Shown here: positions 1 through 64,000 of the stretch, in pieces
Numbering within the stretch: position 1 is the first letter of the stretch
How the letters are laid out: the number at the start of each line of letters is the position of its first letter
Source: Geobacter sp.
Lineage (GTDB): Bacteria > Desulfobacterota > Desulfuromonadia > Geobacterales > DSM-12255
Length of the DNA: 64,000 nucleotides
Direction of reading: 5' to 3'
NCBI GenBank assembly: GCA_009886125.1
Contig: VFJK01000027.1
Location: forward strand, 1-64,000
Notes under the pieces: model-generated
Seen by the model: the letters and a program-made list of their open reading frames with translations, nothing else
Told to the model about the DNA's origin: nothing
Databases searched by the model: none
Program-made: the position numbers and the translations under genes

Positions 1-263
1 GACAGGGTGCTTCCCGTGATCATGGCATCAATATCGGTATAATGACGATGAGCAGGCTGCTTCTGTACGTCTACGTCGAACTTCAACGCGGCGATGTGGT
101 GTCGGTGAGTGCGGGTCGCCGAGAGGGTATACGAACCGTCCGGCAGGGCCAGTTTTGTCAGCTCGCTCTGCAGATGTCCCAACGGGACACCCAGGTCAAG
201 CAGCGCGGCAACAGTCATGTCGCCGGAGATGCCAGCCTGGCAGTCGAGGTAGAGGGTTTTCAT
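1..263 (-). CDS. larC: Nickel-pincer cofactor biosynthesis protein LarC, N-terminal part (runs off the window start)
   Basis: Reverse-strand translation from ATG at 263 reads MKTLYLDCQAGISGDMTVAALLDLGVPLGHLQSEL..., a LarC-type N-terminus; larB lies upstream in the same direction. Confidence 0.85.
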   Translation of the reverse strand, partial: MKTLYLDCQAGISGDMTVAALLDLGVPLGHLQSELTKLALPDGSYTLSATRTHRHHIAALKFDVDVQKQPAHRHYTDIDAMITGSTL

Positions 264-658
264 GTTGGCCCCTTGATGATCCGCAGATCGGGAACTGATT
301 CGAAATGCCGATCAATGGTCAGAACTACACAGTTATGTTCCAGTGCAAAAACTGCAATGGTTATATCGGACAATGGCAGGATATGACCCATGGCGCGCAG
401 CCGGGAGGAAAGTTTTCCTGCCTTTATCCAGAGTTCACGGGTCATCTCAAGGTGCGACAGCGCCTGAAGTGCATTTTGCACCTGCACCTCCTCGCTGGGG
501 TTCTTGATCCCCTGCAGCAGTTCAAACAGGACCACGCCGCAGGTCAGTACCTCACTGTTCAGTAGCGACTGTTCGAGTGCCGCTGCAAGTGGCGTCTGCT
601 TTCCTCTCAGGAAATCGATCCAGGCGCAGGTGTCCGGGAGAAGCTTATTTTGCGGCAT
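260..658 (-). CDS. vapC: PIN-domain ribonuclease toxin, VapC family
   Basis: LLPDTCAWIDFLRG...DITIAVFALEHNCVVLTIDRHF PIN acidic-residue pattern; overlaps vapB-like ORF upstream; stop overlaps larC start (ATGA). Confidence 0.85.
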   Translation of the reverse strand: MPQNKLLPDTCAWIDFLRGKQTPLAAALEQSLLNSEVLTCGVVLFELLQGIKNPSEEVQVQNALQALSHLEMTRELWIKAGKLSSRLRAMGHILPLSDITIAVFALEHNCVVLTIDRHFESVPDLRIIKGPT

Positions 659-893
659 AACCTTCCCGCTCTTCTGCCGCTTTCAGCTCGGCCTCTTCTT
701 CCCGCTCCCAGTCGTAGTCGATGCTGATTTTTCCGCGCAGCGCCAGAAGATCCTCCATCTTCTTGCGGCGCACATAATCCTCCATCACGGTGACAATCGC
801 CTGGGTCTTGGTTTTCTGCCCGGAAAGGCGCTGTACTTCATCGATAAGCTCGTCAGGTATGTTCAAGGTCGCACGCATTATCTGCACCTCCAT
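645..893 (-). CDS. vapB: VapB-family antitoxin
   Basis: MRATLNIPDELIDEVQRLSGQKTKTQAIVTVMEDYVRRKKMEDLLALRGKI is typical VapB; overlaps vapC by 14 nt; true start may be the internal Met (MRATLN). Confidence 0.85.
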   Translation of the reverse strand: MEVQIMRATLNIPDELIDEVQRLSGQKTKTQAIVTVMEDYVRRKKMEDLLALRGKISIDYDWEREEEAELKAAEEREGYAAK

Positions 894-948
894 AGTATGC
901 TTATATTGTATGCATAATGAAGCATATCGTCAATAGTGAATTTGCCGG

Positions 949-1698
949 CTACTCCCGGTTCATCAGGCTGGCCGCATAGCCTGCGCCGAAGCCGTTGTCG
1001 ATGTTTACTACCGTGACACCCGATGCGCAGGAGTTGAGCATCCCGAGGAGGGCAGCAACGCCGCCGAAGGCGGCTCCGTAGCCTACCGACGTCGGAACGG
1101 CAATGACCGGGCGACTGACAAGCCCTCCAATGACCGAGGGGAGAGCTCCCTCCATGCCGGCGACGACTATCAGTACATTGGCTGAAAAGATCTGCTCTTT
1201 TCTGGCAAGCAGCCGGTGCAGGCCGGCAACGCCGACATCAAAGATCTGCTCGACTTCATTTCCCATGATCCGTGCGGTCACCACTGCTTCGGCTGCGACC
1301 GGGATATCCGATGTGCCTGCGGAGATCACCAGGATCTTCCCTCTGCCGACAGTCTCGACCGGTTTCTGCTCGATGGTCAGGCACCGTGCATCCTGATGCC
1401 ACTCTGCTGCCGGGAACTTCGCCAAGATCAGGCGGGCTTTCTCCTCATCCAGTCTTGTCGCAAGAATATTGTTACCCTTTGCATGGAGGGCGCCGATTAT
1501 CCTCTCCAGCTGGCCGATGTTTTTGTTGGCACCGAAAATGACTTCGGGGAAACCCTGTCGCAATGCCCGGTGATGATCTATGACCGCATCGCCTATATCC
1601 TCGAACGGAAGGTGGCGAAGTTTTTCCAGGGCTTGGTCAATACTGCTGTCACCACTCCGGACCTGCTCAAGGAGGTTCTTGATATCGGTTATGTTCAT
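949..1698 (-). CDS. larB: Nickel-pincer cofactor biosynthesis protein LarB (AIR carboxylase-like)
   Basis: [23 protein letters not shown]...[32 protein letters not shown] is PurE/LarB-like; larC nearby. Confidence 0.88.
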
Positions 1699-1708
1699 TC
1701 AGGCTCCT

Positions 1709-2881
1709 TCAATGTAGATCACGCAGACGTGCTATTGCTTCAGGGAGTTTCTCCTCACCGATGTTGCCGAGTGACAGCCGAAGATAGCCTTCAAAGCCGG
1801 GTCCGAAGACCTCACCCGGAAGAGTAAGAAGCCCGGCTTCATCGATCATCTTTTTAGCGGCCTGACGGCCGGTCAAGCCATGGAAGGGGTGACGCACCCA
1901 GCCGAAGAACGAGCCGCTTGCAACAAGCTCGAACCGGTTTCCGGGGAGGGCGAACTCTCTGCAAAAGATCTCATGCCGCTTTGTCATCATCCGGCAGTTT
2001 TCCCTGACCCATGAATCGAGGTTTTCAGCGGCAAAGGCAATCGCCATCTGGGTGAGCCGGGGTTGGCAGACGACCATGGTGTCCTGCGCCTTCAGGGCTT
2101 GATGAATGAATCTCTCGGAGGCAAGGAGAAGGCCGGCCCGGTAGCCGGTAAGCGAGTAGGTCTTGCCGAGCGACATGATATGAACCAGGTGATCTCCCCA
2201 TTCGGGGTTGGTGAAGAGTTTGTGCGGCGGAGCGTCGGCCAGTATGAAGTCGGCGTATGTCTCATCAAGTACGAGCGCAATATTATTCTCTTCGCAGAGC
2301 CGGTACAGCAGTTCCAGTGTCTCAGGCGGTGTCACCGTGCCGGTCGGGTTGCTTGGGGTCACGAGGAGGATGGCCTTGGTGCGTGGTGTGATGAGTTCCG
2401 AGATCGCCTGAACTGACGGGATGCCGCCATTGGCAGGGTCAAACGGGGCATACAGCCTCCTGATATCGAGCATTGCCAATCCCATGTCGTGATCGAAATA
2501 ATACGGAGTCTGGACGATCACATCGTCACCTGCCTGGCAGAGCGTCATCATGGCAAGCCAGAAGGCCTGGCTCGCACCGATAGTAAGGCAGATGTTGCCG
2601 GCAGCAAGCTCTGCCCCGTACATCCTCCGGTAGCGGGCTGCCAGAGCTTCACGGACGTGCGGAAGCCCTTCATCCGGAGTGTAGCGGGAGGTCAGGGGGT
2701 CGGAGAGCAGGGTTGCCATGTAGCGTGTCAGCGCTTCAGCAGGCGGGTAGTCCGGAACAGCCTGACAGAGATCGATAAGCGGAAGCTTTTTGCCGTGCTG
2801 ATACTCAGCTGCCCACTGTTTGACTTCGGAGATGGGCGGGTAATTGACCTTTGCAATGTGAGGTGAAACAGGGCACTTCAT
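1709..2881 (-). CDS. Class I/II pyridoxal-phosphate aminotransferase
   Basis: LVTPSNPTGTVTPPETL, DETYADF, SLGKTYSLTGYRAG motifs. Confidence 0.9.
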   Translation of the reverse strand: MKCPVSPHIAKVNYPPISEVKQWAAEYQHGKKLPLIDLCQAVPDYPPAEALTRYMATLLSDPLTSRYTPDEGLPHVREALAARYRRMYGAELAAGNICLTIGASQAFWLAMMTLCQAGDDVIVQTPYYFDHDMGLAMLDIRRLYAPFDPANGGIPSVQAISELITPRTKAILLVTPSNPTGTVTPPETLELLYRLCEENNIALVLDETYADFILADAPPHKLFTNPEWGDHLVHIMSLGKTYSLTGYRAGLLLASERFIHQALKAQDTMVVCQPRLTQMAIAFAAENLDSWVRENCRMMTKRHEIFCREFALPGNRFELVASGSFFGWVRHPFHGLTGRQAAKKMIDEAGLLTLPGEVFGPGFEGYLRLSLGNIGEEKLPEAIARLRDLH

Positions 2882-3981
2882 CTGCCGAGGCTCTTTCTGA
2901 CCGCTTCTACAACATGATGGGCGTCATTTACCGCTGTGTAAATGAGGTTGGGGTGTTTCTCCTCCTGGATGCTCCCGGCGGCGATTTTCATGAATGATGG
3001 AGATATGGCGCCACCGATGATATAGACCCCTTTTCTTGTTGACTCGAATTCAGCAGTCAGCAGCACGAGCCGGTCACCCTCTTTGGCGATCTTGCAGACT
3101 CCGGAGGTACAGGCTATGGTCTGTATGCCAAGTTTATCGAAGATCGGCACAGGGCCCTGGGAGCCGATGCAGGCGATAACGTTCTGCATCGGGAAGCTCA
3201 AGGCATGATACAGGTCGATCCCGTCGGACTGCTTGAACTCGTTTATCCGGATCACCAGCCGGTCTACCCCTTCGTCATCGACCTCACCGATCCGGGGCGT
3301 AGCTCCCTGAAGCAGTCTGATGTTGCCGCCCAGCAGGATCTCCTCTCCGAGCCTTTGGGCTGTCTCCTTGTTCACGTCGAATGTTTCGGATTTATGCGCC
3401 CAGTAGACCGGATGGATATCACTCTTTTCACGTTTTGCCTTCAGTATCGATATGACGACATCGGCAGCAGTGTTACCGCCGCCGATCACGAGGGTCTTGA
3501 CGCCTATATATTTCGAAGGGTCATCGACGCTTTTAGCGACCATCTTGGCATCACCGTAGACTGAGAGCTCACGGGGGATATTGCTGCCGAATGAGAGGAC
3601 GACTTTTTTCCCTTTGAAATTCCCTTTTGATGTGATGACCGTCAGTCCGTCACGTTCGTCACGGATATCCTCGAAAGCGACTTCTGTCTGGACGTTCAGG
3701 TTTTCATGCTGGACAAAGTGCTGTACATACTGGAGATAGCTTTCGACAGTTACCGGCTTGTCGGGTGGGCGGAGTTCTTCAACAAGAAAAGGCTCAGGAG
3801 CATCCTTTGGTTTTGACGGGTAGACAAGCTTCCCCTGCGGATACGTGTTAGCGATACCCTGGAAAACCGATTTTCCCGATTCAAGCACAAGATATGAAAG
3901 TCCCTGCTTCTGGCAGATGAAAGCCGTAGAGAGCCCGGCCGGTCCTCCGCCAATAATCAGAATATCGTAGATCCGGTTCAT
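2878..3981 (-). CDS. FAD/NAD(P)-binding oxidoreductase, thioredoxin-reductase/YpdA-like
   Basis: DILIIGGGPAGLSTAFICQKQG and VIGGGNTAADVVISI dinucleotide-binding motifs; ATGA overlap with the downstream aminotransferase. Confidence 0.85.
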   Translation of the reverse strand: MNRIYDILIIGGGPAGLSTAFICQKQGLSYLVLESGKSVFQGIANTYPQGKLVYPSKPKDAPEPFLVEELRPPDKPVTVESYLQYVQHFVQHENLNVQTEVAFEDIRDERDGLTVITSKGNFKGKKVVLSFGSNIPRELSVYGDAKMVAKSVDDPSKYIGVKTLVIGGGNTAADVVISILKAKREKSDIHPVYWAHKSETFDVNKETAQRLGEEILLGGNIRLLQGATPRIGEVDDEGVDRLVIRINEFKQSDGIDLYHALSFPMQNVIACIGSQGPVPIFDKLGIQTIACTSGVCKIAKEGDRLVLLTAEFESTRKGVYIIGGAISPSFMKIAAGSIQEEKHPNLIYTAVNDAHHVVEAVRKSLGR

Positions 3982-4166
3982 CCGTTCTACTCCTTTGGCA
4001 TGTTTTATTTTATAAATTCATACCATGTCCGGCAAAAAAAATAAACCGCGATTCATATCTGCTCGAGCGAGAGATAAGTTTAAATCTTTTCTTGATATAA
4101 GCCACTCAAAATGGATATAATCGAATCATAAAATGATGTTCTATTGCAATCGATATCGGGGGAAAG

Positions 4167-4538
4167 ATGTTGAAGATTCTTGTGGTGGATGATTCTCTTT
4201 TTCAGCGAAAAAGTATCTGCCAGATTCTTGTAGATGCCGGTTACGAGGTTGTTGAGGCAACAGATGGTCAGGACGGGCTTGAAAAGGCGCTGTCGATCCA
4301 TCCGGACTGCATCCTTACCGATCTGCTCATGCCCGGGATGGACGGGATCGAGTTTATCACGGAATTAAAGGCGAAAGGGCCCACTCCACCCCTCTTTGTC
4401 CTTACTGCAGATATTCAGGAGAGCAAAAGGCGCGTATGTCTGGATCTCGGAGTTGACGGGTTTATCTCGAAACCGCCGAAAAAATGGGAACTGCTTGATG
4501 TCATTGACAAGCATTTCAAAACTGAAAAGCGGTCATGA
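4167..4538 (+). CDS. CheY-like response regulator receiver protein
   Basis: KILVVDDSLFQRKSICQIL...DCILTDLLMPGMDGIEF...FVLTAD...FISKPPK. Confidence 0.93.
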   Translation: MLKILVVDDSLFQRKSICQILVDAGYEVVEATDGQDGLEKALSIHPDCILTDLLMPGMDGIEFITELKAKGPTPPLFVLTADIQESKRRVCLDLGVDGFISKPPKKWELLDVIDKHFKTEKRS

Positions 4539-4539
4539 T

Positions 4540-4760
4540 ATGATTACCGCTCTTCAGCTTGACGCATTCAAGGAGATTGTAAATATCGGTGTCGGAAGGG
4601 CGGCGGCGACGCTCAACGATATGCTGGACTCTCCGATCCTGCTTTAAGTCCCTGAAGTAAAGATGATGTCATACGAAGAGTTTAAAAAGGTAGCCGGAGT
4701 CGCTGAATGAAGTCGGGATTATTGTCTACTCACCTGAGCCCAAAGACTACCAGGTCTGAT
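4540..4760 (+). pseudogene. CheC-like chemotaxis phosphatase remnant
   Basis: MITALQLDAFKEIVNIGVGRAAATLNDMLDSPILL* then in frame VPEVKMMSYEEFKKVAGVAE*, then in a shifted frame SLNEVGIIVYSPEPKDYQV*; CheC-like start with in-frame stop and frameshift. Confidence 0.75.
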
Positions 4761-5929
4761 TATTCCCACCTGGTAGCAGGTTTTTCCGGGATCCCTGTTT
4801 TCGGGTTGAACCGGGCCATTCCGACTGCAATCTTTATGGTCGAACTTTCAAGGGGAGCGAGCATCCGCTGCCAGATCAGGCCGACAAAACGCTCGTTGCT
4901 CTCAAGCGGGATTTTTTTGCCGGCTCCCGGTAGACGGTTCATATCATTGGTAAAGTAGGCGAACATGGGACGTTCCGGTCCAAACCATTCGATAAAGTTG
5001 GCGAGATTAGTATAAACCGGCTGTTCCCCGATAACCCGGTTGCCAATGTCAGCTATCCCGACGTATGAATATTTTGACGCATCAATCATCTCTTCATAGT
5101 TGACAATCCTGTCTTTTACCCAACCCGTATCTCCCAGAGATGTCCCGTAGTAACCCACCCACGGTTCATCACCGTAGAGATAGCTGTAGGAAAGAGGAGA
5201 TGTGCCGATGTTGGTAATCCTGATCTCAAGGTTGAAGTACGGATTTCCCGAACTGAAATGTATTTTCCTGTCTATCCGGACCGGGATCTGATCTATGACA
5301 GCTTTATGGCTGCTTGATATGATCACGTTTTCGCTGCTTCTTTTGTCAACGTGACTACCAAGGAACTCCCATTTTGTCGGCGTGAGGGTGGTATCGGATA
5401 TCGCTGAACCGATCCCTTCGTTCACGCTGCACCAGATATGATACCATCTCCTGCCGTCAAAATAGGTCATCCCGGAGTTGTTCATGTTGTAGTTTACATT
5501 GCTTTCAATCGTTTCCGGGAGCCCTCCCCCGACAAAAAGACCGTGAACCTCCTTGTCGTTATCAAGGTATCTCCCGAGATAGGTGACAAGCGCAGTGCCG
5601 TCAGCAAAGTAACTGCTGACCATCCCGTTTCCATCCTTCGGATTCCAGTCGCAATGCAGGTGGTTGAAATTCTCGTTGTGTTTCGGGAGTAGCCTTCTTG
5701 TAAACTTGAAATAGTTGTTCGAGAGGTCTACTGCGAAAACAACCTGTTTTTCACGTCCTACAAAAAGGTGGTCCATGAACTCGTATTTCCTGCCGGTTTT
5801 CTCTTTGACCAGATAAAAACCTTCAAAGTGCCCAGCGATGTCAAAATCGACATACAGGCTTGTCAGTAGGAAGAGAGATGAGATGGTTACGCAGAGGAGG
5901 GCGGTAAATATTTTCTTTCGGTTATTCAT
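4760..5929 (-). CDS. Uncharacterised exported/membrane-anchored beta-rich protein (paralogue of 51090..52268)
   Basis: N-terminal hydrophobic anchor; shares GLFVGGGLP, (Y/F)FxDGxxxxxxLGRxLDxD, FDxRxWxHxW, WEF(L/I)GS blocks with ORF 51090..52268. Confidence 0.75.
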   Translation of the reverse strand: MNNRKKIFTALLCVTISSLFLLTSLYVDFDIAGHFEGFYLVKEKTGRKYEFMDHLFVGREKQVVFAVDLSNNYFKFTRRLLPKHNENFNHLHCDWNPKDGNGMVSSYFADGTALVTYLGRYLDNDKEVHGLFVGGGLPETIESNVNYNMNNSGMTYFDGRRWYHIWCSVNEGIGSAISDTTLTPTKWEFLGSHVDKRSSENVIISSSHKAVIDQIPVRIDRKIHFSSGNPYFNLEIRITNIGTSPLSYSYLYGDEPWVGYYGTSLGDTGWVKDRIVNYEEMIDASKYSYVGIADIGNRVIGEQPVYTNLANFIEWFGPERPMFAYFTNDMNRLPGAGKKIPLESNERFVGLIWQRMLAPLESSTIKIAVGMARFNPKTGIPEKPATRWE

Positions 5930-5964
5930 GGGAAGTCACTCAGGCAGCGAATACAGTTAATTTG

Positions 5965-6152
5965 TTAAGAGCTTGTCCGTAAATAACGTTATGAGAGATC
6001 GCGCCCGGATTTATGGCAGATTTGACCGGGTCGATCAAGCAAAACCACAGGCGTAGCACAGCTACGTCGAGGATTTTGTGATTGAGGTACGGGCAAAAAT
6101 GATGTGAAGACGGGATGCGAGACTGTAATTCTTATTTACGGATAAGCTCTAA
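5965..6152. mobile_element. MITE-like non-coding element, ~188 bp, with terminal inverted repeats
   Basis: Left end TTAAGAGCTTGTCCGTAAATAA (5965-5986) and right end TTATTTACGGATAAGCTCTAA (6132-6152) are near-perfect inverted repeats; interior continues as an imperfect palindrome centred on GCGTAGCACAGCTACGT. Confidence 0.7.
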
Positions 6153-6283
6153 GTCATATTAGTCAAAAGATCACCGTTTTGTCGAGCACAAATATATGAA
6201 AACTACTTTAATTAAAGCAAAATAGTGAGTAAAATCAAGATGATGGAACTTAATGAAGTTTCTGTAAGGATAAGACTGCGGAA

Positions 6284-7990
6284 GTGATTAGAGTATTTTA
6301 TTTTCATCATTGCACAAAACAGGCAGTCTCTGTAATACTCTGCGCAGTCGGCTATAAGGAATATCCCCTTAAATACACACCAAGGCTCTCAAGAGCTGTT
6401 GCGGAGTACGATATGAATTCCGGAAAACGTTCCATCCCGGTCAACAAAAGGCGCATTCTGGCCGTGTTCCCTGCCTACAGCCGTTCTTTCGGCACGATGC
6501 ATCATGCCTACCGGCTTGTACACGGCGTGAAAGCCTTTATGCCGCCGCAGGGATTGCTGCTTATTGCAGCCTGCCTGCCGGAAGAGTGGGAAGTACGCTT
6601 TATAGACGAAAATATATGTACGGCGACGACAGCCGATTATCGCTGGGCCGATGCAGTGCTGGTAAGCGGCATGCATATTCAGCGTCCGCAGATCAATTTG
6701 ATCAACGAACTGGCCCATCAGGAGGGGAAGCTGACCATTCTCGGCGGGCCGTCTGTTTCCGCGGTGCCGGAGGAGTATCCGGATTTCGATCTGCTGCATA
6801 TCGGTGAACTTGGTGATGCTACCGATGCCGTTATCGCCCGGATAGATGAAAGCTGCGCCAAACCTGCCGGTCAGGTCAGGTTTGAGACTATGGAGCGGCT
6901 CCCCTTTAACGAGTTTCCCTCCCCGGCCTACCATCTCATCAATCTCGACGAATATTTTCTTGCAAACATACAGTTTTCAAGCGGCTGTCCTTATCTGTGC
7001 GAATTCTGCGACATCCCCGAGCTGTACGGCAGAGCACCGCGTTACAAGTCCCCCGGGCAGATCATCAGCGAACTTGATGCGATGCTTGCACAGGGGAATC
7101 CGGGAGCAGTCTACTTTGTCGACGATAACTTCATGTCCGATCTGCGCGCCCTGCGGGAACTCCTTCCGGTCCTTATCGAGTGGCAGAAAAGCAGCGGCTA
7201 CCCGGTTCAGTTCGCCTGCGAGGCAACCCTTAACCTGGTACTGTACCCGGATATCCTTGTCATGATGAAAGAGGCGTATTTCTGCACCGTCTTCTGCGGC
7301 ATAGAAAGCCCGTCTCCGGAGGCGCTGCACTCGATTGCCAAGCATCAAAACCTGAAAGTGCCGATCCTCGAAGCCGTGGAGATATTCAACAGCTACGGCA
7401 TGGAGGTGGTTTCGGGGATCATCATGGGTCTTGACGGTGAGCCGCCGGACATCGACGAAACTATTCTCGAATTCATCCGGCTCTCCAGGATACCGATGCT
7501 TACCATCAACCTTCTATATGCCTTGCCGAGAACGCCGCTCTGGCGAAGGCTTGCCGCAGAGGGGCGTCTGAACAACGATGAGACGCGGGAGTCCAACGTC
7601 GAGTTTACTGCCCCCTATGAACAGGTGGTAGCGCAGTGGCGACGCTGTATTATCTCGGCGTACGCTCCTGAGCCGCTTTATGAACGCTACCGCTATCAGT
7701 TGGAACACACTTTCCCGAACAGGATTGCCGTGCCGAACAGCCCGGAACGGCTGTCATGGAAAAATATTCGAAAAGGGCTTCTGCTGCTTGGTACCATAAT
7801 CTTCCGGATCGGGATTGTCGGCAGCTACCGGTCAACGTTCTGGAAGATGGCGCGGCCGGCATTCAAAAGGGGAGACATCGAGGGGATCATTCATGTCGGC
7901 CTGATCGGCCATCACCTGATCGAGTTTGCCGAAGAGTGTGCCGAACTGCGGGAGTCGGCAGCATTTTATGCGCAGAAACTACGGAGTTGA
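6284..7990 (+). CDS. B12-binding-domain radical SAM protein (DUF4070-type C-terminus likely); probable start at 6413
   Basis: SSGCPYLCEFCDIPELYGR (CX3CX2C), N-terminal cobalamin-binding-like region MPPQGLLLIAACLPEEWEVRFIDEN. Confidence 0.85.
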   Translation: MIRVFYFHHCTKQAVSVILCAVGYKEYPLKYTPRLSRAVAEYDMNSGKRSIPVNKRRILAVFPAYSRSFGTMHHAYRLVHGVKAFMPPQGLLLIAACLPEEWEVRFIDENICTATTADYRWADAVLVSGMHIQRPQINLINELAHQEGKLTILGGPSVSAVPEEYPDFDLLHIGELGDATDAVIARIDESCAKPAGQVRFETMERLPFNEFPSPAYHLINLDEYFLANIQFSSGCPYLCEFCDIPELYGRAPRYKSPGQIISELDAMLAQGNPGAVYFVDDNFMSDLRALRELLPVLIEWQKSSGYPVQFACEATLNLVLYPDILVMMKEAYFCTVFCGIESPSPEALHSIAKHQNLKVPILEAVEIFNSYGMEVVSGIIMGLDGEPPDIDETILEFIRLSRIPMLTINLLYALPRTPLWRRLAAEGRLNNDETRESNVEFTAPYEQVVAQWRRCIISAYAPEPLYERYRYQLEHTFPNRIAVPNSPERLSWKNIRKGLLLLGTIIFRIGIVGSYRSTFWKMARPAFKRGDIEGIIHVGLIGHHLIEFAEECAELRESAAFYAQKLRS

Positions 7991-8184
7991 CAGTGGTCTT
8001 GAATCCGTGATGTTGTGAGCCGTCTCTCACTGCAACGTCTCTGCTTTTGCACCAATATTAGCATTTCCAGCGTCTGGCCCAGATGGATCGTCATAACATA
8101 ATGCGTCTCCATCGTCGGAAGCCCCGGCTGTTTTCGTTCGATACGGCCCACACCGTCACGGATCCAAGGCAATGAGGAGGAATC

Positions 8185-8970
8185 ATGCAGTATATTTATA
8201 TTACGACCCAGCTGAAAGATGAAATAGGCACTATCACTTTAAGCAATCCGAAACGGCGCAATGCCCTCTCGAAGTCTCTGGTAGACGAAGTCATCCAGGC
8301 GCTTGATGCACTCCGGAAGAGTAAGGCGCGGGTAATTATTCTGCGTGCTCTTGCCGGGTCCAAAGTCTGGTCTGCCGGACATGAAGTCACGGAACTGCCG
8401 CTGCCGAGGCGGGATCCTTTATCCTACAGCGATCCTCTCATTACTGTCCTTCGAGAGATCCAGAGTATTCCTCTGCCGGTCATCGCCATGATCGAAGGGA
8501 GTGTCTGGGGGGGAGCGTGTGACCTGGCACTTTCCTGCGACATCCTGATCGGCTCTCCATCTGCCAACTTTTGTATGACTCCGGCGAAGATCGGGGTCCC
8601 CTACAACGCATCCGGCATACTCCATTTCATAAATATTATGGGGGTCAATATTGCCAAGGAGATGTTTTTCAGCGCTCAGCCGATGAGTGCCGAAAAGGCG
8701 GAGAGACTTGGGATTCTCAACCATCTGGTCCCGCTGAAGGAACTGGAGGAGTTCACTTATGCTCTTGCCAGGCAGATCGCACTCAACAGCCCACTGAGCA
8801 TCAGCGTCATCAAGGAGCAGATACGACTTCTGGCAAGTGCCTACCCCCTGAGCCCTAACACGTTCGAGCGGGTCCAGGGGCTGAGGCGGCTGGTGTACGA
8901 CAGCGAGGATTATGCTGAGGGGATCAAGGCGTTTCTGGAGAAACGGCCTCCGGAGTTCAAGGGGGAATGA
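8185..8970 (+). CDS. Methylmalonyl-CoA decarboxylase / enoyl-CoA hydratase family
   Basis: ISLSNPKRRNALS-type crotonase motif, AGSKVWSAGHEVTELP, EGSVWGGACDLALSCDILIGS. Confidence 0.85.
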   Translation: MQYIYITTQLKDEIGTITLSNPKRRNALSKSLVDEVIQALDALRKSKARVIILRALAGSKVWSAGHEVTELPLPRRDPLSYSDPLITVLREIQSIPLPVIAMIEGSVWGGACDLALSCDILIGSPSANFCMTPAKIGVPYNASGILHFINIMGVNIAKEMFFSAQPMSAEKAERLGILNHLVPLKELEEFTYALARQIALNSPLSISVIKEQIRLLASAYPLSPNTFERVQGLRRLVYDSEDYAEGIKAFLEKRPPEFKGE

Positions 8971-10227
8971 TCAGCTGCTGCCAAATTTTTTCAGATCGAA
9001 TACCGGCATAATCCTGCTGAACAGAAGAAACAGGACGTACGGCATACCGGCGACAAAAAGAGCACCGAAAAGTCCCTCCCGGAAGGTCTCCATACTCACC
9101 GGGATTATCGGGATGTGGTACTCCATGAACCCTGCGAAAGAGGCTGAAAACGCCTGCCCCCCGATGACAACGTTCCAGCGCATCATGAATACCCCCAGCA
9201 GTACCAGGAGCGTCCCGGCTACGGCGCGGCGGATGGTCAGCCGGGGCAGAAGGAAAAGGATGAACGGGAGCAGATTCCCGAGACCATACTGCAGGATGAA
9301 TATCTTGACGAAGTCCCGTTCGTAAATGACCCGACGGATTATCTCCCATGATTTTACTGCGGTGTAGCCCCGAAAAATCAGGTCGAGAAGCTCAAGGGTT
9401 ATGGCAAGAACGAGAAAAATAAGTAGATAGCGTGAAGTCTGCGTGACGATTGTCAGTTCGGCATCCTTCATTTCAACGACAGCAGGGGTCCCGAATTTAT
9501 TTTTGATCTTCCAGTTGTTGATGATGATGCGGAGTCTTGAAACCACGATGAATGAAAGAATACAGAGAGCAATTCCGGAGACGATCGCCGAACAGATGAA
9601 GATGACCGGCATCAGGGGGGTCATCCAGAGAGCATTGGCTTTGACCGAACCGAAGATGAAGCCGGCATAGCCGTGAAGAAAACATGCTACCGGGATACCG
9701 GCCGCAGCAAGGAATTTAACGGCTTTTTCGTCACTATGCAGTGCAGCATCACCTACATCCCATGCCCCTAATGTCAGCAGCGTATAGAGCCCGCAGGCCA
9801 GCCTGTCCGCACTCCCGGACCCCTTCTGCTTCAGAGCCAGAGCACGTGCAACGAAATGTCCCCGATAGACGAACCATAACTCAGAGGCAACGATCATGCC
9901 GTAGGTCATGAAAACAATGCCGAAGGCAGCGATTGCAGAGGTGAAATGGGACGTCATTAATACGTGGTGGTTGCGGAGCGGCTGCTGCAGATGGAGCAGC
10001 AGCGGCAACGGTGCACAGGGGAGCAGTGCCAGCGAGAACACCAGAGAGAAACGGGCGATCTCTTTCAGCTGCTTGACACCAAAGACATGGTAGAGTGAGG
10101 AGAGGACGAACGCCCCTGCTACAAGACCGGTCATGAACGGGTACATGACGATCTGTATCGACCAGTAGATATACTCGTTGGGATAGACGAAAAGCTCTTT
10201 GAGGGTCCAGATCTCACCGTGTACCAT
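8971..10227 (-). CDS. NrfD/PsrC-like integral membrane subunit (CbcU-like)
   Basis: Multiple hydrophobic helices; gene order tetraheme cytochrome - FeS protein - NrfD as in Geobacter Cbc complexes. Confidence 0.8.
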   Translation of the reverse strand: MVHGEIWTLKELFVYPNEYIYWSIQIVMYPFMTGLVAGAFVLSSLYHVFGVKQLKEIARFSLVFSLALLPCAPLPLLLHLQQPLRNHHVLMTSHFTSAIAAFGIVFMTYGMIVASELWFVYRGHFVARALALKQKGSGSADRLACGLYTLLTLGAWDVGDAALHSDEKAVKFLAAAGIPVACFLHGYAGFIFGSVKANALWMTPLMPVIFICSAIVSGIALCILSFIVVSRLRIIINNWKIKNKFGTPAVVEMKDAELTIVTQTSRYLLIFLVLAITLELLDLIFRGYTAVKSWEIIRRVIYERDFVKIFILQYGLGNLLPFILFLLPRLTIRRAVAGTLLVLLGVFMMRWNVVIGGQAFSASFAGFMEYHIPIIPVSMETFREGLFGALFVAGMPYVLFLLFSRIMPVFDLKKFGSS

Positions 10228-10229
10228 GG

Positions 10230-11015
10230 CTATTTCACCTCCATCGTCAGTCCGAGATAGAACACCTGCGGGTTGGTGCCGTACTGTTCCTTCAGCACAT
10301 TGACCCGCTCAGTGGTGATGATTTTTGTCACCGGATCTTCCGGATCACGGAGGTTGCCGATCCGTCTGGCTCCAAAGGGGCAGGCATCCACACAGACACT
10401 GTTCATTCCTTTTGCCAGGCGGTGATAGCAGAAGGTGCACTTTTCGGCCACATGGTATAGCGGATGGAAGAAGCGGACACCGTATGGACACCCCATGATG
10501 CAGTAACCGCAACCGATGCACCATTTCCGGTCTACGAGCACGACACCATCAGCTGTCTGGTACGTTGCTCCTACCGGGCAGACCTGGACACAGGGGGGGT
10601 GGTCGCACTGGTTGCAGAGCTTGGGAACAAAGAACGCCTTGGCGATCTCCTCGTCCCTGACGTCAAGCATGCCTGCAAGGTTCTGATCTATTCTGGTAGT
10701 GGTGAACCCGTCCCGGGCGGCATTCGGGGAGTCGATCAGCGTCTCACCGTTTTTTTTGATCACATACCGTTCGACCCAGGTTCTTGAGACCTTGGCATCA
10801 TACGGGACATCGTTTTCGATCTTGCAGGCCTTTACACAGAAGCCGCAGCCGACGCATTTATGGGTATCGACAAGGAACACCCAGCGACGGTCACCTTTCG
10901 AGCTCTTTTCAGCCCGCAGCCTTTTGGGATCAAATAGTTCCAGGGCAGCCAGAGGGAGCGCCACACCGCCGGCAATGAGGAGTGCCTTTCTGCAGAACTG
11001 CCGACGGCTTATCAT
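10230..11015 (-). CDS. 4Fe-4S ferredoxin-type subunit with Tat signal (CbcT-like); ORF extends to 11156 but start is probably MISRRQF at 11015
   Basis: MISRRQFCRKALLIAGG Tat signal; CVGCGFCVKACKIE, CNQCDHPPCVQVCP, CIGCGYCIMGCPYG, CTFCYHRL...CVDACPFGAR. Confidence 0.9.
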   Translation of the reverse strand: MISRRQFCRKALLIAGGVALPLAALELFDPKRLRAEKSSKGDRRWVFLVDTHKCVGCGFCVKACKIENDVPYDAKVSRTWVERYVIKKNGETLIDSPNAARDGFTTTRIDQNLAGMLDVRDEEIAKAFFVPKLCNQCDHPPCVQVCPVGATYQTADGVVLVDRKWCIGCGYCIMGCPYGVRFFHPLYHVAEKCTFCYHRLAKGMNSVCVDACPFGARRIGNLRDPEDPVTKIITTERVNVLKEQYGTNPQVFYLGLTMEVK

Positions 11016-11494
11016 TGCTTCACCTCCTGCATTGGGCGCTTCGGGTTGTGGGGGTAGTGGCACATCATGCACTCTGCCTGAGGGTAGTGGCTTTCCGGAT
11101 TGACCCCTTTCATTGAGCCGCGGAGAGTGCCTTTGTACAGAAGCTTTGCATGACATCGCAGGCAGAGGGACCGGGAGCGATTGATCTCGAGGGCTTTCGG
11201 GTTTTTCGGGTGGTCGTAGTTAGGCCCGTGGCAGTTTTCGCAGCTTATATTCGCGTGAGGTGAGTCCTTTATATCCGCGTATTTGTCCCGGTGGCAGTCG
11301 ATACAGACTTTTTCGGTCCGGTATTTTACCGGTAGCGAAGCCCACTCCAGCTCATTGGATTTGCGATGCCAGCCGTACATATAGCCCCGTTCGTGAACGC
11401 CGAAATCTGCCGGGACAATAAAAAAACGGACAACTACTCCGATAAGTACGAGAGTAATGGCTATGTATAAGGGACGCCAGACATGATTCTTCAT
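11012..11494 (-). CDS. Membrane-anchored tetraheme c-type cytochrome (CbcS-like)
   Basis: CIDCH, CENCH, CLRCH, CMMCH after an N-terminal transmembrane helix. Confidence 0.88.
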   Translation of the reverse strand: MKNHVWRPLYIAITLVLIGVVVRFFIVPADFGVHERGYMYGWHRKSNELEWASLPVKYRTEKVCIDCHRDKYADIKDSPHANISCENCHGPNYDHPKNPKALEINRSRSLCLRCHAKLLYKGTLRGSMKGVNPESHYPQAECMMCHYPHNPKRPMQEVKQ

Positions 11495-11537
11495 AACTGA
11501 AACTCTCCTGTCAGTCGGCAGTGATAGATGGCTGATA

Positions 11538-13112
11538 CTACCATCTGATAACCAGATCTATCATCCGGTCGGCATCATCCGGCAGTTCCGGAAGTTCCTG
11601 AACTGTGCCGACCTTGCCCAGGCGGCCGATGAGCTCTATGAGTCTGTCGACTTCGATCCTGGTATAAAGGATGTCTTTCCCGCTACTGTATGCTCTTCCC
11701 GTGATCCTGCCTCCCAGAGAGGTCACTGAAGCTTCGATCTCCTGAATAGCGGCAATCGGGTCTGAAGTCGCCAGTACAACAGCAATCTCGCCACTGTTGC
11801 GCCTGAGTGGCGGTTTTTTCTGAGACGTTCGGGTCGATGGTGCAGAGTCACCCCACTCTGTTGGCAGTTGCGGTGCGTTTTCAGGGCGCTCCCGTTTTTG
11901 AAGCTGTTCAGGCTTCGAGGAAACTGCAGGCTGTTCAGCTTTAGGGGTTGGCACGATTGCAGCGGGTGCTGCAGCGGGCGGTTTTCCCTGAGGTGATGCT
12001 AGCGGAGAGGGGGCAGTTGTTGAGGTGACCGGTTTTTTGTTTTCACTGGAGCCTGTTCCCCTGAAAGCCCCTTTGAGAAGTGCCGTCAGGTCCATTGAGC
12101 CTGGATCGGATTTTCTGTCAGGCGTGACAGGCCCCCTGCCGACACGTGATGTTTCGATGCCCGGGTTTGAGGTCGAGGTGTTATCACTGTTTGTCAGGAT
12201 ATACGCAGAAAATCCGATAACTGCCAAAAATAACGTCCCGACAGCCACTTGAATAGTCGTGTGGGAAGGCTTCTTAATGACTGTCCGTTTTTTCGGGGTG
12301 GTTTTTATCTTCTGGATGATGGAAGAGGCAAGCCAATGAGGAGGCTCTTCGTCAGGAAGGCTTTTTAAGTGCTCGATCATCCATTCAAGGTCTGCAAGCG
12401 CTTCCCGGCAGATGCCGCAGCTTTTCAGGTGATCCCTGGTGGTCTCCTTTTCCTCATGGTCTGCAGCGTTGTCAAGATACGCTGAGAAGGTGCGCCTGAT
12501 CTCAGGATGCGGTGTGACAGGTTCCTCGGCTTTGTGACCCGGAGTGCCGGCCTGCCTGAAAGTCCCGCCCTTCAGGCAGGCGGTAAGGGCTTCCTCGGCT
12601 TCGAAGAGTCTCGATAGGATGATGTCGGGACGTAACTGAAAAATCTCTTCCATCTTCTCAAGTGAGTATCCCCGTACATAGCGAAGCAGAATGACTTCGG
12701 TCAGTTCGACAGGGAGGTCTTTCAAGCAGAGAGCAAGTTTATTCATCATCCCGGAAAGCTCTGCCGCATCTGTCACGTCGGGGCTCCCGGACACCGGGAG
12801 CAGTTCTGAGAGTGATGACTCTTCTGCTCTGAAGTTGTTAAGGTCCCGGCATTCGTTGAGAGCTATGGCGACAAGCCAGCTTGAAAAACGTGATCTGACC
12901 GTGAGAGAACGGATCTCCTGGAAGGCAGTCAAAAAGGAATTCTCAGCCGCGGCAGCAGCAGATTCGTGGTTTCCGGTAAGGATGAGCGCGAGGTTGAAGA
13001 TTCGTTTCTGGTATTTCCAGGTAAGTGTTTCAAAGGCGGACAGGTCTCCGCGATGCCATGACAATAGCAGCGGAGAGTCTTCGTCAGGGATGAATTGGCG
13101 AAATTTCCTCAT
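11538..13112 (-). CDS. ECF-type sigma factor fused to zinc-finger anti-sigma domain, TM helix and extracytoplasmic domain
   Basis: Sigma-70 region 2/4-like N-terminus (FETLTWKYQKRIFNLALILTGNHESA...LPVELTEVILLRYVRGYSLEKMEEIF), then HLKSCGICREAL (zf-HC2-like), TM VAVGTLFLAVIGFSAYIL, Pro-rich linker, conserved C-terminal domain. Confidence 0.85.
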   Translation of the reverse strand: MRKFRQFIPDEDSPLLLSWHRGDLSAFETLTWKYQKRIFNLALILTGNHESAAAAAENSFLTAFQEIRSLTVRSRFSSWLVAIALNECRDLNNFRAEESSLSELLPVSGSPDVTDAAELSGMMNKLALCLKDLPVELTEVILLRYVRGYSLEKMEEIFQLRPDIILSRLFEAEEALTACLKGGTFRQAGTPGHKAEEPVTPHPEIRRTFSAYLDNAADHEEKETTRDHLKSCGICREALADLEWMIEHLKSLPDEEPPHWLASSIIQKIKTTPKKRTVIKKPSHTTIQVAVGTLFLAVIGFSAYILTNSDNTSTSNPGIETSRVGRGPVTPDRKSDPGSMDLTALLKGAFRGTGSSENKKPVTSTTAPSPLASPQGKPPAAAPAAIVPTPKAEQPAVSSKPEQLQKRERPENAPQLPTEWGDSAPSTRTSQKKPPLRRNSGEIAVVLATSDPIAAIQEIEASVTSLGGRITGRAYSSGKDILYTRIEVDRLIELIGRLGKVGTVQELPELPDDADRMIDLVIRW

Positions 13113-13227
13113 GATCCGTCCAAATGAAAGAGGATTCGAAAAGCTGATGAAACCGGGGAAATTATAGCAGTAAAATACAGAATTAACAGCGGATAATCAT
13201 TAGCAGCAGCGCTTTAAGGAAAGGAAA

Positions 13228-13250
13228 AAGCCCCGAGGATTCGGGGCTTT
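13228..13250. terminator. Bidirectional-looking intrinsic terminator
   Basis: AAAGCCCCGAGGATTCGGGGCTTT hairpin. Confidence 0.8.
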
Positions 13251-13265
13251 CAGGGTGCTGCCGGA

Positions 13266-13436
13266 TTATCTGTTTTTCAATTGAGCGACATCTCTCTTCA
13301 GAACCTCTATCATCTTCTGCTGCTCCTTGATCGCCTCGATCAGGACCGGAATGATTCCAGAATAGTTGACGGCTTTGTCGCCTTTGGAGTCAGTCCTGAC
13401 TACTTCGGGCACCGCAGGATCAATCAACCAGCAACA
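13266..13436 (-). pseudogene. C-terminal remnant of a tail-fibre/endosialidase-chaperone (peptidase S74-like) protein
   Basis: Reverse-strand reading: DPAVPEVVRTDSKGDKAVNYSGIIPVLIEAIKEQQKMIEVLKRDVAQLKNR*; no start or N-terminal part, cut by the antitoxin gene. Confidence 0.65.
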
Positions 13437-13741
13437 TTCACTGGCACAAGATGCACCTCAAGTTTACAGCCTACCGCCTGCGCGTATTTCTTCAGAGTGG
13501 CAATTGTCGGTGAGTGACCGTTACCGGAGAGTGCCGTCTCCAGCCGGGTTATGGACGGCGCTTTTGTTCCCATCTTTGCTGCAACGTCAGCTTGTGTCAG
13601 GCCGTTCTTCTGTCGCGCAAGAAGGAGTTCGCGCAGCAGGTTGAACTCGGTATCAAGTTCATCGTATGCCGCGTTAAATTCAGGATCCTTTTTCCACTCT
13701 TCAACCATCTGTTTATGTGTTTTTACAGGATTCGTCTTCAT
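13424..13741 (-). CDS. XRE-family HigA-like antitoxin
   Basis: GLTQADVAAKMGTKAPSITRLETALSGNGHSPTIATLKKYAQAVG HTH. Confidence 0.87.
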   Translation of the reverse strand: MKTNPVKTHKQMVEEWKKDPEFNAAYDELDTEFNLLRELLLARQKNGLTQADVAAKMGTKAPSITRLETALSGNGHSPTIATLKKYAQAVGCKLEVHLVPVNVAG

Positions 13742-14064
13742 TTCGTCATTACCTCCTTTTGCCGCTGGTGAGCGAGATCAAGTTCACGCTTCGGGGTTTC
13801 ATTCGTCTTTTTTATGAATGAATGCAGAATGATGATTTTGCGCCCAACCTTCATGCAGTAGAACACCCGTGCAATCCCTTCACGCCCTTTTGGACGAAGC
13901 TCAAACAGCCCTCCGCCCATTGCCCGTGAATGTGGCATCCGCAGATCAAGACCAAACTCTTCAAGCAGATTGGTCAGGCGTGCGTATGAAGCTCGAATGC
14001 CTGTTGGTAGCGTGTCAATCTCTAGACGAACATCTTCGCTGTAGTAAGCAATCATCCAAGCCAT
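13738..14064 (-). CDS. RelE/HigB-like (phage Gp49-like) toxin
   Basis: LGLDLRMPHSRAMGGGLFELRPKGREGIARVFYCMKVGRKIIILHSFIKKT-type sequence; overlaps antitoxin by 4 nt. Confidence 0.87.
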   Translation of the reverse strand: MAWMIAYYSEDVRLEIDTLPTGIRASYARLTNLLEEFGLDLRMPHSRAMGGGLFELRPKGREGIARVFYCMKVGRKIIILHSFIKKTNETPKRELDLAHQRQKEVMTK

Positions 14065-14486
14065 GTTTAATTCATAACAAATATGTTATTGCTGGTCAAG
14101 AAAATCTGAGGCGGACGGGCAAGGCGGACGGGTCGATTAGTCGATTAGTTAAATGCGAAAACGCCGTGGAAAGAAACGATGCTACAGGTTGTACAGAGCG
14201 CCGGGTGGATAAACCTGCCTGGGGTGAGGGAATGCTCCTGAAAAATCACATATTGATAGGGAAAGTTTTCAGAACTGTGCAGAGAGTTGGAAGTGCCGCA
14301 GAAGTACAGCAATGTAGTGGCAGAGAGACTCAAATATCTGGCAGATTAAGCTGGAGCAAATCATTAAAACTATTCATTAGCCAGCTTTCAGTATTTTGAG
14401 CAATGGTTGACCGATTGTCACTTGCCTCAACCCTGAAAAAAGGCTAATCTCTGCTTCAGTTGCCTATCGATCAAAGAGGTGTTTTC

Positions 14487-15095
14487 ATGAAAAAACTTGT
14501 CTATTCACTTATTGCCGGGATCTTTTTAATTTCGGCTGCGATCTCTTCTGCAGGGGAGACGGTGCTGTCTAACTACTCCACACCTTCCCTTAAAACCACC
14601 CCCGCTGCTTCTATCGACAAAAAGATAGAGACTGCTGTCACTCGAAACAGTTTTAAAGTCGGCTATGTCGATATTTTGAAGATTGCCGAACAGTCTGATG
14701 CCGGCAAAGTGGCGAAAGCTCATTTTGAGGCAAATGCAGACCGTCACAAGTCACAGATCGAGACAAAACAGAAACTGATCGAAAAACAGAAGGCCACACT
14801 GGAAGCAAAGCTTCCGACCTATTCCCCTGAACAGCGGGCAGCAAAGATAAAGGATTATGAGAAGAAGGTCGATGAACTTCGCAAGATGCTTCAGAAGGCG
14901 GATAAGGAGATGAAGCCGCTGCAGGAGGAGCTTTTTCGTGAGATTCACGCGAAGATCGAGAAGGCTTCACGGAATTTCGGCGAGGCAAACGGTTTTACGG
15001 TGATTCTTCAGAAAGGTGAGCTCCTGTATCTGGGAAGCGGAGTCGATGCACAGGATGTGACAGCAGAGATCATTGCAGAAGTGAACAAAAAATAG
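14487..15095 (+). CDS. OmpH/Skp-family periplasmic chaperone-like protein
   Basis: Signal peptide MKKLVYSLIAGIFLISAAISSA; VGYVDILKIAEQSDAGKVAKAHFEA..., coiled coil, NGFTVILQKGELLYLGSGVDAQDVTAEIIAEVNK. Confidence 0.88.
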   Translation: MKKLVYSLIAGIFLISAAISSAGETVLSNYSTPSLKTTPAASIDKKIETAVTRNSFKVGYVDILKIAEQSDAGKVAKAHFEANADRHKSQIETKQKLIEKQKATLEAKLPTYSPEQRAAKIKDYEKKVDELRKMLQKADKEMKPLQEELFREIHAKIEKASRNFGEANGFTVILQKGELLYLGSGVDAQDVTAEIIAEVNKK

Positions 15096-15101
15096 CGCCT
15101 G

Positions 15102-15785
15102 CTACTGCGTCTGCGTCAAGCTTTCGGAGATGAATTTCTCGATCTCGGTTTGATGTTCCGGCGAGAGATTTATAAACCTGATGCCGCAGTTATTCTTGCT
15201 TTCCGGACTCTTTTCAGCCCTGGCCACTTCTCCTTCAGCAGTTATGTGCGATGAACCGGGAAGATAGAACGAGCAGTTAAGACGGTCTCCGGGATTCAGG
15301 TCTCGGTCGGTTTCTATCAGCATCCCCGTGGCACTCAGATTCTGGGACGTGCAGAAAAAGGTAGAATCATCCTTCGATCCGACGACTTTTGCTCTCAGAA
15401 GAACCCTGTAGCCCTTCCTGATAGAGATCACCAGCAGCTTCTCCACCTGTTCCAGCAGAGCCTTTGCACTGCATGGTTTCTTCAGGAAGACATTTGCCCC
15501 GCACCTGGAAGCGCGCTCGGTTTCCGCTGGTCTGTCATTGCAGATAAGGATGAAAGAGACCGCTCTTGATTCAACCTCTTCCCGTATCCGAACGCAGAGT
15601 ACATCTCCCCCCATCTCAGGCATGTCAAGTTCGGAAACCACCAGATTCACATGCTCTTTGCGGTGGAGCTGCAGTGCCTCAATGGCAGTGGGGGCCAGCA
15701 GTACCTGAAAATCCTTTCTGTCGAGAAGACTCTTCCCTTCCTCGAAAAAATGGCGCGATGAATTTACGAGCAGGATTTTTTTCAT
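15102..15785 (-). CDS. Response regulator receiver plus PilZ domain protein (ORF extends to 15911)
   Basis: MKKILLVNSSRHFFEEGKSLLDRKDFQV...VSELDMPEMGG; PilZ-like RKGYRVLLRAKVVG...NLSATGMLIETDRDL. Confidence 0.82.
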   Translation of the reverse strand: MKKILLVNSSRHFFEEGKSLLDRKDFQVLLAPTAIEALQLHRKEHVNLVVSELDMPEMGGDVLCVRIREEVESRAVSFILICNDRPAETERASRCGANVFLKKPCSAKALLEQVEKLLVISIRKGYRVLLRAKVVGSKDDSTFFCTSQNLSATGMLIETDRDLNPGDRLNCSFYLPGSSHITAEGEVARAEKSPESKNNCGIRFINLSPEHQTEIEKFISESLTQTQ

Positions 15786-15861
15786 GCGGTTTTTATAACT
15801 CCTGGTAGTCAATAAAGTCAAGCAGAGCTCAGATGTATCAGCGGAGCAGCCGTTTTTATCG

Positions 15862-18378
15862 CTATTTGATAGCGTGCGCCGGAGTGGCTGACAGCCTCCA
15901 GATCTCGTCATTATACTCTGCTATGGTCCGGTCAGTAGAAAAGCGTCCGCTGCAGGCACTGTTGAGAATACTCATCCGCACCCATCGGTCCATATCTCTG
16001 TAGGCCTTTGCTGCGCGTTCCTGTGCCGCTACATACGAGGGGAAATCCGCGGCAGTCAGCCAGGGGTCGTCTGGGCTCAGGATCGCATGCAGGATCGGCT
16101 GGAACAGGTCCGGTTCGAACATGTTGAAATGTCCTTTCTGCAGGAGCTGGATGACTCTTTGCAGATTCCTGTCACTCTCGATGACAGCGAGTGGATTGTA
16201 AGCCTTGCGGGTCTCTTCCACCTCTTCAGCGGTCAGACCGAACATGAAAAAGTTTTCGTCACCGACCTCTTCGCGGATCTCGATATTTGCACCGTCAAGC
16301 GTGCCGATCGTGATCGCTCCGTTCATCATGAATTTCATGTTGCCGGTGCCCGATGCCTCCTTGCCGGCGGTCGAGATCTGCTCTGAAAGATCTGTCCCGG
16401 GGCAGATGATCTCCATGGCCGAAACCCGGTAGTTAGGGAGGAAGGCGACTTTCAGCCGGTAACCGATGTCAGGATCGCTGTTCACCACTTTGGCGACATT
16501 GTTTATCAGTTTTATAATCAGTTTCGCCATGAAGTAGCCGGGAGCCGCCTTGCCGCCGATCAGAACGCAGCGGTTTGTCCACTCAGCCGTATCTCCCCGT
16601 TTTATACGGTCGTACAGATGTATGACGTGCAGGATGTTCAGGAGCTGTCGTTTGTATTCGTGGATCCTTTTGACCTGTACATCGAAAAGCGAGTCCGGGC
16701 TGAAGATGACACCGCACTCTTCCAGAACGAGCGCGGCAAGCCGCTCCTTGTTTGCCCGCTTCACACTATGCCAGTGATTGCGAAACTTATGATCGTCAGC
16801 GAGCGGAGCTATCGCCGCGATCTGTTTCAGATCCCTGACCCATTCCTTACCGATGGTCTTTTCAAGAAGATGCCGCAGGTCAGGATTGCACCAGGAGAGC
16901 CAGCGACGGGGGGTTACGCCGTTCGTCTTGTTGTTGAATTTTTTCGGCCAGAGTTCATAAAAGTCCCTGAAAAGGCCTTCGGTAAGGAGTTTCGAATGGA
17001 GAGCCGCAACCCCGTTGACGGAAAAGCTGCCGACTATTGCCAGATATGCCATCCTGACCTGCGGTACGTCGCCCTCCTCGATGATCGACATGTTTTTTTG
17101 CTTCTCGATATCGCCCGGCCAATGTTGTGAGACCTCTGCCAGGAAGCGGGCATTGATCTCGAGGATGATATCGAGAAGCCGCGGCAGAAGACGTCTGAAA
17201 AGCTCCAAAGGCCACTTTTCCAGGGCCTCGGGGAGCAGCGTGTGATTGGTGTATGCCATGGTCCTGCCGGTGATTTCCCAGGCCCTGTTCCACGATAATC
17301 CGTGCTCATCCATGAGAAGCCGCATCAGTTCGGGGACGGCACAGCTCGGGTGCGTGTCGTTGAGCTGAAAGACATTCATTTTGGCAAATCCGGAAAAATC
17401 ACCTTTCTTCACCACCATCCATCGGGCAAGGACATCCTGGATGCTCGCCGAGGCCAGAAAATACTGCTGCTTCAGCCGGAGCTCCTTGCCGTTTTCGCTG
17501 GCATCATTGGGATAGAGGACCATGGTGATGTTTTCAGCGGCATTCTTGGTAGCAACGGATTCCGGATAGCTCCCGGCATTGAATTCGCCGAGATCGAACT
17601 CGTCGGTCGCCGCTGCTTTCCAGAGCCTGAGCGTGTTGACTGTCCCGTTCATGTAGCCGGGGATAGGGATGTCGTACGGGACTGCGAGGACATCGAGAGT
17701 GTCTACCCAATAAACACAGGGCTCTCCCGAGGCGTTATGGAAAAATTCGGTTCTTCCTCCAAAATGGACCTTCTGACTGTATTCAGGTCTCGACACCTCC
17801 CAGGGGCTGCTGCCGCGCAGCCAGTGGTCCGGCTCCTCGACCTGCCGGCCATGTTCGATCTTCTGGCGGAACATCCCGTATTCATACCTGATGCCGTACC
17901 CGGTCACCGGCAGCTGCAGGGTGGCACAACTGTCCAAAAAACAGGCTGCCAGCCTCCCCAGGCCGCCGTTGCCGAGTCCAGCATCCTGCTCTGCTTCGAC
18001 CAGGTCCTCAAGTTCCAGGCCGACAGAGTGGAGGGCGTCGCTGATCTCTTCCGTAATGCCCAGGCTCAGGGCGGCATTGCCGAGAGTCCGCCCCATAAGA
18101 AATTCGAGCGACAGGTAGTAGCCGCGCTTGCAGTCACTCTCTTCGTAAGCGTAACGGGTATTTTTCCAGCGTTCCATCAAGCGGTCGCGCACCGTCAGAG
18201 CCAGTGCAAGATAATGATAGTGGGCAGAGCGGCAGTATTTGTCCCGGCCGAGATTGTGCGTGAAGTAGTGGCGGAATCCCCGGACAAGACCGGCTATATC
18301 CATGGAGAGTGGCGGGGCATTTGTCAGCCCCGGGCTGTATATTTTCTTTTTTTTCTTTGTTGCGGTCATCTCTGGCAA
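15862..18378 (-). CDS. glgP: Glycogen/alpha-glucan phosphorylase
   Basis: Full-length: EQDAGLGNGGLGRLAACFLDS, KTNGVTPRRWL, EASGTGNMKFMMNGAITIGTLDGANIEI. Confidence 0.96.
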   Translation of the reverse strand: MPEMTATKKKKKIYSPGLTNAPPLSMDIAGLVRGFRHYFTHNLGRDKYCRSAHYHYLALALTVRDRLMERWKNTRYAYEESDCKRGYYLSLEFLMGRTLGNAALSLGITEEISDALHSVGLELEDLVEAEQDAGLGNGGLGRLAACFLDSCATLQLPVTGYGIRYEYGMFRQKIEHGRQVEEPDHWLRGSSPWEVSRPEYSQKVHFGGRTEFFHNASGEPCVYWVDTLDVLAVPYDIPIPGYMNGTVNTLRLWKAAATDEFDLGEFNAGSYPESVATKNAAENITMVLYPNDASENGKELRLKQQYFLASASIQDVLARWMVVKKGDFSGFAKMNVFQLNDTHPSCAVPELMRLLMDEHGLSWNRAWEITGRTMAYTNHTLLPEALEKWPLELFRRLLPRLLDIILEINARFLAEVSQHWPGDIEKQKNMSIIEEGDVPQVRMAYLAIVGSFSVNGVAALHSKLLTEGLFRDFYELWPKKFNNKTNGVTPRRWLSWCNPDLRHLLEKTIGKEWVRDLKQIAAIAPLADDHKFRNHWHSVKRANKERLAALVLEECGVIFSPDSLFDVQVKRIHEYKRQLLNILHVIHLYDRIKRGDTAEWTNRCVLIGGKAAPGYFMAKLIIKLINNVAKVVNSDPDIGYRLKVAFLPNYRVSAMEIICPGTDLSEQISTAGKEASGTGNMKFMMNGAITIGTLDGANIEIREEVGDENFFMFGLTAEEVEETRKAYNPLAVIESDRNLQRVIQLLQKGHFNMFEPDLFQPILHAILSPDDPWLTAADFPSYVAAQERAAKAYRDMDRWVRMSILNSACSGRFSTDRTIAEYNDEIWRLSATPAHAIK

Positions 18379-18479
18379 TCCTTCCGTTTATGAGGTTTTC
18401 ATAGTATACCTGTAGCGATTAAACAATTATGTTACATCTTTTTTCCGTTTAGGCAATTTTTACCGCACAAGGAGTTGTA

Positions 18480-18947
18480 ATGACGAACCTTATCACAGCC
18501 GCCGGGCTGATAAAGCTGCAGGATGAATTCGATCACCTCTGGAGAGTGGAGCGCCCAAAGGTGGTACAGGGAGTTTCAGAAGCTGCTGCAGAGGGTGATC
18601 GTTCGGAGAACGCTGAGTATATTTACGGCAAGAAGAGGCTTCGGGAGATCGACCGCAAGTTGAAACACCTTGGAGGCAGGTTGAAAGTCCTGAAAGTTGC
18701 TGCGCCGCCGGCAAACCCGCAATCTGTCTCATTCGGCTGCTGGGTTACCTACGAGGAGGAAGAGGGGAGTGAACGGTGCTATCAACTGGTCGGAGCCGAT
18801 GAGTTTGATGTGTCAATCGGCCGGATAAGCGTGGATTCTCCCGTCGGTCAGGCCCTGCTGCAGAAGAAGATAGATGATGAGGTGACGATCCGCCGTCCTT
18901 CGGGGGAGTTGACAGTAGTGATAACCGGAATCAAGGGTGCGCTTTAG
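18480..18947 (+). CDS. greB: Transcription elongation factor GreB-like
   Basis: GEnd GDRSENAEYIYGKKRLREIDRKLKHLGGRL coiled coil plus FKBP-like C-terminus. Confidence 0.9.
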   Translation: MTNLITAAGLIKLQDEFDHLWRVERPKVVQGVSEAAAEGDRSENAEYIYGKKRLREIDRKLKHLGGRLKVLKVAAPPANPQSVSFGCWVTYEEEEGSERCYQLVGADEFDVSIGRISVDSPVGQALLQKKIDDEVTIRRPSGELTVVITGIKGAL

Positions 18948-19099
18948 CTTGCTGCAGCCACTTTTCGAAGGGGGTATAAAAGTTGAACGTCAGAATCTAA
19001 AATCATTTAACAAGATATTTTTCAGGGCTGATGCTTGAAATGAGACATTATTTTAAATAAAATACATTACATGATAATTTAAGGTAGTTACGGTAATTT

Positions 19100-20107
19100 A
19101 TGACCAGGCAACCAATCAGAAAAATAATTTGCTTTTCACTAGTATCGGTTCTGCTCATCGCTGTCGGCTGGTATTCCAATGTTTATTATGCAAACCACTC
19201 CTTCCATGCAGATAAGCGTATCAAGTTGAGAGGCTTTAAGTACATATCTCCCTTGCTTGATGTTGAGCTCCCTGAAGGATACGGTGTCAGGCATGAACCA
19301 ATACCGTTCAAATACAAGGTTAAACAATTTGTTGACCGACAAATTAAATCTGGCAAAGTCAAGGATTTGTCGGTTTATTACCGTGACCTTTCAGATGGTC
19401 CGTGGTTTGGAATCAATGAAAAGATTAAATATAACCCCGCCAGTATGATGAAAGTGCCCCTTATGATTACGTGGCTAAAACGAGCTGAGAAAGACCCGTC
19501 TATCCTGCAAAGGAAAATAACTTTTAAAGAGAATGCAATTAATGAACGACCGTATATATTAAATCCAGAGAAGACGCTAGAATCGGGGGTCAGTTATACA
19601 ATTGAAGAGCTTATCCGTTACATGGTTCAGTACTCTGACAACAGCTCATTGACGTTGCTCAGTTCTATTACTCCTGCTAGTGAGGTTAGATATGTCGTTG
19701 ATAATATGGATGTCGGCGGCGATCCAAATTCTAATGATTATAATGTCACGGTCAAAAGCTATTCAGGCTTTTTGCGTATTCTCTATAATGCTTCTTTCCT
19801 GAATAAAGAACTTTCAGAAAAGGCATTGGAATTCATGAGTTTGCAAGAATTTCCTTATGGTATCGAGGCAGGGATTCCGAAGGGAGTAAAGTTGGCATCA
19901 AAATTTGGTGAATTTTTCCCTGAGGGAAATCCTTATGAAATTCAACTCCACGAGTTTGGAATCGTATATCACCCGAAAGGGCCATATATACTCGGAGTCC
20001 TGACTCGAGGGAATAACTGGAAAGCTCAGGCAGAGATTATCAAGTCTGTTTCTGAAATTGTTTATAATTCAGTTAATGTGACAGTTACGGATGAATATCG
20101 GCGATAA
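19100..20107 (+). CDS. Serine hydrolase, class A beta-lactamase-like, exported
   Basis: N-terminal hydrophobic helix; PASMMKVPLM (SxxK) and YSDNSS (SDN) motifs. Confidence 0.82.
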   Translation: MTRQPIRKIICFSLVSVLLIAVGWYSNVYYANHSFHADKRIKLRGFKYISPLLDVELPEGYGVRHEPIPFKYKVKQFVDRQIKSGKVKDLSVYYRDLSDGPWFGINEKIKYNPASMMKVPLMITWLKRAEKDPSILQRKITFKENAINERPYILNPEKTLESGVSYTIEELIRYMVQYSDNSSLTLLSSITPASEVRYVVDNMDVGGDPNSNDYNVTVKSYSGFLRILYNASFLNKELSEKALEFMSLQEFPYGIEAGIPKGVKLASKFGEFFPEGNPYEIQLHEFGIVYHPKGPYILGVLTRGNNWKAQAEIIKSVSEIVYNSVNVTVTDEYRR

Positions 20108-20234
20108 AAAATTGCATTAAAATATTCTCCCAAACTAGGGCACGGCTTGAAAGAGTTGATATTCCGCACCAAAGCTAGGCACTTAGCCAGTTTAGTGCCT
20201 TTGGAGAAAAGCTGATAATCAGGAAGAGGACCCT

Positions 20235-21974
20235 ATGACCTTATCGATCCATAAATCCAGAATCGGCCAGATAGTTTCGCGGCATGTTGTGACGGTTGCT
20301 CCGGAGACATCACTGCTGGAAGCCATAGCAATCATGGCCAAAGCCAGAATCAGCTGCCTCGTTGTCGCGGAAAAGAAGAAGCCCATCGGCATCTTTACCG
20401 AACGGGACCTTGTCAGGGCGGTCGCCCGTCATACAGCTCTGGGGGAGTTGCCGATACGCGAACTGATGACCAGCCCGGTGGTCACCATCCATGGCAAAGT
20501 CAATCTTTTTGAAGCATACAGCATCATGCTTTCCAACAAGATCCGTCACCATATCGTGGTCGACAGTTCCGGCAGGATCATGGGGGTTATGAGCCAGTCC
20601 GACCTGATTAATGTGCTCGGGCTGGAATATTTCGTGGAAATGCGTCTGATTGAACAGATCATGACCTCAAATGTCATGACCATCCCCCTGCATCTGAATC
20701 TCGGCGAGGCCCTTTCCCGGATGGCCGTTGCGGGGATCAGCTGCATGGTGGTGGTTGACGGGAAGAGTCCCGTCGGTATTCTGACCGAACGGGATGCAGT
20801 CAGGCTGGTGTCAGAGGGTATCGATCCTGATACGGTGCTGATAGGCCCGCTCATGAGCAGGCCGGTACTGACGGTGCAGCTCGGCACGACACTCCATAAG
20901 GCTGCCCTGCTCATGAAGCAGGAGAAGATACGCCACATCGTGGTGGTGGATGAGAAGGGCGACATTGCCGGCATCGTTACCCAGACCGATATCATCAAAG
21001 GGCTCGAAGGGAAGTACATCGAGGCGCTTAAGGAGATAATCCGGGAGAAGGAGGATGTCTTCCGGCAGACCGCTCAGGAACTCCTTGACAAGACCTTCTA
21101 CCTTGACAACATTCTTAACTCCTCCATCGACATGGCAATTGTTGCCACTGACAGCGATTTCCTGATCAAATATTTCAACCCGGTGGCAGAAAAAGTGTTC
21201 AATCAAAGCCCTGCCGCCGCCATCGGCCGTTCCGCTCTGAAGCTTTACGATATGGGGAGTGCTGCCGGAGCCTACCTGGGACGAGCGCTGAAGATCGTTC
21301 ACCGAAGGGGAAAACACGATTTTGCCACTGAAATCACGCGTAAAGGGCAGACCCGTTTCTATCAGGGGACACTCTCCAGCATCCTCGATCGGCAGAAAAA
21401 GCTGGTGGGTTATGTCCTGATGCTGCAGGACGTAACCGAGCGGCGGGAACAGGAGCGGACCATTCATCATATGGCCTATCACGATGCCCTGACCAGCCTC
21501 CCAAACCGGATACTGCTTGGCGACCGCCTCGCCCAGGCGCTGACAACGGCAAAACGGAACTCCACTGCCGGGGCATTGATGATCCTCGATCTCGACCGTT
21601 TCAAGGACATCAACGACACCCTCGGGCACAGTACCGGCGACGCGCTTTTGAAGAGTGTGAGCAGCCGGCTGGCAGGTATTTTGCGCAAGAGCGACACAGT
21701 CTCACGAATGGGGGGAGACGAATTCGTGCTGCTGCTGCCGACAATCGCCAGCAGCGAAAGTTCGGCCGTGATTGCAGGAAAGATCGTGCGTGCCTTCCGC
21801 AAGCCGTTCTTCTGTGACGGCCACACCCTGAAAGTGACGGCCAGTATCGGTATTGCCAACTTTCCGGAGGATGGCGACGATGCTGAAACGGTCCTGAAGA
21901 ATGCCGATATCGCCCTTTACCGGGTGAAGGAGTCGGGCCGGAACAACTTCCAGCGGTATACTTCCTCGGAATGA
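20235..21974 (+). CDS. Multi-CBS-domain, PAS, GGDEF diguanylate cyclase-like protein
   Basis: Four CBS-like repeats (GIFTERDLVRAV, GVMSQSDLINVL, GILTERDAVRLV, GIVTQTDIIKGL), PAS-like region, RMGGDEFVLLLP. Confidence 0.92.
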   Translation: MTLSIHKSRIGQIVSRHVVTVAPETSLLEAIAIMAKARISCLVVAEKKKPIGIFTERDLVRAVARHTALGELPIRELMTSPVVTIHGKVNLFEAYSIMLSNKIRHHIVVDSSGRIMGVMSQSDLINVLGLEYFVEMRLIEQIMTSNVMTIPLHLNLGEALSRMAVAGISCMVVVDGKSPVGILTERDAVRLVSEGIDPDTVLIGPLMSRPVLTVQLGTTLHKAALLMKQEKIRHIVVVDEKGDIAGIVTQTDIIKGLEGKYIEALKEIIREKEDVFRQTAQELLDKTFYLDNILNSSIDMAIVATDSDFLIKYFNPVAEKVFNQSPAAAIGRSALKLYDMGSAAGAYLGRALKIVHRRGKHDFATEITRKGQTRFYQGTLSSILDRQKKLVGYVLMLQDVTERREQERTIHHMAYHDALTSLPNRILLGDRLAQALTTAKRNSTAGALMILDLDRFKDINDTLGHSTGDALLKSVSSRLAGILRKSDTVSRMGGDEFVLLLPTIASSESSAVIAGKIVRAFRKPFFCDGHTLKVTASIGIANFPEDGDDAETVLKNADIALYRVKESGRNNFQRYTSSE

Positions 21975-22013
21975 CTGCAGTCAGGTACTGTTCGATGATC
22001 GGAGCTCAACAGC

Positions 22014-23435
22014 ATGGAGGATAGCGGTGTGACGGAACAGTCAACGGACAGAGAGGTCCGCATCGAATCGGACAGCATGGGAAAGATAGAAGTCCCGGCA
22101 GCTGTCTACTGGGGAGCGCAGACGCAGAGGGCACTTGTGCATTTCAAGATCGGCAGCGAGCGGATGCCGCTTGAGGTGGTCAGGGCGATGGGAATACTGA
22201 AGAAAGCTGCTGCTTCGGTCAACATGGCGCTGGGGCTTCTCCCTCTAGATAAAGGGGGACTGATACTCCTGGCAGCTGAGGAGGTCATCTCCGGGGCGCT
22301 TGACGACCACTTTCCGTTGCCGGTATGGCAGACCGGCAGCGGGACACAGAGTAACATGAACGTGAATGAGGTCATCTCGAACCGGGCCATTCAGCTCTCT
22401 GGCGGAACCATGGGGAGCAAGGTCCCGATCCACCCGAACGATCATGTCAACATGTCACAATCTTCCAACGATACCTTCCCGACGGCCATGCATATCGCGG
22501 CTGCCCAGCGGGTTGTGACTGCTCTGATCCCGGCCGTCAAGAGGCTTCATGCATCCATTACGGCAAAAGCGCTGGAGTTCAGTGACGTTGTCAAGATCGG
22601 GAGGACCCATCTGCAGGACGCGGTTCCGCTGACTGTCGGGCAGGAGATGTCCGGATGGGCCAGCCTTCTGGAGCGGGATATAAAGCGCCTTGAAGCTTCA
22701 GTTGACGATCTCTTTGATCTTGCCATAGGCGGTACAGCTGTTGGCACCGGTCTGAACGCCCCTCCGGGTTTTGCAGAAATGACGGCAGCAAAGATCGCCG
22801 AGCTTACCGGCCTCCCTTTTCGCTCGCATCCGAACAAGTTTGCCGCACTCTCGGCACATGACGAACTGCTCTCTGCACACGGCGCAGTGACAACGCTTGC
22901 TGCTTCGCTCATGAAGATCGCCAATGATATCCGCTGGCTGGCTTCCGGCCCGCGCTGCGGGCTGGGAGAGCTTCATCTGCCCGAGAACGAACCGGGGTCA
23001 TCCATCATGCCGGGGAAGATTAATCCGACGCAGTGCGAAGCTATGACCATGGTTACGGTCCAGGTTCACGGCAATAATGCCGCAATCACGTTTGCCGGTT
23101 CGCAGGGAAATTTTGAACTGAATGTCTTCAAGCCGGTCATCATTTACAACTTCCTCCAGTCGGTCAATCTGCTGACCGATGCCTGCTGCTCATTTACGGA
23201 ACATCTTCTGGAAGGTCTGACCATCAATCGAGCAGCGATACAAAAACACCTCGATAACTCGCTGATGCTCGTTACGGCCCTGTCATCGCGGATCGGCTAT
23301 GACCGGGCAGCAGAGATCGCCCATACTGCCCTGCACGAGGGGTTGACGCTTCGGGGCGCCTGCCTGAAGCTGGGATTTCTAACCGGTGAGGAGTTTGATG
23401 ATCTGGTGAAGCCGGAGAAGATGATTGGGGTGTAA
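22014..23435 (+). CDS. fumC: Class II fumarate hydratase
   Basis: [52 protein letters not shown]. Confidence 0.96.
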
Positions 23436-23516
23436 GGGAGTGAAGATTTAGATTTACGCGTCAAAACTGATATTTTCCCTGATAATGCGGTGAGGAAATG
23501 AGTTTGGAGGTATTGA

Positions 23517-24164
23517 GTGACTGAGAAAATGACCTTTCTTCGAAATTATGATTATGATGTTTGTCTTGCAAATGGAAAAATATGGACAGTGCAAGAGGCG
23601 CTCGAATACCTTGCCGCTTATTTGGCAAACAAAGAGAGCTGGTACACCAGAGAAGATGCATACAAAGGATTCTTAAGCATTAGAAGCCAGCTTTTCAGCG
23701 CGGTGAAGCAGAGCATCGATGAGGGAAGTCTGATTATAGATGAAGAGTATCATAAGGGTTGTAATGGTGAGTCAGGCACAGGTCAGTATGAAATAAATTT
23801 TGAAAAATCTACGGTTCGACCATTTATGTTTATTAACTGGGCGCTGGCTAATAATATCGAAATGCCGGTCCAGTTTGAAAAGTATACGGACATCAAAAAA
23901 CGTGCCAAATCCGGCTATTTTGAAGGATTAGGTCTCAAGAGAACTACTATCCATCACGAAAGATGCAGGGCTGTCGCCGAGTTGCTCTGGAGCCAGGAAC
24001 CCGAGATAACAATTGCCGAGATGGCCCGGAGAGGTGAAATAATTCAAATCGGCTGCGAGGGACTTGAGTACGATATGAGAACCATCAGCAGATGGTTGTC
24101 CAGCCTCAAGGCTGACAGAAGGCCGGGACGGCAACGGAAAAAGAATGCTTCGGACGCCGGTTGA
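23517..24164 (+). CDS. Hypothetical protein
   Basis: Intact 215-aa ORF with no recognised domain. Confidence 0.55.
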   Translation: MTEKMTFLRNYDYDVCLANGKIWTVQEALEYLAAYLANKESWYTREDAYKGFLSIRSQLFSAVKQSIDEGSLIIDEEYHKGCNGESGTGQYEINFEKSTVRPFMFINWALANNIEMPVQFEKYTDIKKRAKSGYFEGLGLKRTTIHHERCRAVAELLWSQEPEITIAEMARRGEIIQIGCEGLEYDMRTISRWLSSLKADRRPGRQRKKNASDAG

Positions 24165-24440
24165 ACTGACCGTTCCTGAAAGAAAGTGGAGGAGATTCGG
24201 GAACCGTTTATTAACTGCCTATCGTGCTCCGAAGAGGAGCAAGTTTATCGGCGGTATGTAAAATAACAGAATTAACCGGTAAATAACAGGCAGTTACGTC
24301 ACTCTAATTTTGGTTTTAAAGAATCCGTTAATCATTTAACAGCTGCAAATGCGGCCAGTTTGTTAATTAAACAGGCAGTTGTGAAGGCTGCTTAAGAGAG
24401 AAAACGCTATTTTAATTAAATAAAAACTGTTTCTATTGGG

Positions 24441-24455
24441 CGGCTTGATTGTTGC
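24441..24455 (+). promoter_or_regulatory. Candidate sigma-54 (-24/-12) promoter upstream of the cytochrome array
   Basis: cGGCttgattgTTGCA: GG and GC dinucleotides 10 nt apart, matching the TGGCAC-N5-TTGCA layout imperfectly. Confidence 0.35.
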
Positions 24456-24612
24456 ATGAATATCCGAAGCTATAATTGCGCCATGAATAATTGTCGCTAA
24501 ACGATTTTTTCAGTTGAAAGCGCTTCGATTAAAAGCGTTACGATACACCTGCAGAGATCAGATTATACTAACAACATCTTAATGCTGCGTTATTTTTGGC
24601 AGGGAGGCAGTT

Positions 24613-27600
24613 ATGCGGGATACTCTTGAGGTCGCTATGCAAAGGATGAGCCTTTTTGCTAAAGATGGAATCATCTTTTTCTGGGGCATAATCGCCGCCT
24701 TTAGTATCATCCTTACCCCGCTTGAGTCCCGCGCTGCCATCGGGACTACCACCCAGAACTGGCCTGCGACGCCGATTTATTCCAATGCGGCTTACCCTTC
24801 CGCCGCCATAACCTACAATGCCGTGGCCGGAAACAACCGCCTTCTGGTGGTGGGGATATCGTCCTCGACGACAGCAGTTAATCAATCTCAACCGACAGTT
24901 ACCTACGGCGGTACGGCGATGACTTATGTCATCGGTACCAATGCGACGGCAACCCAGCAGCACTCCTACCTGTTCTACCTGCCCCTCGGGAGTTCGGCCA
25001 GTGCCGATACCGGTAAAACCATAGCAGTCACCATCAGCGGCGGCACCTCCAAGCACTGCATCGTCAATGCGGCGGTCTACACTGGTGTTGATCAGACGAC
25101 CCCGGTTGGAACTTCGGTCCCGTCGAGCAATAATACCACAGCCGGTATTGCCGTCGGCCCGTTTACTCTGGCAGTCAACGCCGGCGAACTGGGGATCTCT
25201 GTGCTGAACACGGTACAGCCTGGAACGACCAATAATAATGCTTCGACCATTGCCCTTGGAGCAACCGGACATGTATGGACCCAGGTAAGCACTGCTGCCA
25301 GTGCTAGGATGAAAGGGGGTGCCTTGCGAACCACCTTCGCCACAACTCTTAATGTCAATACGGTCACAGCAACCCAGCACACGTCATCCGTCGCGACCCT
25401 GAACTCAACCGCGGCCATGACCATTAAGCCACTTCAGGGTATCACGGTTACCAACGGCTCGACGGTAGCCGGCAACAAGTCGGTTTATGTCAATGATGGC
25501 GCAAATTCCGCAAATGTGGTGGTTGACGCCTTTTCCATGACTGCCGATGCCCTGACGAACGTTACCGGCATTACCTTCACTGCCAATGCCAATACCACCA
25601 GCGGCAATGTTTCCGGCATCAAGGTCTGGCGCAAGGTCGGTGCAACCCTTGCCGCCTGGGAGGCAAGTGATGTCCAGGTGGGTGCCACTGCAACTGCAAC
25701 GGGTGGAGCAGTCACCATCTCCGGACTCACTGAATCCGTATCGACGGTGACGCAGAATTATATTGTCACCTATGATATTGCTTCCGCTGCAACAGCCTCA
25801 ACGACCAATATCCTCACCGGCACCATAACCGCCATTACGCCGGCAGCTATTTCCCTGACCGATACATCGGCATTCAGTGCTTCTATTTATATTTATCCGA
25901 CAACTACTCTTGGCACCGGCAGCGAGCCTCCTGCTGTCCGGCTCTGGAAGTCAAGCGCTGCTACCAGGCTTGACGCCTTCACTCTGGCTCATAACAGTTC
26001 CAATACCGCGGACAATGATACCGTCTCCACGGTCACCGTCACCATGACGCCGCAATACATCTCCGGCGGCTCTGGCGGCACTATTTCCAAGATCAAACTG
26101 ATGGAGATCATCGGCTGCACCGATGCGCCGGTTTGTGCTCCGGTAAATACGACGGTTTACGGCTCAAGCACTGCGGCGACAATCGGCGATGTCTGGAACA
26201 TATCGACTCCGAGCCTGATTGCAACCGCGACCCCTGCAACGTATTATGTGCGCGTTTCGACCGCCGACATCATTACCCCCTCAGTAACCGATACGTCCGG
26301 TACGCTTCTTGGCTATTATACGTTCAGCGGCACCGTAACGGCATTAGCGCACTCCAAGGCAAGCAATAAGCTGGTGCTGGGCGACAGTGCCGGTCAGTCA
26401 CTGGAGATTGATGTTGAAAAGCCGATCGGTCCGGCTACGGCAACCGCATCAACCGGCGCCAATGGCGGCGAGATCAATCTCGCCTGGGATACGGGAAGCG
26501 ACAGTAACGGTGGGTCGTTGGATGCAACAAGCCCATACATCGTCCGTCGCAGTGATCCCGACGGGACACAGCCCAGCCCCGGATGTACGGACGGCACAGT
26601 CGTAACCCTGTCCCCGGCAAATCAAACCAGTCGCAGCTTTGTTGATACCAGCCTGATTGATACAACTCCTACCCGCTATTACTACCGGGTCTGCGCTCAG
26701 GATTCCCAGGGTAATATCAGTGACGGTGCGGCATCATATGCCAATGCCAAAGTAACAAGTGTCTGTAATAAACCGCCAAGCGTCACACTGGCTTACGAAG
26801 ACGGCGGCACTACAGCGGGGATGCAGATTATCAAATCGTCTGTCAGCGCGCCCTTCAGGCTACAGATTGCCAATAATGATATTGGCAGCTGTCCGGATGT
26901 CGATTTTTCAGTTGTGTTAGCGAATGTTGTCGGCAATGACAGTCACTTCACCAAAACCATCGACGCTGGAGCATTCCCCGGAACGGTTACCCTCGGCACC
27001 GGTGGTGGCGGCGCCAGTACCGGTAAGACCGTCAATATCCTGGTTACCGGCATCGAAGCTGCCGGTGCCCTGCAGCTTGAAACCTACAAGTTTGCCGTTA
27101 CGGTCAGTTCGCCTGGCGACAACCATGGTGCTCCGATAACAACGCCGCAGGTTACCGGCCTTCTTAACGACATGCCGCCGATCGTCCACAACAGTGCCAA
27201 CATGGCCAAGTACCAGTACGGCAGCTGGGGGCAGACATATACCTGCGCCACTTGCCACTCCAACAGTACCACCAACATCAAGGGCGTCTATCAGATCATC
27301 TCTACACCGATCGGCAGAAGAAACGTTGTCTTTACCAAGACATCGTCTGTCGTGTCCGACTCGGACGGCGTTCTCAGTAATGACCTGAGACCGAACAAGA
27401 ACGGCTCCACCCAGGTGTGTAATATCTGCCATCATCAGACCCGTCAACACCAGTACAGTGCCAGCAAGGCGTTTGGTGGCCCACAAGGCGATGAAGCTTA
27501 TAACTCCGAGCACCACAACAGCCGCGATTGCATCAAGTGTCATACCCATAACAGTGCCTTCAAGTCGATTTACGGTCTCTGCGGCGACTGCCACGGTTTC

Positions 27601-30600
27601 AAAGCCACCGGTTATTCTCCGGTAAACAAGTCAACCATGGTCAAGGATCTCACCAACGCCCTTGGACCCAGTCCGCCCAACTACGGTGCCCATGCACGTC
27701 ACAACCTTGCAAAGATCTCCTGCGGTGCCTGTCACAGCAATACCAACCATGGTCTTGAAACTACCGCCTGGCAGGGAGACGCCATTCTTGAAATCGGTTT
27801 CAACGCCAGCAAGGATACCTTCTTCGGCTTTAATCCGATTGTTCCTGTGACCGGAGGGATCTTCTACGGCACCAACAATCTGAACGGCCCCTATGTCTGG
27901 TCAGCCGGTGCCGGAACAACCATAAGCACGATAGCCGATTACAACAACTCGTGCAGTACTTACTGCCACGGCGGTGGCTCCTGGGCAACCGGCGGCAATG
28001 TCGGCAGCAACACGACGCCAATCTGGGTAGGGACGAATCAGGCAACCTGCGGTACCTGTCACAATGCCAATGGTGAACAGCCTCCGGTTTCCGGCAGCCA
28101 TGCCAAGCATGCAGGCTCTTCCGGTGCCGGTCTCGGTATCGCCTGCAACAAGTGTCATGCCACCTACAGTAACTACACCGGTAGTGCCCACATCAACGGT
28201 AAAGTTGAGTGGAGCATGACCGCTTATCCCGGCGCACTCTATAATGGCTCCAATGCTGGTTCCACAAATCAGCCGGCACCTACCTCGTCGGGTAATTACG
28301 CTACATGCGACCAGCTCTACTGTCACAGTAACGTTCAGGGACCGACAGGGACCGGTGATCCAACTGCGTTTGCAAATCCGGCACCTGTCTGGGGTGGCAC
28401 TGCTCCTTGCGGTTCCTGCCACGCAGAACCCAATACTTCCGGTTCGCATTCGAGTCACGAGGATGTTGCCGTTGCCTTTGACTGCCACGTCTGTCACAAC
28501 AACGGCGGCACTACCTCACCACTGAATCACGCCAACGGCATCATCAACTTCTCGTTTGTCGGACTCGGTCAGAATACGGTCTACTCGGCGGGCACCGCCG
28601 TTCCTGCCGGTACTGCCTACGGCAACTGCAGCGTGAGCAACTGCCACGGTCGGTTCACCCGCGCCTGGGGAACTACCGCGTCCGGGTTGACCCTCTGCGA
28701 CAAGTGCCACGGGTCTGCCACTTCACCAGGCGGTTTCTACAATACCCGCGGCCCCGGCGGCACCCTCAGCATTTACTCGGCAGCCATAGGCGTGCATGAT
28801 ATTCACCTGCAGAACCCGAATTCACCCAGAAAGGCGACATTCTCCCGCTTTACTTCGTACGCAAAAGGATTCAGCTGCAGGCAGTGCCATGCGATGCCAA
28901 ACGGACCGTTCACGGCCGGTCATATCGATACAGCCCTGCCGGCAGAAGTTCCTTTTTCTCATGTCAGTTCCATTGCTAATGTAGGTCAGACCAAATTCAG
29001 CTACTACTCATCACCCACATACACATCCGCTACCCAGAGCTGCAGTGCAATCTGGTGCCACGGCGCCGGTATGAATTCAAACAATGCAACCGGGTCTTAT
29101 GTTGGTGTCTCCGGCAGCATCCAGCGGCAGAACCCTCAATGGAATGTGCCATACCTTACCGGCAACGGGGCAGACGACTGTACAAAGTGTCATGCCATGC
29201 CGCCACCAGCACCGGATTCAAGTTATATTCATTTTGGCAAGACACTTGCCAACTGCAAGGATTGCCATACGCATCTGTCTTCGGACGGGCTTGGCTTCAA
29301 GAACAAGTCCCTGCATGTCAACGGTGAGATTGACGGTGGTTGCGACAAATGCCACGGCTATCCGCCAATTAACAATATTATCGGCGATCATGAGGGTCTG
29401 GCAACGCCGGCGCAGAATGCACTTCGTCTTGGGACAGCTGGCGCCCATAATGCCCACGTACTCAATGTCAACATCAGCAAAAACTGCCAGACCTGTCACT
29501 ACGGTTACAGTCCGGCTATGCCGAGTGACAAGCTGGAGATCGGTTTCAACGGCTATAACGGCACAGTCGTAACCGGTTCTTTCAACGGTTACACCAATTC
29601 GGTCAACGGCCCCAAATGGCAGGCAAACAGCGCTCCTGGCGGCACCACTAGCATAATAAAAGTTAACGCTTCCGGTAGTCCCAACCAGTGTTCCAACCTG
29701 TACTGCCATGGCGGCGGCACGGCCACTCTTCCTGTCCTTGGTGGCGGCAGCAATACGAACCCGAACTGGGAAGGCGGCTCCGGCGATGCGATCTGCGGCA
29801 CCTGCCACGGTACCGATACCAACAGCGCTCCGACTGGCGGCTCCCATGACCGTCATGCCCTTGGTATAAACGGCGGTGTCGGCATACTTTGCAACTCATG
29901 TCACGGCTCTTCCGTCAACATGACCCATGTTAACGGAGCAGTCAGTTGGTCTCTCGATCGTTCCATCCCGGTGATTGGCGCCAGCGCTACCTATAATAAT
30001 ACCTCGTCCGGTTCCATAGCCGGACTTGCCCCGCGGAGCAACGGCTCGGATTACCAAAACTGCAACAATTTCTACTGTCATAGTAATGTTCAAGGTACCA
30101 ACGGCATCGGCGCACCAACAGCGTACGGATCACCGCGCTGGGGTACGGACAACGGCACGCTTAGCTGCGGTAGTTGTCATAAAAACATGGCCACTGATGC
30201 AACTCCGACCGGCAGCCACCTGAAACATGCCAATACCGGGGGCGCCAATATGGCTCTCACCTGCGGCTACTGCCATCAGGATGGCGGCAGCGGTTCGCTT
30301 AACCACGCTGACAACATGATCTTTGTCAATTTCACCAGTTATGTCGGTGGCAGCTATTCCAACAGTAACCGTTCAGCTGGCTCGGTTGCCGGTTACGGTA
30401 CCTGTGCCACCACCTTCTGCCACGGTACGGCTGCATCTGACCCATGGGGGACTGTCGGTCCGCTGGCATGTAACAGGTGCCATAGCGCCAAGGTGGACGA
30501 TGTGAGCTGGTCCGGTCGTCACAAGACCCATTACAACTACTCGACCATGCCGACCAATTATACCCAGACGGTCACTGATCTCAGTACTGCTACCAGGTAC

Positions 30601-32646
30601 CGCTTCAACTGCGCGCACTGCCATGATGACAACGTCGCCAAGCACAGCCTCAAGCCGGCTTCAGCCGACAGTGCCGCCCGCGTCTTCTTCGGCATCTCAA
30701 CAGCAACACCGGCTACCAGTAGCAAGCGTGGTACCTACGTGCCCGGCACACCGCAGGGAGCGACCGATAACGGCTTCAAGTTTACCGCCGGTTCCTGCAA
30801 CACCAGTTACTGCCACTCCAACGGCCGTGGTGGTGCGCCGAAAAATATGGCTCTCACCTGGACCTCCATACCGAGCGGCAACAACTGCCTCTACTGTCAC
30901 GACGGCAAGCGGACCAGCATTGCGCAACCTACCACTCTTTCCGGCAAGCATGACAAGCATATGAACTACTCGACCAATACCTTCATGGGGCGCGGCAACG
31001 GTTTTAACTGCGTCGATTGCCATGCCAGGGTCATTACCAATACCAACAACATTACCATTGCCAATAAGGGCAGACATGTTAATGCCCTGCTCGACTACTC
31101 CGGCGCCAAGGCGGGCAAGACCTTCGATGGCTCATCAAAGGTATGCTCCAACGTTTACTGCCACTCCAACGGCAATCCGAATGCAATCGTCTTTGTCGAT
31201 ATGACCGGCAGCAAGGTCTGGGCAAGCGGCTCGGCAGCCATCACCACCTGCAACAAGTGCCACGGCCGGACGACGACAACCGGTTATCCTGATTACGCCA
31301 ACGGCGGCGCCAATCAGGCGACTTCCAACCTTCATGCCGGTCATATGCAGGGCTTGACCGACACCACTGCCTGCGCCGACTGCCACCGCAAAACTGCAGA
31401 GACTGCCGTGCCGAACCGGTTCCGCCCATACTCCACCACGCACCTCAGCGGTGGACCGAATGTCGTCTTTAACCTTGCCAAGACTTATATCGGTAGCAAG
31501 GCGACCATGACAAAGGTCGGCAACTACCAGGTGACCTGCAGCAGCACCGTCTGTCACGGCCAGGGTGCGCCGGTCTGGGGATCGCAGCCGTCAGGCGCTG
31601 CCGGTGTCAGAACCTGTACCAAGTGTCACGGCACCAAAACAACGGCTGATTACCTGACCAACTACTCATCGGCTATGATCGCCCCTGGTTACAACGGCGA
31701 AGGTACCGACACAACCATGACCAAGGCGGCGGCAACCGATGCCCGCGTCGGTGCTCACCAGCGCCATCTGGTTTCTTCCGCGATTTCTGCGCCGGTCAAG
31801 TGCAACGAGTGCCACTTAACCGTGAACAATATTCGCTCCGGCAGCCACTGGAATATGTCAACTGCCACCATGACTTTCAATGGCCGGGCGACAGCCAGTT
31901 CCCATGTGCCGACCGTGGCCCGTAGCGGCGGCATCATCAGCTGCAGTGCAACCTACTGCCACACCGGTAAATACGACTCGGGCACCGCAATGACGCCACT
32001 CTGGAATAATACCGGTTTGGTCAACGAGACCGGTACCACTGTTGCTGAATGTACCAAGTGTCATGCCATGCCGCCGTCAGGCTACACCAGTCACCCGGGC
32101 GCACTCAGTGGCGCAGCTGCCATTTCAACCATCTTTGGGGCGTGCGGCTCCTGCCACACCACTCTGAGCAATAGCGCAACGGATGTCGGCAATGTTTTTA
32201 CGACAGCCGGCAAATTACTCCATGTTAACGGCTCGATGAACTATGTCGCAAATTGTGATGGCTGTCACGCCTATGACCTGACCGGCGGCGGCACCACCTG
32301 GACCCCTGCTCTCGGCGGTGGCACCGGCACAGGTGCTCATATCAGTCATATCACCTTTATTAAAAATCGGCTTGGCATTGTTTCGTTAACCGCCTCCGGA
32401 CAGACATTCGGCATCGGCGAGCCTGCCGGGGTCTGCGGCACCTGCCATACGAACACGCTGAGTGAGCACGATAACGGCTCGCGGCAGATTACCTTCGGTT
32501 CCGGCGGGACCGTTAACACAATGGGCGCCGGTTACGGCGGCAGCATGAGCCTGGTCTTCGGCGGTGCTAACCCGTCCTTTAACGGAACAAACAAGACATG
32601 TTCAAATCTGTCATGTCACTATTTCATAACACCGAACTGGTATTAA
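24613..32646 (+). CDS. Giant exported multiheme c-type cytochrome (2677 aa) with N-terminal Ig/FnIII-like region and CxxxxCH/CxxCH heme domains
   Basis: Hand count ~43 heme motifs: ~31 CXXCH, 11 CX4CH, 1 CX3CH; heme-free Thr/Ser-rich N-terminal ~860 aa. Confidence 0.93.
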   Translation: MRDTLEVAMQRMSLFAKDGIIFFWGIIAAFSIILTPLESRAAIGTTTQNWPATPIYSNAAYPSAAITYNAVAGNNRLLVVGISSSTTAVNQSQPTVTYGGTAMTYVIGTNATATQQHSYLFYLPLGSSASADTGKTIAVTISGGTSKHCIVNAAVYTGVDQTTPVGTSVPSSNNTTAGIAVGPFTLAVNAGELGISVLNTVQPGTTNNNASTIALGATGHVWTQVSTAASARMKGGALRTTFATTLNVNTVTATQHTSSVATLNSTAAMTIKPLQGITVTNGSTVAGNKSVYVNDGANSANVVVDAFSMTADALTNVTGITFTANANTTSGNVSGIKVWRKVGATLAAWEASDVQVGATATATGGAVTISGLTESVSTVTQNYIVTYDIASAATASTTNILTGTITAITPAAISLTDTSAFSASIYIYPTTTLGTGSEPPAVRLWKSSAATRLDAFTLAHNSSNTADNDTVSTVTVTMTPQYISGGSGGTISKIKLMEIIGCTDAPVCAPVNTTVYGSSTAATIGDVWNISTPSLIATATPATYYVRVSTADIITPSVTDTSGTLLGYYTFSGTVTALAHSKASNKLVLGDSAGQSLEIDVEKPIGPATATASTGANGGEINLAWDTGSDSNGGSLDATSPYIVRRSDPDGTQPSPGCTDGTVVTLSPANQTSRSFVDTSLIDTTPTRYYYRVCAQDSQGNISDGAASYANAKVTSVCNKPPSVTLAYEDGGTTAGMQIIKSSVSAPFRLQIANNDIGSCPDVDFSVVLANVVGNDSHFTKTIDAGAFPGTVTLGTGGGGASTGKTVNILVTGIEAAGALQLETYKFAVTVSSPGDNHGAPITTPQVTGLLNDMPPIVHNSANMAKYQYGSWGQTYTCATCHSNSTTNIKGVYQIISTPIGRRNVVFTKTSSVVSDSDGVLSNDLRPNKNGSTQVCNICHHQTRQHQYSASKAFGGPQGDEAYNSEHHNSRDCIKCHTHNSAFKSIYGLCGDCHGFKATGYSPVNKSTMVKDLTNALGPSPPNYGAHARHNLAKISCGACHSNTNHGLETTAWQGDAILEIGFNASKDTFFGFNPIVPVTGGIFYGTNNLNGPYVWSAGAGTTISTIADYNNSCSTYCHGGGSWATGGNVGSNTTPIWVGTNQATCGTCHNANGEQPPVSGSHAKHAGSSGAGLGIACNKCHATYSNYTGSAHINGKVEWSMTAYPGALYNGSNAGSTNQPAPTSSGNYATCDQLYCHSNVQGPTGTGDPTAFANPAPVWGGTAPCGSCHAEPNTSGSHSSHEDVAVAFDCHVCHNNGGTTSPLNHANGIINFSFVGLGQNTVYSAGTAVPAGTAYGNCSVSNCHGRFTRAWGTTASGLTLCDKCHGSATSPGGFYNTRGPGGTLSIYSAAIGVHDIHLQNPNSPRKATFSRFTSYAKGFSCRQCHAMPNGPFTAGHIDTALPAEVPFSHVSSIANVGQTKFSYYSSPTYTSATQSCSAIWCHGAGMNSNNATGSYVGVSGSIQRQNPQWNVPYLTGNGADDCTKCHAMPPPAPDSSYIHFGKTLANCKDCHTHLSSDGLGFKNKSLHVNGEIDGGCDKCHGYPPINNIIGDHEGLATPAQNALRLGTAGAHNAHVLNVNISKNCQTCHYGYSPAMPSDKLEIGFNGYNGTVVTGSFNGYTNSVNGPKWQANSAPGGTTSIIKVNASGSPNQCSNLYCHGGGTATLPVLGGGSNTNPNWEGGSGDAICGTCHGTDTNSAPTGGSHDRHALGINGGVGILCNSCHGSSVNMTHVNGAVSWSLDRSIPVIGASATYNNTSSGSIAGLAPRSNGSDYQNCNNFYCHSNVQGTNGIGAPTAYGSPRWGTDNGTLSCGSCHKNMATDATPTGSHLKHANTGGANMALTCGYCHQDGGSGSLNHADNMIFVNFTSYVGGSYSNSNRSAGSVAGYGTCATTFCHGTAASDPWGTVGPLACNRCHSAKVDDVSWSGRHKTHYNYSTMPTNYTQTVTDLSTATRYRFNCAHCHDDNVAKHSLKPASADSAARVFFGISTATPATSSKRGTYVPGTPQGATDNGFKFTAGSCNTSYCHSNGRGGAPKNMALTWTSIPSGNNCLYCHDGKRTSIAQPTTLSGKHDKHMNYSTNTFMGRGNGFNCVDCHARVITNTNNITIANKGRHVNALLDYSGAKAGKTFDGSSKVCSNVYCHSNGNPNAIVFVDMTGSKVWASGSAAITTCNKCHGRTTTTGYPDYANGGANQATSNLHAGHMQGLTDTTACADCHRKTAETAVPNRFRPYSTTHLSGGPNVVFNLAKTYIGSKATMTKVGNYQVTCSSTVCHGQGAPVWGSQPSGAAGVRTCTKCHGTKTTADYLTNYSSAMIAPGYNGEGTDTTMTKAAATDARVGAHQRHLVSSAISAPVKCNECHLTVNNIRSGSHWNMSTATMTFNGRATASSHVPTVARSGGIISCSATYCHTGKYDSGTAMTPLWNNTGLVNETGTTVAECTKCHAMPPSGYTSHPGALSGAAAISTIFGACGSCHTTLSNSATDVGNVFTTAGKLLHVNGSMNYVANCDGCHAYDLTGGGTTWTPALGGGTGTGAHISHITFIKNRLGIVSLTASGQTFGIGEPAGVCGTCHTNTLSEHDNGSRQITFGSGGTVNTMGAGYGGSMSLVFGGANPSFNGTNKTCSNLSCHYFITPNWY

Positions 32647-32696
32647 TTCTGGTATTAATTTGTTGATAACATCACATAATCAAAAAGGAGCGTGTT

Positions 32697-34589
32697 ATGG
32701 AGAAACCGGGTTTAAGTCTTAAAAGCAGCAGTATTTTATTGGGCATGCTGTTGCTGCTGGCGCTGTCACTGTCGCTGCCGCAAGAGGCAGCAGCCGCAGC
32801 GCTCAGTACCTGCAGTAACGGCGGACTCTCAGGCTGTCACTTCACCAACAACATGGTTAAGGACGGTACTGCCAGGAACACGCCTGCAGGCAGGTTCCTC
32901 GGCACACATGCACGGCACTCGGGCTATTCAACATCATCTGCAAAGCGCGAATACACGTATGCGTGTACGGTGTGTCACGGCCTTGCCGGCGGCTACGCCA
33001 ACAGCCACCAGACCGGATTCAAGAACATCTCCGGCAGCGGTCTGCCAGGTATTTCGTACTCCCGTGGCAAGAAAATTGCCAACACCGATACTCCGACATT
33101 CGGCAACTGCAATAACATTTACTGCCACAGTAGCGGTCGTGGCCCCGGTATGGGGCAGCAGCGGTATAGTTCTGCCAGATGGGCAGGCGGCGGGGAATGC
33201 CGTGCCTGCCACGGTGGACGGGCCAGCGCAACCGGTGCTCCGGCACGCAGCATTGGCAACTTCACCCTGACAACAACTCACTCCCAGCATTTGAAATATC
33301 CGGCAGCTAATATCAACTGTCAGTCGTGTCACTACAAAACCGCTACCGATGCGGCATCTCTCAAAAGCTATACCGCTGCGTTGCGTCATAATAACGGCAA
33401 GCGTGACGTGAACTTTTCGCTTGTCAGCTATGGCAGCTATACCTCCTACAAGAGTACGGAAACCGGCGCTGCCGCTACCACGCGAACTTGCAACAATACG
33501 GCCTGTCACGGCGGCAAGACCCGTGGTGTATGGTCTACAACAGCGCAGAATCTTGACAACGTCTGCCTCCACTGCCATGGTGCCGGCACCGGCCTCGGAG
33601 TAGCCCTGCGGGCTGACAAGTACAATGCAGCGCCAGGCTGGGGCGGAACCGGTACCAGTACCGACCAGCTTACTGCCGCCAGTAACATCAGGGTCGGTGC
33701 CCACTACAAGCACCTCTCCTCTGTCTATATGCCCAAGCTCAAGTGTAACGAATGTCATACCGTACCGTCAGGCCCGTTCGATGGCACTCACATGGCGTCC
33801 ATGCGGTTCACCAGCCCGACACTGACCTTTGCCCAGGCATCGACGGCAACAAGAAACACTACCACACCGGTAAAAACAGATGGCACCTCAGCGACCGATG
33901 CACAATGTTCTACCACCTACTGCCATGGCGGCAAAATGATCAAGAGTGACACCAGCGGTGCATCCAGAACACCGAGATGGGCCCAGGACACCCTCATGAC
34001 CGGTGTCGCCGCCGTAGATTGCGCGAGCTGCCATGGCAACCCGCCGACCGCCGGCACAACCGCATTGACCCACAGCCTCTATACTGGACAGCCGACAACA
34101 TCATGCGTTACCTGCCACGCCATGGTTGTTAACGGCTCAGGTGTCATCGTCAACAAAGCGCTCCACATGAACGGTATAATCAATGTTACCGCCGACTGCA
34201 ACGGCTGCCACAAGTACGACATCACCGGCACCAATACCTGGGCGAATACCACCGGCACGGATCGGGCTCACTACGTGCACATCGCCTTCATCAAGACCCG
34301 GCTAAGTTATGGTGCGCTGGCTGTGACGGGTCAGACGTTTGCCACCGGTGAGTCTGGCGCAGTCTGCAGTACCTGCCACACCAGCACCTTGCTCCAGCAC
34401 AACGACGGTTCGAAGCAGATTACTTTCGGCGCCGGCGGTACGGCCAACACCATGGGAGCCGGCACTGGCAACAGCATGAGCCTGGTATTCGGCGGCTCGA
34501 ACCCGGCTACACCAACATTCGTAACGGGCACCACTGTTACCTGTTCGAACCTGATGTGCCACTATGCAGTTACGCCTAACTGGTACTAA
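32697..34589 (+). CDS. Exported multiheme c-type cytochrome (630 aa), CxxxxCH/CxxCH type
   Basis: Signal peptide; hand count 13 heme motifs (9 CXXCH, 4 CX4CH) plus an atypical CX7CH near the N-terminus. Confidence 0.93.
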   Translation: MEKPGLSLKSSSILLGMLLLLALSLSLPQEAAAAALSTCSNGGLSGCHFTNNMVKDGTARNTPAGRFLGTHARHSGYSTSSAKREYTYACTVCHGLAGGYANSHQTGFKNISGSGLPGISYSRGKKIANTDTPTFGNCNNIYCHSSGRGPGMGQQRYSSARWAGGGECRACHGGRASATGAPARSIGNFTLTTTHSQHLKYPAANINCQSCHYKTATDAASLKSYTAALRHNNGKRDVNFSLVSYGSYTSYKSTETGAAATTRTCNNTACHGGKTRGVWSTTAQNLDNVCLHCHGAGTGLGVALRADKYNAAPGWGGTGTSTDQLTAASNIRVGAHYKHLSSVYMPKLKCNECHTVPSGPFDGTHMASMRFTSPTLTFAQASTATRNTTTPVKTDGTSATDAQCSTTYCHGGKMIKSDTSGASRTPRWAQDTLMTGVAAVDCASCHGNPPTAGTTALTHSLYTGQPTTSCVTCHAMVVNGSGVIVNKALHMNGIINVTADCNGCHKYDITGTNTWANTTGTDRAHYVHIAFIKTRLSYGALAVTGQTFATGESGAVCSTCHTSTLLQHNDGSKQITFGAGGTANTMGAGTGNSMSLVFGGSNPATPTFVTGTTVTCSNLMCHYAVTPNWY

Positions 34590-34611
34590 TTGAGATAGTG
34601 ATATCCATGTA

Positions 34612-34652
34612 ACCACCGTAGAGACGTAAAACAATTGCGTCTCTACGGTGGT
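34612..34652. terminator. Hairpin terminator or REP-like palindrome
   Basis: ACCACCGTAGAGACG ... CGTCTCTACGGTGGT, perfect 15-bp stem followed by an A-rich run. Confidence 0.6.
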
Positions 34653-34774
34653 AAAAAAGAAAAAAATTTCAATGCTGGCAGAAATGTAATAAATAATAAG
34701 AAGTATTTCTGTTACTAATGCAATAAATGATACTGTTGAAAATGCACAGCCTAACACAACAGGAGCAGGACATC

Positions 34775-37700
34775 ATGGGGACAATCATGAAAAATAGACA
34801 CTATACACAACATCACATCACGCTCAGCCTCGCTCGTTCGGGTGCTCTATTGATGCTGCTGCTCCTGTTTTCAATTTGCTGCTTGCTGCCTGGCGAAGTG
34901 AATGCCGCTGCCATTACCTGCAGTGCCGGAGTTTCCGGCTGCCATTTTGCGCCGACTACCACACCGATGATCAAGGACGGCACCGGTCGCAACACTCCAT
35001 CCGGTCGTTTTACCGGCTCCCATGCCCGGCACTCCGGTTATTCGACGTCATCGGCAAAGGGGCAGTATAACTACGCCTGTACGGTGTGTCACGGCCTCGC
35101 CGGCGGCTATAACAACGCCCACCAGACCGGCTTTAAGAACCTATCCAGCAGCAGCCTGCCGGGCAATCGTTATTCGGCCGGCAAGAAGATCGCCAATACC
35201 AACAGTCCTGCGTTCGGCAACTGTAATAACATTTACTGCCACAGCAGCGGCCGTGCTGCCGGCATGGGGCAGATACAGTACAGTTCGGTGCGTTGGGGGG
35301 GGACGAAGACATGCCTCGGCTGCCATGGCGGGCGGGCCTCCGCCACTGGCGCTCCTGCAAAAAGCGTCGGCGGTTTCACCCTGTCCACCAGCCACAGTCA
35401 GCATCTCAAGTATCCGGCAGCGAACATCAACTGCCAGATCTGCCATTCCAAATCGACCCAGACCGACGCCTGGACGCTCAAAACCTATACTGCCGCAACT
35501 CACCATGTAAACGGGGTGCGCGAGGTCGAATTCACCAATCTTGCCTATGCATCCTACACCTCCTACAAGAAAGCAGGTGTCAACCTTTATAAATGCTCTA
35601 ATACCTCCTGTCATGGCGGGCTGAGCCGCAGCGCCTGGTCGGCATCAACACAGAACAGCAATCATACCTGTACCCATTGTCACGGTGTCGATACGGGAGT
35701 AGCGGCAGGCATGAGTGTCACCGGTGCCAATCGCTACAACCTCCGTTTCTTTGCACCGGGCTGGGCCAAGACCGGCACCAGCACCGATCAGACCAACAGC
35801 AGCAACAATATTCGGGTCGGTTCGCACTTCAAGCACCTCTCTTCCGTCTACATGAAGAACATCAAGTGCAACGAGTGTCACCTGGTGCCGTATACACCCT
35901 TTCAGGCCGGGACCAACCATACACTCAATACGACCCGCTTCAACTCCGGTACGCTTGACTTCAGCCAGTCATCATCCGCCAGAATTCTCATCGGTGTTGC
36001 CAGCGGTTCTACACCGGCACAGCTCTCGGCCTTTGCCGGTTACACCAACGGCCTTTCCAACAAGGCATCCACCTGCTCCAGCGTCTACTGCCACGGCTAC
36101 CGCCAAAAAGGTGCTGATACCACTGGATCTTACCGGAAGCCTTACTGGAACTACTCGGCCATGATCAATTACGGCGACAAGACCAACGCCTGCGGGCGCT
36201 GTCATGGCAACCCGCCACGACATGGCAGTTACTCTACAACACATAAGGACGTGGCACGAAATTCTTATACCACCTGCAACCCGTGCCACAATAATGTTAC
36301 TACGTCCGGTAACTTCGTTAATAAGGCTTTGCACATCGACGGCAGGGTACAGGCGTCCGGCGGCCATGAATGGAGTTTCGGCGGCCTCAGACACAAAAAT
36401 GGCGGCACCGGTTCCATTACTGCCAACCCGAATAGTTATTCCAACTGCACTGGTTGCCACTCATTAACAGGCGGGGGGACGTATCCGGTGGCACGTGGCG
36501 ATAAAGCTCTCATCAATTGTGCGCTCTGCCATATAAACCAGACTAACTTTACTAATACTCCAGGGTGCGGCGACTGCCACGGCACCAACGCCACCGGCCA
36601 GCCGAACGGTGCTGCCAATGCCTTCCCGAACTGGAGCGGTAGTCACACTAATCATACTGCCCAGGGCTTCGCATGCGCTGACTGCCATCAAAATGCAGGC
36701 AGTGGCACTGCTATTCACGGGAACTATTCGGGCAAGGCCGCCAAGACAAGGCTCACTGTCAACATGAAGTTTAATACTGCCAAGTCTGGTACGGCAGCAA
36801 CCTATACTGCTGCCACCATGACTTGTACCACATCAACCTGTCATGGACAGAAATCACCGGCATGGGGTTCAGCTACCCCTTCCCCTTCCTGTGTACGCTG
36901 TCACGGGTATCAGTCCCTGGCGACTCTCAATAACTATACGCAGAACTCCATAGCTCCGGGCACCGGCAATATCGATACCAACCGGGTGACCGGCATCACC
37001 GCCAGAGGCGGGTTGCATCAGGAGCACCTGAAAGGTTCGAGCAACCTGAGCCGCAAGGTTCGTTGCATCGAGTGCCACATCTCGACAACAGTTGTAAACC
37101 ATGGCTCACTAGACAACATGACGACTGCAGCTATGACTTTCAGCGGCGTTGCTACGGCTCTCAGTCATACGCCGACAGTATCCCGCGTCAGCGGCATCAT
37201 CAACTGCAGCACAAATGAATGCCACCATGGTGGAGCCCGAGCGGATGGCACTGCTGCCGGCCAGTCTGGCATTGCAACCCGTACATTACCGAAGTGGAAC
37301 GATTCCGCATTGCTTGGCAACACCACCATCGCAGACACCTGTACCGGTAAATGCCATAACATGCCTCCTGGCGGAGCAGTATCCGGGGACACCCATTCGG
37401 GCCTGACAGCAAGCGGAACCTACACCACTCCTACCCAGGTGGCAACCGCGTGCTCTAGCTGCCATGCGCCACTTAGCGCATCAGGTACCACACTTGCCAA
37501 CCTCTGGGCTGACATGAAGCTGCATATTAACGGCACAGTAGATGCGGCTTCAAAATGCGTCGACTGCCATGCCGTAGCCAAAGGGACGCGCTCTATAATA
37601 ACGGGCGCATCCGGCGAGTTCGGCCTTGCCTGGGGCCATAAAAAGTCAGGTCGCGGTGCGGTAACCGACGATGATTGCATTGTCTGTCACCTTGAAGGTG

Positions 37701-38659
37701 ATTCTACCACGAAGAAAATCAATCCTACATACCATCTAGGTCTACCGAATGGCAATATTGACCTCCGCGATCCGGATGGCACAGGTGAAGCAGCTATCGC
37801 CGGCCTTACCTTTACCAAGTTTGCCACATCGTATGCTGCAGGAAGCAGAACTTCGTCCATAGGCACGACTGTTGACTTTAAAATTACCCAGTTGTTCTGC
37901 CTCAAGTGCCATGATGCCGGTGGCGCTACCAACACAACGGCTCGTGCCGGTTCGAGTCCGTCAGCGACTGCTCCGTTCGGTGGCGGGTTTACAGCTACGA
38001 ATAGTTATGCTCAGTTTGCAACCACCAATTCTTCCAAGCATCCTATACTCGGGCCGTTGACCAAAGACTACCCGACTGCTGCACGAATGGCTGATCCATA
38101 TAAGCCGACCGGCACACGCGGCACCTCCGGAACGACGTCGGCTGGTGTGGTCATGAACTGCTTTGACTGCCACAACACACCGACGACACCTCTGACTGCA
38201 CGTACCGTTGCTGCCCACGGTAATGCAAATACCATAAGGGGTACCATACAGGTAGCTTCGCCTACCTTTTGTAATGTTTGTCATTTGAATTACGCAGTTG
38301 TATCCCAACATGGTACCGGATCGGCGTTTGCAGTCGGTGACTCACAGATGAAAGGGACGGTTATTCCTAATTGCGATAACTGTCACGCTGCTTCCTCCAC
38401 AGGTGACTCAGATCTCGTTCGGGCAGAGAATGTCCATGGAACAAGTACATTACCGGCTTCTGGGACAACTGCTAAAACCGGACGATGGGTTTCGTCGCCG
38501 TTGCCGATTTCATTTATAAGAAATACTGCATCACTCACCAACCATCAACCGAGAGTTGCTGGTGGAACAACTTACGCCCCACAATGTTCAATGAACGGTG
38601 ATAATGCTGCTTGTGCGGCTAGGCCAAACAGCCCTTACAGTCTTGGCGGAACGTACTAA
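34775..38659 (+). CDS. Exported multiheme c-type cytochrome (~1294 aa from likely start; ORF opens at 34727)
   Basis: AGGAGCAGG RBS-like before 34775; hand count ~26 heme motifs including 5 CX4CH and one CX3CH, plus atypical CX6CH near the N-terminus. Confidence 0.92.
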   Translation: MGTIMKNRHYTQHHITLSLARSGALLMLLLLFSICCLLPGEVNAAAITCSAGVSGCHFAPTTTPMIKDGTGRNTPSGRFTGSHARHSGYSTSSAKGQYNYACTVCHGLAGGYNNAHQTGFKNLSSSSLPGNRYSAGKKIANTNSPAFGNCNNIYCHSSGRAAGMGQIQYSSVRWGGTKTCLGCHGGRASATGAPAKSVGGFTLSTSHSQHLKYPAANINCQICHSKSTQTDAWTLKTYTAATHHVNGVREVEFTNLAYASYTSYKKAGVNLYKCSNTSCHGGLSRSAWSASTQNSNHTCTHCHGVDTGVAAGMSVTGANRYNLRFFAPGWAKTGTSTDQTNSSNNIRVGSHFKHLSSVYMKNIKCNECHLVPYTPFQAGTNHTLNTTRFNSGTLDFSQSSSARILIGVASGSTPAQLSAFAGYTNGLSNKASTCSSVYCHGYRQKGADTTGSYRKPYWNYSAMINYGDKTNACGRCHGNPPRHGSYSTTHKDVARNSYTTCNPCHNNVTTSGNFVNKALHIDGRVQASGGHEWSFGGLRHKNGGTGSITANPNSYSNCTGCHSLTGGGTYPVARGDKALINCALCHINQTNFTNTPGCGDCHGTNATGQPNGAANAFPNWSGSHTNHTAQGFACADCHQNAGSGTAIHGNYSGKAAKTRLTVNMKFNTAKSGTAATYTAATMTCTTSTCHGQKSPAWGSATPSPSCVRCHGYQSLATLNNYTQNSIAPGTGNIDTNRVTGITARGGLHQEHLKGSSNLSRKVRCIECHISTTVVNHGSLDNMTTAAMTFSGVATALSHTPTVSRVSGIINCSTNECHHGGARADGTAAGQSGIATRTLPKWNDSALLGNTTIADTCTGKCHNMPPGGAVSGDTHSGLTASGTYTTPTQVATACSSCHAPLSASGTTLANLWADMKLHINGTVDAASKCVDCHAVAKGTRSIITGASGEFGLAWGHKKSGRGAVTDDDCIVCHLEGDSTTKKINPTYHLGLPNGNIDLRDPDGTGEAAIAGLTFTKFATSYAAGSRTSSIGTTVDFKITQLFCLKCHDAGGATNTTARAGSSPSATAPFGGGFTATNSYAQFATTNSSKHPILGPLTKDYPTAARMADPYKPTGTRGTSGTTSAGVVMNCFDCHNTPTTPLTARTVAAHGNANTIRGTIQVASPTFCNVCHLNYAVVSQHGTGSAFAVGDSQMKGTVIPNCDNCHAASSTGDSDLVRAENVHGTSTLPASGTTAKTGRWVSSPLPISFIRNTASLTNHQPRVAGGTTYAPQCSMNGDNAACAARPNSPYSLGGTY

Positions 38660-38683
38660 AAATTAGTTTTAATAGAGATACAG

Positions 38684-38715
38684 AAAAGCCTCACTTAAAA
38701 TAGTGGGGCTTTTTC
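38684..38715 (+). terminator. Intrinsic terminator after the third cytochrome
   Basis: AAAAGCCTCACTTAAAATAGTGGGGCTTTTTCT hairpin with T run. Confidence 0.8.
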
Positions 38716-38841
38716 TCTTCTGAGTAACTTCAACGTAACTTGTTGAAACATAATTGGTGAATTGAATTTATTCTACTGCCCAGAGGGGCGTGTGTTGTTA
38801 TTTAGGCAATAATATAGGCTTTCCCTGCTCACATAGGAATC

Positions 38842-40413
38842 ATGATACTGAAACACTTGAAATCTTTAAAAAAAAATAATAAAATTTTAACTCATTTCCT
38901 TTTCATAGTGGCCATAACATTTTTCTGCTTTGTATCCACGCTTTATAATGGATTTCTCTTGACCTGGGACGATGGCTACGGGATCGTCGAAAACAAGCAG
39001 ATCAGGCAGCTATCAATCGAAACCGTTCGCTGGGCCTTTACCACCTTTTACTTCCGCGATTGGCTGCCGTTGGTCTGGATTTCCTTTGCCATTGACTATG
39101 CTCTTTGGGGTCTGAACCCAGTTGGCTACCATCTTACCAACAATGTCCTTCATGCCTTGAGTGCAGGCCTGTTTTACCTGATCTCCCTGGCACTTGTCCG
39201 CCAGTATAAAACCCGGCGCAGTTCCGACACCGTTTTGAGTGGAATCAGGGATCTTTACTGTGCAGCGCTGGCAGCGCTGCTCTTTGCCACCCACCCCTTG
39301 AGGGTTGAATCGGTTGCCTGGGCTTTTGAGCGCAAGGATGTCCTCAGCCTGTTTTTCGGTCTGCTTTCCCTTCTTGTCTATCTTCGCTATGTCAGGTCGC
39401 GGGCTGCAGGGACAGCGTATGGGTCAGATGCTGCTTTCTGGCAAAGTCCGCTGTACTGGCTGGCAGTTTTCTTTTATTGTCTCTCTCTCTTTAGTAAGGC
39501 GATGCTCGTGTCGCTTCCGCTGGTCCTGCTGATCATTGATTGGTTCCCATATAACAGGATCAACCGGGAACAGGCCAAAACGGTTCTACTCGAAAAAACA
39601 CCCTTCATCCTCCTGGCAGGAACAACCTCGGCAATTCTCATGACAGTCCATGCCGCCGGTAAAATGCCGTTAAGCAAGGCTGATATGCTGTCGCGGATTT
39701 TGATTGCCTGCAAGTCTATTATCACTTATCTGCAGCTGACGGTCTGGCCGGTTAATTTGAGTCATTTCCATCTTCATCCCGGCAACATCGATAACCCCGG
39801 CTTTGAATATCTGTTTCCAATCTTTCTTTTCATTGTTATAACGATATGCTCGTTTTTGCTGCGTAAACGCTGGCCGGTCGTTCCAACGGTCTGGGCGATC
39901 TATCTCATTACCTTGTTGCCGGTGCTCGGTTTTACCCAGGTCTCCTCAACTGCCATGGCCGACCGCTACACCTATGTGCCTGGTCTGGCGATCTCACTGC
40001 TGGCAGCCGTGGCGATAATGGCGCTGGCAGATAACTGTTCAACGTCGCGTCTGCTCAGCAAGACAGTAACTGTGGCGACTATCGGTATTCTGGCGGTTAG
40101 CTCTTACCTGACAGTCCGGCAAATTTCCTACTGGAAGGATGATGTAACCCTCTGGAGCAGGGCAATCAAGCTGCAGCCGCACTTTTCCGGGAGGATGTAT
40201 GCCGAGCGTTCAGCAGCCTATAAGGCCAAAGGGGAGTTTCAAAAAGCGCTGCAGGACATAAATGAAGCAATCACCATTGCTACGCAGAAACGGCGACCGA
40301 AGATGGAAGAGCTTTATTTTGAGCGGTCTTCCATCCTGCAACTGTTGGGTGAAACCGCACAGGCAACCGCCGACTATAATTATGCGTTATCGCTGCTTGC
40401 CGGACAAAAATAA
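38842..40413 (+). CDS. Polytopic membrane protein with C-terminal TPR, TMTC/GT-C-like
   Basis: GFLLTWDDGYGIVENKQIR, ATHPLRVESVAWAFERKDVLSLFFGLLSLLVYLRY, followed by TPR-like C-terminus. Confidence 0.75.
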   Translation: MILKHLKSLKKNNKILTHFLFIVAITFFCFVSTLYNGFLLTWDDGYGIVENKQIRQLSIETVRWAFTTFYFRDWLPLVWISFAIDYALWGLNPVGYHLTNNVLHALSAGLFYLISLALVRQYKTRRSSDTVLSGIRDLYCAALAALLFATHPLRVESVAWAFERKDVLSLFFGLLSLLVYLRYVRSRAAGTAYGSDAAFWQSPLYWLAVFFYCLSLFSKAMLVSLPLVLLIIDWFPYNRINREQAKTVLLEKTPFILLAGTTSAILMTVHAAGKMPLSKADMLSRILIACKSIITYLQLTVWPVNLSHFHLHPGNIDNPGFEYLFPIFLFIVITICSFLLRKRWPVVPTVWAIYLITLLPVLGFTQVSSTAMADRYTYVPGLAISLLAAVAIMALADNCSTSRLLSKTVTVATIGILAVSSYLTVRQISYWKDDVTLWSRAIKLQPHFSGRMYAERSAAYKAKGEFQKALQDINEAITIATQKRRPKMEELYFERSSILQLLGETAQATADYNYALSLLAGQK

Positions 40414-40429
40414 GCTTGCGACAAGTTCC

Positions 40430-40475
40430 CTTCGACTCCGCTCAGGGAACAGCCGTACGCTGAGCGGAGTCGAAG
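40430..40475. repeat. REP-like palindrome
   Basis: CTTCGACTCCGCTCAG (40430-40445) and CTGAGCGGAGTCGAAG (40460-40475), perfect 16-bp inverted repeat. Confidence 0.7.
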
Positions 40476-40538
40476 CGTATTTCAGTTGGCTTACTCGCTG
40501 CAAAGCAGCGTGGAACGCTAATTACAAATGAGGGATAA

Positions 40539-41663
40539 ATGGATAAACCTGTAGACGCGACCACACAGAAACCGCTTCAGAAAATGTTCGCAAAGCTTTA
40601 TGATTTTCTTGCCTCGGCCAAACTGGCGCTGGCGCTGCTGATCATTATTCTGGTTATCTGTACTGGCGGCGCTACCTTTTTATCGGGTGAAAAAGCAGTC
40701 AAATATGTTTTTTCTACGCTCTGGTTCAACGCGCTGCTGATACTGCTGGTGGTCAATATCGCCTGCTGCTTTTCAGGCCGGATTTTGCGCCGTCGTCTCA
40801 CTATTATTTCATTAGGCATGATCTTGTTTCACATCAGTTTTGTCACTATTCTGCTCGGGGTTGTCTACAACAGCCTCTTCTATTTCAGGGGGACCATTCG
40901 CCTGACAGAAGGGGAAACACTGCGCAGCGGCGATGCCTCCAGCTATGATAAATTTGAACATGGGCGTTTTTTCTCTTTTTTACGCGTGAGAGGTGAAACG
41001 AAACTGATAACCGTGCATCATGGCTATAAAGTCGGCACCGAAAATAAAAGGGCGGCGTACGAGATAGAGGTTGGTAATGGCGGAGAGAAAAAAACCGGCA
41101 TCATCTACGTGACCCATAATCTGAGCCATAAAGGCTTTACCTATTATCCCGAAGTTGAGGGATACTCGCTGTTTGTCATGCTTGCCAATGCCAGCGGCAG
41201 GGATATTTATGGTGCTCATATCCCCTTGCAGAGTCTGAAGCAAAAGGACGGCTCATTTATCTATGCGACCGGATCAAAAGAGGGCGCCAGTCCATTTCCC
41301 TTCCCGCAAGAACATATCCAGCCATTTATGGGGCTGCTGCTGGGGTTTGTGCCGTCTGTGGCGATGGATCGAACCGGCCTGGTGAATTATAAAGCCTATC
41401 CTCTCGTCGGTGATGGCTTTAAAATTGGTGATGAAGCGATACTTGAGGGGCAGGTCAAGAGCGGCGAATCATTCAGCGCCTTCAATCACAGCATGGCTGT
41501 CAGGGAGATTCGCTACTGGGTGACCATGACTGTGCGCCATGAACCGGGTAAGCCGATTGTGCTAACGAGTCTTTGCGTCTGTCTGCTCGGCATGACTATT
41601 ACTACTGCCGGGAGAATGTTCAGGAGAAAAGAACCAGGTCAGGACAATTCTAAGGTTCCGTAA
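40539..41663 (+). CDS. ResB-like cytochrome c biogenesis protein (System II)
   Basis: LYDFLASAKLALALLIIILVICTGGATFL..., WFNALLILLVVNIACCF, periplasmic domain, C-terminal TM. Confidence 0.85.
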   Translation: MDKPVDATTQKPLQKMFAKLYDFLASAKLALALLIIILVICTGGATFLSGEKAVKYVFSTLWFNALLILLVVNIACCFSGRILRRRLTIISLGMILFHISFVTILLGVVYNSLFYFRGTIRLTEGETLRSGDASSYDKFEHGRFFSFLRVRGETKLITVHHGYKVGTENKRAAYEIEVGNGGEKKTGIIYVTHNLSHKGFTYYPEVEGYSLFVMLANASGRDIYGAHIPLQSLKQKDGSFIYATGSKEGASPFPFPQEHIQPFMGLLLGFVPSVAMDRTGLVNYKAYPLVGDGFKIGDEAILEGQVKSGESFSAFNHSMAVREIRYWVTMTVRHEPGKPIVLTSLCVCLLGMTITTAGRMFRRKEPGQDNSKVP

Positions 41664-41716
41664 CCGGCTTAAGTGAGGAGGTAACAATCAAAGCTGTCGG
41701 TTCTGTAAATACGCCT

Positions 41717-44020
41717 TTGAAATTGATTATGCCAGCGGCAATCCTTGCCTCGATTCTGCTGCTGTTTTTTGGCGACCTGCTGTTTTCCGGCGGAGAAAGG
41801 ATCCTTTCCGCCAAAGGTACCGATGCCTATGCGCAATTTATTCACTGGTATGCTTTCGGCTTTGGCGAGCTGAAAAACGGCCAGCTACCCCTCTGGAATC
41901 CTCATATTTATTCCGGCGCGCCATTTTTGGGCGCATTTCAATCGGCGCTTTTTTATCCATTGAACTGGCTTTACCTGATTTTGCCGCTGCCGGTGGCGAT
42001 TAATCTGGGAATCGTCCTGCACCAGTTTCTGGGCGGGTATTTCTTCCAGTTCTGGCTGCAGCGCCGCGGCTTGCCGCTTGCAGCAGCGATGCTGGGGAGT
42101 GTGCTGTTTATCTTCTCTGGTGCGCAGTTCCCCCATATTTATGCGGGACATCTTCCCCATTTAGCGGCAATGGCCTGGGCACCGCTGATTTTCCTCGCCA
42201 TTGACAGTCAATTTGAACGGCCAGCGCCGGTTTGGCTCCTGGCAGGAGGAGCCGCGATTGCCATGCAGATCCTGGCCGGACATCCACAGTATGTCTATTA
42301 CACCGGGATCACGGTTGTCCTTTACTGCTCACTGCTTACCATTACGGCCCGGGAGCGCTCCTGGAAAGCACCTGCCGGCGTAGCAGTCATGTATCTGCTG
42401 GCGCTTGGCCTCAGCAGTGTGCAGTGGCTGCCGGGCCTGCAAGCAGCGGCTGAATGCGTCCGCTCCGGTGGCCTGCAATATAAAATGGCCGCCATGTTTT
42501 CGCTGCCGCCGGAAAACCTGCTGACCCTGCTCGCCCCCGGTTTCTTCGGCTCCATGGACGGGTTTCCCTACTGGGGGCGCTGGTATCTCTGGGAGATGAG
42601 CCTGTTCATCACAGTCAGCGGGCTGGTGCTGGCAGTTCGAGGCATAGGTGCGATCCAGCGGCGCGAACGGACGGTGGTCCTGATAATCATGGTTGTGCTG
42701 CTGCTGCTCGCCTTCGGCAAACATACCCCTTTGCATCAGCTACTGTTCAATATTCTGCCCGGTTTCGATCTTTTTCGCAGCAGCGCCAAGTTCACTTTCC
42801 CGTTGCTGCTCTTTATGATTCTGCTGGCGGCGTATGGCGCCAATGCCTGGTCGGGAAAGGGACGGGTGAGCCAGAGCGCCATTAACAGGATTGTTGCTTT
42901 TGGCGTATTGGTAGCCGGCTGCGGCTGCCTGCTGCTGACCTCTCAGGGGGCGAAGTTTCTGGCGTGGTTCATTGAGAGTGTTCTTATCAAGTCCGGCGAC
43001 AGCTACTATATGTTCAACCCGGCAGCATTACCGCAATTTGCCAGTGAAGCTGCCACCAATGGCGCTGTCACGTTACTGTTCGCTTCCTGCACACTGCTGC
43101 TGCTGGCGGCTGTTTTATGGGGGGCGCGCACCAATGAGTATATCGGCGAGCGACTGGGATGGCTGCTGCTGCTCCTGGCTTTGCTTGAAGGCGGCTTTTT
43201 CGCAGCCGGATTTCGCAGCACCTTTGATCGCCGTGAGGCGATAGCGCCGGTCTCTGCCGCTGCCATGAAAAAAACTGGTGACAAGGATAGCCGCGTGCTC
43301 AATCTGGTGCTGGCCAATTCGGCCATGTCAACCGGAGAGTTTGATGTCTGGGGTGATGACCCATTCGTAACGAAACGCTATGCCCAATTTATGGCATATA
43401 CACAAGGAATGGACCCCAAGAAGGCGACTCAGTACCTGGAGCTGCGCCAGAACAGTCCGCTGTTGCGCCTTGCCCGCTGCGCCGCGGTGCTGACTTTGGA
43501 CGGACAGATTACCTATCTCGAAAATCCGCTGCCGCGTTTCCAGATTGTCCCTGACTGGAAGGTAGTGGCCTCAGCTGACGCCGTGCTGGAGGAGTTGGGG
43601 AAAGCGGATTTCGAGCCGACCAAGAGGGTGCTGCTGGAGTCTGATCCCGGTCTTCAGCATGTCGCTGCTCAAAGCGGAGCAGTTGGCGCTGTTACGGTTG
43701 AGCAGGAGACGACTGACACGGTAACTCTCAATGTTACGACTGCTGTGCCGGCAATTCTCTTTGTGACCGATGCCTGGACACCATCCTGGCGGGCGGTGAG
43801 TCTGCCGGGGAGCAGTCAGCGCGAGTATAAGCTGCTGCCGGGGGATTATGCCTTCCGGGCAATTCCCTTGAATGCGGGAGTGCACCGGCTCCGGATGGAG
43901 TACCATTCGCCGGAGCTGCTCTACGGGGGATGGATTTCAGCCGGATCGTTCCTCTGTCTGCTTGGCGGGGCACTTTTCCTGGCTCTGCATCAACGAGTAA
44001 AAGCGAAAGCCTCGCCCTGA
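41717..44020 (+). CDS. YfhO-like large polytopic membrane protein
   Basis: LWNPHIYSGAPFLGAFQSALFYPLNWLYLILP and C-terminal LFVTDAWTPSWRA...YRAIPL-type blocks. Confidence 0.8.
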   Translation: MKLIMPAAILASILLLFFGDLLFSGGERILSAKGTDAYAQFIHWYAFGFGELKNGQLPLWNPHIYSGAPFLGAFQSALFYPLNWLYLILPLPVAINLGIVLHQFLGGYFFQFWLQRRGLPLAAAMLGSVLFIFSGAQFPHIYAGHLPHLAAMAWAPLIFLAIDSQFERPAPVWLLAGGAAIAMQILAGHPQYVYYTGITVVLYCSLLTITARERSWKAPAGVAVMYLLALGLSSVQWLPGLQAAAECVRSGGLQYKMAAMFSLPPENLLTLLAPGFFGSMDGFPYWGRWYLWEMSLFITVSGLVLAVRGIGAIQRRERTVVLIIMVVLLLLAFGKHTPLHQLLFNILPGFDLFRSSAKFTFPLLLFMILLAAYGANAWSGKGRVSQSAINRIVAFGVLVAGCGCLLLTSQGAKFLAWFIESVLIKSGDSYYMFNPAALPQFASEAATNGAVTLLFASCTLLLLAAVLWGARTNEYIGERLGWLLLLLALLEGGFFAAGFRSTFDRREAIAPVSAAAMKKTGDKDSRVLNLVLANSAMSTGEFDVWGDDPFVTKRYAQFMAYTQGMDPKKATQYLELRQNSPLLRLARCAAVLTLDGQITYLENPLPRFQIVPDWKVVASADAVLEELGKADFEPTKRVLLESDPGLQHVAAQSGAVGAVTVEQETTDTVTLNVTTAVPAILFVTDAWTPSWRAVSLPGSSQREYKLLPGDYAFRAIPLNAGVHRLRMEYHSPELLYGGWISAGSFLCLLGGALFLALHQRVKAKASP

Positions 44021-44061
44021 AACGAGCGACTGGAATTTGATTAAACGTTACTTCAGGAGGT

Positions 44062-45399
44062 ATGATGAGATCCGTTTTACTTATAATGACTCTTTGCATG
44101 ACTGTTCTAGCGTCATGTCAAAGCAGGGGGAATACGCCCGTAGCTGAGGTTTTTAACAAGCAGCCGACCCTATTGACAACTCTTCCGGCTGGCTATGAGG
44201 CAGGTGAGATTACCTTTAGCGATAACGGCCTGCAGGTTGCCGTTATCCTCAAAAAAGAGGGTAAAATGGCCATGAGCATTAATTCGGTCATGAGCCCTAT
44301 GTATGAAGGGGTTCGTGCGCCGGTTTTTCATGCCACTTCAAAACAGTATGCGTTTGTTGCCACAAAGGAAGGGAAACAATGCGTTGTTTTCAATGGCAGG
44401 GAAGGGGCGTTGTATGACAGTGTCAGAAATCCCATGATTAATTCTGCTGGCCGGCTTGTGTATGCTGCGAAACGTGGCGATAAGTGGTTTATCGTGTCTG
44501 GTGACAAAGAGAGTAAGGCATGGGATACTCAAGATCCCTCGCTCTTCGTAAGCCCTGACGGTAAACGGTTGGCATTTTTAGAGCAGAACAGCGCGACAAA
44601 AAAATTCAATATGTGCGTATGCAGTGTTACATTCAAGGAGTATGCACGGGGCGGGGAATATGATGAGCTTGCAGATGTCAGCACGAATTGGGTAGGTTCA
44701 CATCTGACGTACAAGGTTGGCAGGAATGGTAAGCAAACAGTTGTGTTGTTTGATTTCAGCCAACCTGGTTGCACTGAAAAAGAAGGCCGCTGGTACGAGA
44801 AAGTCGGTAACTTTGCTTTGTCAAACAATGGCGCGTATGTGGCGTTCTTTGGCCAGCGCGATGGAAAGCATTATCTGGTTAATGGCAATAACGAATGGCC
44901 GTGCACTGATTACTCCATGTTGTTTGATATAACCGTTTCCGACAAAGGCAACGTCCTCTATACCGGGGCGATCAAACAGTCCATAATTCTTTCCCTTGAC
45001 GGGAAGATTGTTACGGACCGGCCCGAAAGCATTGATGATTTAACCTTCAGCGATGACTCCAATCATATTTTATTTGTTGCCGGTCCCTGCCCGCTGATTC
45101 CAACAGACAAACCGGTTGAATTCGCCTATCTGGTTGTCGATGGACATGAATCGAAAAAATATGATAAGGTCGTAAGTCCGCGGTTTGCTCCTGATAATAC
45201 CCATATAGTGTTTCGCGCCCGTTCAGAAGGGAAGCGATTTGTGGTGGTGGCTGACAAGACAGGGAAAATTCTCAAAGAGCACTCCCCGTATGAAGCTGTC
45301 TGGGACTTTAAATTTTCTCCTGATGGGAAATCTGTTGGTTATGGTGTGAAAAAAGGTCAGGAATTATGGTGGCAAGTAGCATCGTTGGGGCAAATGTGA
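44062..45399 (+). CDS. Lipoprotein with WD40/PD40-like beta-propeller repeats
   Basis: Lipobox-like MTVLASC; repeated FSPDGKSVGYGV, VSPDGKRLAFLE, FAPDNTHIVFRA motifs. Confidence 0.78.
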   Translation: MMRSVLLIMTLCMTVLASCQSRGNTPVAEVFNKQPTLLTTLPAGYEAGEITFSDNGLQVAVILKKEGKMAMSINSVMSPMYEGVRAPVFHATSKQYAFVATKEGKQCVVFNGREGALYDSVRNPMINSAGRLVYAAKRGDKWFIVSGDKESKAWDTQDPSLFVSPDGKRLAFLEQNSATKKFNMCVCSVTFKEYARGGEYDELADVSTNWVGSHLTYKVGRNGKQTVVLFDFSQPGCTEKEGRWYEKVGNFALSNNGAYVAFFGQRDGKHYLVNGNNEWPCTDYSMLFDITVSDKGNVLYTGAIKQSIILSLDGKIVTDRPESIDDLTFSDDSNHILFVAGPCPLIPTDKPVEFAYLVVDGHESKKYDKVVSPRFAPDNTHIVFRARSEGKRFVVVADKTGKILKEHSPYEAVWDFKFSPDGKSVGYGVKKGQELWWQVASLGQM

Positions 45400-45479
45400 A
45401 GTTATCTCTTTGTAACCTTTACAGCTATGTGTATGATATTTTCAAATAGTGCACATAAAGTTCCTGAAGGAGGTGTATT

Positions 45480-45692
45480 GTGCTTGCTCGTACCAATGTA
45501 ATGATTGATCTTGATCTGGTTCAGGAAGCTTGCCGCCTTACCAGCATCAAGACAAAGAAAGACGTTATTGCCTGTGCTCTGAAAGAACTGGTGTCGCAGC
45601 GCAAGCGGCAAAAGCTGCTCACTCTCAGGCATGCTGGACTCTGGTCGGGTGATCTGGCTGCTCAACGGGAAAGTCGCCATGATCCTGCTTGA
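45480..45692 (+). CDS. vapB: VapB-family antitoxin
   Basis: ARTNVMIDLDLVQEACRLTSIKTKKDVIACALKELVSQRKRQKLLTLR. Confidence 0.85.
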   Translation: MLARTNVMIDLDLVQEACRLTSIKTKKDVIACALKELVSQRKRQKLLTLRHAGLWSGDLAAQRESRHDPA

Positions 45693-46080
45693 TACGAGTG
45701 CGCTGATTGAATTTCTCAACCATACCGATTCACCCTTTGACAGGGCAATTGAAAATATAATCCTGAGTAGCGCTGATGCGGCGCTTACCGATATTGTTCT
45801 TACCGAAGTTCTCCAGGGCATCCGTCTCGAACGGGATTACCGCGAAATAAAAGAGTCACTGCTTACGTTCCCCGTTTTGTCCCTCAAGGGGCCACAATCC
45901 TACATTCATGCAGCCGACATATATCGCAAATGCCGGGCAAAAGGGACAACTATCCGAAGCACCATCGATCTGTTAATAGCTCAGGCGGCTATTGAGTATG
46001 GGGCAGCATTACTGCATAACGACAGGGATTTTGATGCAATAGCTTCTGTGTCTTCCTTGAAGATATTTCATGTCGCATGA
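45679..46080 (+). CDS. vapC: PIN-domain toxin VapC
   Basis: MILLDTSALIEFLNHTDSP...STIDLLIAQAAIEYGAALLHNDRDFDAIA; overlaps vapB. Confidence 0.88.
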   Translation: MILLDTSALIEFLNHTDSPFDRAIENIILSSADAALTDIVLTEVLQGIRLERDYREIKESLLTFPVLSLKGPQSYIHAADIYRKCRAKGTTIRSTIDLLIAQAAIEYGAALLHNDRDFDAIASVSSLKIFHVA

Positions 46081-46133
46081 TCCTTTGTAATTGATCGAAT
46101 TGATGTAAAAATTGAGTAAATCTGGAGGATATA

Positions 46134-46961
46134 ATGAACCCTGAAATCAGTTTTTTCTGGATCGCGGTCGGCTGCTACGGTGTCAGCGCATTCAGCTATA
46201 TCATCGGCCTGATGGCCCGTAAGGAAGCCCTGCTTAACCTGGGAATGGCGCTCTCGGCGATCGGTCTGATCTGTCATACGGCAACTGTGGCGATTCGCTG
46301 GATTGCCGGCGGGGTGCTGCCCTTTATCGAAATCTCGGAATCACTTTCCTCCGGGGTGCTGATTGCCGTGTTCATCTTTCTGATCATCCAGTTTTCCTCA
46401 GGTCGCTTGAAGGCTACCGGGGTTCTGGTGATGCCGGTCTGTTTCATTCTTCTTGGCTGGGCCGGTTCCCTGATTAAAGATATAGGCGGTACACTCCCCC
46501 CCTCTTTGCAGAGCCAATGGCTCTGGGTGCATATCATTGGCGCATCGACCGGCTTCAGCGGCGTGCTGACAGCCGCAGCCCTTGGCCTCCTCTTTCTGCT
46601 CAAGGAGCGCAATTCCGGCGGGGTCTACGATAAGATTCCCGATCTGGAATCCCTTGATGATCTGGGCTACCGCTTCATCAGCGGCGGTTTTATCATGCTC
46701 GGCGTCATGCTCGTTTCCGGTTCATTCTGGTCAAACCAGGTCAAGGGGAGTTACTGGAACTGGGATCCTGTCGAGGTCTGGTCGCTGATTACCTGGTTGA
46801 CCTACGGAATCTATCTGCACCTGCGGATCACCTTCGGCTGGCGTCATAGGCGGATGGCAATCTACGCCCTTGGTGCTCTTGGTATCATGATTATCAGCTA
46901 CTGGGGCATTCCGTTCGTCAAGGAGAACTTCCATACCGGCTTCCGCATTGAACATAAGTAG
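46134..46961 (+). CDS. ccsA: CcsA/ResC-type cytochrome c synthase subunit
   Basis: WVHIIGASTGFSGVLTAAALGLLFLL, GSFWSNQVKGSYWNWDPVEVWSLITWLTYGIYLHLR (WWD-like). Confidence 0.88.
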   Translation: MNPEISFFWIAVGCYGVSAFSYIIGLMARKEALLNLGMALSAIGLICHTATVAIRWIAGGVLPFIEISESLSSGVLIAVFIFLIIQFSSGRLKATGVLVMPVCFILLGWAGSLIKDIGGTLPPSLQSQWLWVHIIGASTGFSGVLTAAALGLLFLLKERNSGGVYDKIPDLESLDDLGYRFISGGFIMLGVMLVSGSFWSNQVKGSYWNWDPVEVWSLITWLTYGIYLHLRITFGWRHRRMAIYALGALGIMIISYWGIPFVKENFHTGFRIEHK

Positions 46962-46970
46962 GCAGTCTTC

Positions 46971-48281
46971 ATGAAACTCTGCATCATCAAGCCCCCCATG
47001 CCGTTTGGCTGGACGCCGGTAGCGCCGCCGATTCTGGAGTATCTGGCGGCGTTGACCCGCCAGGCCGATCCCGTCATTGACATACAGCTCGTGGACGGCA
47101 GCGCTACTCCTGACGCCTTTGATACGCTGGAGTGCGATCTGGCCGCCATCAGCCTCCTCACGCCGACTGCCGTGCCAGGTTACCGGATAGCGGCCAAACT
47201 GCGGCAGCGGGGGATCAAGGTGGTTTTCGGCGGTATGCATGCCTCGGCCATGCCGGAAGAGGCTGCTTCTCACGGCGATGCCGTAGTGATCGGCGAAGCG
47301 GAATCGGTCTGGCCCCAGGTGCTGCGCGATTTTCGGGCCGGGACGTTGCAGCCGATGTATCTGGGGGAGCGGCTGCCGCTGGACAACCTACCGACGCCGC
47401 TCTACGGCACACTGAAGGGAAAGTATCGTTTCCGCGGGGTCAATACCTCGCGTGGCTGCCCCTATGACTGCACCTTTTGTTCGGTGAAGCCATTTTTTGG
47501 CGCGCAGGTGCGCTTTCGTCCCATCGATCAGGTGGTGCGCGATGTGGCGGCGATCCCCGAGAAGATCTACATGAACGGCGACGAGAACATCTGGACCGGC
47601 AAGGTTGAGCGGGCCATCGACATGTTCAGCGCTTTAAAAGGGCTGAACAAAAAGTGGATGGGATTCGGCAGTCTCGGGCCGATCATGTCGCCGGTCGGTT
47701 CAAAACTGCTCGATGCTGCCCGCGAGGGGGGGTTGATGACCCTCTGGGTGGGCTGGGATGCCATGAGCGATGCGGGACTGGACGCTTACGGAGCTTCAGG
47801 GAAGATCGGCCGGAACCGGGAGGAGGCTCTTCGCAAGATCAGGGATCATGGCATCGATGTTTCCCTCTTTTTCATGCTGGGTGGCCGGGCCGACACGCTG
47901 GCCGATTTCGATCGGGCGCTTGATCTTTGTGACCGGCTCGGGGTGAGTATGCATCCTTCCCTGCTGGTACCCTATCCGGGGACGAAGCTGTATGAAGAGT
48001 ACGCTCCCTATATCTACAAGGAGCTGGGGTGGGAGTACTACAACGGCTCCTACGCACTCTATGACCATCCCGATCCGGCGATGAGTGCCGAGGTCAGGGA
48101 GCGGCGTTTCTACGAGGTTTCACTGGAGATGCTAAGTCTCGGCCGGGTGCTGCGCCATATGTTTGACATCCCGATGGCGAGTTTCCCCGGCGCCCATATC
48201 CTGTCACTCATGTCACAGCTGCCGGTGCGGCACGGGATGAAAATCGCCTTTGACAAGTGGAAAGAGCAAAAGGGGCGCTGA
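46971..48281 (+). CDS. B12-binding-domain radical SAM protein
   Basis: NTSRGCPYDCTFCSVKPFFG (CX3CX2C); N-terminal VVFGGMHASAMPEEAASHGDAVVIGEAE. Confidence 0.9.
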   Translation: MKLCIIKPPMPFGWTPVAPPILEYLAALTRQADPVIDIQLVDGSATPDAFDTLECDLAAISLLTPTAVPGYRIAAKLRQRGIKVVFGGMHASAMPEEAASHGDAVVIGEAESVWPQVLRDFRAGTLQPMYLGERLPLDNLPTPLYGTLKGKYRFRGVNTSRGCPYDCTFCSVKPFFGAQVRFRPIDQVVRDVAAIPEKIYMNGDENIWTGKVERAIDMFSALKGLNKKWMGFGSLGPIMSPVGSKLLDAAREGGLMTLWVGWDAMSDAGLDAYGASGKIGRNREEALRKIRDHGIDVSLFFMLGGRADTLADFDRALDLCDRLGVSMHPSLLVPYPGTKLYEEYAPYIYKELGWEYYNGSYALYDHPDPAMSAEVRERRFYEVSLEMLSLGRVLRHMFDIPMASFPGAHILSLMSQLPVRHGMKIAFDKWKEQKGR

Positions 48282-48283
48282 CT

Positions 48284-48526
48284 GTGCAGAAGCCATGGAT
48301 GATCAAGACGGGCAATATCCTCATTTTTGTGGGGGTGAGCATGTGGGGCGTCTATGCCGTGGGGAAATATCTGCTCGGCTGGGACATCACTGACCGTCAG
48401 GTTCTCCCTTATCACCTCATGATGATTATCCCCGGCATGCTGCTGCGTCACTACAGCGGCATGCTCGGCAGGTTTTTCGGGTGCAGTGGCAAGGATGGAA
48501 ACGGTGATGGCAATGGCAACTCTTGA
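48284..48526 (+). CDS. Small membrane protein, unknown function
   Basis: GTG start in frame; two hydrophobic segments; overlaps the following gene. Confidence 0.55.
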   Translation: MQKPWMIKTGNILIFVGVSMWGVYAVGKYLLGWDITDRQVLPYHLMMIIPGMLLRHYSGMLGRFFGCSGKDGNGDGNGNS

Positions 48527-49691
48527 TGCCGACATCTCTACCTATATCGCTGCGGGACTTGATTTCTACGATGATGAGCTGTTCAACAAGCTCATGCTGC
48601 GCTGTTTTGCCGAGCAGTTTGCTTCTTGTGTCCCGTATCGGCAGTATTGTCGCAAAATTGGAGCTTCTCCGGAAACGGTAACAGAGTGGCATGAAATCCC
48701 GGCGGTTTCGTCATACCGCCACCGGGAGAGACTTGACCGACTATATGGCGCTGTCAAGGCGGAAAAGCTGCAGCGGGAGAGCTGGATTGTCGATCTCTCC
48801 CATAGCAGAGGACCGTTTTTTCCGGATGAGCGCTTGGTGGGGCTGATGAGCCAGGTACAGCTGACTGCTGCCCGTCGCTACCTGTTCCCTGATATTGCCC
48901 GAATGAAAATGCTGTTTTTCGTACCCCAACCGCGGATGGCGCCGGGGATGGTCATGGCGAGCGGCCTGGAGCGTTTTCGCAGGGAGTTCGGCGCAAGCGG
49001 CAGCCGTTTTCTCATCTCCTTTACCGGTCTCGATCTGAAGGGTTTCGTGGCGGATTTGCGGGAAGCTGAACGGAGCGGCGAACCGCTGGCGATTCTGGGC
49101 GCCACGCACGGGCTTGATTATTTCATGGATGCCTGCCTGAAAGCCGGAGTCGGTTTCCGCCTGCCCGCCGGCAGCCGGATTATGGACAGTGGCGGCTTCA
49201 TGGGGCGGTATGTGGCAGCACCTCCGGAACAGGTCTTCCTTAACTGCGAAAGAGTCTTCGGAGTTTCGCGGAACTATTGCGTCAATGCCCTCTGGATCTG
49301 TGAGAGCAGCACGGTCTACTTCGATGCTCTGCTTGCCGATACCGTTGCCGGCGAGGCTGGAGAGCGCCGCAAGATCCCCCCGCCATGGACACGGGTACTG
49401 ATTGTGGATCCCCTGACATTCAGGAGGGTGAAGCCGGGAGAAACAGGCCTTATCCGGCTATTTGACCTTTCCAACCGGGGAATGGCGGCTGTCGTGCAGA
49501 CGGACAAAATGGGGTACGAAACCGGCGATGGCTTCGAGATCATCGGGAAGCTGGACAGAAGCGACCCGCAGGGTGGTTTAGATCTGCAGCCGTCACATCC
49601 CGGCGGGAAACTGATCAGCAGGTTGATGGAGTCTGCCATGCGTAGAAAGATGGCTGGAATCGGTAAGATTGCCGGGTTATCAGCCTGTTAG
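48486..49691 (+). CDS. LuxE-like (acyl-protein synthetase/ANL-related) protein lacking the TSGTT motif
   Basis: Co-linear with next ORF (YLFPDIARMKMLFFVPQPRMAPGM, SGGFMGRY, PPWTRVLIVDPLTFR) but TSGTT replaced by DLSHSRGP; true start may be a later Met. Confidence 0.75.
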   Translation: MARMETVMAMATLDADISTYIAAGLDFYDDELFNKLMLRCFAEQFASCVPYRQYCRKIGASPETVTEWHEIPAVSSYRHRERLDRLYGAVKAEKLQRESWIVDLSHSRGPFFPDERLVGLMSQVQLTAARRYLFPDIARMKMLFFVPQPRMAPGMVMASGLERFRREFGASGSRFLISFTGLDLKGFVADLREAERSGEPLAILGATHGLDYFMDACLKAGVGFRLPAGSRIMDSGGFMGRYVAAPPEQVFLNCERVFGVSRNYCVNALWICESSTVYFDALLADTVAGEAGERRKIPPPWTRVLIVDPLTFRRVKPGETGLIRLFDLSNRGMAAVVQTDKMGYETGDGFEIIGKLDRSDPQGGLDLQPSHPGGKLISRLMESAMRRKMAGIGKIAGLSAC

Positions 49692-49708
49692 TAGTCACCA
49701 GGGGGCTC

Positions 49709-50926
49709 ATGGATTATTCACTGGAATCGGATTTTGTAAGGCAGCTCGACCTGAACATCCTCGAATACGTCAACCGGGGACTCGACAATAGTGACGAAGA
49801 AGGCTTCAACAGCCTGGCGTTACAGGAATTTGAACTGCAATACCATACGGTCGCCCCTTACAGGAAGTTCTGTCAGGATAAGAGAGTGGAGCCGGGCAGA
49901 ATCGGTATGTGGACACAGATCCCGGCGGTACCATCCATGGCCTTCAAAAAATTTGTCATGACCTCCTTTCCTGTGGAACGGGCAGAGCAGCGCTATTTCA
50001 CCAGCGGCACCACTGACCCTCTGAATAAGGGGAAGATCATGCGTGACAGCGGCGGGGTGGAGCTGATCAATGCGGCCAACGGCCTTCTGACCCGTGAATA
50101 TCTCTTTCCGGACATTGACCGGATGAAGATGCTTTTGATGGTCCCCTCGCCCCAGATGGCACCGGGGATGGGAATGGCCGTCGGTCTGGATGTAGTACGG
50201 CGGATGTTCGGCACCGCCGACAGCGCCTATCTGATCGGCCGCACCGGTCTGAATCTTGAACTGCTCTTGAAATCCATTGTCGAGTCCGAGCGGAGCGGTG
50301 TCCCGCTTGTGATTGTGGGCTCCACAGCAGGATTCGTTTATTTTCTCAAGGCGTGCGAACGGGACGGAATCCGCTTCAGGCTTCCGCCGGGGAGCAGGCT
50401 CTGTGACGGTGGCGGCTACCTTGACCAGTTCGGCGAATGCTCCCGCGATGAGTTTTACCGCAAGGCCGGTGAAATCATGGACATTGAGGAACATCACTGT
50501 GTCAACGTACTCGGCATGGGCGAAATCAGTACCAATTTCTTTGACAATGTTCTCAGAGACAAGCTGTCAGGTAATCCTCTCAGGCGCTACAAGGCAGTCC
50601 CCCCCTGGACGCGGACCCAGATTGTGGATGTGGAGACTTTCAAGCCGGTGGAGCATGGCAGTCCCGGCTTGCTGCGCCATTATGACTTGATCAACCGAAG
50701 CATGGTTGTTGCCGTACAGACCGACAATGTCGGCTTTGCCGTGGATGACGGCTTCGAGATCATCGGTCGCTGGAAGAAAAGTTCATTTGAACTGGAGACA
50801 GAGGCGATTACCCAGTCCCATGGGGGCAAAATCATGACGCAGCTGATAGAATTTCTGCTGAAGCGAAGCTTGAAGAAGGTCGGCAGGGTATATGAAAAGA
50901 TTTCTCAAAAACAGACTGGATATTAA
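49709..50926 (+). CDS. LuxE-like acyl-protein synthetase/ANL-related protein
   Basis: FTSGTTDPLNKGKIMRDSG nucleotide-binding-like motif; GGGYLDQFGE; AVPPWTRTQIVDVETFKPVEHGSPGLLRHYDLINR. Confidence 0.82.
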   Translation: MDYSLESDFVRQLDLNILEYVNRGLDNSDEEGFNSLALQEFELQYHTVAPYRKFCQDKRVEPGRIGMWTQIPAVPSMAFKKFVMTSFPVERAEQRYFTSGTTDPLNKGKIMRDSGGVELINAANGLLTREYLFPDIDRMKMLLMVPSPQMAPGMGMAVGLDVVRRMFGTADSAYLIGRTGLNLELLLKSIVESERSGVPLVIVGSTAGFVYFLKACERDGIRFRLPPGSRLCDGGGYLDQFGECSRDEFYRKAGEIMDIEEHHCVNVLGMGEISTNFFDNVLRDKLSGNPLRRYKAVPPWTRTQIVDVETFKPVEHGSPGLLRHYDLINRSMVVAVQTDNVGFAVDDGFEIIGRWKKSSFELETEAITQSHGGKIMTQLIEFLLKRSLKKVGRVYEKISQKQTGY

Positions 50927-51113
50927 ACCGGCAGTTGCTGACAAGATCACCGATGCCATGCTTGGCACCGGTGAGCAGATGTGCAGTTGCGCCGCGCTTG
51001 TGGCCGATATCATAGTAGCGCATGGCCAAGAGAAGGAGTCCTTCAAGGAGCTGTTAAAAAAAGTGCAGGCGGAAGATGTGCAAAACAGTTCAATGACTGA
51101 GCAAAAACCGTAA
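50892..51113 (+). CDS. Small hypothetical protein (73 aa)
   Basis: Overlaps the 3' end of the LuxE-like gene; intact. Confidence 0.5.
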   Translation: MKRFLKNRLDIKPAVADKITDAMLGTGEQMCSCAALVADIIVAHGQEKESFKELLKKVQAEDVQNSSMTEQKP

Positions 51114-52268
51114 CTCGGCAGGGTCGATTGTTACTGTAGAGCTGCTCGGGGCGACTGTTAGCCGGTCATTCTCCGCCATGCCTATGGTGAGAATCATTGT
51201 TTCAGATTGGCCGGGCAACAGGGTCCGGCGATGCCACTGCAGTATAACGCCGCGGCTACTGTTGTTCATCAGGGGCACTTTATCCTTGCCTGACAGCAGT
51301 AGGCCCGGCTTGCTGGTCAAGTAGCCCCTGTCAGGCAATGCATCCCCCTGCCATGACAGAAAATTAGCCATGCTTGCGGGTGCAGTTGTTTTCTCCCTGT
51401 CGGGAGCGTACTGGATGCCTGATAAGCCGATGTATCGGTTGTGGGTGAGATCAATCCGGTTGATCAACTCCTGTCCTGCATTGCGGTCAGTGCTGCCGGA
51501 GTGTGGGTTTAACGGGTCATTCCCGTAACTGTAATTATAAACCAGCGGCAAACTGCCTGAATTGGTAAAGCGGTTTACCAGCGAAAAGAAGCGATCTTTG
51601 GCGTGATAGTTCAAGTAGCGCTCAACTTTTAACGGCTGTTGTCCCAGCCTGAGCAGATGGCTGCTTTTCAAAGCCAACTGGTACTGGGATGAAAAAAGAA
51701 TTTCGCTGCCGATGAACTCCCAGCGACTGAAGCTGACCGGATCTGTGGCAGTGGCAGGAGAAGATATCGTTTCACCGGTCCTTCCCCAGAGATGGTGCCA
51801 CCCTCTCTGGTCGTAGAAAGCAACGCCGGTCTCAGGGGTCTTGAGGGCGGGATTTTCGTAATGGCCGGGTGGAAGCCCGCCGCCGACAAAGAGTCCTTTG
51901 ACGGAATTGTTGTCAGTATCCAAAAAGCGTCCCAGGCAGGCAAGGAATCTGCTGCCGTCAGGGAAGAAACTGATCAGGTAACCACCGCCGTTTTTTCTGT
52001 TCCAGTTGTATTTCAGAAAGGGGGTACCGGTTGCTGAATTGTCCTTGTTGCGCCAGCGTGCGTAGAAGGCTTCAAATTCGATCCTGGCGATAAGCCGTTC
52101 ATATTCATCAAGTCGCAGGCGGTCTTTCAGCGCAAACAGTTTTCTGTCACTGCTCAAGAGTAAATAGATCCCGTCAGGTCTGCCGTGGAAACTGAAGCTG
52201 CCGAAATTTATGGCGAGAGAAAAAAGCAGCAGAATAACGGCGAAAATTAGCTGGTAGACACGTTTCAT
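51090..52268 (-). CDS. Uncharacterised exported beta-rich protein (paralogue of 4760..5929)
   Basis: Shared blocks VKGLFVGGGLP, FYDQRGWHHLWG, WEFIGS, NYSYGNDP. Confidence 0.75.
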   Translation of the reverse strand: MKRVYQLIFAVILLLFSLAINFGSFSFHGRPDGIYLLLSSDRKLFALKDRLRLDEYERLIARIEFEAFYARWRNKDNSATGTPFLKYNWNRKNGGGYLISFFPDGSRFLACLGRFLDTDNNSVKGLFVGGGLPPGHYENPALKTPETGVAFYDQRGWHHLWGRTGETISSPATATDPVSFSRWEFIGSEILFSSQYQLALKSSHLLRLGQQPLKVERYLNYHAKDRFFSLVNRFTNSGSLPLVYNYSYGNDPLNPHSGSTDRNAGQELINRIDLTHNRYIGLSGIQYAPDREKTTAPASMANFLSWQGDALPDRGYLTSKPGLLLSGKDKVPLMNNSSRGVILQWHRRTLLPGQSETMILTIGMAENDRLTVAPSSSTVTIDPAELRFLLSH

Positions 52269-52414
52269 ATCGTTCTGATTATCATGGAATTAAGAGTGCC
52301 TGTAAAGAGTGGTTTTTGCGGAAACTCTCTTACCGTCAACTGAAACCGGTTTTACGTTGACATCTGCAGCAGTGGTTTGGGAAAATTTATCTTTATGCTG
52401 AAAGGATTGTCAGT

Positions 52415-52765
52415 ATGGATCCAAAAAAAATTGCAGTGGTTATCAACGGCTTTATTCATGATTTTACCTCCGGTTACTGGGTCTCGGCAATGATAACCAT
52501 CTACTTTCTTCACGACTTCCGCCTCCAGTATCCAGCTTTAGCAATACCTGTCAATCAGATAGAACGGTTCTTTTTCTGGAACTCACTCCTGGCGGTGGTA
52601 ATTATTCTGCTAACCGGTGCCGGACGCACGTTTACTTATGTCGATAATGTTTTCGGAGAGCAGACGGAAGGAACCCGCCGCAGACTGCTGATAGGCAAGC
52701 ATATTATACTTTTTGCAATTTTCGGCGCAGGGTCCTGGTGGGCATATCAAGCTGCATTTCACTGA
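52415..52765 (+). CDS. Small polytopic membrane protein
   Basis: 116 aa with three or so hydrophobic helices. Confidence 0.55.
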   Translation: MDPKKIAVVINGFIHDFTSGYWVSAMITIYFLHDFRLQYPALAIPVNQIERFFFWNSLLAVVIILLTGAGRTFTYVDNVFGEQTEGTRRRLLIGKHIILFAIFGAGSWWAYQAAFH

Positions 52766-52873
52766 AATGCAGGATATTTTCAGCTTTAGATTACATGATT
52801 AGTTGCTGCCTGACTTGGGCATTATTATTGCTTTACTTTTATCATATTTGAACGGATTAAGAGGCTACTATTA

Positions 52874-54388
52874 ATGGCGATTAAACGTGTTGCACTCATA
52901 ACCCCCCCGTATCATTCCGGTGTCGTGGAGTCTGCAGGCACATGGCTCAATGTTGGCTTTGTCTACATTGCCGGCTCACTCAGGGCTGCAGGGTATGAAG
53001 TAGACTATTACGACGCCATGTCACTATGGCACAAGTGGCCTGATATTCAGAAACGCATCGAGTCATTCCGCCCGGATGTGATAGCGACAACTTCCTTCAC
53101 CGCTTCTATTGCTGAAGCTCTCAAGCTCTGTCATCTTGCCAAGGAGTTGAATCCGGCCATAGTCACCGTGCTGGGGAATGTCCACGCCACGTTCTGCTAC
53201 GATGAAATCTTGAAGGCAGAGCATGGAGTGCTGGATTTCATCGTACGGGACGAAGGAGAGGTGACACTGGTTGGGTTGCTGGACAGCCTCAATGGAGGGG
53301 AAAATCCTGACAAGGTCAAGGGGCTCGCATTCTGGCGCGATGGCGACGTGGTTGTCACAGAGAAAGCTCCTTACATAACCGACCTGGACTCTCTACCTGT
53401 TGCCTGGGATCTTGTTGAATGGCCGATATACTCGTACAGGGCCAAGAATAATGCCCGTCTGGCCATAGTTTCGACCTCCCGCGGCTGCAAACAGCAATGC
53501 TCCTTCTGCTCCCAGCAACTTTTCTGGGCACAGTCCTGGCGGGCACGGTCAGCTGTTAATGTAGTGGCTGAGCTGGAATTGCTGCATGCCGAATATGGTG
53601 TTGAAGTGGCCATGCTCTCCGATGAGATACCCACTTTTGACCGCGAACGTTGGGAAAAGATTCTTGACCTTATGATCGAGCGCCAGGTCCCGGTCAAGTT
53701 GCTGATGGAAACCCGCGTAGACGATATCCTGCGGGATGCCGATATAATGTGGAAATATCGCCAGGCTGGAGTTGAGCACATCTATGTTGGTGTTGAGGCA
53801 GGATCACAGGAGACTCTGGACCTTTTCAAGAAGGATACCCAGGTGGCACAGTCCAAACAGGCCATCGACCTGATTAACGGGGCTGATATTGTTTCCGAAA
53901 CATCATTTGTTCTCGGCATGCCTGACGACACATTCGAATCGATTGCCAGGACTGTTGAGCTTGCCAAGCATTACAATCCGGACATGGCTTTTTTTCTGGC
54001 AATTGCCCCATGGCCGTATGCCGATCTTTATCCGCAGTTGGAAGAGTATGTTTTTACAAAGGATTACAGCAAATATAATCTGGTTGAGCCGGTTATCAAG
54101 CCTAAGAACATGACCCCGGAAGAGCTGGAGCGGGAACTGGGCAAGGCAGCGCAGAAGTTTTTCATGCACAAGTTTCAGAACCTGGACAAATTGAGTTCCT
54201 GGAAGCAGGAATTCATGCTCTCGGTACTGGATATTCTTATCAACCACTCCTATCTGGCCGGCCAGATGAAGGCTGCCATGAAGGACGGCAGGCAGATGCC
54301 GGACGAGGTAAGAGCCCTCCTGAGGAGGGCTAAAGGTGGATCTGACAGGAAGATCGACCATAGTCCGGCAGTTGCGCCGATACCCTGA
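52874..54388 (+). CDS. B12-binding-domain radical SAM protein
   Basis: STSRGCKQQCSFCSQQLFW (CX3CX2C); N-terminal VGFVYIAGSLRAAGYEVDYYDAMS...VLGNVHATF. Confidence 0.9.
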   Translation: MAIKRVALITPPYHSGVVESAGTWLNVGFVYIAGSLRAAGYEVDYYDAMSLWHKWPDIQKRIESFRPDVIATTSFTASIAEALKLCHLAKELNPAIVTVLGNVHATFCYDEILKAEHGVLDFIVRDEGEVTLVGLLDSLNGGENPDKVKGLAFWRDGDVVVTEKAPYITDLDSLPVAWDLVEWPIYSYRAKNNARLAIVSTSRGCKQQCSFCSQQLFWAQSWRARSAVNVVAELELLHAEYGVEVAMLSDEIPTFDRERWEKILDLMIERQVPVKLLMETRVDDILRDADIMWKYRQAGVEHIYVGVEAGSQETLDLFKKDTQVAQSKQAIDLINGADIVSETSFVLGMPDDTFESIARTVELAKHYNPDMAFFLAIAPWPYADLYPQLEEYVFTKDYSKYNLVEPVIKPKNMTPEELERELGKAAQKFFMHKFQNLDKLSSWKQEFMLSVLDILINHSYLAGQMKAAMKDGRQMPDEVRALLRRAKGGSDRKIDHSPAVAPIP

Positions 54389-54439
54389 TCCGGGTTAGTT
54401 CTGAAATCTCCTGCCAGAGCGTAATTTCATGATCCGGCT

Positions 54440-56401
54440 TCACTTCACCTTTTTCCTCAGCAGGTAGCCCGAATAAGCGAGAAGTTCCTCCCCTCCTCTG
54501 GTAACCACTCTGACGGTCTCACCCTTGCCGCGCCCCAGACCGCAGATCACCGCTTCCATATCAGAGAGGGGCGACAGAGCCAGGCTCATGGCCTGATCGG
54601 TAAAATGCGGCATGGTATACTCCGCTGTAAGGAGGCCCTCCTCAAGGCGCAAGCGGAGATCATTCACAAGGACGGTGTCTTCACCAGTATTGATTATTTC
54701 ATACGCTCCCAGCCGCTTGTGCCATTTTTCCGGGATCGGTTCCGGTTTCAGTCGTTCGCCTGCCAGATACTCGTTTCCATCAATGATGACCTTGAGGATG
54801 TCGCGGCCATTCACCATCTCCCGGTCGATGTAGATCTGGTCAAATTTCCCCAGACTGACCGGGAAAAACCCGAGAAATTTGTAGCTTATCCCGAGAAGCC
54901 CGTCAGGCCGGGGGACAAGGTGCACGCTCTTGTTGAACAGCCCGGCCTCAAGGTAGTCGGATTTATTCCTCACCTGTACAAGCCCGACAATGGTGTCATA
55001 GCTCCCCTCATAGGCCTGCAGCTCCGCAGGCGTCAGCTGTTTCCGCTCTTCCTTCGGCACGGGGGGTCTTTCCCGGTGCTTGAATGTCACCGTGCCGTTT
55101 TCGTCCTTGAAGGGTTCACTGCTCTCCTTGCGTGTTGGCTGCTGTTCCGCCTGCAGAGGTAAGCCGGGGCTGGTTTTTGCTGAAATCTTCAGCGGTTCTT
55201 TGTGCTCCGTTTCAATCGGTTGCTGTTGTTGTGGCTGTGTTATGCCCGATTTGGTCTCAAGAGCAAGTTTCAGCGTTTCTGTGGCCACCTTGTTGAGTAA
55301 ACTGGCGGCAGAGGCTGAGTTGGCGAGCAGTACCACCCCGAGTTTCTGCTCCGGGAGGATGACCAGCTGACTGCGATGATACAGGGTCGCCCCGCCATGA
55401 TGAGCGACCGGGCCGGCATTCTTGATGTCAAGCCCGCCGATACTGCCGAGCATCCAGCCGAGGCCGACGCGGAATGAGAGGTCGAGAGGGATCGTGCTGT
55501 TCTGTGGGCGGAGCATCTCGGCCATTGTTTCGGTTTTCAGGATCTGTCGTTCATTTGACCAGCCATTGCCGAAGACCATGGAAACAAAGCGGGAAAGATC
55601 ACGTACCGACGTGTTCAAACCGCCTGCAGGGATGTCCCGCAGGGGGGCCTCCAGCGCTTCCTCGTTGTTGCGGTACGCTTTGGAGGCGGCAGACGAGCGG
55701 TCGATCTTCTGCGAAAAGGAGGAGTTTGTCATCCGGAGCGGCAGAAAGAGCGAGATGCTCATGTGTGAGGCAAAGTCGCGGTCAACGATCTTTTCCACTG
55801 CATGGCCCAGAAGGGTCATGGCAACATTGGAGTAGGCAAAAACGTAGTCCGGGGGATTGGCAGCGTATTCGTCCCGGAGAAGTGCGGTCTCCTCTGCAAG
55901 CGAAGCCGGGCTCCCTGTCCACATCCCCTTTGCCAGATCGGCAGGGAGGCCCGAGTGGTGGGTCATGATCGTTCGCGGGGTGATCGGGGCAGCGCCCGGG
56001 AAACGGCTTTTGATGGAGAATTCGGGGAGGCAGCGCTGGAGCGGTTTGTCGATATTCAGTACTCCGTCATCGGCCAGCTGCATGGCCGCAGTTGCCGTGA
56101 ACAGTTTGGAGATCGAGCCGGCACGATAAATGGTGTCAGGGGTGGCTGCCACCCCTTTGGCCTTGTCAGCGAAGCCGAACCCTTCTGCCCAGACAACCTT
56201 CTGGTCATCCACGAGAGCGATACTCAAGCCGGTCACCTTCTGTTTCTCCATCTCCTGCCGTATCAATGATGAGATATACTCCCTGGTAGCGCTGTAATCC
56301 CCTCTGGCAACAGCTGGCGGCTTCAAGGGCAAGGCAGCGCAGCTGGCAAGAATAACCATACAGATGGCTGCCAGGAATCCTGTCTTCACTGTTCTCATCA
56401 T
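54440..56401 (-). CDS. Exported serine hydrolase, class C beta-lactamase-like
   Basis: Lipobox-like MVILASCAAL; YRAGSISKLFTA (SxxK), YAYSN-type motif (FAYSNVAMTLLG), HHGG. Confidence 0.9.
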   Translation of the reverse strand: MMRTVKTGFLAAICMVILASCAALPLKPPAVARGDYSATREYISSLIRQEMEKQKVTGLSIALVDDQKVVWAEGFGFADKAKGVAATPDTIYRAGSISKLFTATAAMQLADDGVLNIDKPLQRCLPEFSIKSRFPGAAPITPRTIMTHHSGLPADLAKGMWTGSPASLAEETALLRDEYAANPPDYVFAYSNVAMTLLGHAVEKIVDRDFASHMSISLFLPLRMTNSSFSQKIDRSSAASKAYRNNEEALEAPLRDIPAGGLNTSVRDLSRFVSMVFGNGWSNERQILKTETMAEMLRPQNSTIPLDLSFRVGLGWMLGSIGGLDIKNAGPVAHHGGATLYHRSQLVILPEQKLGVVLLANSASAASLLNKVATETLKLALETKSGITQPQQQQPIETEHKEPLKISAKTSPGLPLQAEQQPTRKESSEPFKDENGTVTFKHRERPPVPKEERKQLTPAELQAYEGSYDTIVGLVQVRNKSDYLEAGLFNKSVHLVPRPDGLLGISYKFLGFFPVSLGKFDQIYIDREMVNGRDILKVIIDGNEYLAGERLKPEPIPEKWHKRLGAYEIINTGEDTVLVNDLRLRLEEGLLTAEYTMPHFTDQAMSLALSPLSDMEAVICGLGRGKGETVRVVTRGGEELLAYSGYLLRKKVK

Positions 56402-56465
56402 TAACCTCCAGTAAATATCACCATAGTTCCCCCCTTTGAAAAATGGGGACTTGTAATCAGCTTCC

Positions 56466-58019
56466 CTAACGATAGGGATCTACGACAGTTGGTGCAGTAT
56501 CCCCGATAGTGGCAGCTTCCTTCAGCGGTGTCCGGTCCTTCACTGCAAAAACCTCTATTCCGGCCTTTCCCTCCAGCGGGCAGACCTTTTCGCAGATGCC
56601 GCAGCCGTTGCAGAGATCCTCGACTACATACGGGGCTTTTACTTTCCGGCGGGTTCCATCGAAATCGGTCATGGTGATTATCTCGGAGCGTATCGCTTTT
56701 TGCGGGATCGGACAGTGCTCTTCGCAGACGATGCAGTCGATCCGTTTGGCAAAAGGAATGCAGTGGTTTTTGTCGAAGATTGCCTTGCCGATGACCTGGC
56801 GTTTTTTCTCCGGGACCGGAAGATCTGGGATCGCTCCGGTCGGGCAGACCTGGCCGCAGAGGGTGCAGTTGTATTCGCAGTAGCCGAGCCGTGGGATCAG
56901 TACCGGGGTGTAGATCCCTTCGATGCCTGCCTGTGAGAAAGCAGGATAAAGAGCGCTTCTGAGGCAGACTTTCATGCACTCGCCGCAGCGGACGCACTTT
57001 TTCAGGAACTCGTCTTCACTCCGCACACCGGGCGGCCGGAGCAGTCGCGACTCCCTGGCCGGGTCGCGGAAGCGGAGCAGGCGAGCCGTCACCAGACCGG
57101 AAAAGAGTCCGCCGAGGAAGACGCGCCGCTCCATGAACGGGGTCGTATCAGCCTGCCAGCCGAAAGAGAAGCGAACCTTGCCGGTCGGGCAGGCATGGAC
57201 GCAGCTCATACAGGAGAAGCACTCTTCTTTCTGCATCAGCTCCCGGTCAAAGCCAGATGGGCAGGCCGTTGCGCATTTCCTGCAGGGGGAGCAGGGGGCT
57301 TCAGGCGCTTTTACCAGTGGCGAAAAACGGGCAGCGATTCCGACCAGCGTCCCCAGAGGGCAGAGATGGCGACACCAGGTCCGTTCGCCGTAGCGCTCCA
57401 GAAAGATGATGATCCCCAGCAGGGAGGCGGAGGTGAAGGCCAGCGGGTAGAGCGCTTCGCGGTAGGGGAGGAGGTAGCCGGCAACCAGCTTGTAACCCGG
57501 CGCGATGAAGTCGCGGTTATCGCCGAGCAGCCCGTACAGCCCCCGCCAGGCACCGCGGACCGAATCACCGAGCAGCGGGTGAACGAAGAAAGTCAGACCG
57601 CGCAGCAGAATCGCGATCGGGTCGAGCAGCCCGGCCAGGTTGAGGTTGAAGAGCGAGGCAGAGAGGAGCGGCAGAAGGAGCCAGAATTTGATGCTCCGGT
57701 TGAAGGTCAGGGGCACGGCAGCTCTTTTGATCCTATTCGTCACCAGGTCGAGGATCGTCCCGAGCGGGCAGAGCCAGCCACAGAAGAACCGTCCCAGTAG
57801 CAGGGAGAAGAGCAGGGTCAGCAGTCCCGGCAGCAGAAGCGGTTCCCATGACTTGGTCGCCAGCAGCGTGCTGAGGCTGGTCAGCGGGTTGGCGCGGAAA
57901 AAACCGTTCACCGCAGCAACGATCCGGTCGCTCCCCCGGTACTCCGTCATTAAAAAGAGGAAGACGAAGGCCGCGAGGAAGAGGAGCTGGGAGATGCGAT
58001 GGGGGGGTAGTTTTTTCAT
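56466..58019 (-). CDS. 4Fe-4S membrane protein, NapH/NosR-like
   Basis: CGWLCPLGTILD, CRHLCPLGTLVG, CSPCRKCATACPSG, CFSCMSCVHACP, CVRCGECMKVC, CNGCGICEKVCP. Confidence 0.87.
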   Translation of the reverse strand: MKKLPPHRISQLLFLAAFVFLFLMTEYRGSDRIVAAVNGFFRANPLTSLSTLLATKSWEPLLLPGLLTLLFSLLLGRFFCGWLCPLGTILDLVTNRIKRAAVPLTFNRSIKFWLLLPLLSASLFNLNLAGLLDPIAILLRGLTFFVHPLLGDSVRGAWRGLYGLLGDNRDFIAPGYKLVAGYLLPYREALYPLAFTSASLLGIIIFLERYGERTWCRHLCPLGTLVGIAARFSPLVKAPEAPCSPCRKCATACPSGFDRELMQKEECFSCMSCVHACPTGKVRFSFGWQADTTPFMERRVFLGGLFSGLVTARLLRFRDPARESRLLRPPGVRSEDEFLKKCVRCGECMKVCLRSALYPAFSQAGIEGIYTPVLIPRLGYCEYNCTLCGQVCPTGAIPDLPVPEKKRQVIGKAIFDKNHCIPFAKRIDCIVCEEHCPIPQKAIRSEIITMTDFDGTRRKVKAPYVVEDLCNGCGICEKVCPLEGKAGIEVFAVKDRTPLKEAATIGDTAPTVVDPYR

Positions 58020-58059
58020 GGTTTCCAGTGCTGTGCCAGATCCTGTACGTGGTCTTGGC

Positions 58060-58467
58060 CTAACGGATAAATTGCACCTGTGCGGGAAAACCGGGAATTG
58101 TCAGCAAAGGTTCAAATTCGTGGCGATCGGATGTCATCACAACGGCATCTTCACGGACTGCCAGCAGAATTGCAAAACAATCAGCAAGTGATATGCGCCC
58201 ACCTGCCTTCAGTTTCCCTGCTCCCTTCCAGAAGTCAACGTCCATGTCATTACGGATTGTCAAACCGGTTTCAATGAGATCGGCCAGCAGTTTTTCAGTA
58301 GAGTCATTTCCGTAGCAGCGCAGACAGTCATAGTAGACTTCACATAGGTTAACAGCGTGAACCATGCAGACATCATTCTCTGATTCGAGTGCCTGTCTGA
58401 CCGAAAGTGCTCCATCTTCTCTTTTGATGAGGGCAAGAAGAGCGCAGGCGTCCAGAACGTATCTCAT
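58060..58467 (-). CDS. PIN-domain toxin
   Basis: MRYVLDACALLALIKREDGA...SLADCFAILLAVREDAVVMTSDRHEFEPL. Confidence 0.87.
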   Translation of the reverse strand: MRYVLDACALLALIKREDGALSVRQALESENDVCMVHAVNLCEVYYDCLRCYGNDSTEKLLADLIETGLTIRNDMDVDFWKGAGKLKAGGRISLADCFAILLAVREDAVVMTSDRHEFEPLLTIPGFPAQVQFIR

Positions 58468-58769
58468 TGACGAAACTTTCGCTCTTCGAGATCAATCTCT
58501 TCCTGCTTCAGGCGGGCAAAATCGGCGCTGGATGTCATTAACGGGTATGCGCCCATGATGGCATCCAACGCCTTTTTTCTTTGTTCCAGAGGGGTAGGTT
58601 GCTCAGAGACTACCTGAAGCTGAAATGGTAATCCCTTTCGGTTACGGACTGCCGTAAGAAATATTTTTATCGCCTCAGTAGTGGTCATCCCCAGTTGCTG
58701 GAATATTGTTTCTGTTTCAGATTTCAGTTGACCGTCAATACGCATACTGATGGTTGCGCTTTTTGCCAT
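58464..58769 (-). CDS. RelB/DinJ-family antitoxin
   Basis: ATISMRIDGQLKSETETIFQQLGMTTTEAIKIFLTAVRNRKGLPFQL; 4-nt overlap with PIN toxin. Confidence 0.88.
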   Translation of the reverse strand: MAKSATISMRIDGQLKSETETIFQQLGMTTTEAIKIFLTAVRNRKGLPFQLQVVSEQPTPLEQRKKALDAIMGAYPLMTSSADFARLKQEEIDLEERKFRQ

Positions 58770-58788
58770 AGCCGCCTCCTTTTTCAGA

Positions 58789-59139
58789 TTAATGCATGCA
58801 ATTGTACTGCAATTGAATTACAAATGCAATCACCGTAAGGACTGGCACGAGACTGTAGAAATCCACATCCCTCGCCACATCCCGATTGCCCTCTTTTTGA
58901 ACTGTTCGGAAATTCCGAATAGTTGAGCCTTTGGCTATTTCTTCCTGTGCATAAAGGTTGGCCAAGTGCTCATTGATCGTCGGCACAGAAACCTCGAACA
59001 GCACAGCCATAAGCTTTTGCGTCAGCCAGACGGTTTCATCCGCAACACGCACTTCAATCGTATTTTCTCCGGACTGCCTGGAAAAAATCAGAAATTCGGC
59101 AGTGCTGTTTCTGATCTGGAGTGTTTGCTGTTTGGTCAT
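58789..59139 (-). pseudogene. RhuM-family (virulence-associated) N-terminal fragment
   Basis: VADETVWLTQKLMAVLFEVSVPTINEHLANLYAQEEIAKGSTIRNFRTVQKEGNRDVARDVDFYSL then unrelated tail; family members are much longer. Confidence 0.7.
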
Positions 59140-59298
59140 GGTCTTCTCTCCAAGGCTCCTTGCGGCTGAAAGTCAAACTCCAGAGGGTCAACGATTGTCA
59201 ATTTCATGTCAAGGACAGACTCTGTCTGCGGCACTTACTATACATAGCAGCCACCAGTGCCCTCATCTCTTCAGTAAGATACGGCCCGTCACTCTTTG

Positions 59299-59369
59299 GG
59301 AACCGCCGGATGCGGACCCGCATGTAGGGTGGTGTGGAGGCCGGGGGAGAAACCCCCCGGCTATCCGAT
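59299..59369 (+). mobile_element. Group II intron 3' end remnant (domain V/VI-like)
   Basis: GGAACCGCCGGATGCGGACCCGCATGTAGGGTGGTGTGGAGGCCGGGGGAGAAACCCCCCGGCTATCCGAT resembles the DV/DVI 3' end of bacterial class C-like group II introns; no RT ORF upstream. Confidence 0.6.
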
Positions 59370-59376
59370 TTCACGA

Positions 59377-59631
59377 TCATTCCTGCCCGAGACGCTTTTT
59401 CGCCTCCACAAGGCTTACGATGCGGCCTTTCTCGATATCGGCGACACCCTGCAAAACTGCCTTCATGAACGCCCGCTCTTCCGGGCCGCCCCCCCACTGC
59501 TTCAAGGCATCGGTCAGGCTGACATACTCTTCGGCTGGGGTTACGCTCCGTTTGGCAATAATGCCGTACAGTTCGAACTGTTCGGCAACCTCGCAGATCT
59601 CGTGTATCCGCTCATATTCATAGATCGGCAT
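59377..59631 (-). CDS. Small protein in TA-like operon
   Basis: TAATG overlap with PIN gene; helical C-terminus FMKAVLQGVADIEKGRIVSLVEAKKRL is antitoxin-like. Confidence 0.55.
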   Translation of the reverse strand: MPIYEYERIHEICEVAEQFELYGIIAKRSVTPAEEYVSLTDALKQWGGGPEERAFMKAVLQGVADIEKGRIVSLVEAKKRLGQE

Positions 59632-60041
59632 TATTCGATTACTCTTACGCTGAGTCCGGCGACTTTTGCAAAGGGCTTGTCGCCGGTAAGAAAGACCACC
59701 GGTCCATTCAAGGAGAGTGCAGATGCTGCCTGGATTGCGTCGGGGGTTCGTAGCCCCTGAAATGCCCTGATCAGGAGGGCTTTTTCGATTACCTGGCTGG
59801 AGACATCGACGACTTGCAGGCCGCTGGCAGCAAAGAACGCTCTATACCGGCCGATGACAGCACTTGAGCCTTCTCTTACCGGTTTGACCAGGCATTCGAG
59901 CTCGCTCAGCCGTGACACGGCAAAGCGGGCGCGCGGGTGCTTTCGGAGAAGTTCCTGCACTGTGTCCAGCACCTTGCCATGGAAATTGGCAGAACCTTCA
60001 ACCTGGTAGATGATGACATTCGCATCGAGAAAAATTATCAT
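59631..60041 (-). CDS. PIN-domain toxin (ORF extends to 60053)
   Basis: MIIFLDANVIIYQVEGS...LRTPDAIQAASALSLNGPVVFLTGDKPF. Confidence 0.87.
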   Translation of the reverse strand: MIIFLDANVIIYQVEGSANFHGKVLDTVQELLRKHPRARFAVSRLSELECLVKPVREGSSAVIGRYRAFFAASGLQVVDVSSQVIEKALLIRAFQGLRTPDAIQAASALSLNGPVVFLTGDKPFAKVAGLSVRVIE

Positions 60042-60319
60042 TGTTCTCCCCAACCATTGCGCTCACTCTGTAGACGAGCATCTAGCTCTTCTTTGGATGA
60101 GGTGCCGATGGCCGGGAGGGCGAACCATTCCGCAACTGAGAGTGGTTCGGCAGCCGTTAAAGGCAAGGTGTCGCGGGTCAGCCGCTCGTACTCCGCTTCA
60201 GCCAGCACTACGCAGACTGGCTGGTTGCGTTTGATAACATGGACAGGCCCATTGGCAAGCAGCTTTTCGATAGCGGCAATGCCATGGCGCTTCAGCTCAT
60301 TTGCGGGAATAGTATTCAT
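60038..60319 (-). CDS. Phd/YefM-like antitoxin
   Basis: MNTIPANELKRHGIAAIEKLLANGPVHVIKRNQPVCVVLAEAEYERL. Confidence 0.85.
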   Translation of the reverse strand: MNTIPANELKRHGIAAIEKLLANGPVHVIKRNQPVCVVLAEAEYERLTRDTLPLTAAEPLSVAEWFALPAIGTSSKEELDARLQSERNGWGEQ

Positions 60320-60569
60320 TTCGGCATCCTTTTAGGTGCTTTTGAATAATATTATCCGTGCCGTTGCGATCAGGCAAGCTAATAAATCAATTAATATTGG
60401 ATCCAGTGACGGGGAGAGCCGTATCGAACGAAACAGCCGGGGCTTCCGGAGGCGTCATTTCAACAAGTTATACACGTCAATCGAGGGCCGTCATTTGCAA
60501 CCATCTTACCTGAAGCTGAAGCAGAGGCGTGCAGTGAGAGACGGCTCTTCACGGTACTGATCCAAGAAT

Positions 60570-61826
60570 TCATTTGAGAAAATCCAGCAGCAGCATGACA
60601 TTCAATCCGGTGACGATTGCGGCGATACTCCAGAGGAGAATTGCGCCGAACGGGCTGTTGGCGTGTGTCCCCATGACTTTTTTCGAGGAGGTGAGGTAGA
60701 TCTGGAGAAAGATCGTCCAGGGGAGCTGGATGCTGAGGAGGACCTGGGAGTAGATGAGCCCTTTGAAGGTGTCTTCGATCAGGAAGATCGCGGCTGCGCC
60801 GACCACCAGGGTCAGGATGATCCCTTTTTTCGTGTGCAGGTCACTGCTGTTAAACGGTTCTCCGAAAATGCCGGCAAAGATGCTCCCGCCGGCCATGCCG
60901 GCGGTTATCGATGAGGCGATACCTGCCAGCAGGAGTGCGATGGCAAAGATCACGGCAGCACTGTTGCCGAGCAGGGGACGGAGCATCTGTTCGGCCTGGG
61001 AAAGTTCGCTGACCTGGAGCCGATTCAGGTAGAACGTTGCGGCAGCCATCAGGATCATGGCGCTGTTGATGGCCCAGCCGATCCCCATTGAGATGAGCGT
61101 GTCGAGAAACTCGAACTTCAGCTGATAGCGGATGACCTCTTCATTTTCACGGTTCCACTGCCGGCTCTGGATGATCTCCGAGTGGAGGAAGAGGTTGTGG
61201 GGCATGACCACCGCGCCGAGGACACTCATGATGATCGGTAGTGCGCCGGGGGGGAATGCAGGGGTGATCCATCCTGCGGCAGCTGAATGCCACTCCGTCG
61301 GAACGAGCCAGAGCTCGTAAATGAATGATAAGCCGATAAGGGAGACAAAACCGATGATGACCCGCTCCAGCTTTCGGTAGGCGGTACCGAAGAGGAGCCA
61401 GAGCACAAGCCCGAGAAGAAGCAGAGTTCCTATTTTCAGGGGGAGCTTGAAGAGCATGTTCAGGGCGATCGCCCCGCCGAGCAGCTCTGCCGTGGCAGTG
61501 GCACAGGAGGCGATACAGGCTGAACCGAGCAGCGGGCGTGACAGAAACGGGGGGAGATGGCGGGTGGCTGCTTCGGCGATGCACTCCCCGGTGACGATGC
61601 CGAGGTGGGCGGCATTGTGCTGCAGGAGGATCAGCATGACCGTGGAGAGTGTTACCATCCAGAGGAGACGGTAGCCGTACTGTGATCCGGCAGCGACATT
61701 GGCTGCCCAGTTGCCGGGGTCTATGAATCCTACAGTCACCAGAAGGCCGGGCCCGATATATTTCCGGATATCCGAAAATACGGCCCTGGTGTGTTCATTC
61801 CAGCTGAAAAGACCGGATAGATTCAT
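60570..61826 (-). CDS. NRAMP-family divalent metal transporter
   Basis: GPGLLVTVGFIDPGNWAANVAAGSQYGYRLLW, VMPHNLFLHSEII. Confidence 0.93.
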   Translation of the reverse strand: MNLSGLFSWNEHTRAVFSDIRKYIGPGLLVTVGFIDPGNWAANVAAGSQYGYRLLWMVTLSTVMLILLQHNAAHLGIVTGECIAEAATRHLPPFLSRPLLGSACIASCATATAELLGGAIALNMLFKLPLKIGTLLLLGLVLWLLFGTAYRKLERVIIGFVSLIGLSFIYELWLVPTEWHSAAAGWITPAFPPGALPIIMSVLGAVVMPHNLFLHSEIIQSRQWNRENEEVIRYQLKFEFLDTLISMGIGWAINSAMILMAAATFYLNRLQVSELSQAEQMLRPLLGNSAAVIFAIALLLAGIASSITAGMAGGSIFAGIFGEPFNSSDLHTKKGIILTLVVGAAAIFLIEDTFKGLIYSQVLLSIQLPWTIFLQIYLTSSKKVMGTHANSPFGAILLWSIAAIVTGLNVMLLLDFLK

Positions 61827-61843
61827 AATGCCGGGGTACCTGT

Positions 61844-62725
61844 TTAGACTTTGAGGATCTTCATCCTTTCGACCTTGATCTCGCCAAGCCCTCGCCTGTG
61901 AGCTTCAACGGTTACGGAAATATCTTCCGGCTTCAGTCCGAACAGCGTTGTCGCGTAGGCATCTGCAGCGACGATGTCGGTCGAGGCGATGACCTTGTTC
62001 AGTTTTTTCACATCTTTGATGTCGCCCCCTTGCGGGCCGTGGGCCGTCAGAATACGGGTCGCGTCGACGACGACGAGGTGCGTCTTGAACACCGTGTTGA
62101 TATCCGCCAGGGCAATATCGATATTTTTATGGATGGAGCCGCGATTGCCGCCCATGATCCCCATGACGTTCTTCATGCCGATGGTCAGCTTTGAAAGGCC
62201 GTGATGCTTGAGTACCGGCACATTGATGTAGACATCTGCCGAGAGCGCTTCACCGTAAAGGTCCCACTCCTTGAGCGCTTTGCCGTTGAGTACGACCTTT
62301 TTGAAGCGCTCTTCTTCAAGATGCTTGACCTCGACCCCTTTCATTCCTTTCAGTGCAGTCTCGATGCCGCTGTTTTTGTAGCATCTGCGCTCGTCATTGC
62401 AGGTCCGGTCAAATACCTTGACCTTCTTTGCCCCTGCCTTCAGGCACTCTTCCACGACAGCCAGCACGACGAGAGGATTTGTGTTCGCTGCAAGTTCAGG
62501 AGTCCTGTCCCACCCCATGTTCGGCTTGACCACAACGGTATTGCCGGGCTTCACAAAGCGTTTCATCCCGCCGAGCGCGTTGATGGCGTTCCGGGTGATC
62601 TGTGCAGGGTCACTCCCTTCTCCGACTGCAACGACCGGACCGGTGGCGGCAAAAAGACTCCGCAGCGGCAGGCTCCAGAACAGTGAAGAGAGGCCGAGGA
62701 GTTTGATGAAGCGCCTTCTTTTCAT
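61844..62725 (-). CDS. DUF362-domain protein with Tat/Sec-like signal
   Basis: MKRRRFIKLLGLSS; VVVKPNMGWDRTPELAANTNPLVVLAVVEECLKAGAKKVKVFDRTCND; LSKLTIGMKNVMGIMGGNRGSIH. Confidence 0.87.
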   Translation of the reverse strand: MKRRRFIKLLGLSSLFWSLPLRSLFAATGPVVAVGEGSDPAQITRNAINALGGMKRFVKPGNTVVVKPNMGWDRTPELAANTNPLVVLAVVEECLKAGAKKVKVFDRTCNDERRCYKNSGIETALKGMKGVEVKHLEEERFKKVVLNGKALKEWDLYGEALSADVYINVPVLKHHGLSKLTIGMKNVMGIMGGNRGSIHKNIDIALADINTVFKTHLVVVDATRILTAHGPQGGDIKDVKKLNKVIASTDIVAADAYATTLFGLKPEDISVTVEAHRRGLGEIKVERMKILKV

Positions 62726-62837
62726 CTCTTAACCTCCTTGAACAGGACAGGGCGGAATAAATTCATCTGCCTCACAATTCCCTCGCGATCATCAGGATTT
62801 TGAACCTGGAATCTTGAAGTAATCTTGAGGCTAGTAA

Positions 62838-63647
62838 TCATTTTGCCGGTGCGGTTTTGCTCTTCGAATCGTCCACTTCCGGGCACTGGCTCTTGTGCTG
62901 AATCCACTCTGCTTTTTTCGGAGTGATCTTGAGGATGTCGATCGGCGGACCTACTTTTTTCGGATCAGCAGCTATTTCAGCACTGATCCATTCGTTTATA
63001 TTCCGGACTTCATCGAAATCGCTGAAAAAATCTTTTTTCTTGAGGAGATCGTTGATCGCATCCTGCATCCCGAGGAAAAGGATCTTCGGCTGCCCTGATC
63101 CTGGCTTGGTCACGATGTCCTGCTTGATGGATTTCAGCGTGACCGGCTGATTTTTCTGGCTCGTTATCCGGTACTCCAGCATGGCAAGGACGGTTCCCTT
63201 CTTTTCGGCTCCGGCGACCAGAACCTGCATGGCTATCCGGTTCTGCACATCTTCCGTGTACCATCGGGAGAAGAGCCGGGCGTCTGTTGTGCGGAGTTTT
63301 TCAAAAGCTGCCTGAAGCTTTGCCTGAACAGTCTTGTCGTAGGCGTCGAGGCGGGAAGTGATGGTTCCGGTGCCGGCAAAGACCGTCTCTGCCAATTCGT
63401 AGGCGTTAAAGCTGGATGACGGGAGAGCAGGAATTCCCGAGAACACCACGTAGACATCGTTCATCTTTGTTATCTTGCACTGGCTGATGGCAACATCCTT
63501 CTCGATGAGGACTTTGCTGTCGGTGCCCAGGAAAATTTCATCGCCGGTCTTTATTGCGACAATACTGGTAGCCAGAGCTGCAGTCGTGTAGAGCAGGAGA
63601 GCAGTGATTACTGCTGAAAACGGGATCAGGCGTGGGACTCTGTTCAT
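62838..63647 (-). CDS. Exported proteasome/HslV-like (Ntn-hydrolase-like) protein, unknown function
   Basis: Signal peptide ending ALA followed by TSIVAIKTGDEIFLGTDSKV, similar in layout to N-terminal Thr of proteasome-type hydrolases. Confidence 0.55.
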   Translation of the reverse strand: MNRVPRLIPFSAVITALLLYTTAALATSIVAIKTGDEIFLGTDSKVLIEKDVAISQCKITKMNDVYVVFSGIPALPSSSFNAYELAETVFAGTGTITSRLDAYDKTVQAKLQAAFEKLRTTDARLFSRWYTEDVQNRIAMQVLVAGAEKKGTVLAMLEYRITSQKNQPVTLKSIKQDIVTKPGSGQPKILFLGMQDAINDLLKKKDFFSDFDEVRNINEWISAEIAADPKKVGPPIDILKITPKKAEWIQHKSQCPEVDDSKSKTAPAK

Positions 63648-63674
63648 TTTGAAGCTTCTCCTTTGAGCTGATAA

Positions 63675-64000
63675 TTATTCAAGGACCTTCACCTCTTTGG
63701 CGAAATAATCCGTATCTCCGAACCAGTTGGCCGGCAGACCCTTATGCTGTTCGTAATAGATCGATACCCTTTTTCCGACAGTGGCGTTGATCTTTTTTGC
63801 CAGTTCATCGTTTCTGGCCGTAAAGTAGAACTTCTCCGGCATGGACCCGGGCACGGCCACCATGGCCATCTCCCCCTCCCAGGTCTTGATCAGCCACCCT
63901 TTTTGAGAGAACTTCTGGACATAACCGGCACGCTCGCCCTTGGAGTAGCTCCAGTTGAGCGCAACCCAGAGATAACCCGCAAAAGCTGCGATAACCAGAG
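63675..64000 (-). CDS. Hypothetical protein, C-terminal part (runs off window end)
   Basis: Open frame to the window edge: ...GYLWVALNWSYSKGERAGYVQKFSQKGWLIKTWEGEMAMVAVPGSMPEKFYF... Confidence 0.7.
   Translation of the reverse strand, partial: LVIAAFAGYLWVALNWSYSKGERAGYVQKFSQKGWLIKTWEGEMAMVAVPGSMPEKFYFTARNDELAKKINATVGKRVSIYYEQHKGLPANWFGDTDYFAKEVKVLE

Follow-up and report, generated by a model that had tools for sequence, protein, structure and literature searches.

A 43-heme giant cytochrome of Geobacter with an invariant 28-heme core, a candidate single-chain electron wire

Introduction

What might one polypeptide with 43 heme-binding motifs do for a Geobacter cell? The question is raised by a gene at positions 24613–32646 (plus strand) of a 64,000-nucleotide stretch of Geobacter sp. 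DNA (assembly GCA_009886125.1, contig VFJK01000027.1), which we call the window. The gene is a single unbroken open reading frame that starts with ATG and encodes a c-type cytochrome of 2677 amino acids. A first-pass annotation had proposed that a heme-free, adhesin-like N-terminus could anchor or extend a chain of hemes outside the cell, which may form a conductive surface fibre. Such a protein could be a wire, a store of electrons, the subunit of a polymer or a conduit through the cell envelope.

Results

Heme motifs and family

The 43 heme motifs comprise 31 CxxCH, eleven Cx4CH and a sole Cx3CH at residue 1114, and this exact count is identical to the hand count in the first-pass annotation. 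Shuffling the residues of the protein 500 times produced 0.38 motifs on average and four at most. Written as the number of residues between the two cysteines of each motif, the motif types form the barcode 2222232242242242222422422422422422422422224. The first motif starts at residue 878, and therefore about 877 residues, close to the 860 estimated initially, are heme-free.

The protein belongs to the CxxxxCH/CxxCH domain c-type cytochromes (TIGR01904/PF09698, GSu_C4xC__C2xCH), whose alternation of Cx4CH and CxxCH motifs it shares. The TIGR01904 model matched twelve stretches (E=9.8e-68, 223.9 bits, cut-off 27), PF09698 scored 80.9 (cut-off 21.7), and PF14522 and PF22113 matched as well. The window protein is an additional member of this known, little-studied class of giant cytochromes; the TIGR01904 model is limited to a 73-residue unit and gives no information on the N-terminus, the 28-heme core or the tail described below. 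Searches of solved structures returned no PDB chain at E<=0.01 with the single sequence or at 0.1 with a profile of residues 1620–2320. The protein is very large for a c-type cytochrome in general, as had been stated, but frames of 2000–3700 amino acids with 34–68 motifs are common in Geobacterales. A record size is ruled out by a relative of 3752 amino acids with 68 motifs (48 CxxCH, two Cx3CH and 18 Cx4CH; locus L047, G008:C4, 7725–18983), which also has the 28-heme core.

Residues 1–42 (24613–24738, plus strand) read by eye as a Sec-type signal sequence with likely cleavage after ESRA, and two alanines past the hydrophobic stretch are conserved in relatives. There is no cysteine within residues 1–148 and hence no lipobox. 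The C-terminus consists of a heme motif followed by HYFITPNWY and contains no hydrophobic helix.

Close relatives are encoded in genomes of uncultured Geobacter and Geobacteraceae (53–72% identity over the best-matching segment), as well as by the cultivated species Pelotalea chapellei (36–37%), which has a 34-motif relative. The host genome (G000) contains a second giant locus on contig C20 (L037, 4081–18693). It encodes a 43-motif protein of 3026 amino acids, in which the heme-free region is 1212 residues long, with the first N-terminal domain present in an additional copy; a gene for a 29-motif protein comes after it. Two loci of the genus g7 (L079 and L097) also encode giant cytochromes with heme-free N-termini of 600–900 residues, with a different barcode in which 224 is repeated from the first motif on.

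A 28-heme core of fixed layout and a variable tail

The window protein was aligned with five relatives that are 55–74% identical to it (the C20 copy and proteins from L011, L012, L013 and L041). All 43 heme motifs are invariant in the six proteins, without exception among their 86 cysteines and 43 histidines. Because every heme site is retained in the five relatives, the number of motifs is under selection. Of the 50 non-motif histidines in the heme region (after residue 870), 43 are invariant, one per heme, which is the expectation if each heme has two histidine ligands. Most other residues are invariant at about 20–55% of their positions; the value for tryptophan is also high.

A wider alignment of 15 Geobacterales proteins, down to about 35% identity, contained the same six, a close relative with 48 motifs and eight distant ones. 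The first 28 heme sites (residues 878–2004; 27244–30624, plus strand) retain 56 of 56 cysteines and 28 of 28 histidines in all 15 proteins, which are related and thus not independent observations. The motif types of this core follow the order 22222 3 22 4 22 4 22 4 2222 4 22 4 22 4 22. A few core Cx4CH motifs are replaced by Cx3CH, and in two of the 15 proteins the last two core hemes align behind a five-heme insertion. Twenty-six non-motif histidines between residues 841 and 2050 are invariant in 15 of 15 proteins, in strong contrast with other residues, for example 2 of 100 alanines and 9 of 122 serines. The remaining hemes, 29–43 (residues 2062–2668; 30796–32616, plus strand), form a tail that is kept only within the 43-heme subgroup. 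The tail differs between relatives, and the total number of heme sites ranges from 33 to 68. The invariance of the core across relatives suggests a built-in molecular wire with a defined layout. We found no description of a 28-heme core with a variable tail as a subfamily-level regularity in the literature searched, but one may exist elsewhere.

Modular repeats and the downstream cytochromes

The heme region is built from modules. In most of them a Cx4CH motif precedes two CxxCH motifs, and about 107–138 residues separate it from the next Cx4CH. Residues 1059–1574 (27787–29334, plus strand) and 1641–2161 (29533–31095, plus strand) form an internal duplication with 33% identity. Matching pairs of modules reached z of 13–15 in a module-by-module alignment with the heme residues masked, whereas a BLASTP self-comparison returned no repeats.

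Two further cytochrome genes follow on the plus strand. The first (32697–34589) encodes a 13-heme protein of 630 amino acids that aligns with the giant's C-terminal quarter at 37% identity, and the second (34727–38659) a 26-heme protein of 1310 amino acids that is 29% identical to the giant. The 13-heme protein is also 54% identical over 500 residues to the N-terminal part of the 26-heme protein. Given these identities, duplication together with gain and loss of modules is the probable origin of the three-gene array.

The heme-free N-terminus

The heme-free region (residues 43–877; 24739–27243, plus strand) is predicted to be a string of beta-sandwich domains, at least one of which is Ig-like. 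Pfam recognised no family in the N-terminal 876 residues, even at E<=10. An AlphaFold2 model based on seven sequences was all-beta, with a mean pLDDT of 54 that rose to about 80 in an Ig-like domain (residues ~275–410). The other predicted domains are a first beta domain (~45–260, low confidence), a second Ig-like (~425–580), an FnIII-like (~605–715) and a last Ig-like domain (~720–835), followed by the conserved linker LNDMPPIVHN. Foldseek matched the model to multi-domain Ig/FnIII proteins, pilins, and fimbrial subunits and chaperones, with low TM-scores and generic folds. Thus the Ig/FnIII-like character proposed earlier agrees with the predictions at the level of fold, whereas "adhesin" remains an analogy.

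In the six-protein alignment, conservation is lower in the N-terminus (44–69%) than in the heme region (61–76%). When the N-terminus was used as a query, matches were obtained in 15 of 58 related genomes, mostly in frames of 2600–3760 amino acids. From 297 genomes spread over the phylum, a near-full-length N-terminus was recovered in just two, the host and another member of its order; elsewhere the matches were partial and chiefly to the FnIII-like part, which a profile also detected in other families.

Gene neighbourhood

Downstream of the cytochrome array, the plus strand encodes a ResB-like cytochrome c biogenesis protein (40539–41663; PF05140, E=3e-12), which adjoins large cytochromes in relatives, a lipoprotein with PD40/WD40-like propeller repeats (44062–45399), which recurs in the cluster, and a ResC/CcsA-like cytochrome c assembly protein (46134–46961; PF01578, E=9e-35). 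A membrane protein with TPR-like repeats is encoded before ResB, a YfhO-like membrane protein between ResB and the PD40 lipoprotein, and a radical SAM/B12 protein and two LuxE-like proteins after ResC. Giant cytochromes, the PD40 lipoprotein, ResB, ResC, the radical SAM/B12 protein and LuxE-like acyl-protein synthetases form a cluster that recurs in Geobacterales (40539–50926 in the window). Besides the ResB of the window, there are 20 strong relatives in 58 genomes. Counted manually, 16 of 18 loci around ResB homologs contain at least one gene with at least nine heme motifs, usually together with the PD40 lipoprotein, and the two loci without a large cytochrome gene begin at contig edges. G. 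sulfurreducens and G. metallireducens each have four ResB/ResC pairs, all accompanied by multiheme cytochrome genes (Aklujkar et al. 2009, PMC2700814). The authors suggested that a pair acts on the cytochromes of its own neighbourhood, and left open what the several pairs are for (PMC2700814).

No porin family was recognised by Pfam among the neighbours at 38842–52268, and inspection with partial scans recognised no beta-barrel genes beside the relatives examined. The upstream genes of relatives were considered as porins, but two of them encode ammonium transporters and are ordinary neighbours. No pilin gene was recognised beside the giant. Control by a GEMM-type riboswitch, suggested in PMC2700814, was rejected, as no Rfam family matched upstream of the giant gene, in six loci of relatives when the gathering score was applied, or in the 5' region at E<=5. 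Elsewhere in the window (8971–13112, minus strand), genes for an NrfD-like membrane protein, a 4Fe-4S protein and a four-motif cytochrome lie in a row and probably encode a quinone-linked respiratory complex.

Aromatic C-termini

All three cytochromes of the window (C-termini at 32646, 34589 and 38659) end in WY or TY. This pattern was met in passing and was not planned as a test. Among 96 distinct genes with at least eight heme motifs, taken from related loci, the very last residue is W, Y or F in 59%, compared with 6% of 393 heme-free frames, some of which are spurious. When the proteins were grouped by C-terminal similarity, five of 11 heme groups and 13 of 242 heme-free groups ended in one of these residues (Fisher p = 4e-4). 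The aromatic ends belong to several unrelated motifs (CHYxxTPNWY, WNxKTPW, YTxGGTY and ARPLTY). Our guess is that the aromatic C-terminus of giant cytochromes may act as an export or sorting signal, loosely like the ends of outer-membrane proteins.

Discussion

Proposed mechanism of electron transfer

Judged from its sequence, the giant cytochrome is very probably exported and meant for long-range electron transfer. We consider it reasonably probable that it is secreted and works as a single-chain electron wire on the outer side of the inner membrane, with the outer membrane or the space beyond it as its most likely place. For its export, heme ligation, chain geometry, location, heme attachment and role we infer the following scheme. 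The protein would leave the cytoplasm by its Sec-type signal sequence, and the downstream ResB/ResC pair would attach hemes to the CxxCH sites as well as to those of the Cx4CH and Cx3CH types. The 43 bis-histidine hemes, largely in triheme modules (Cx4CH-CxxCH-CxxCH), would form one long chain along the polypeptide, in which the 28-heme core of fixed layout is followed by the lineage-specific tail. The beta domains of the N-terminus may be a stalk, an anchor or a partner-binding part, and the giant would pass electrons to minerals or partner cells. OmcZ filaments span 58.1 Å per eight hemes (PMC9473688); at this spacing the 43 hemes would extend over ~31 nm and the core over 20 nm, which is arithmetic and not a measured length. 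An AlphaFold2 model of the heme region had a pLDDT of 26, so no heme geometry could be read from it. Genetic data on other large Geobacter cytochromes, which were compared with the giant by description, support a role in transfer to other cells: G. metallireducens without the 34-heme Gmet_0571 transferred electrons more slowly to Methanosarcina, and without the 27-heme Gmet_0558 more slowly to G. sulfurreducens (PMC10989804). The placement of the wire is tentative, as no lipobox, C-terminal anchor or adjacent porin gene was recognised.

The giant might instead be mainly a capacitor, in which 43 periplasmic or surface hemes buffer electrons from respiration, whether or not the chain is continuous. 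Butler et al. proposed that Geobacter cytochromes may be valued for their heme-bearing capacity, as sinks (PMC2825233), and the varying number of tail hemes would suit such a role. In a pure store, however, sites could be lost or change places without harm, whereas in all 15 proteins the first 28 occur in the same order, nearly always with the same motif type, and with their spare histidines. A chain in which each link matters explains this invariance better than a mere store, and we regard the store as unlikely.

Head-to-tail assembly into a conductive fibre, as in OmcS, OmcE and OmcZ, with the beta domains as assembly parts, appears quite improbable to us. Geobacter does make cytochrome filaments (PMC9473688), and pilin and fimbrial subunits were among the Foldseek matches of the N-terminus. 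These matches, however, reflect a generic Ig fold on a low-confidence model, the giant has no sequence relation to the solved filament cytochromes, and its internal chain of 43 hemes is already long without polymerisation. The initial interpretation is partly supported: the evidence agrees with a huge multiheme c-type cytochrome, its heme-free beta N-terminus, very probable export and, from the conserved heme sites and spare histidines, long-range electron transfer. Surface location and adhesion are conjectural, and the polymeric fibre finds no support in a sequence relation to OmcS, OmcE or OmcZ or in a porin or pilin gene beside the giant. A giant threaded through a porin and spanning the periplasm and outer membrane is more improbable still. 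The estimated length of 30 nm would suffice, and outer-membrane conduits of Geobacter employ multiheme cytochromes (PMC12307469), but neither Pfam in the window cluster nor inspection with partial scans beside the relatives examined recognised a partner barrel.

Comparison with named cytochromes

The single-chain wire that we favour resembles the OmcN-type giants (OmcN, Gmet_0581 and Gmet_0571) in its dozens of hemes, in a heme-free region with a predicted Ig fold, as reported for an Ig-like domain of Gmet_0581 (PMC10989804), and in the ResB/ResC pair close by (PMC2700814). In contrast to the window giant, OmcN-type proteins have 34 hemes, and OmcN is annotated as a lipoprotein (PMC8691401). 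We did not accept the giant as OmcN, which was compared by description only; the barcode of a 34-motif candidate of 2356 amino acids from L097 differs. Of the g7 giants with the 224 barcode, one with 34 motifs is encoded ~2 kb from a ResC gene; they are possibly of the OmcN type. The filament proteins OmcS, OmcE and OmcZ are likewise extracellular multiheme electron carriers of Geobacter, and Ig-like domains are reported for OmcZ-type proteins too (PMC10989804), but they are polymeric, with 4–8 hemes per subunit.

The MHC-A, -B and -C proteins of ANME archaea (20–80 heme sites) share with the giant the very many hemes, the heme-free N-terminal region (types B and C) and the expanded CxnCH spacing (PMC9012536). 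A maturation paralog, CcmF2, is encoded beside MHC-B, and the authors propose to explain a special CcmF by either the extreme size or the expanded CxnCH motifs (PMC9012536). Unlike the window giant, in which Pfam recognised no S-layer family, the archaeal proteins have S-layer domains and transmembrane anchors in types A and B, and depend on Ccm instead of ResBC. The resemblance is likely convergent.

Implications

We speculate, with considerable doubt, that the Geobacterales proteins constitute an undescribed subfamily of single-molecule wires, which would combine a beta stalk, the fixed 28-heme core, lineage-specific tails that bring the total to 33–68 hemes, a ResBC pair dedicated to Cx4CH and Cx3CH sites, and export by a C-terminal aromatic signal common to unrelated giants of the same genomes. 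Relatives of Geobacter have many giant CxxxxCH cytochromes, some of which are linked to interspecies electron transfer. The subfamily with the invariant core is a clear target for study: one protein with a defined heme order and a predictable length and bis-histidine ligation. The occurrence of ResBC beside the Geobacter giants and of CcmF beside the ANME giant is a parallel of interest, with no homology implied. The system could also show whether heme attachment at Cx4CH sites requires a dedicated ResBC pair.
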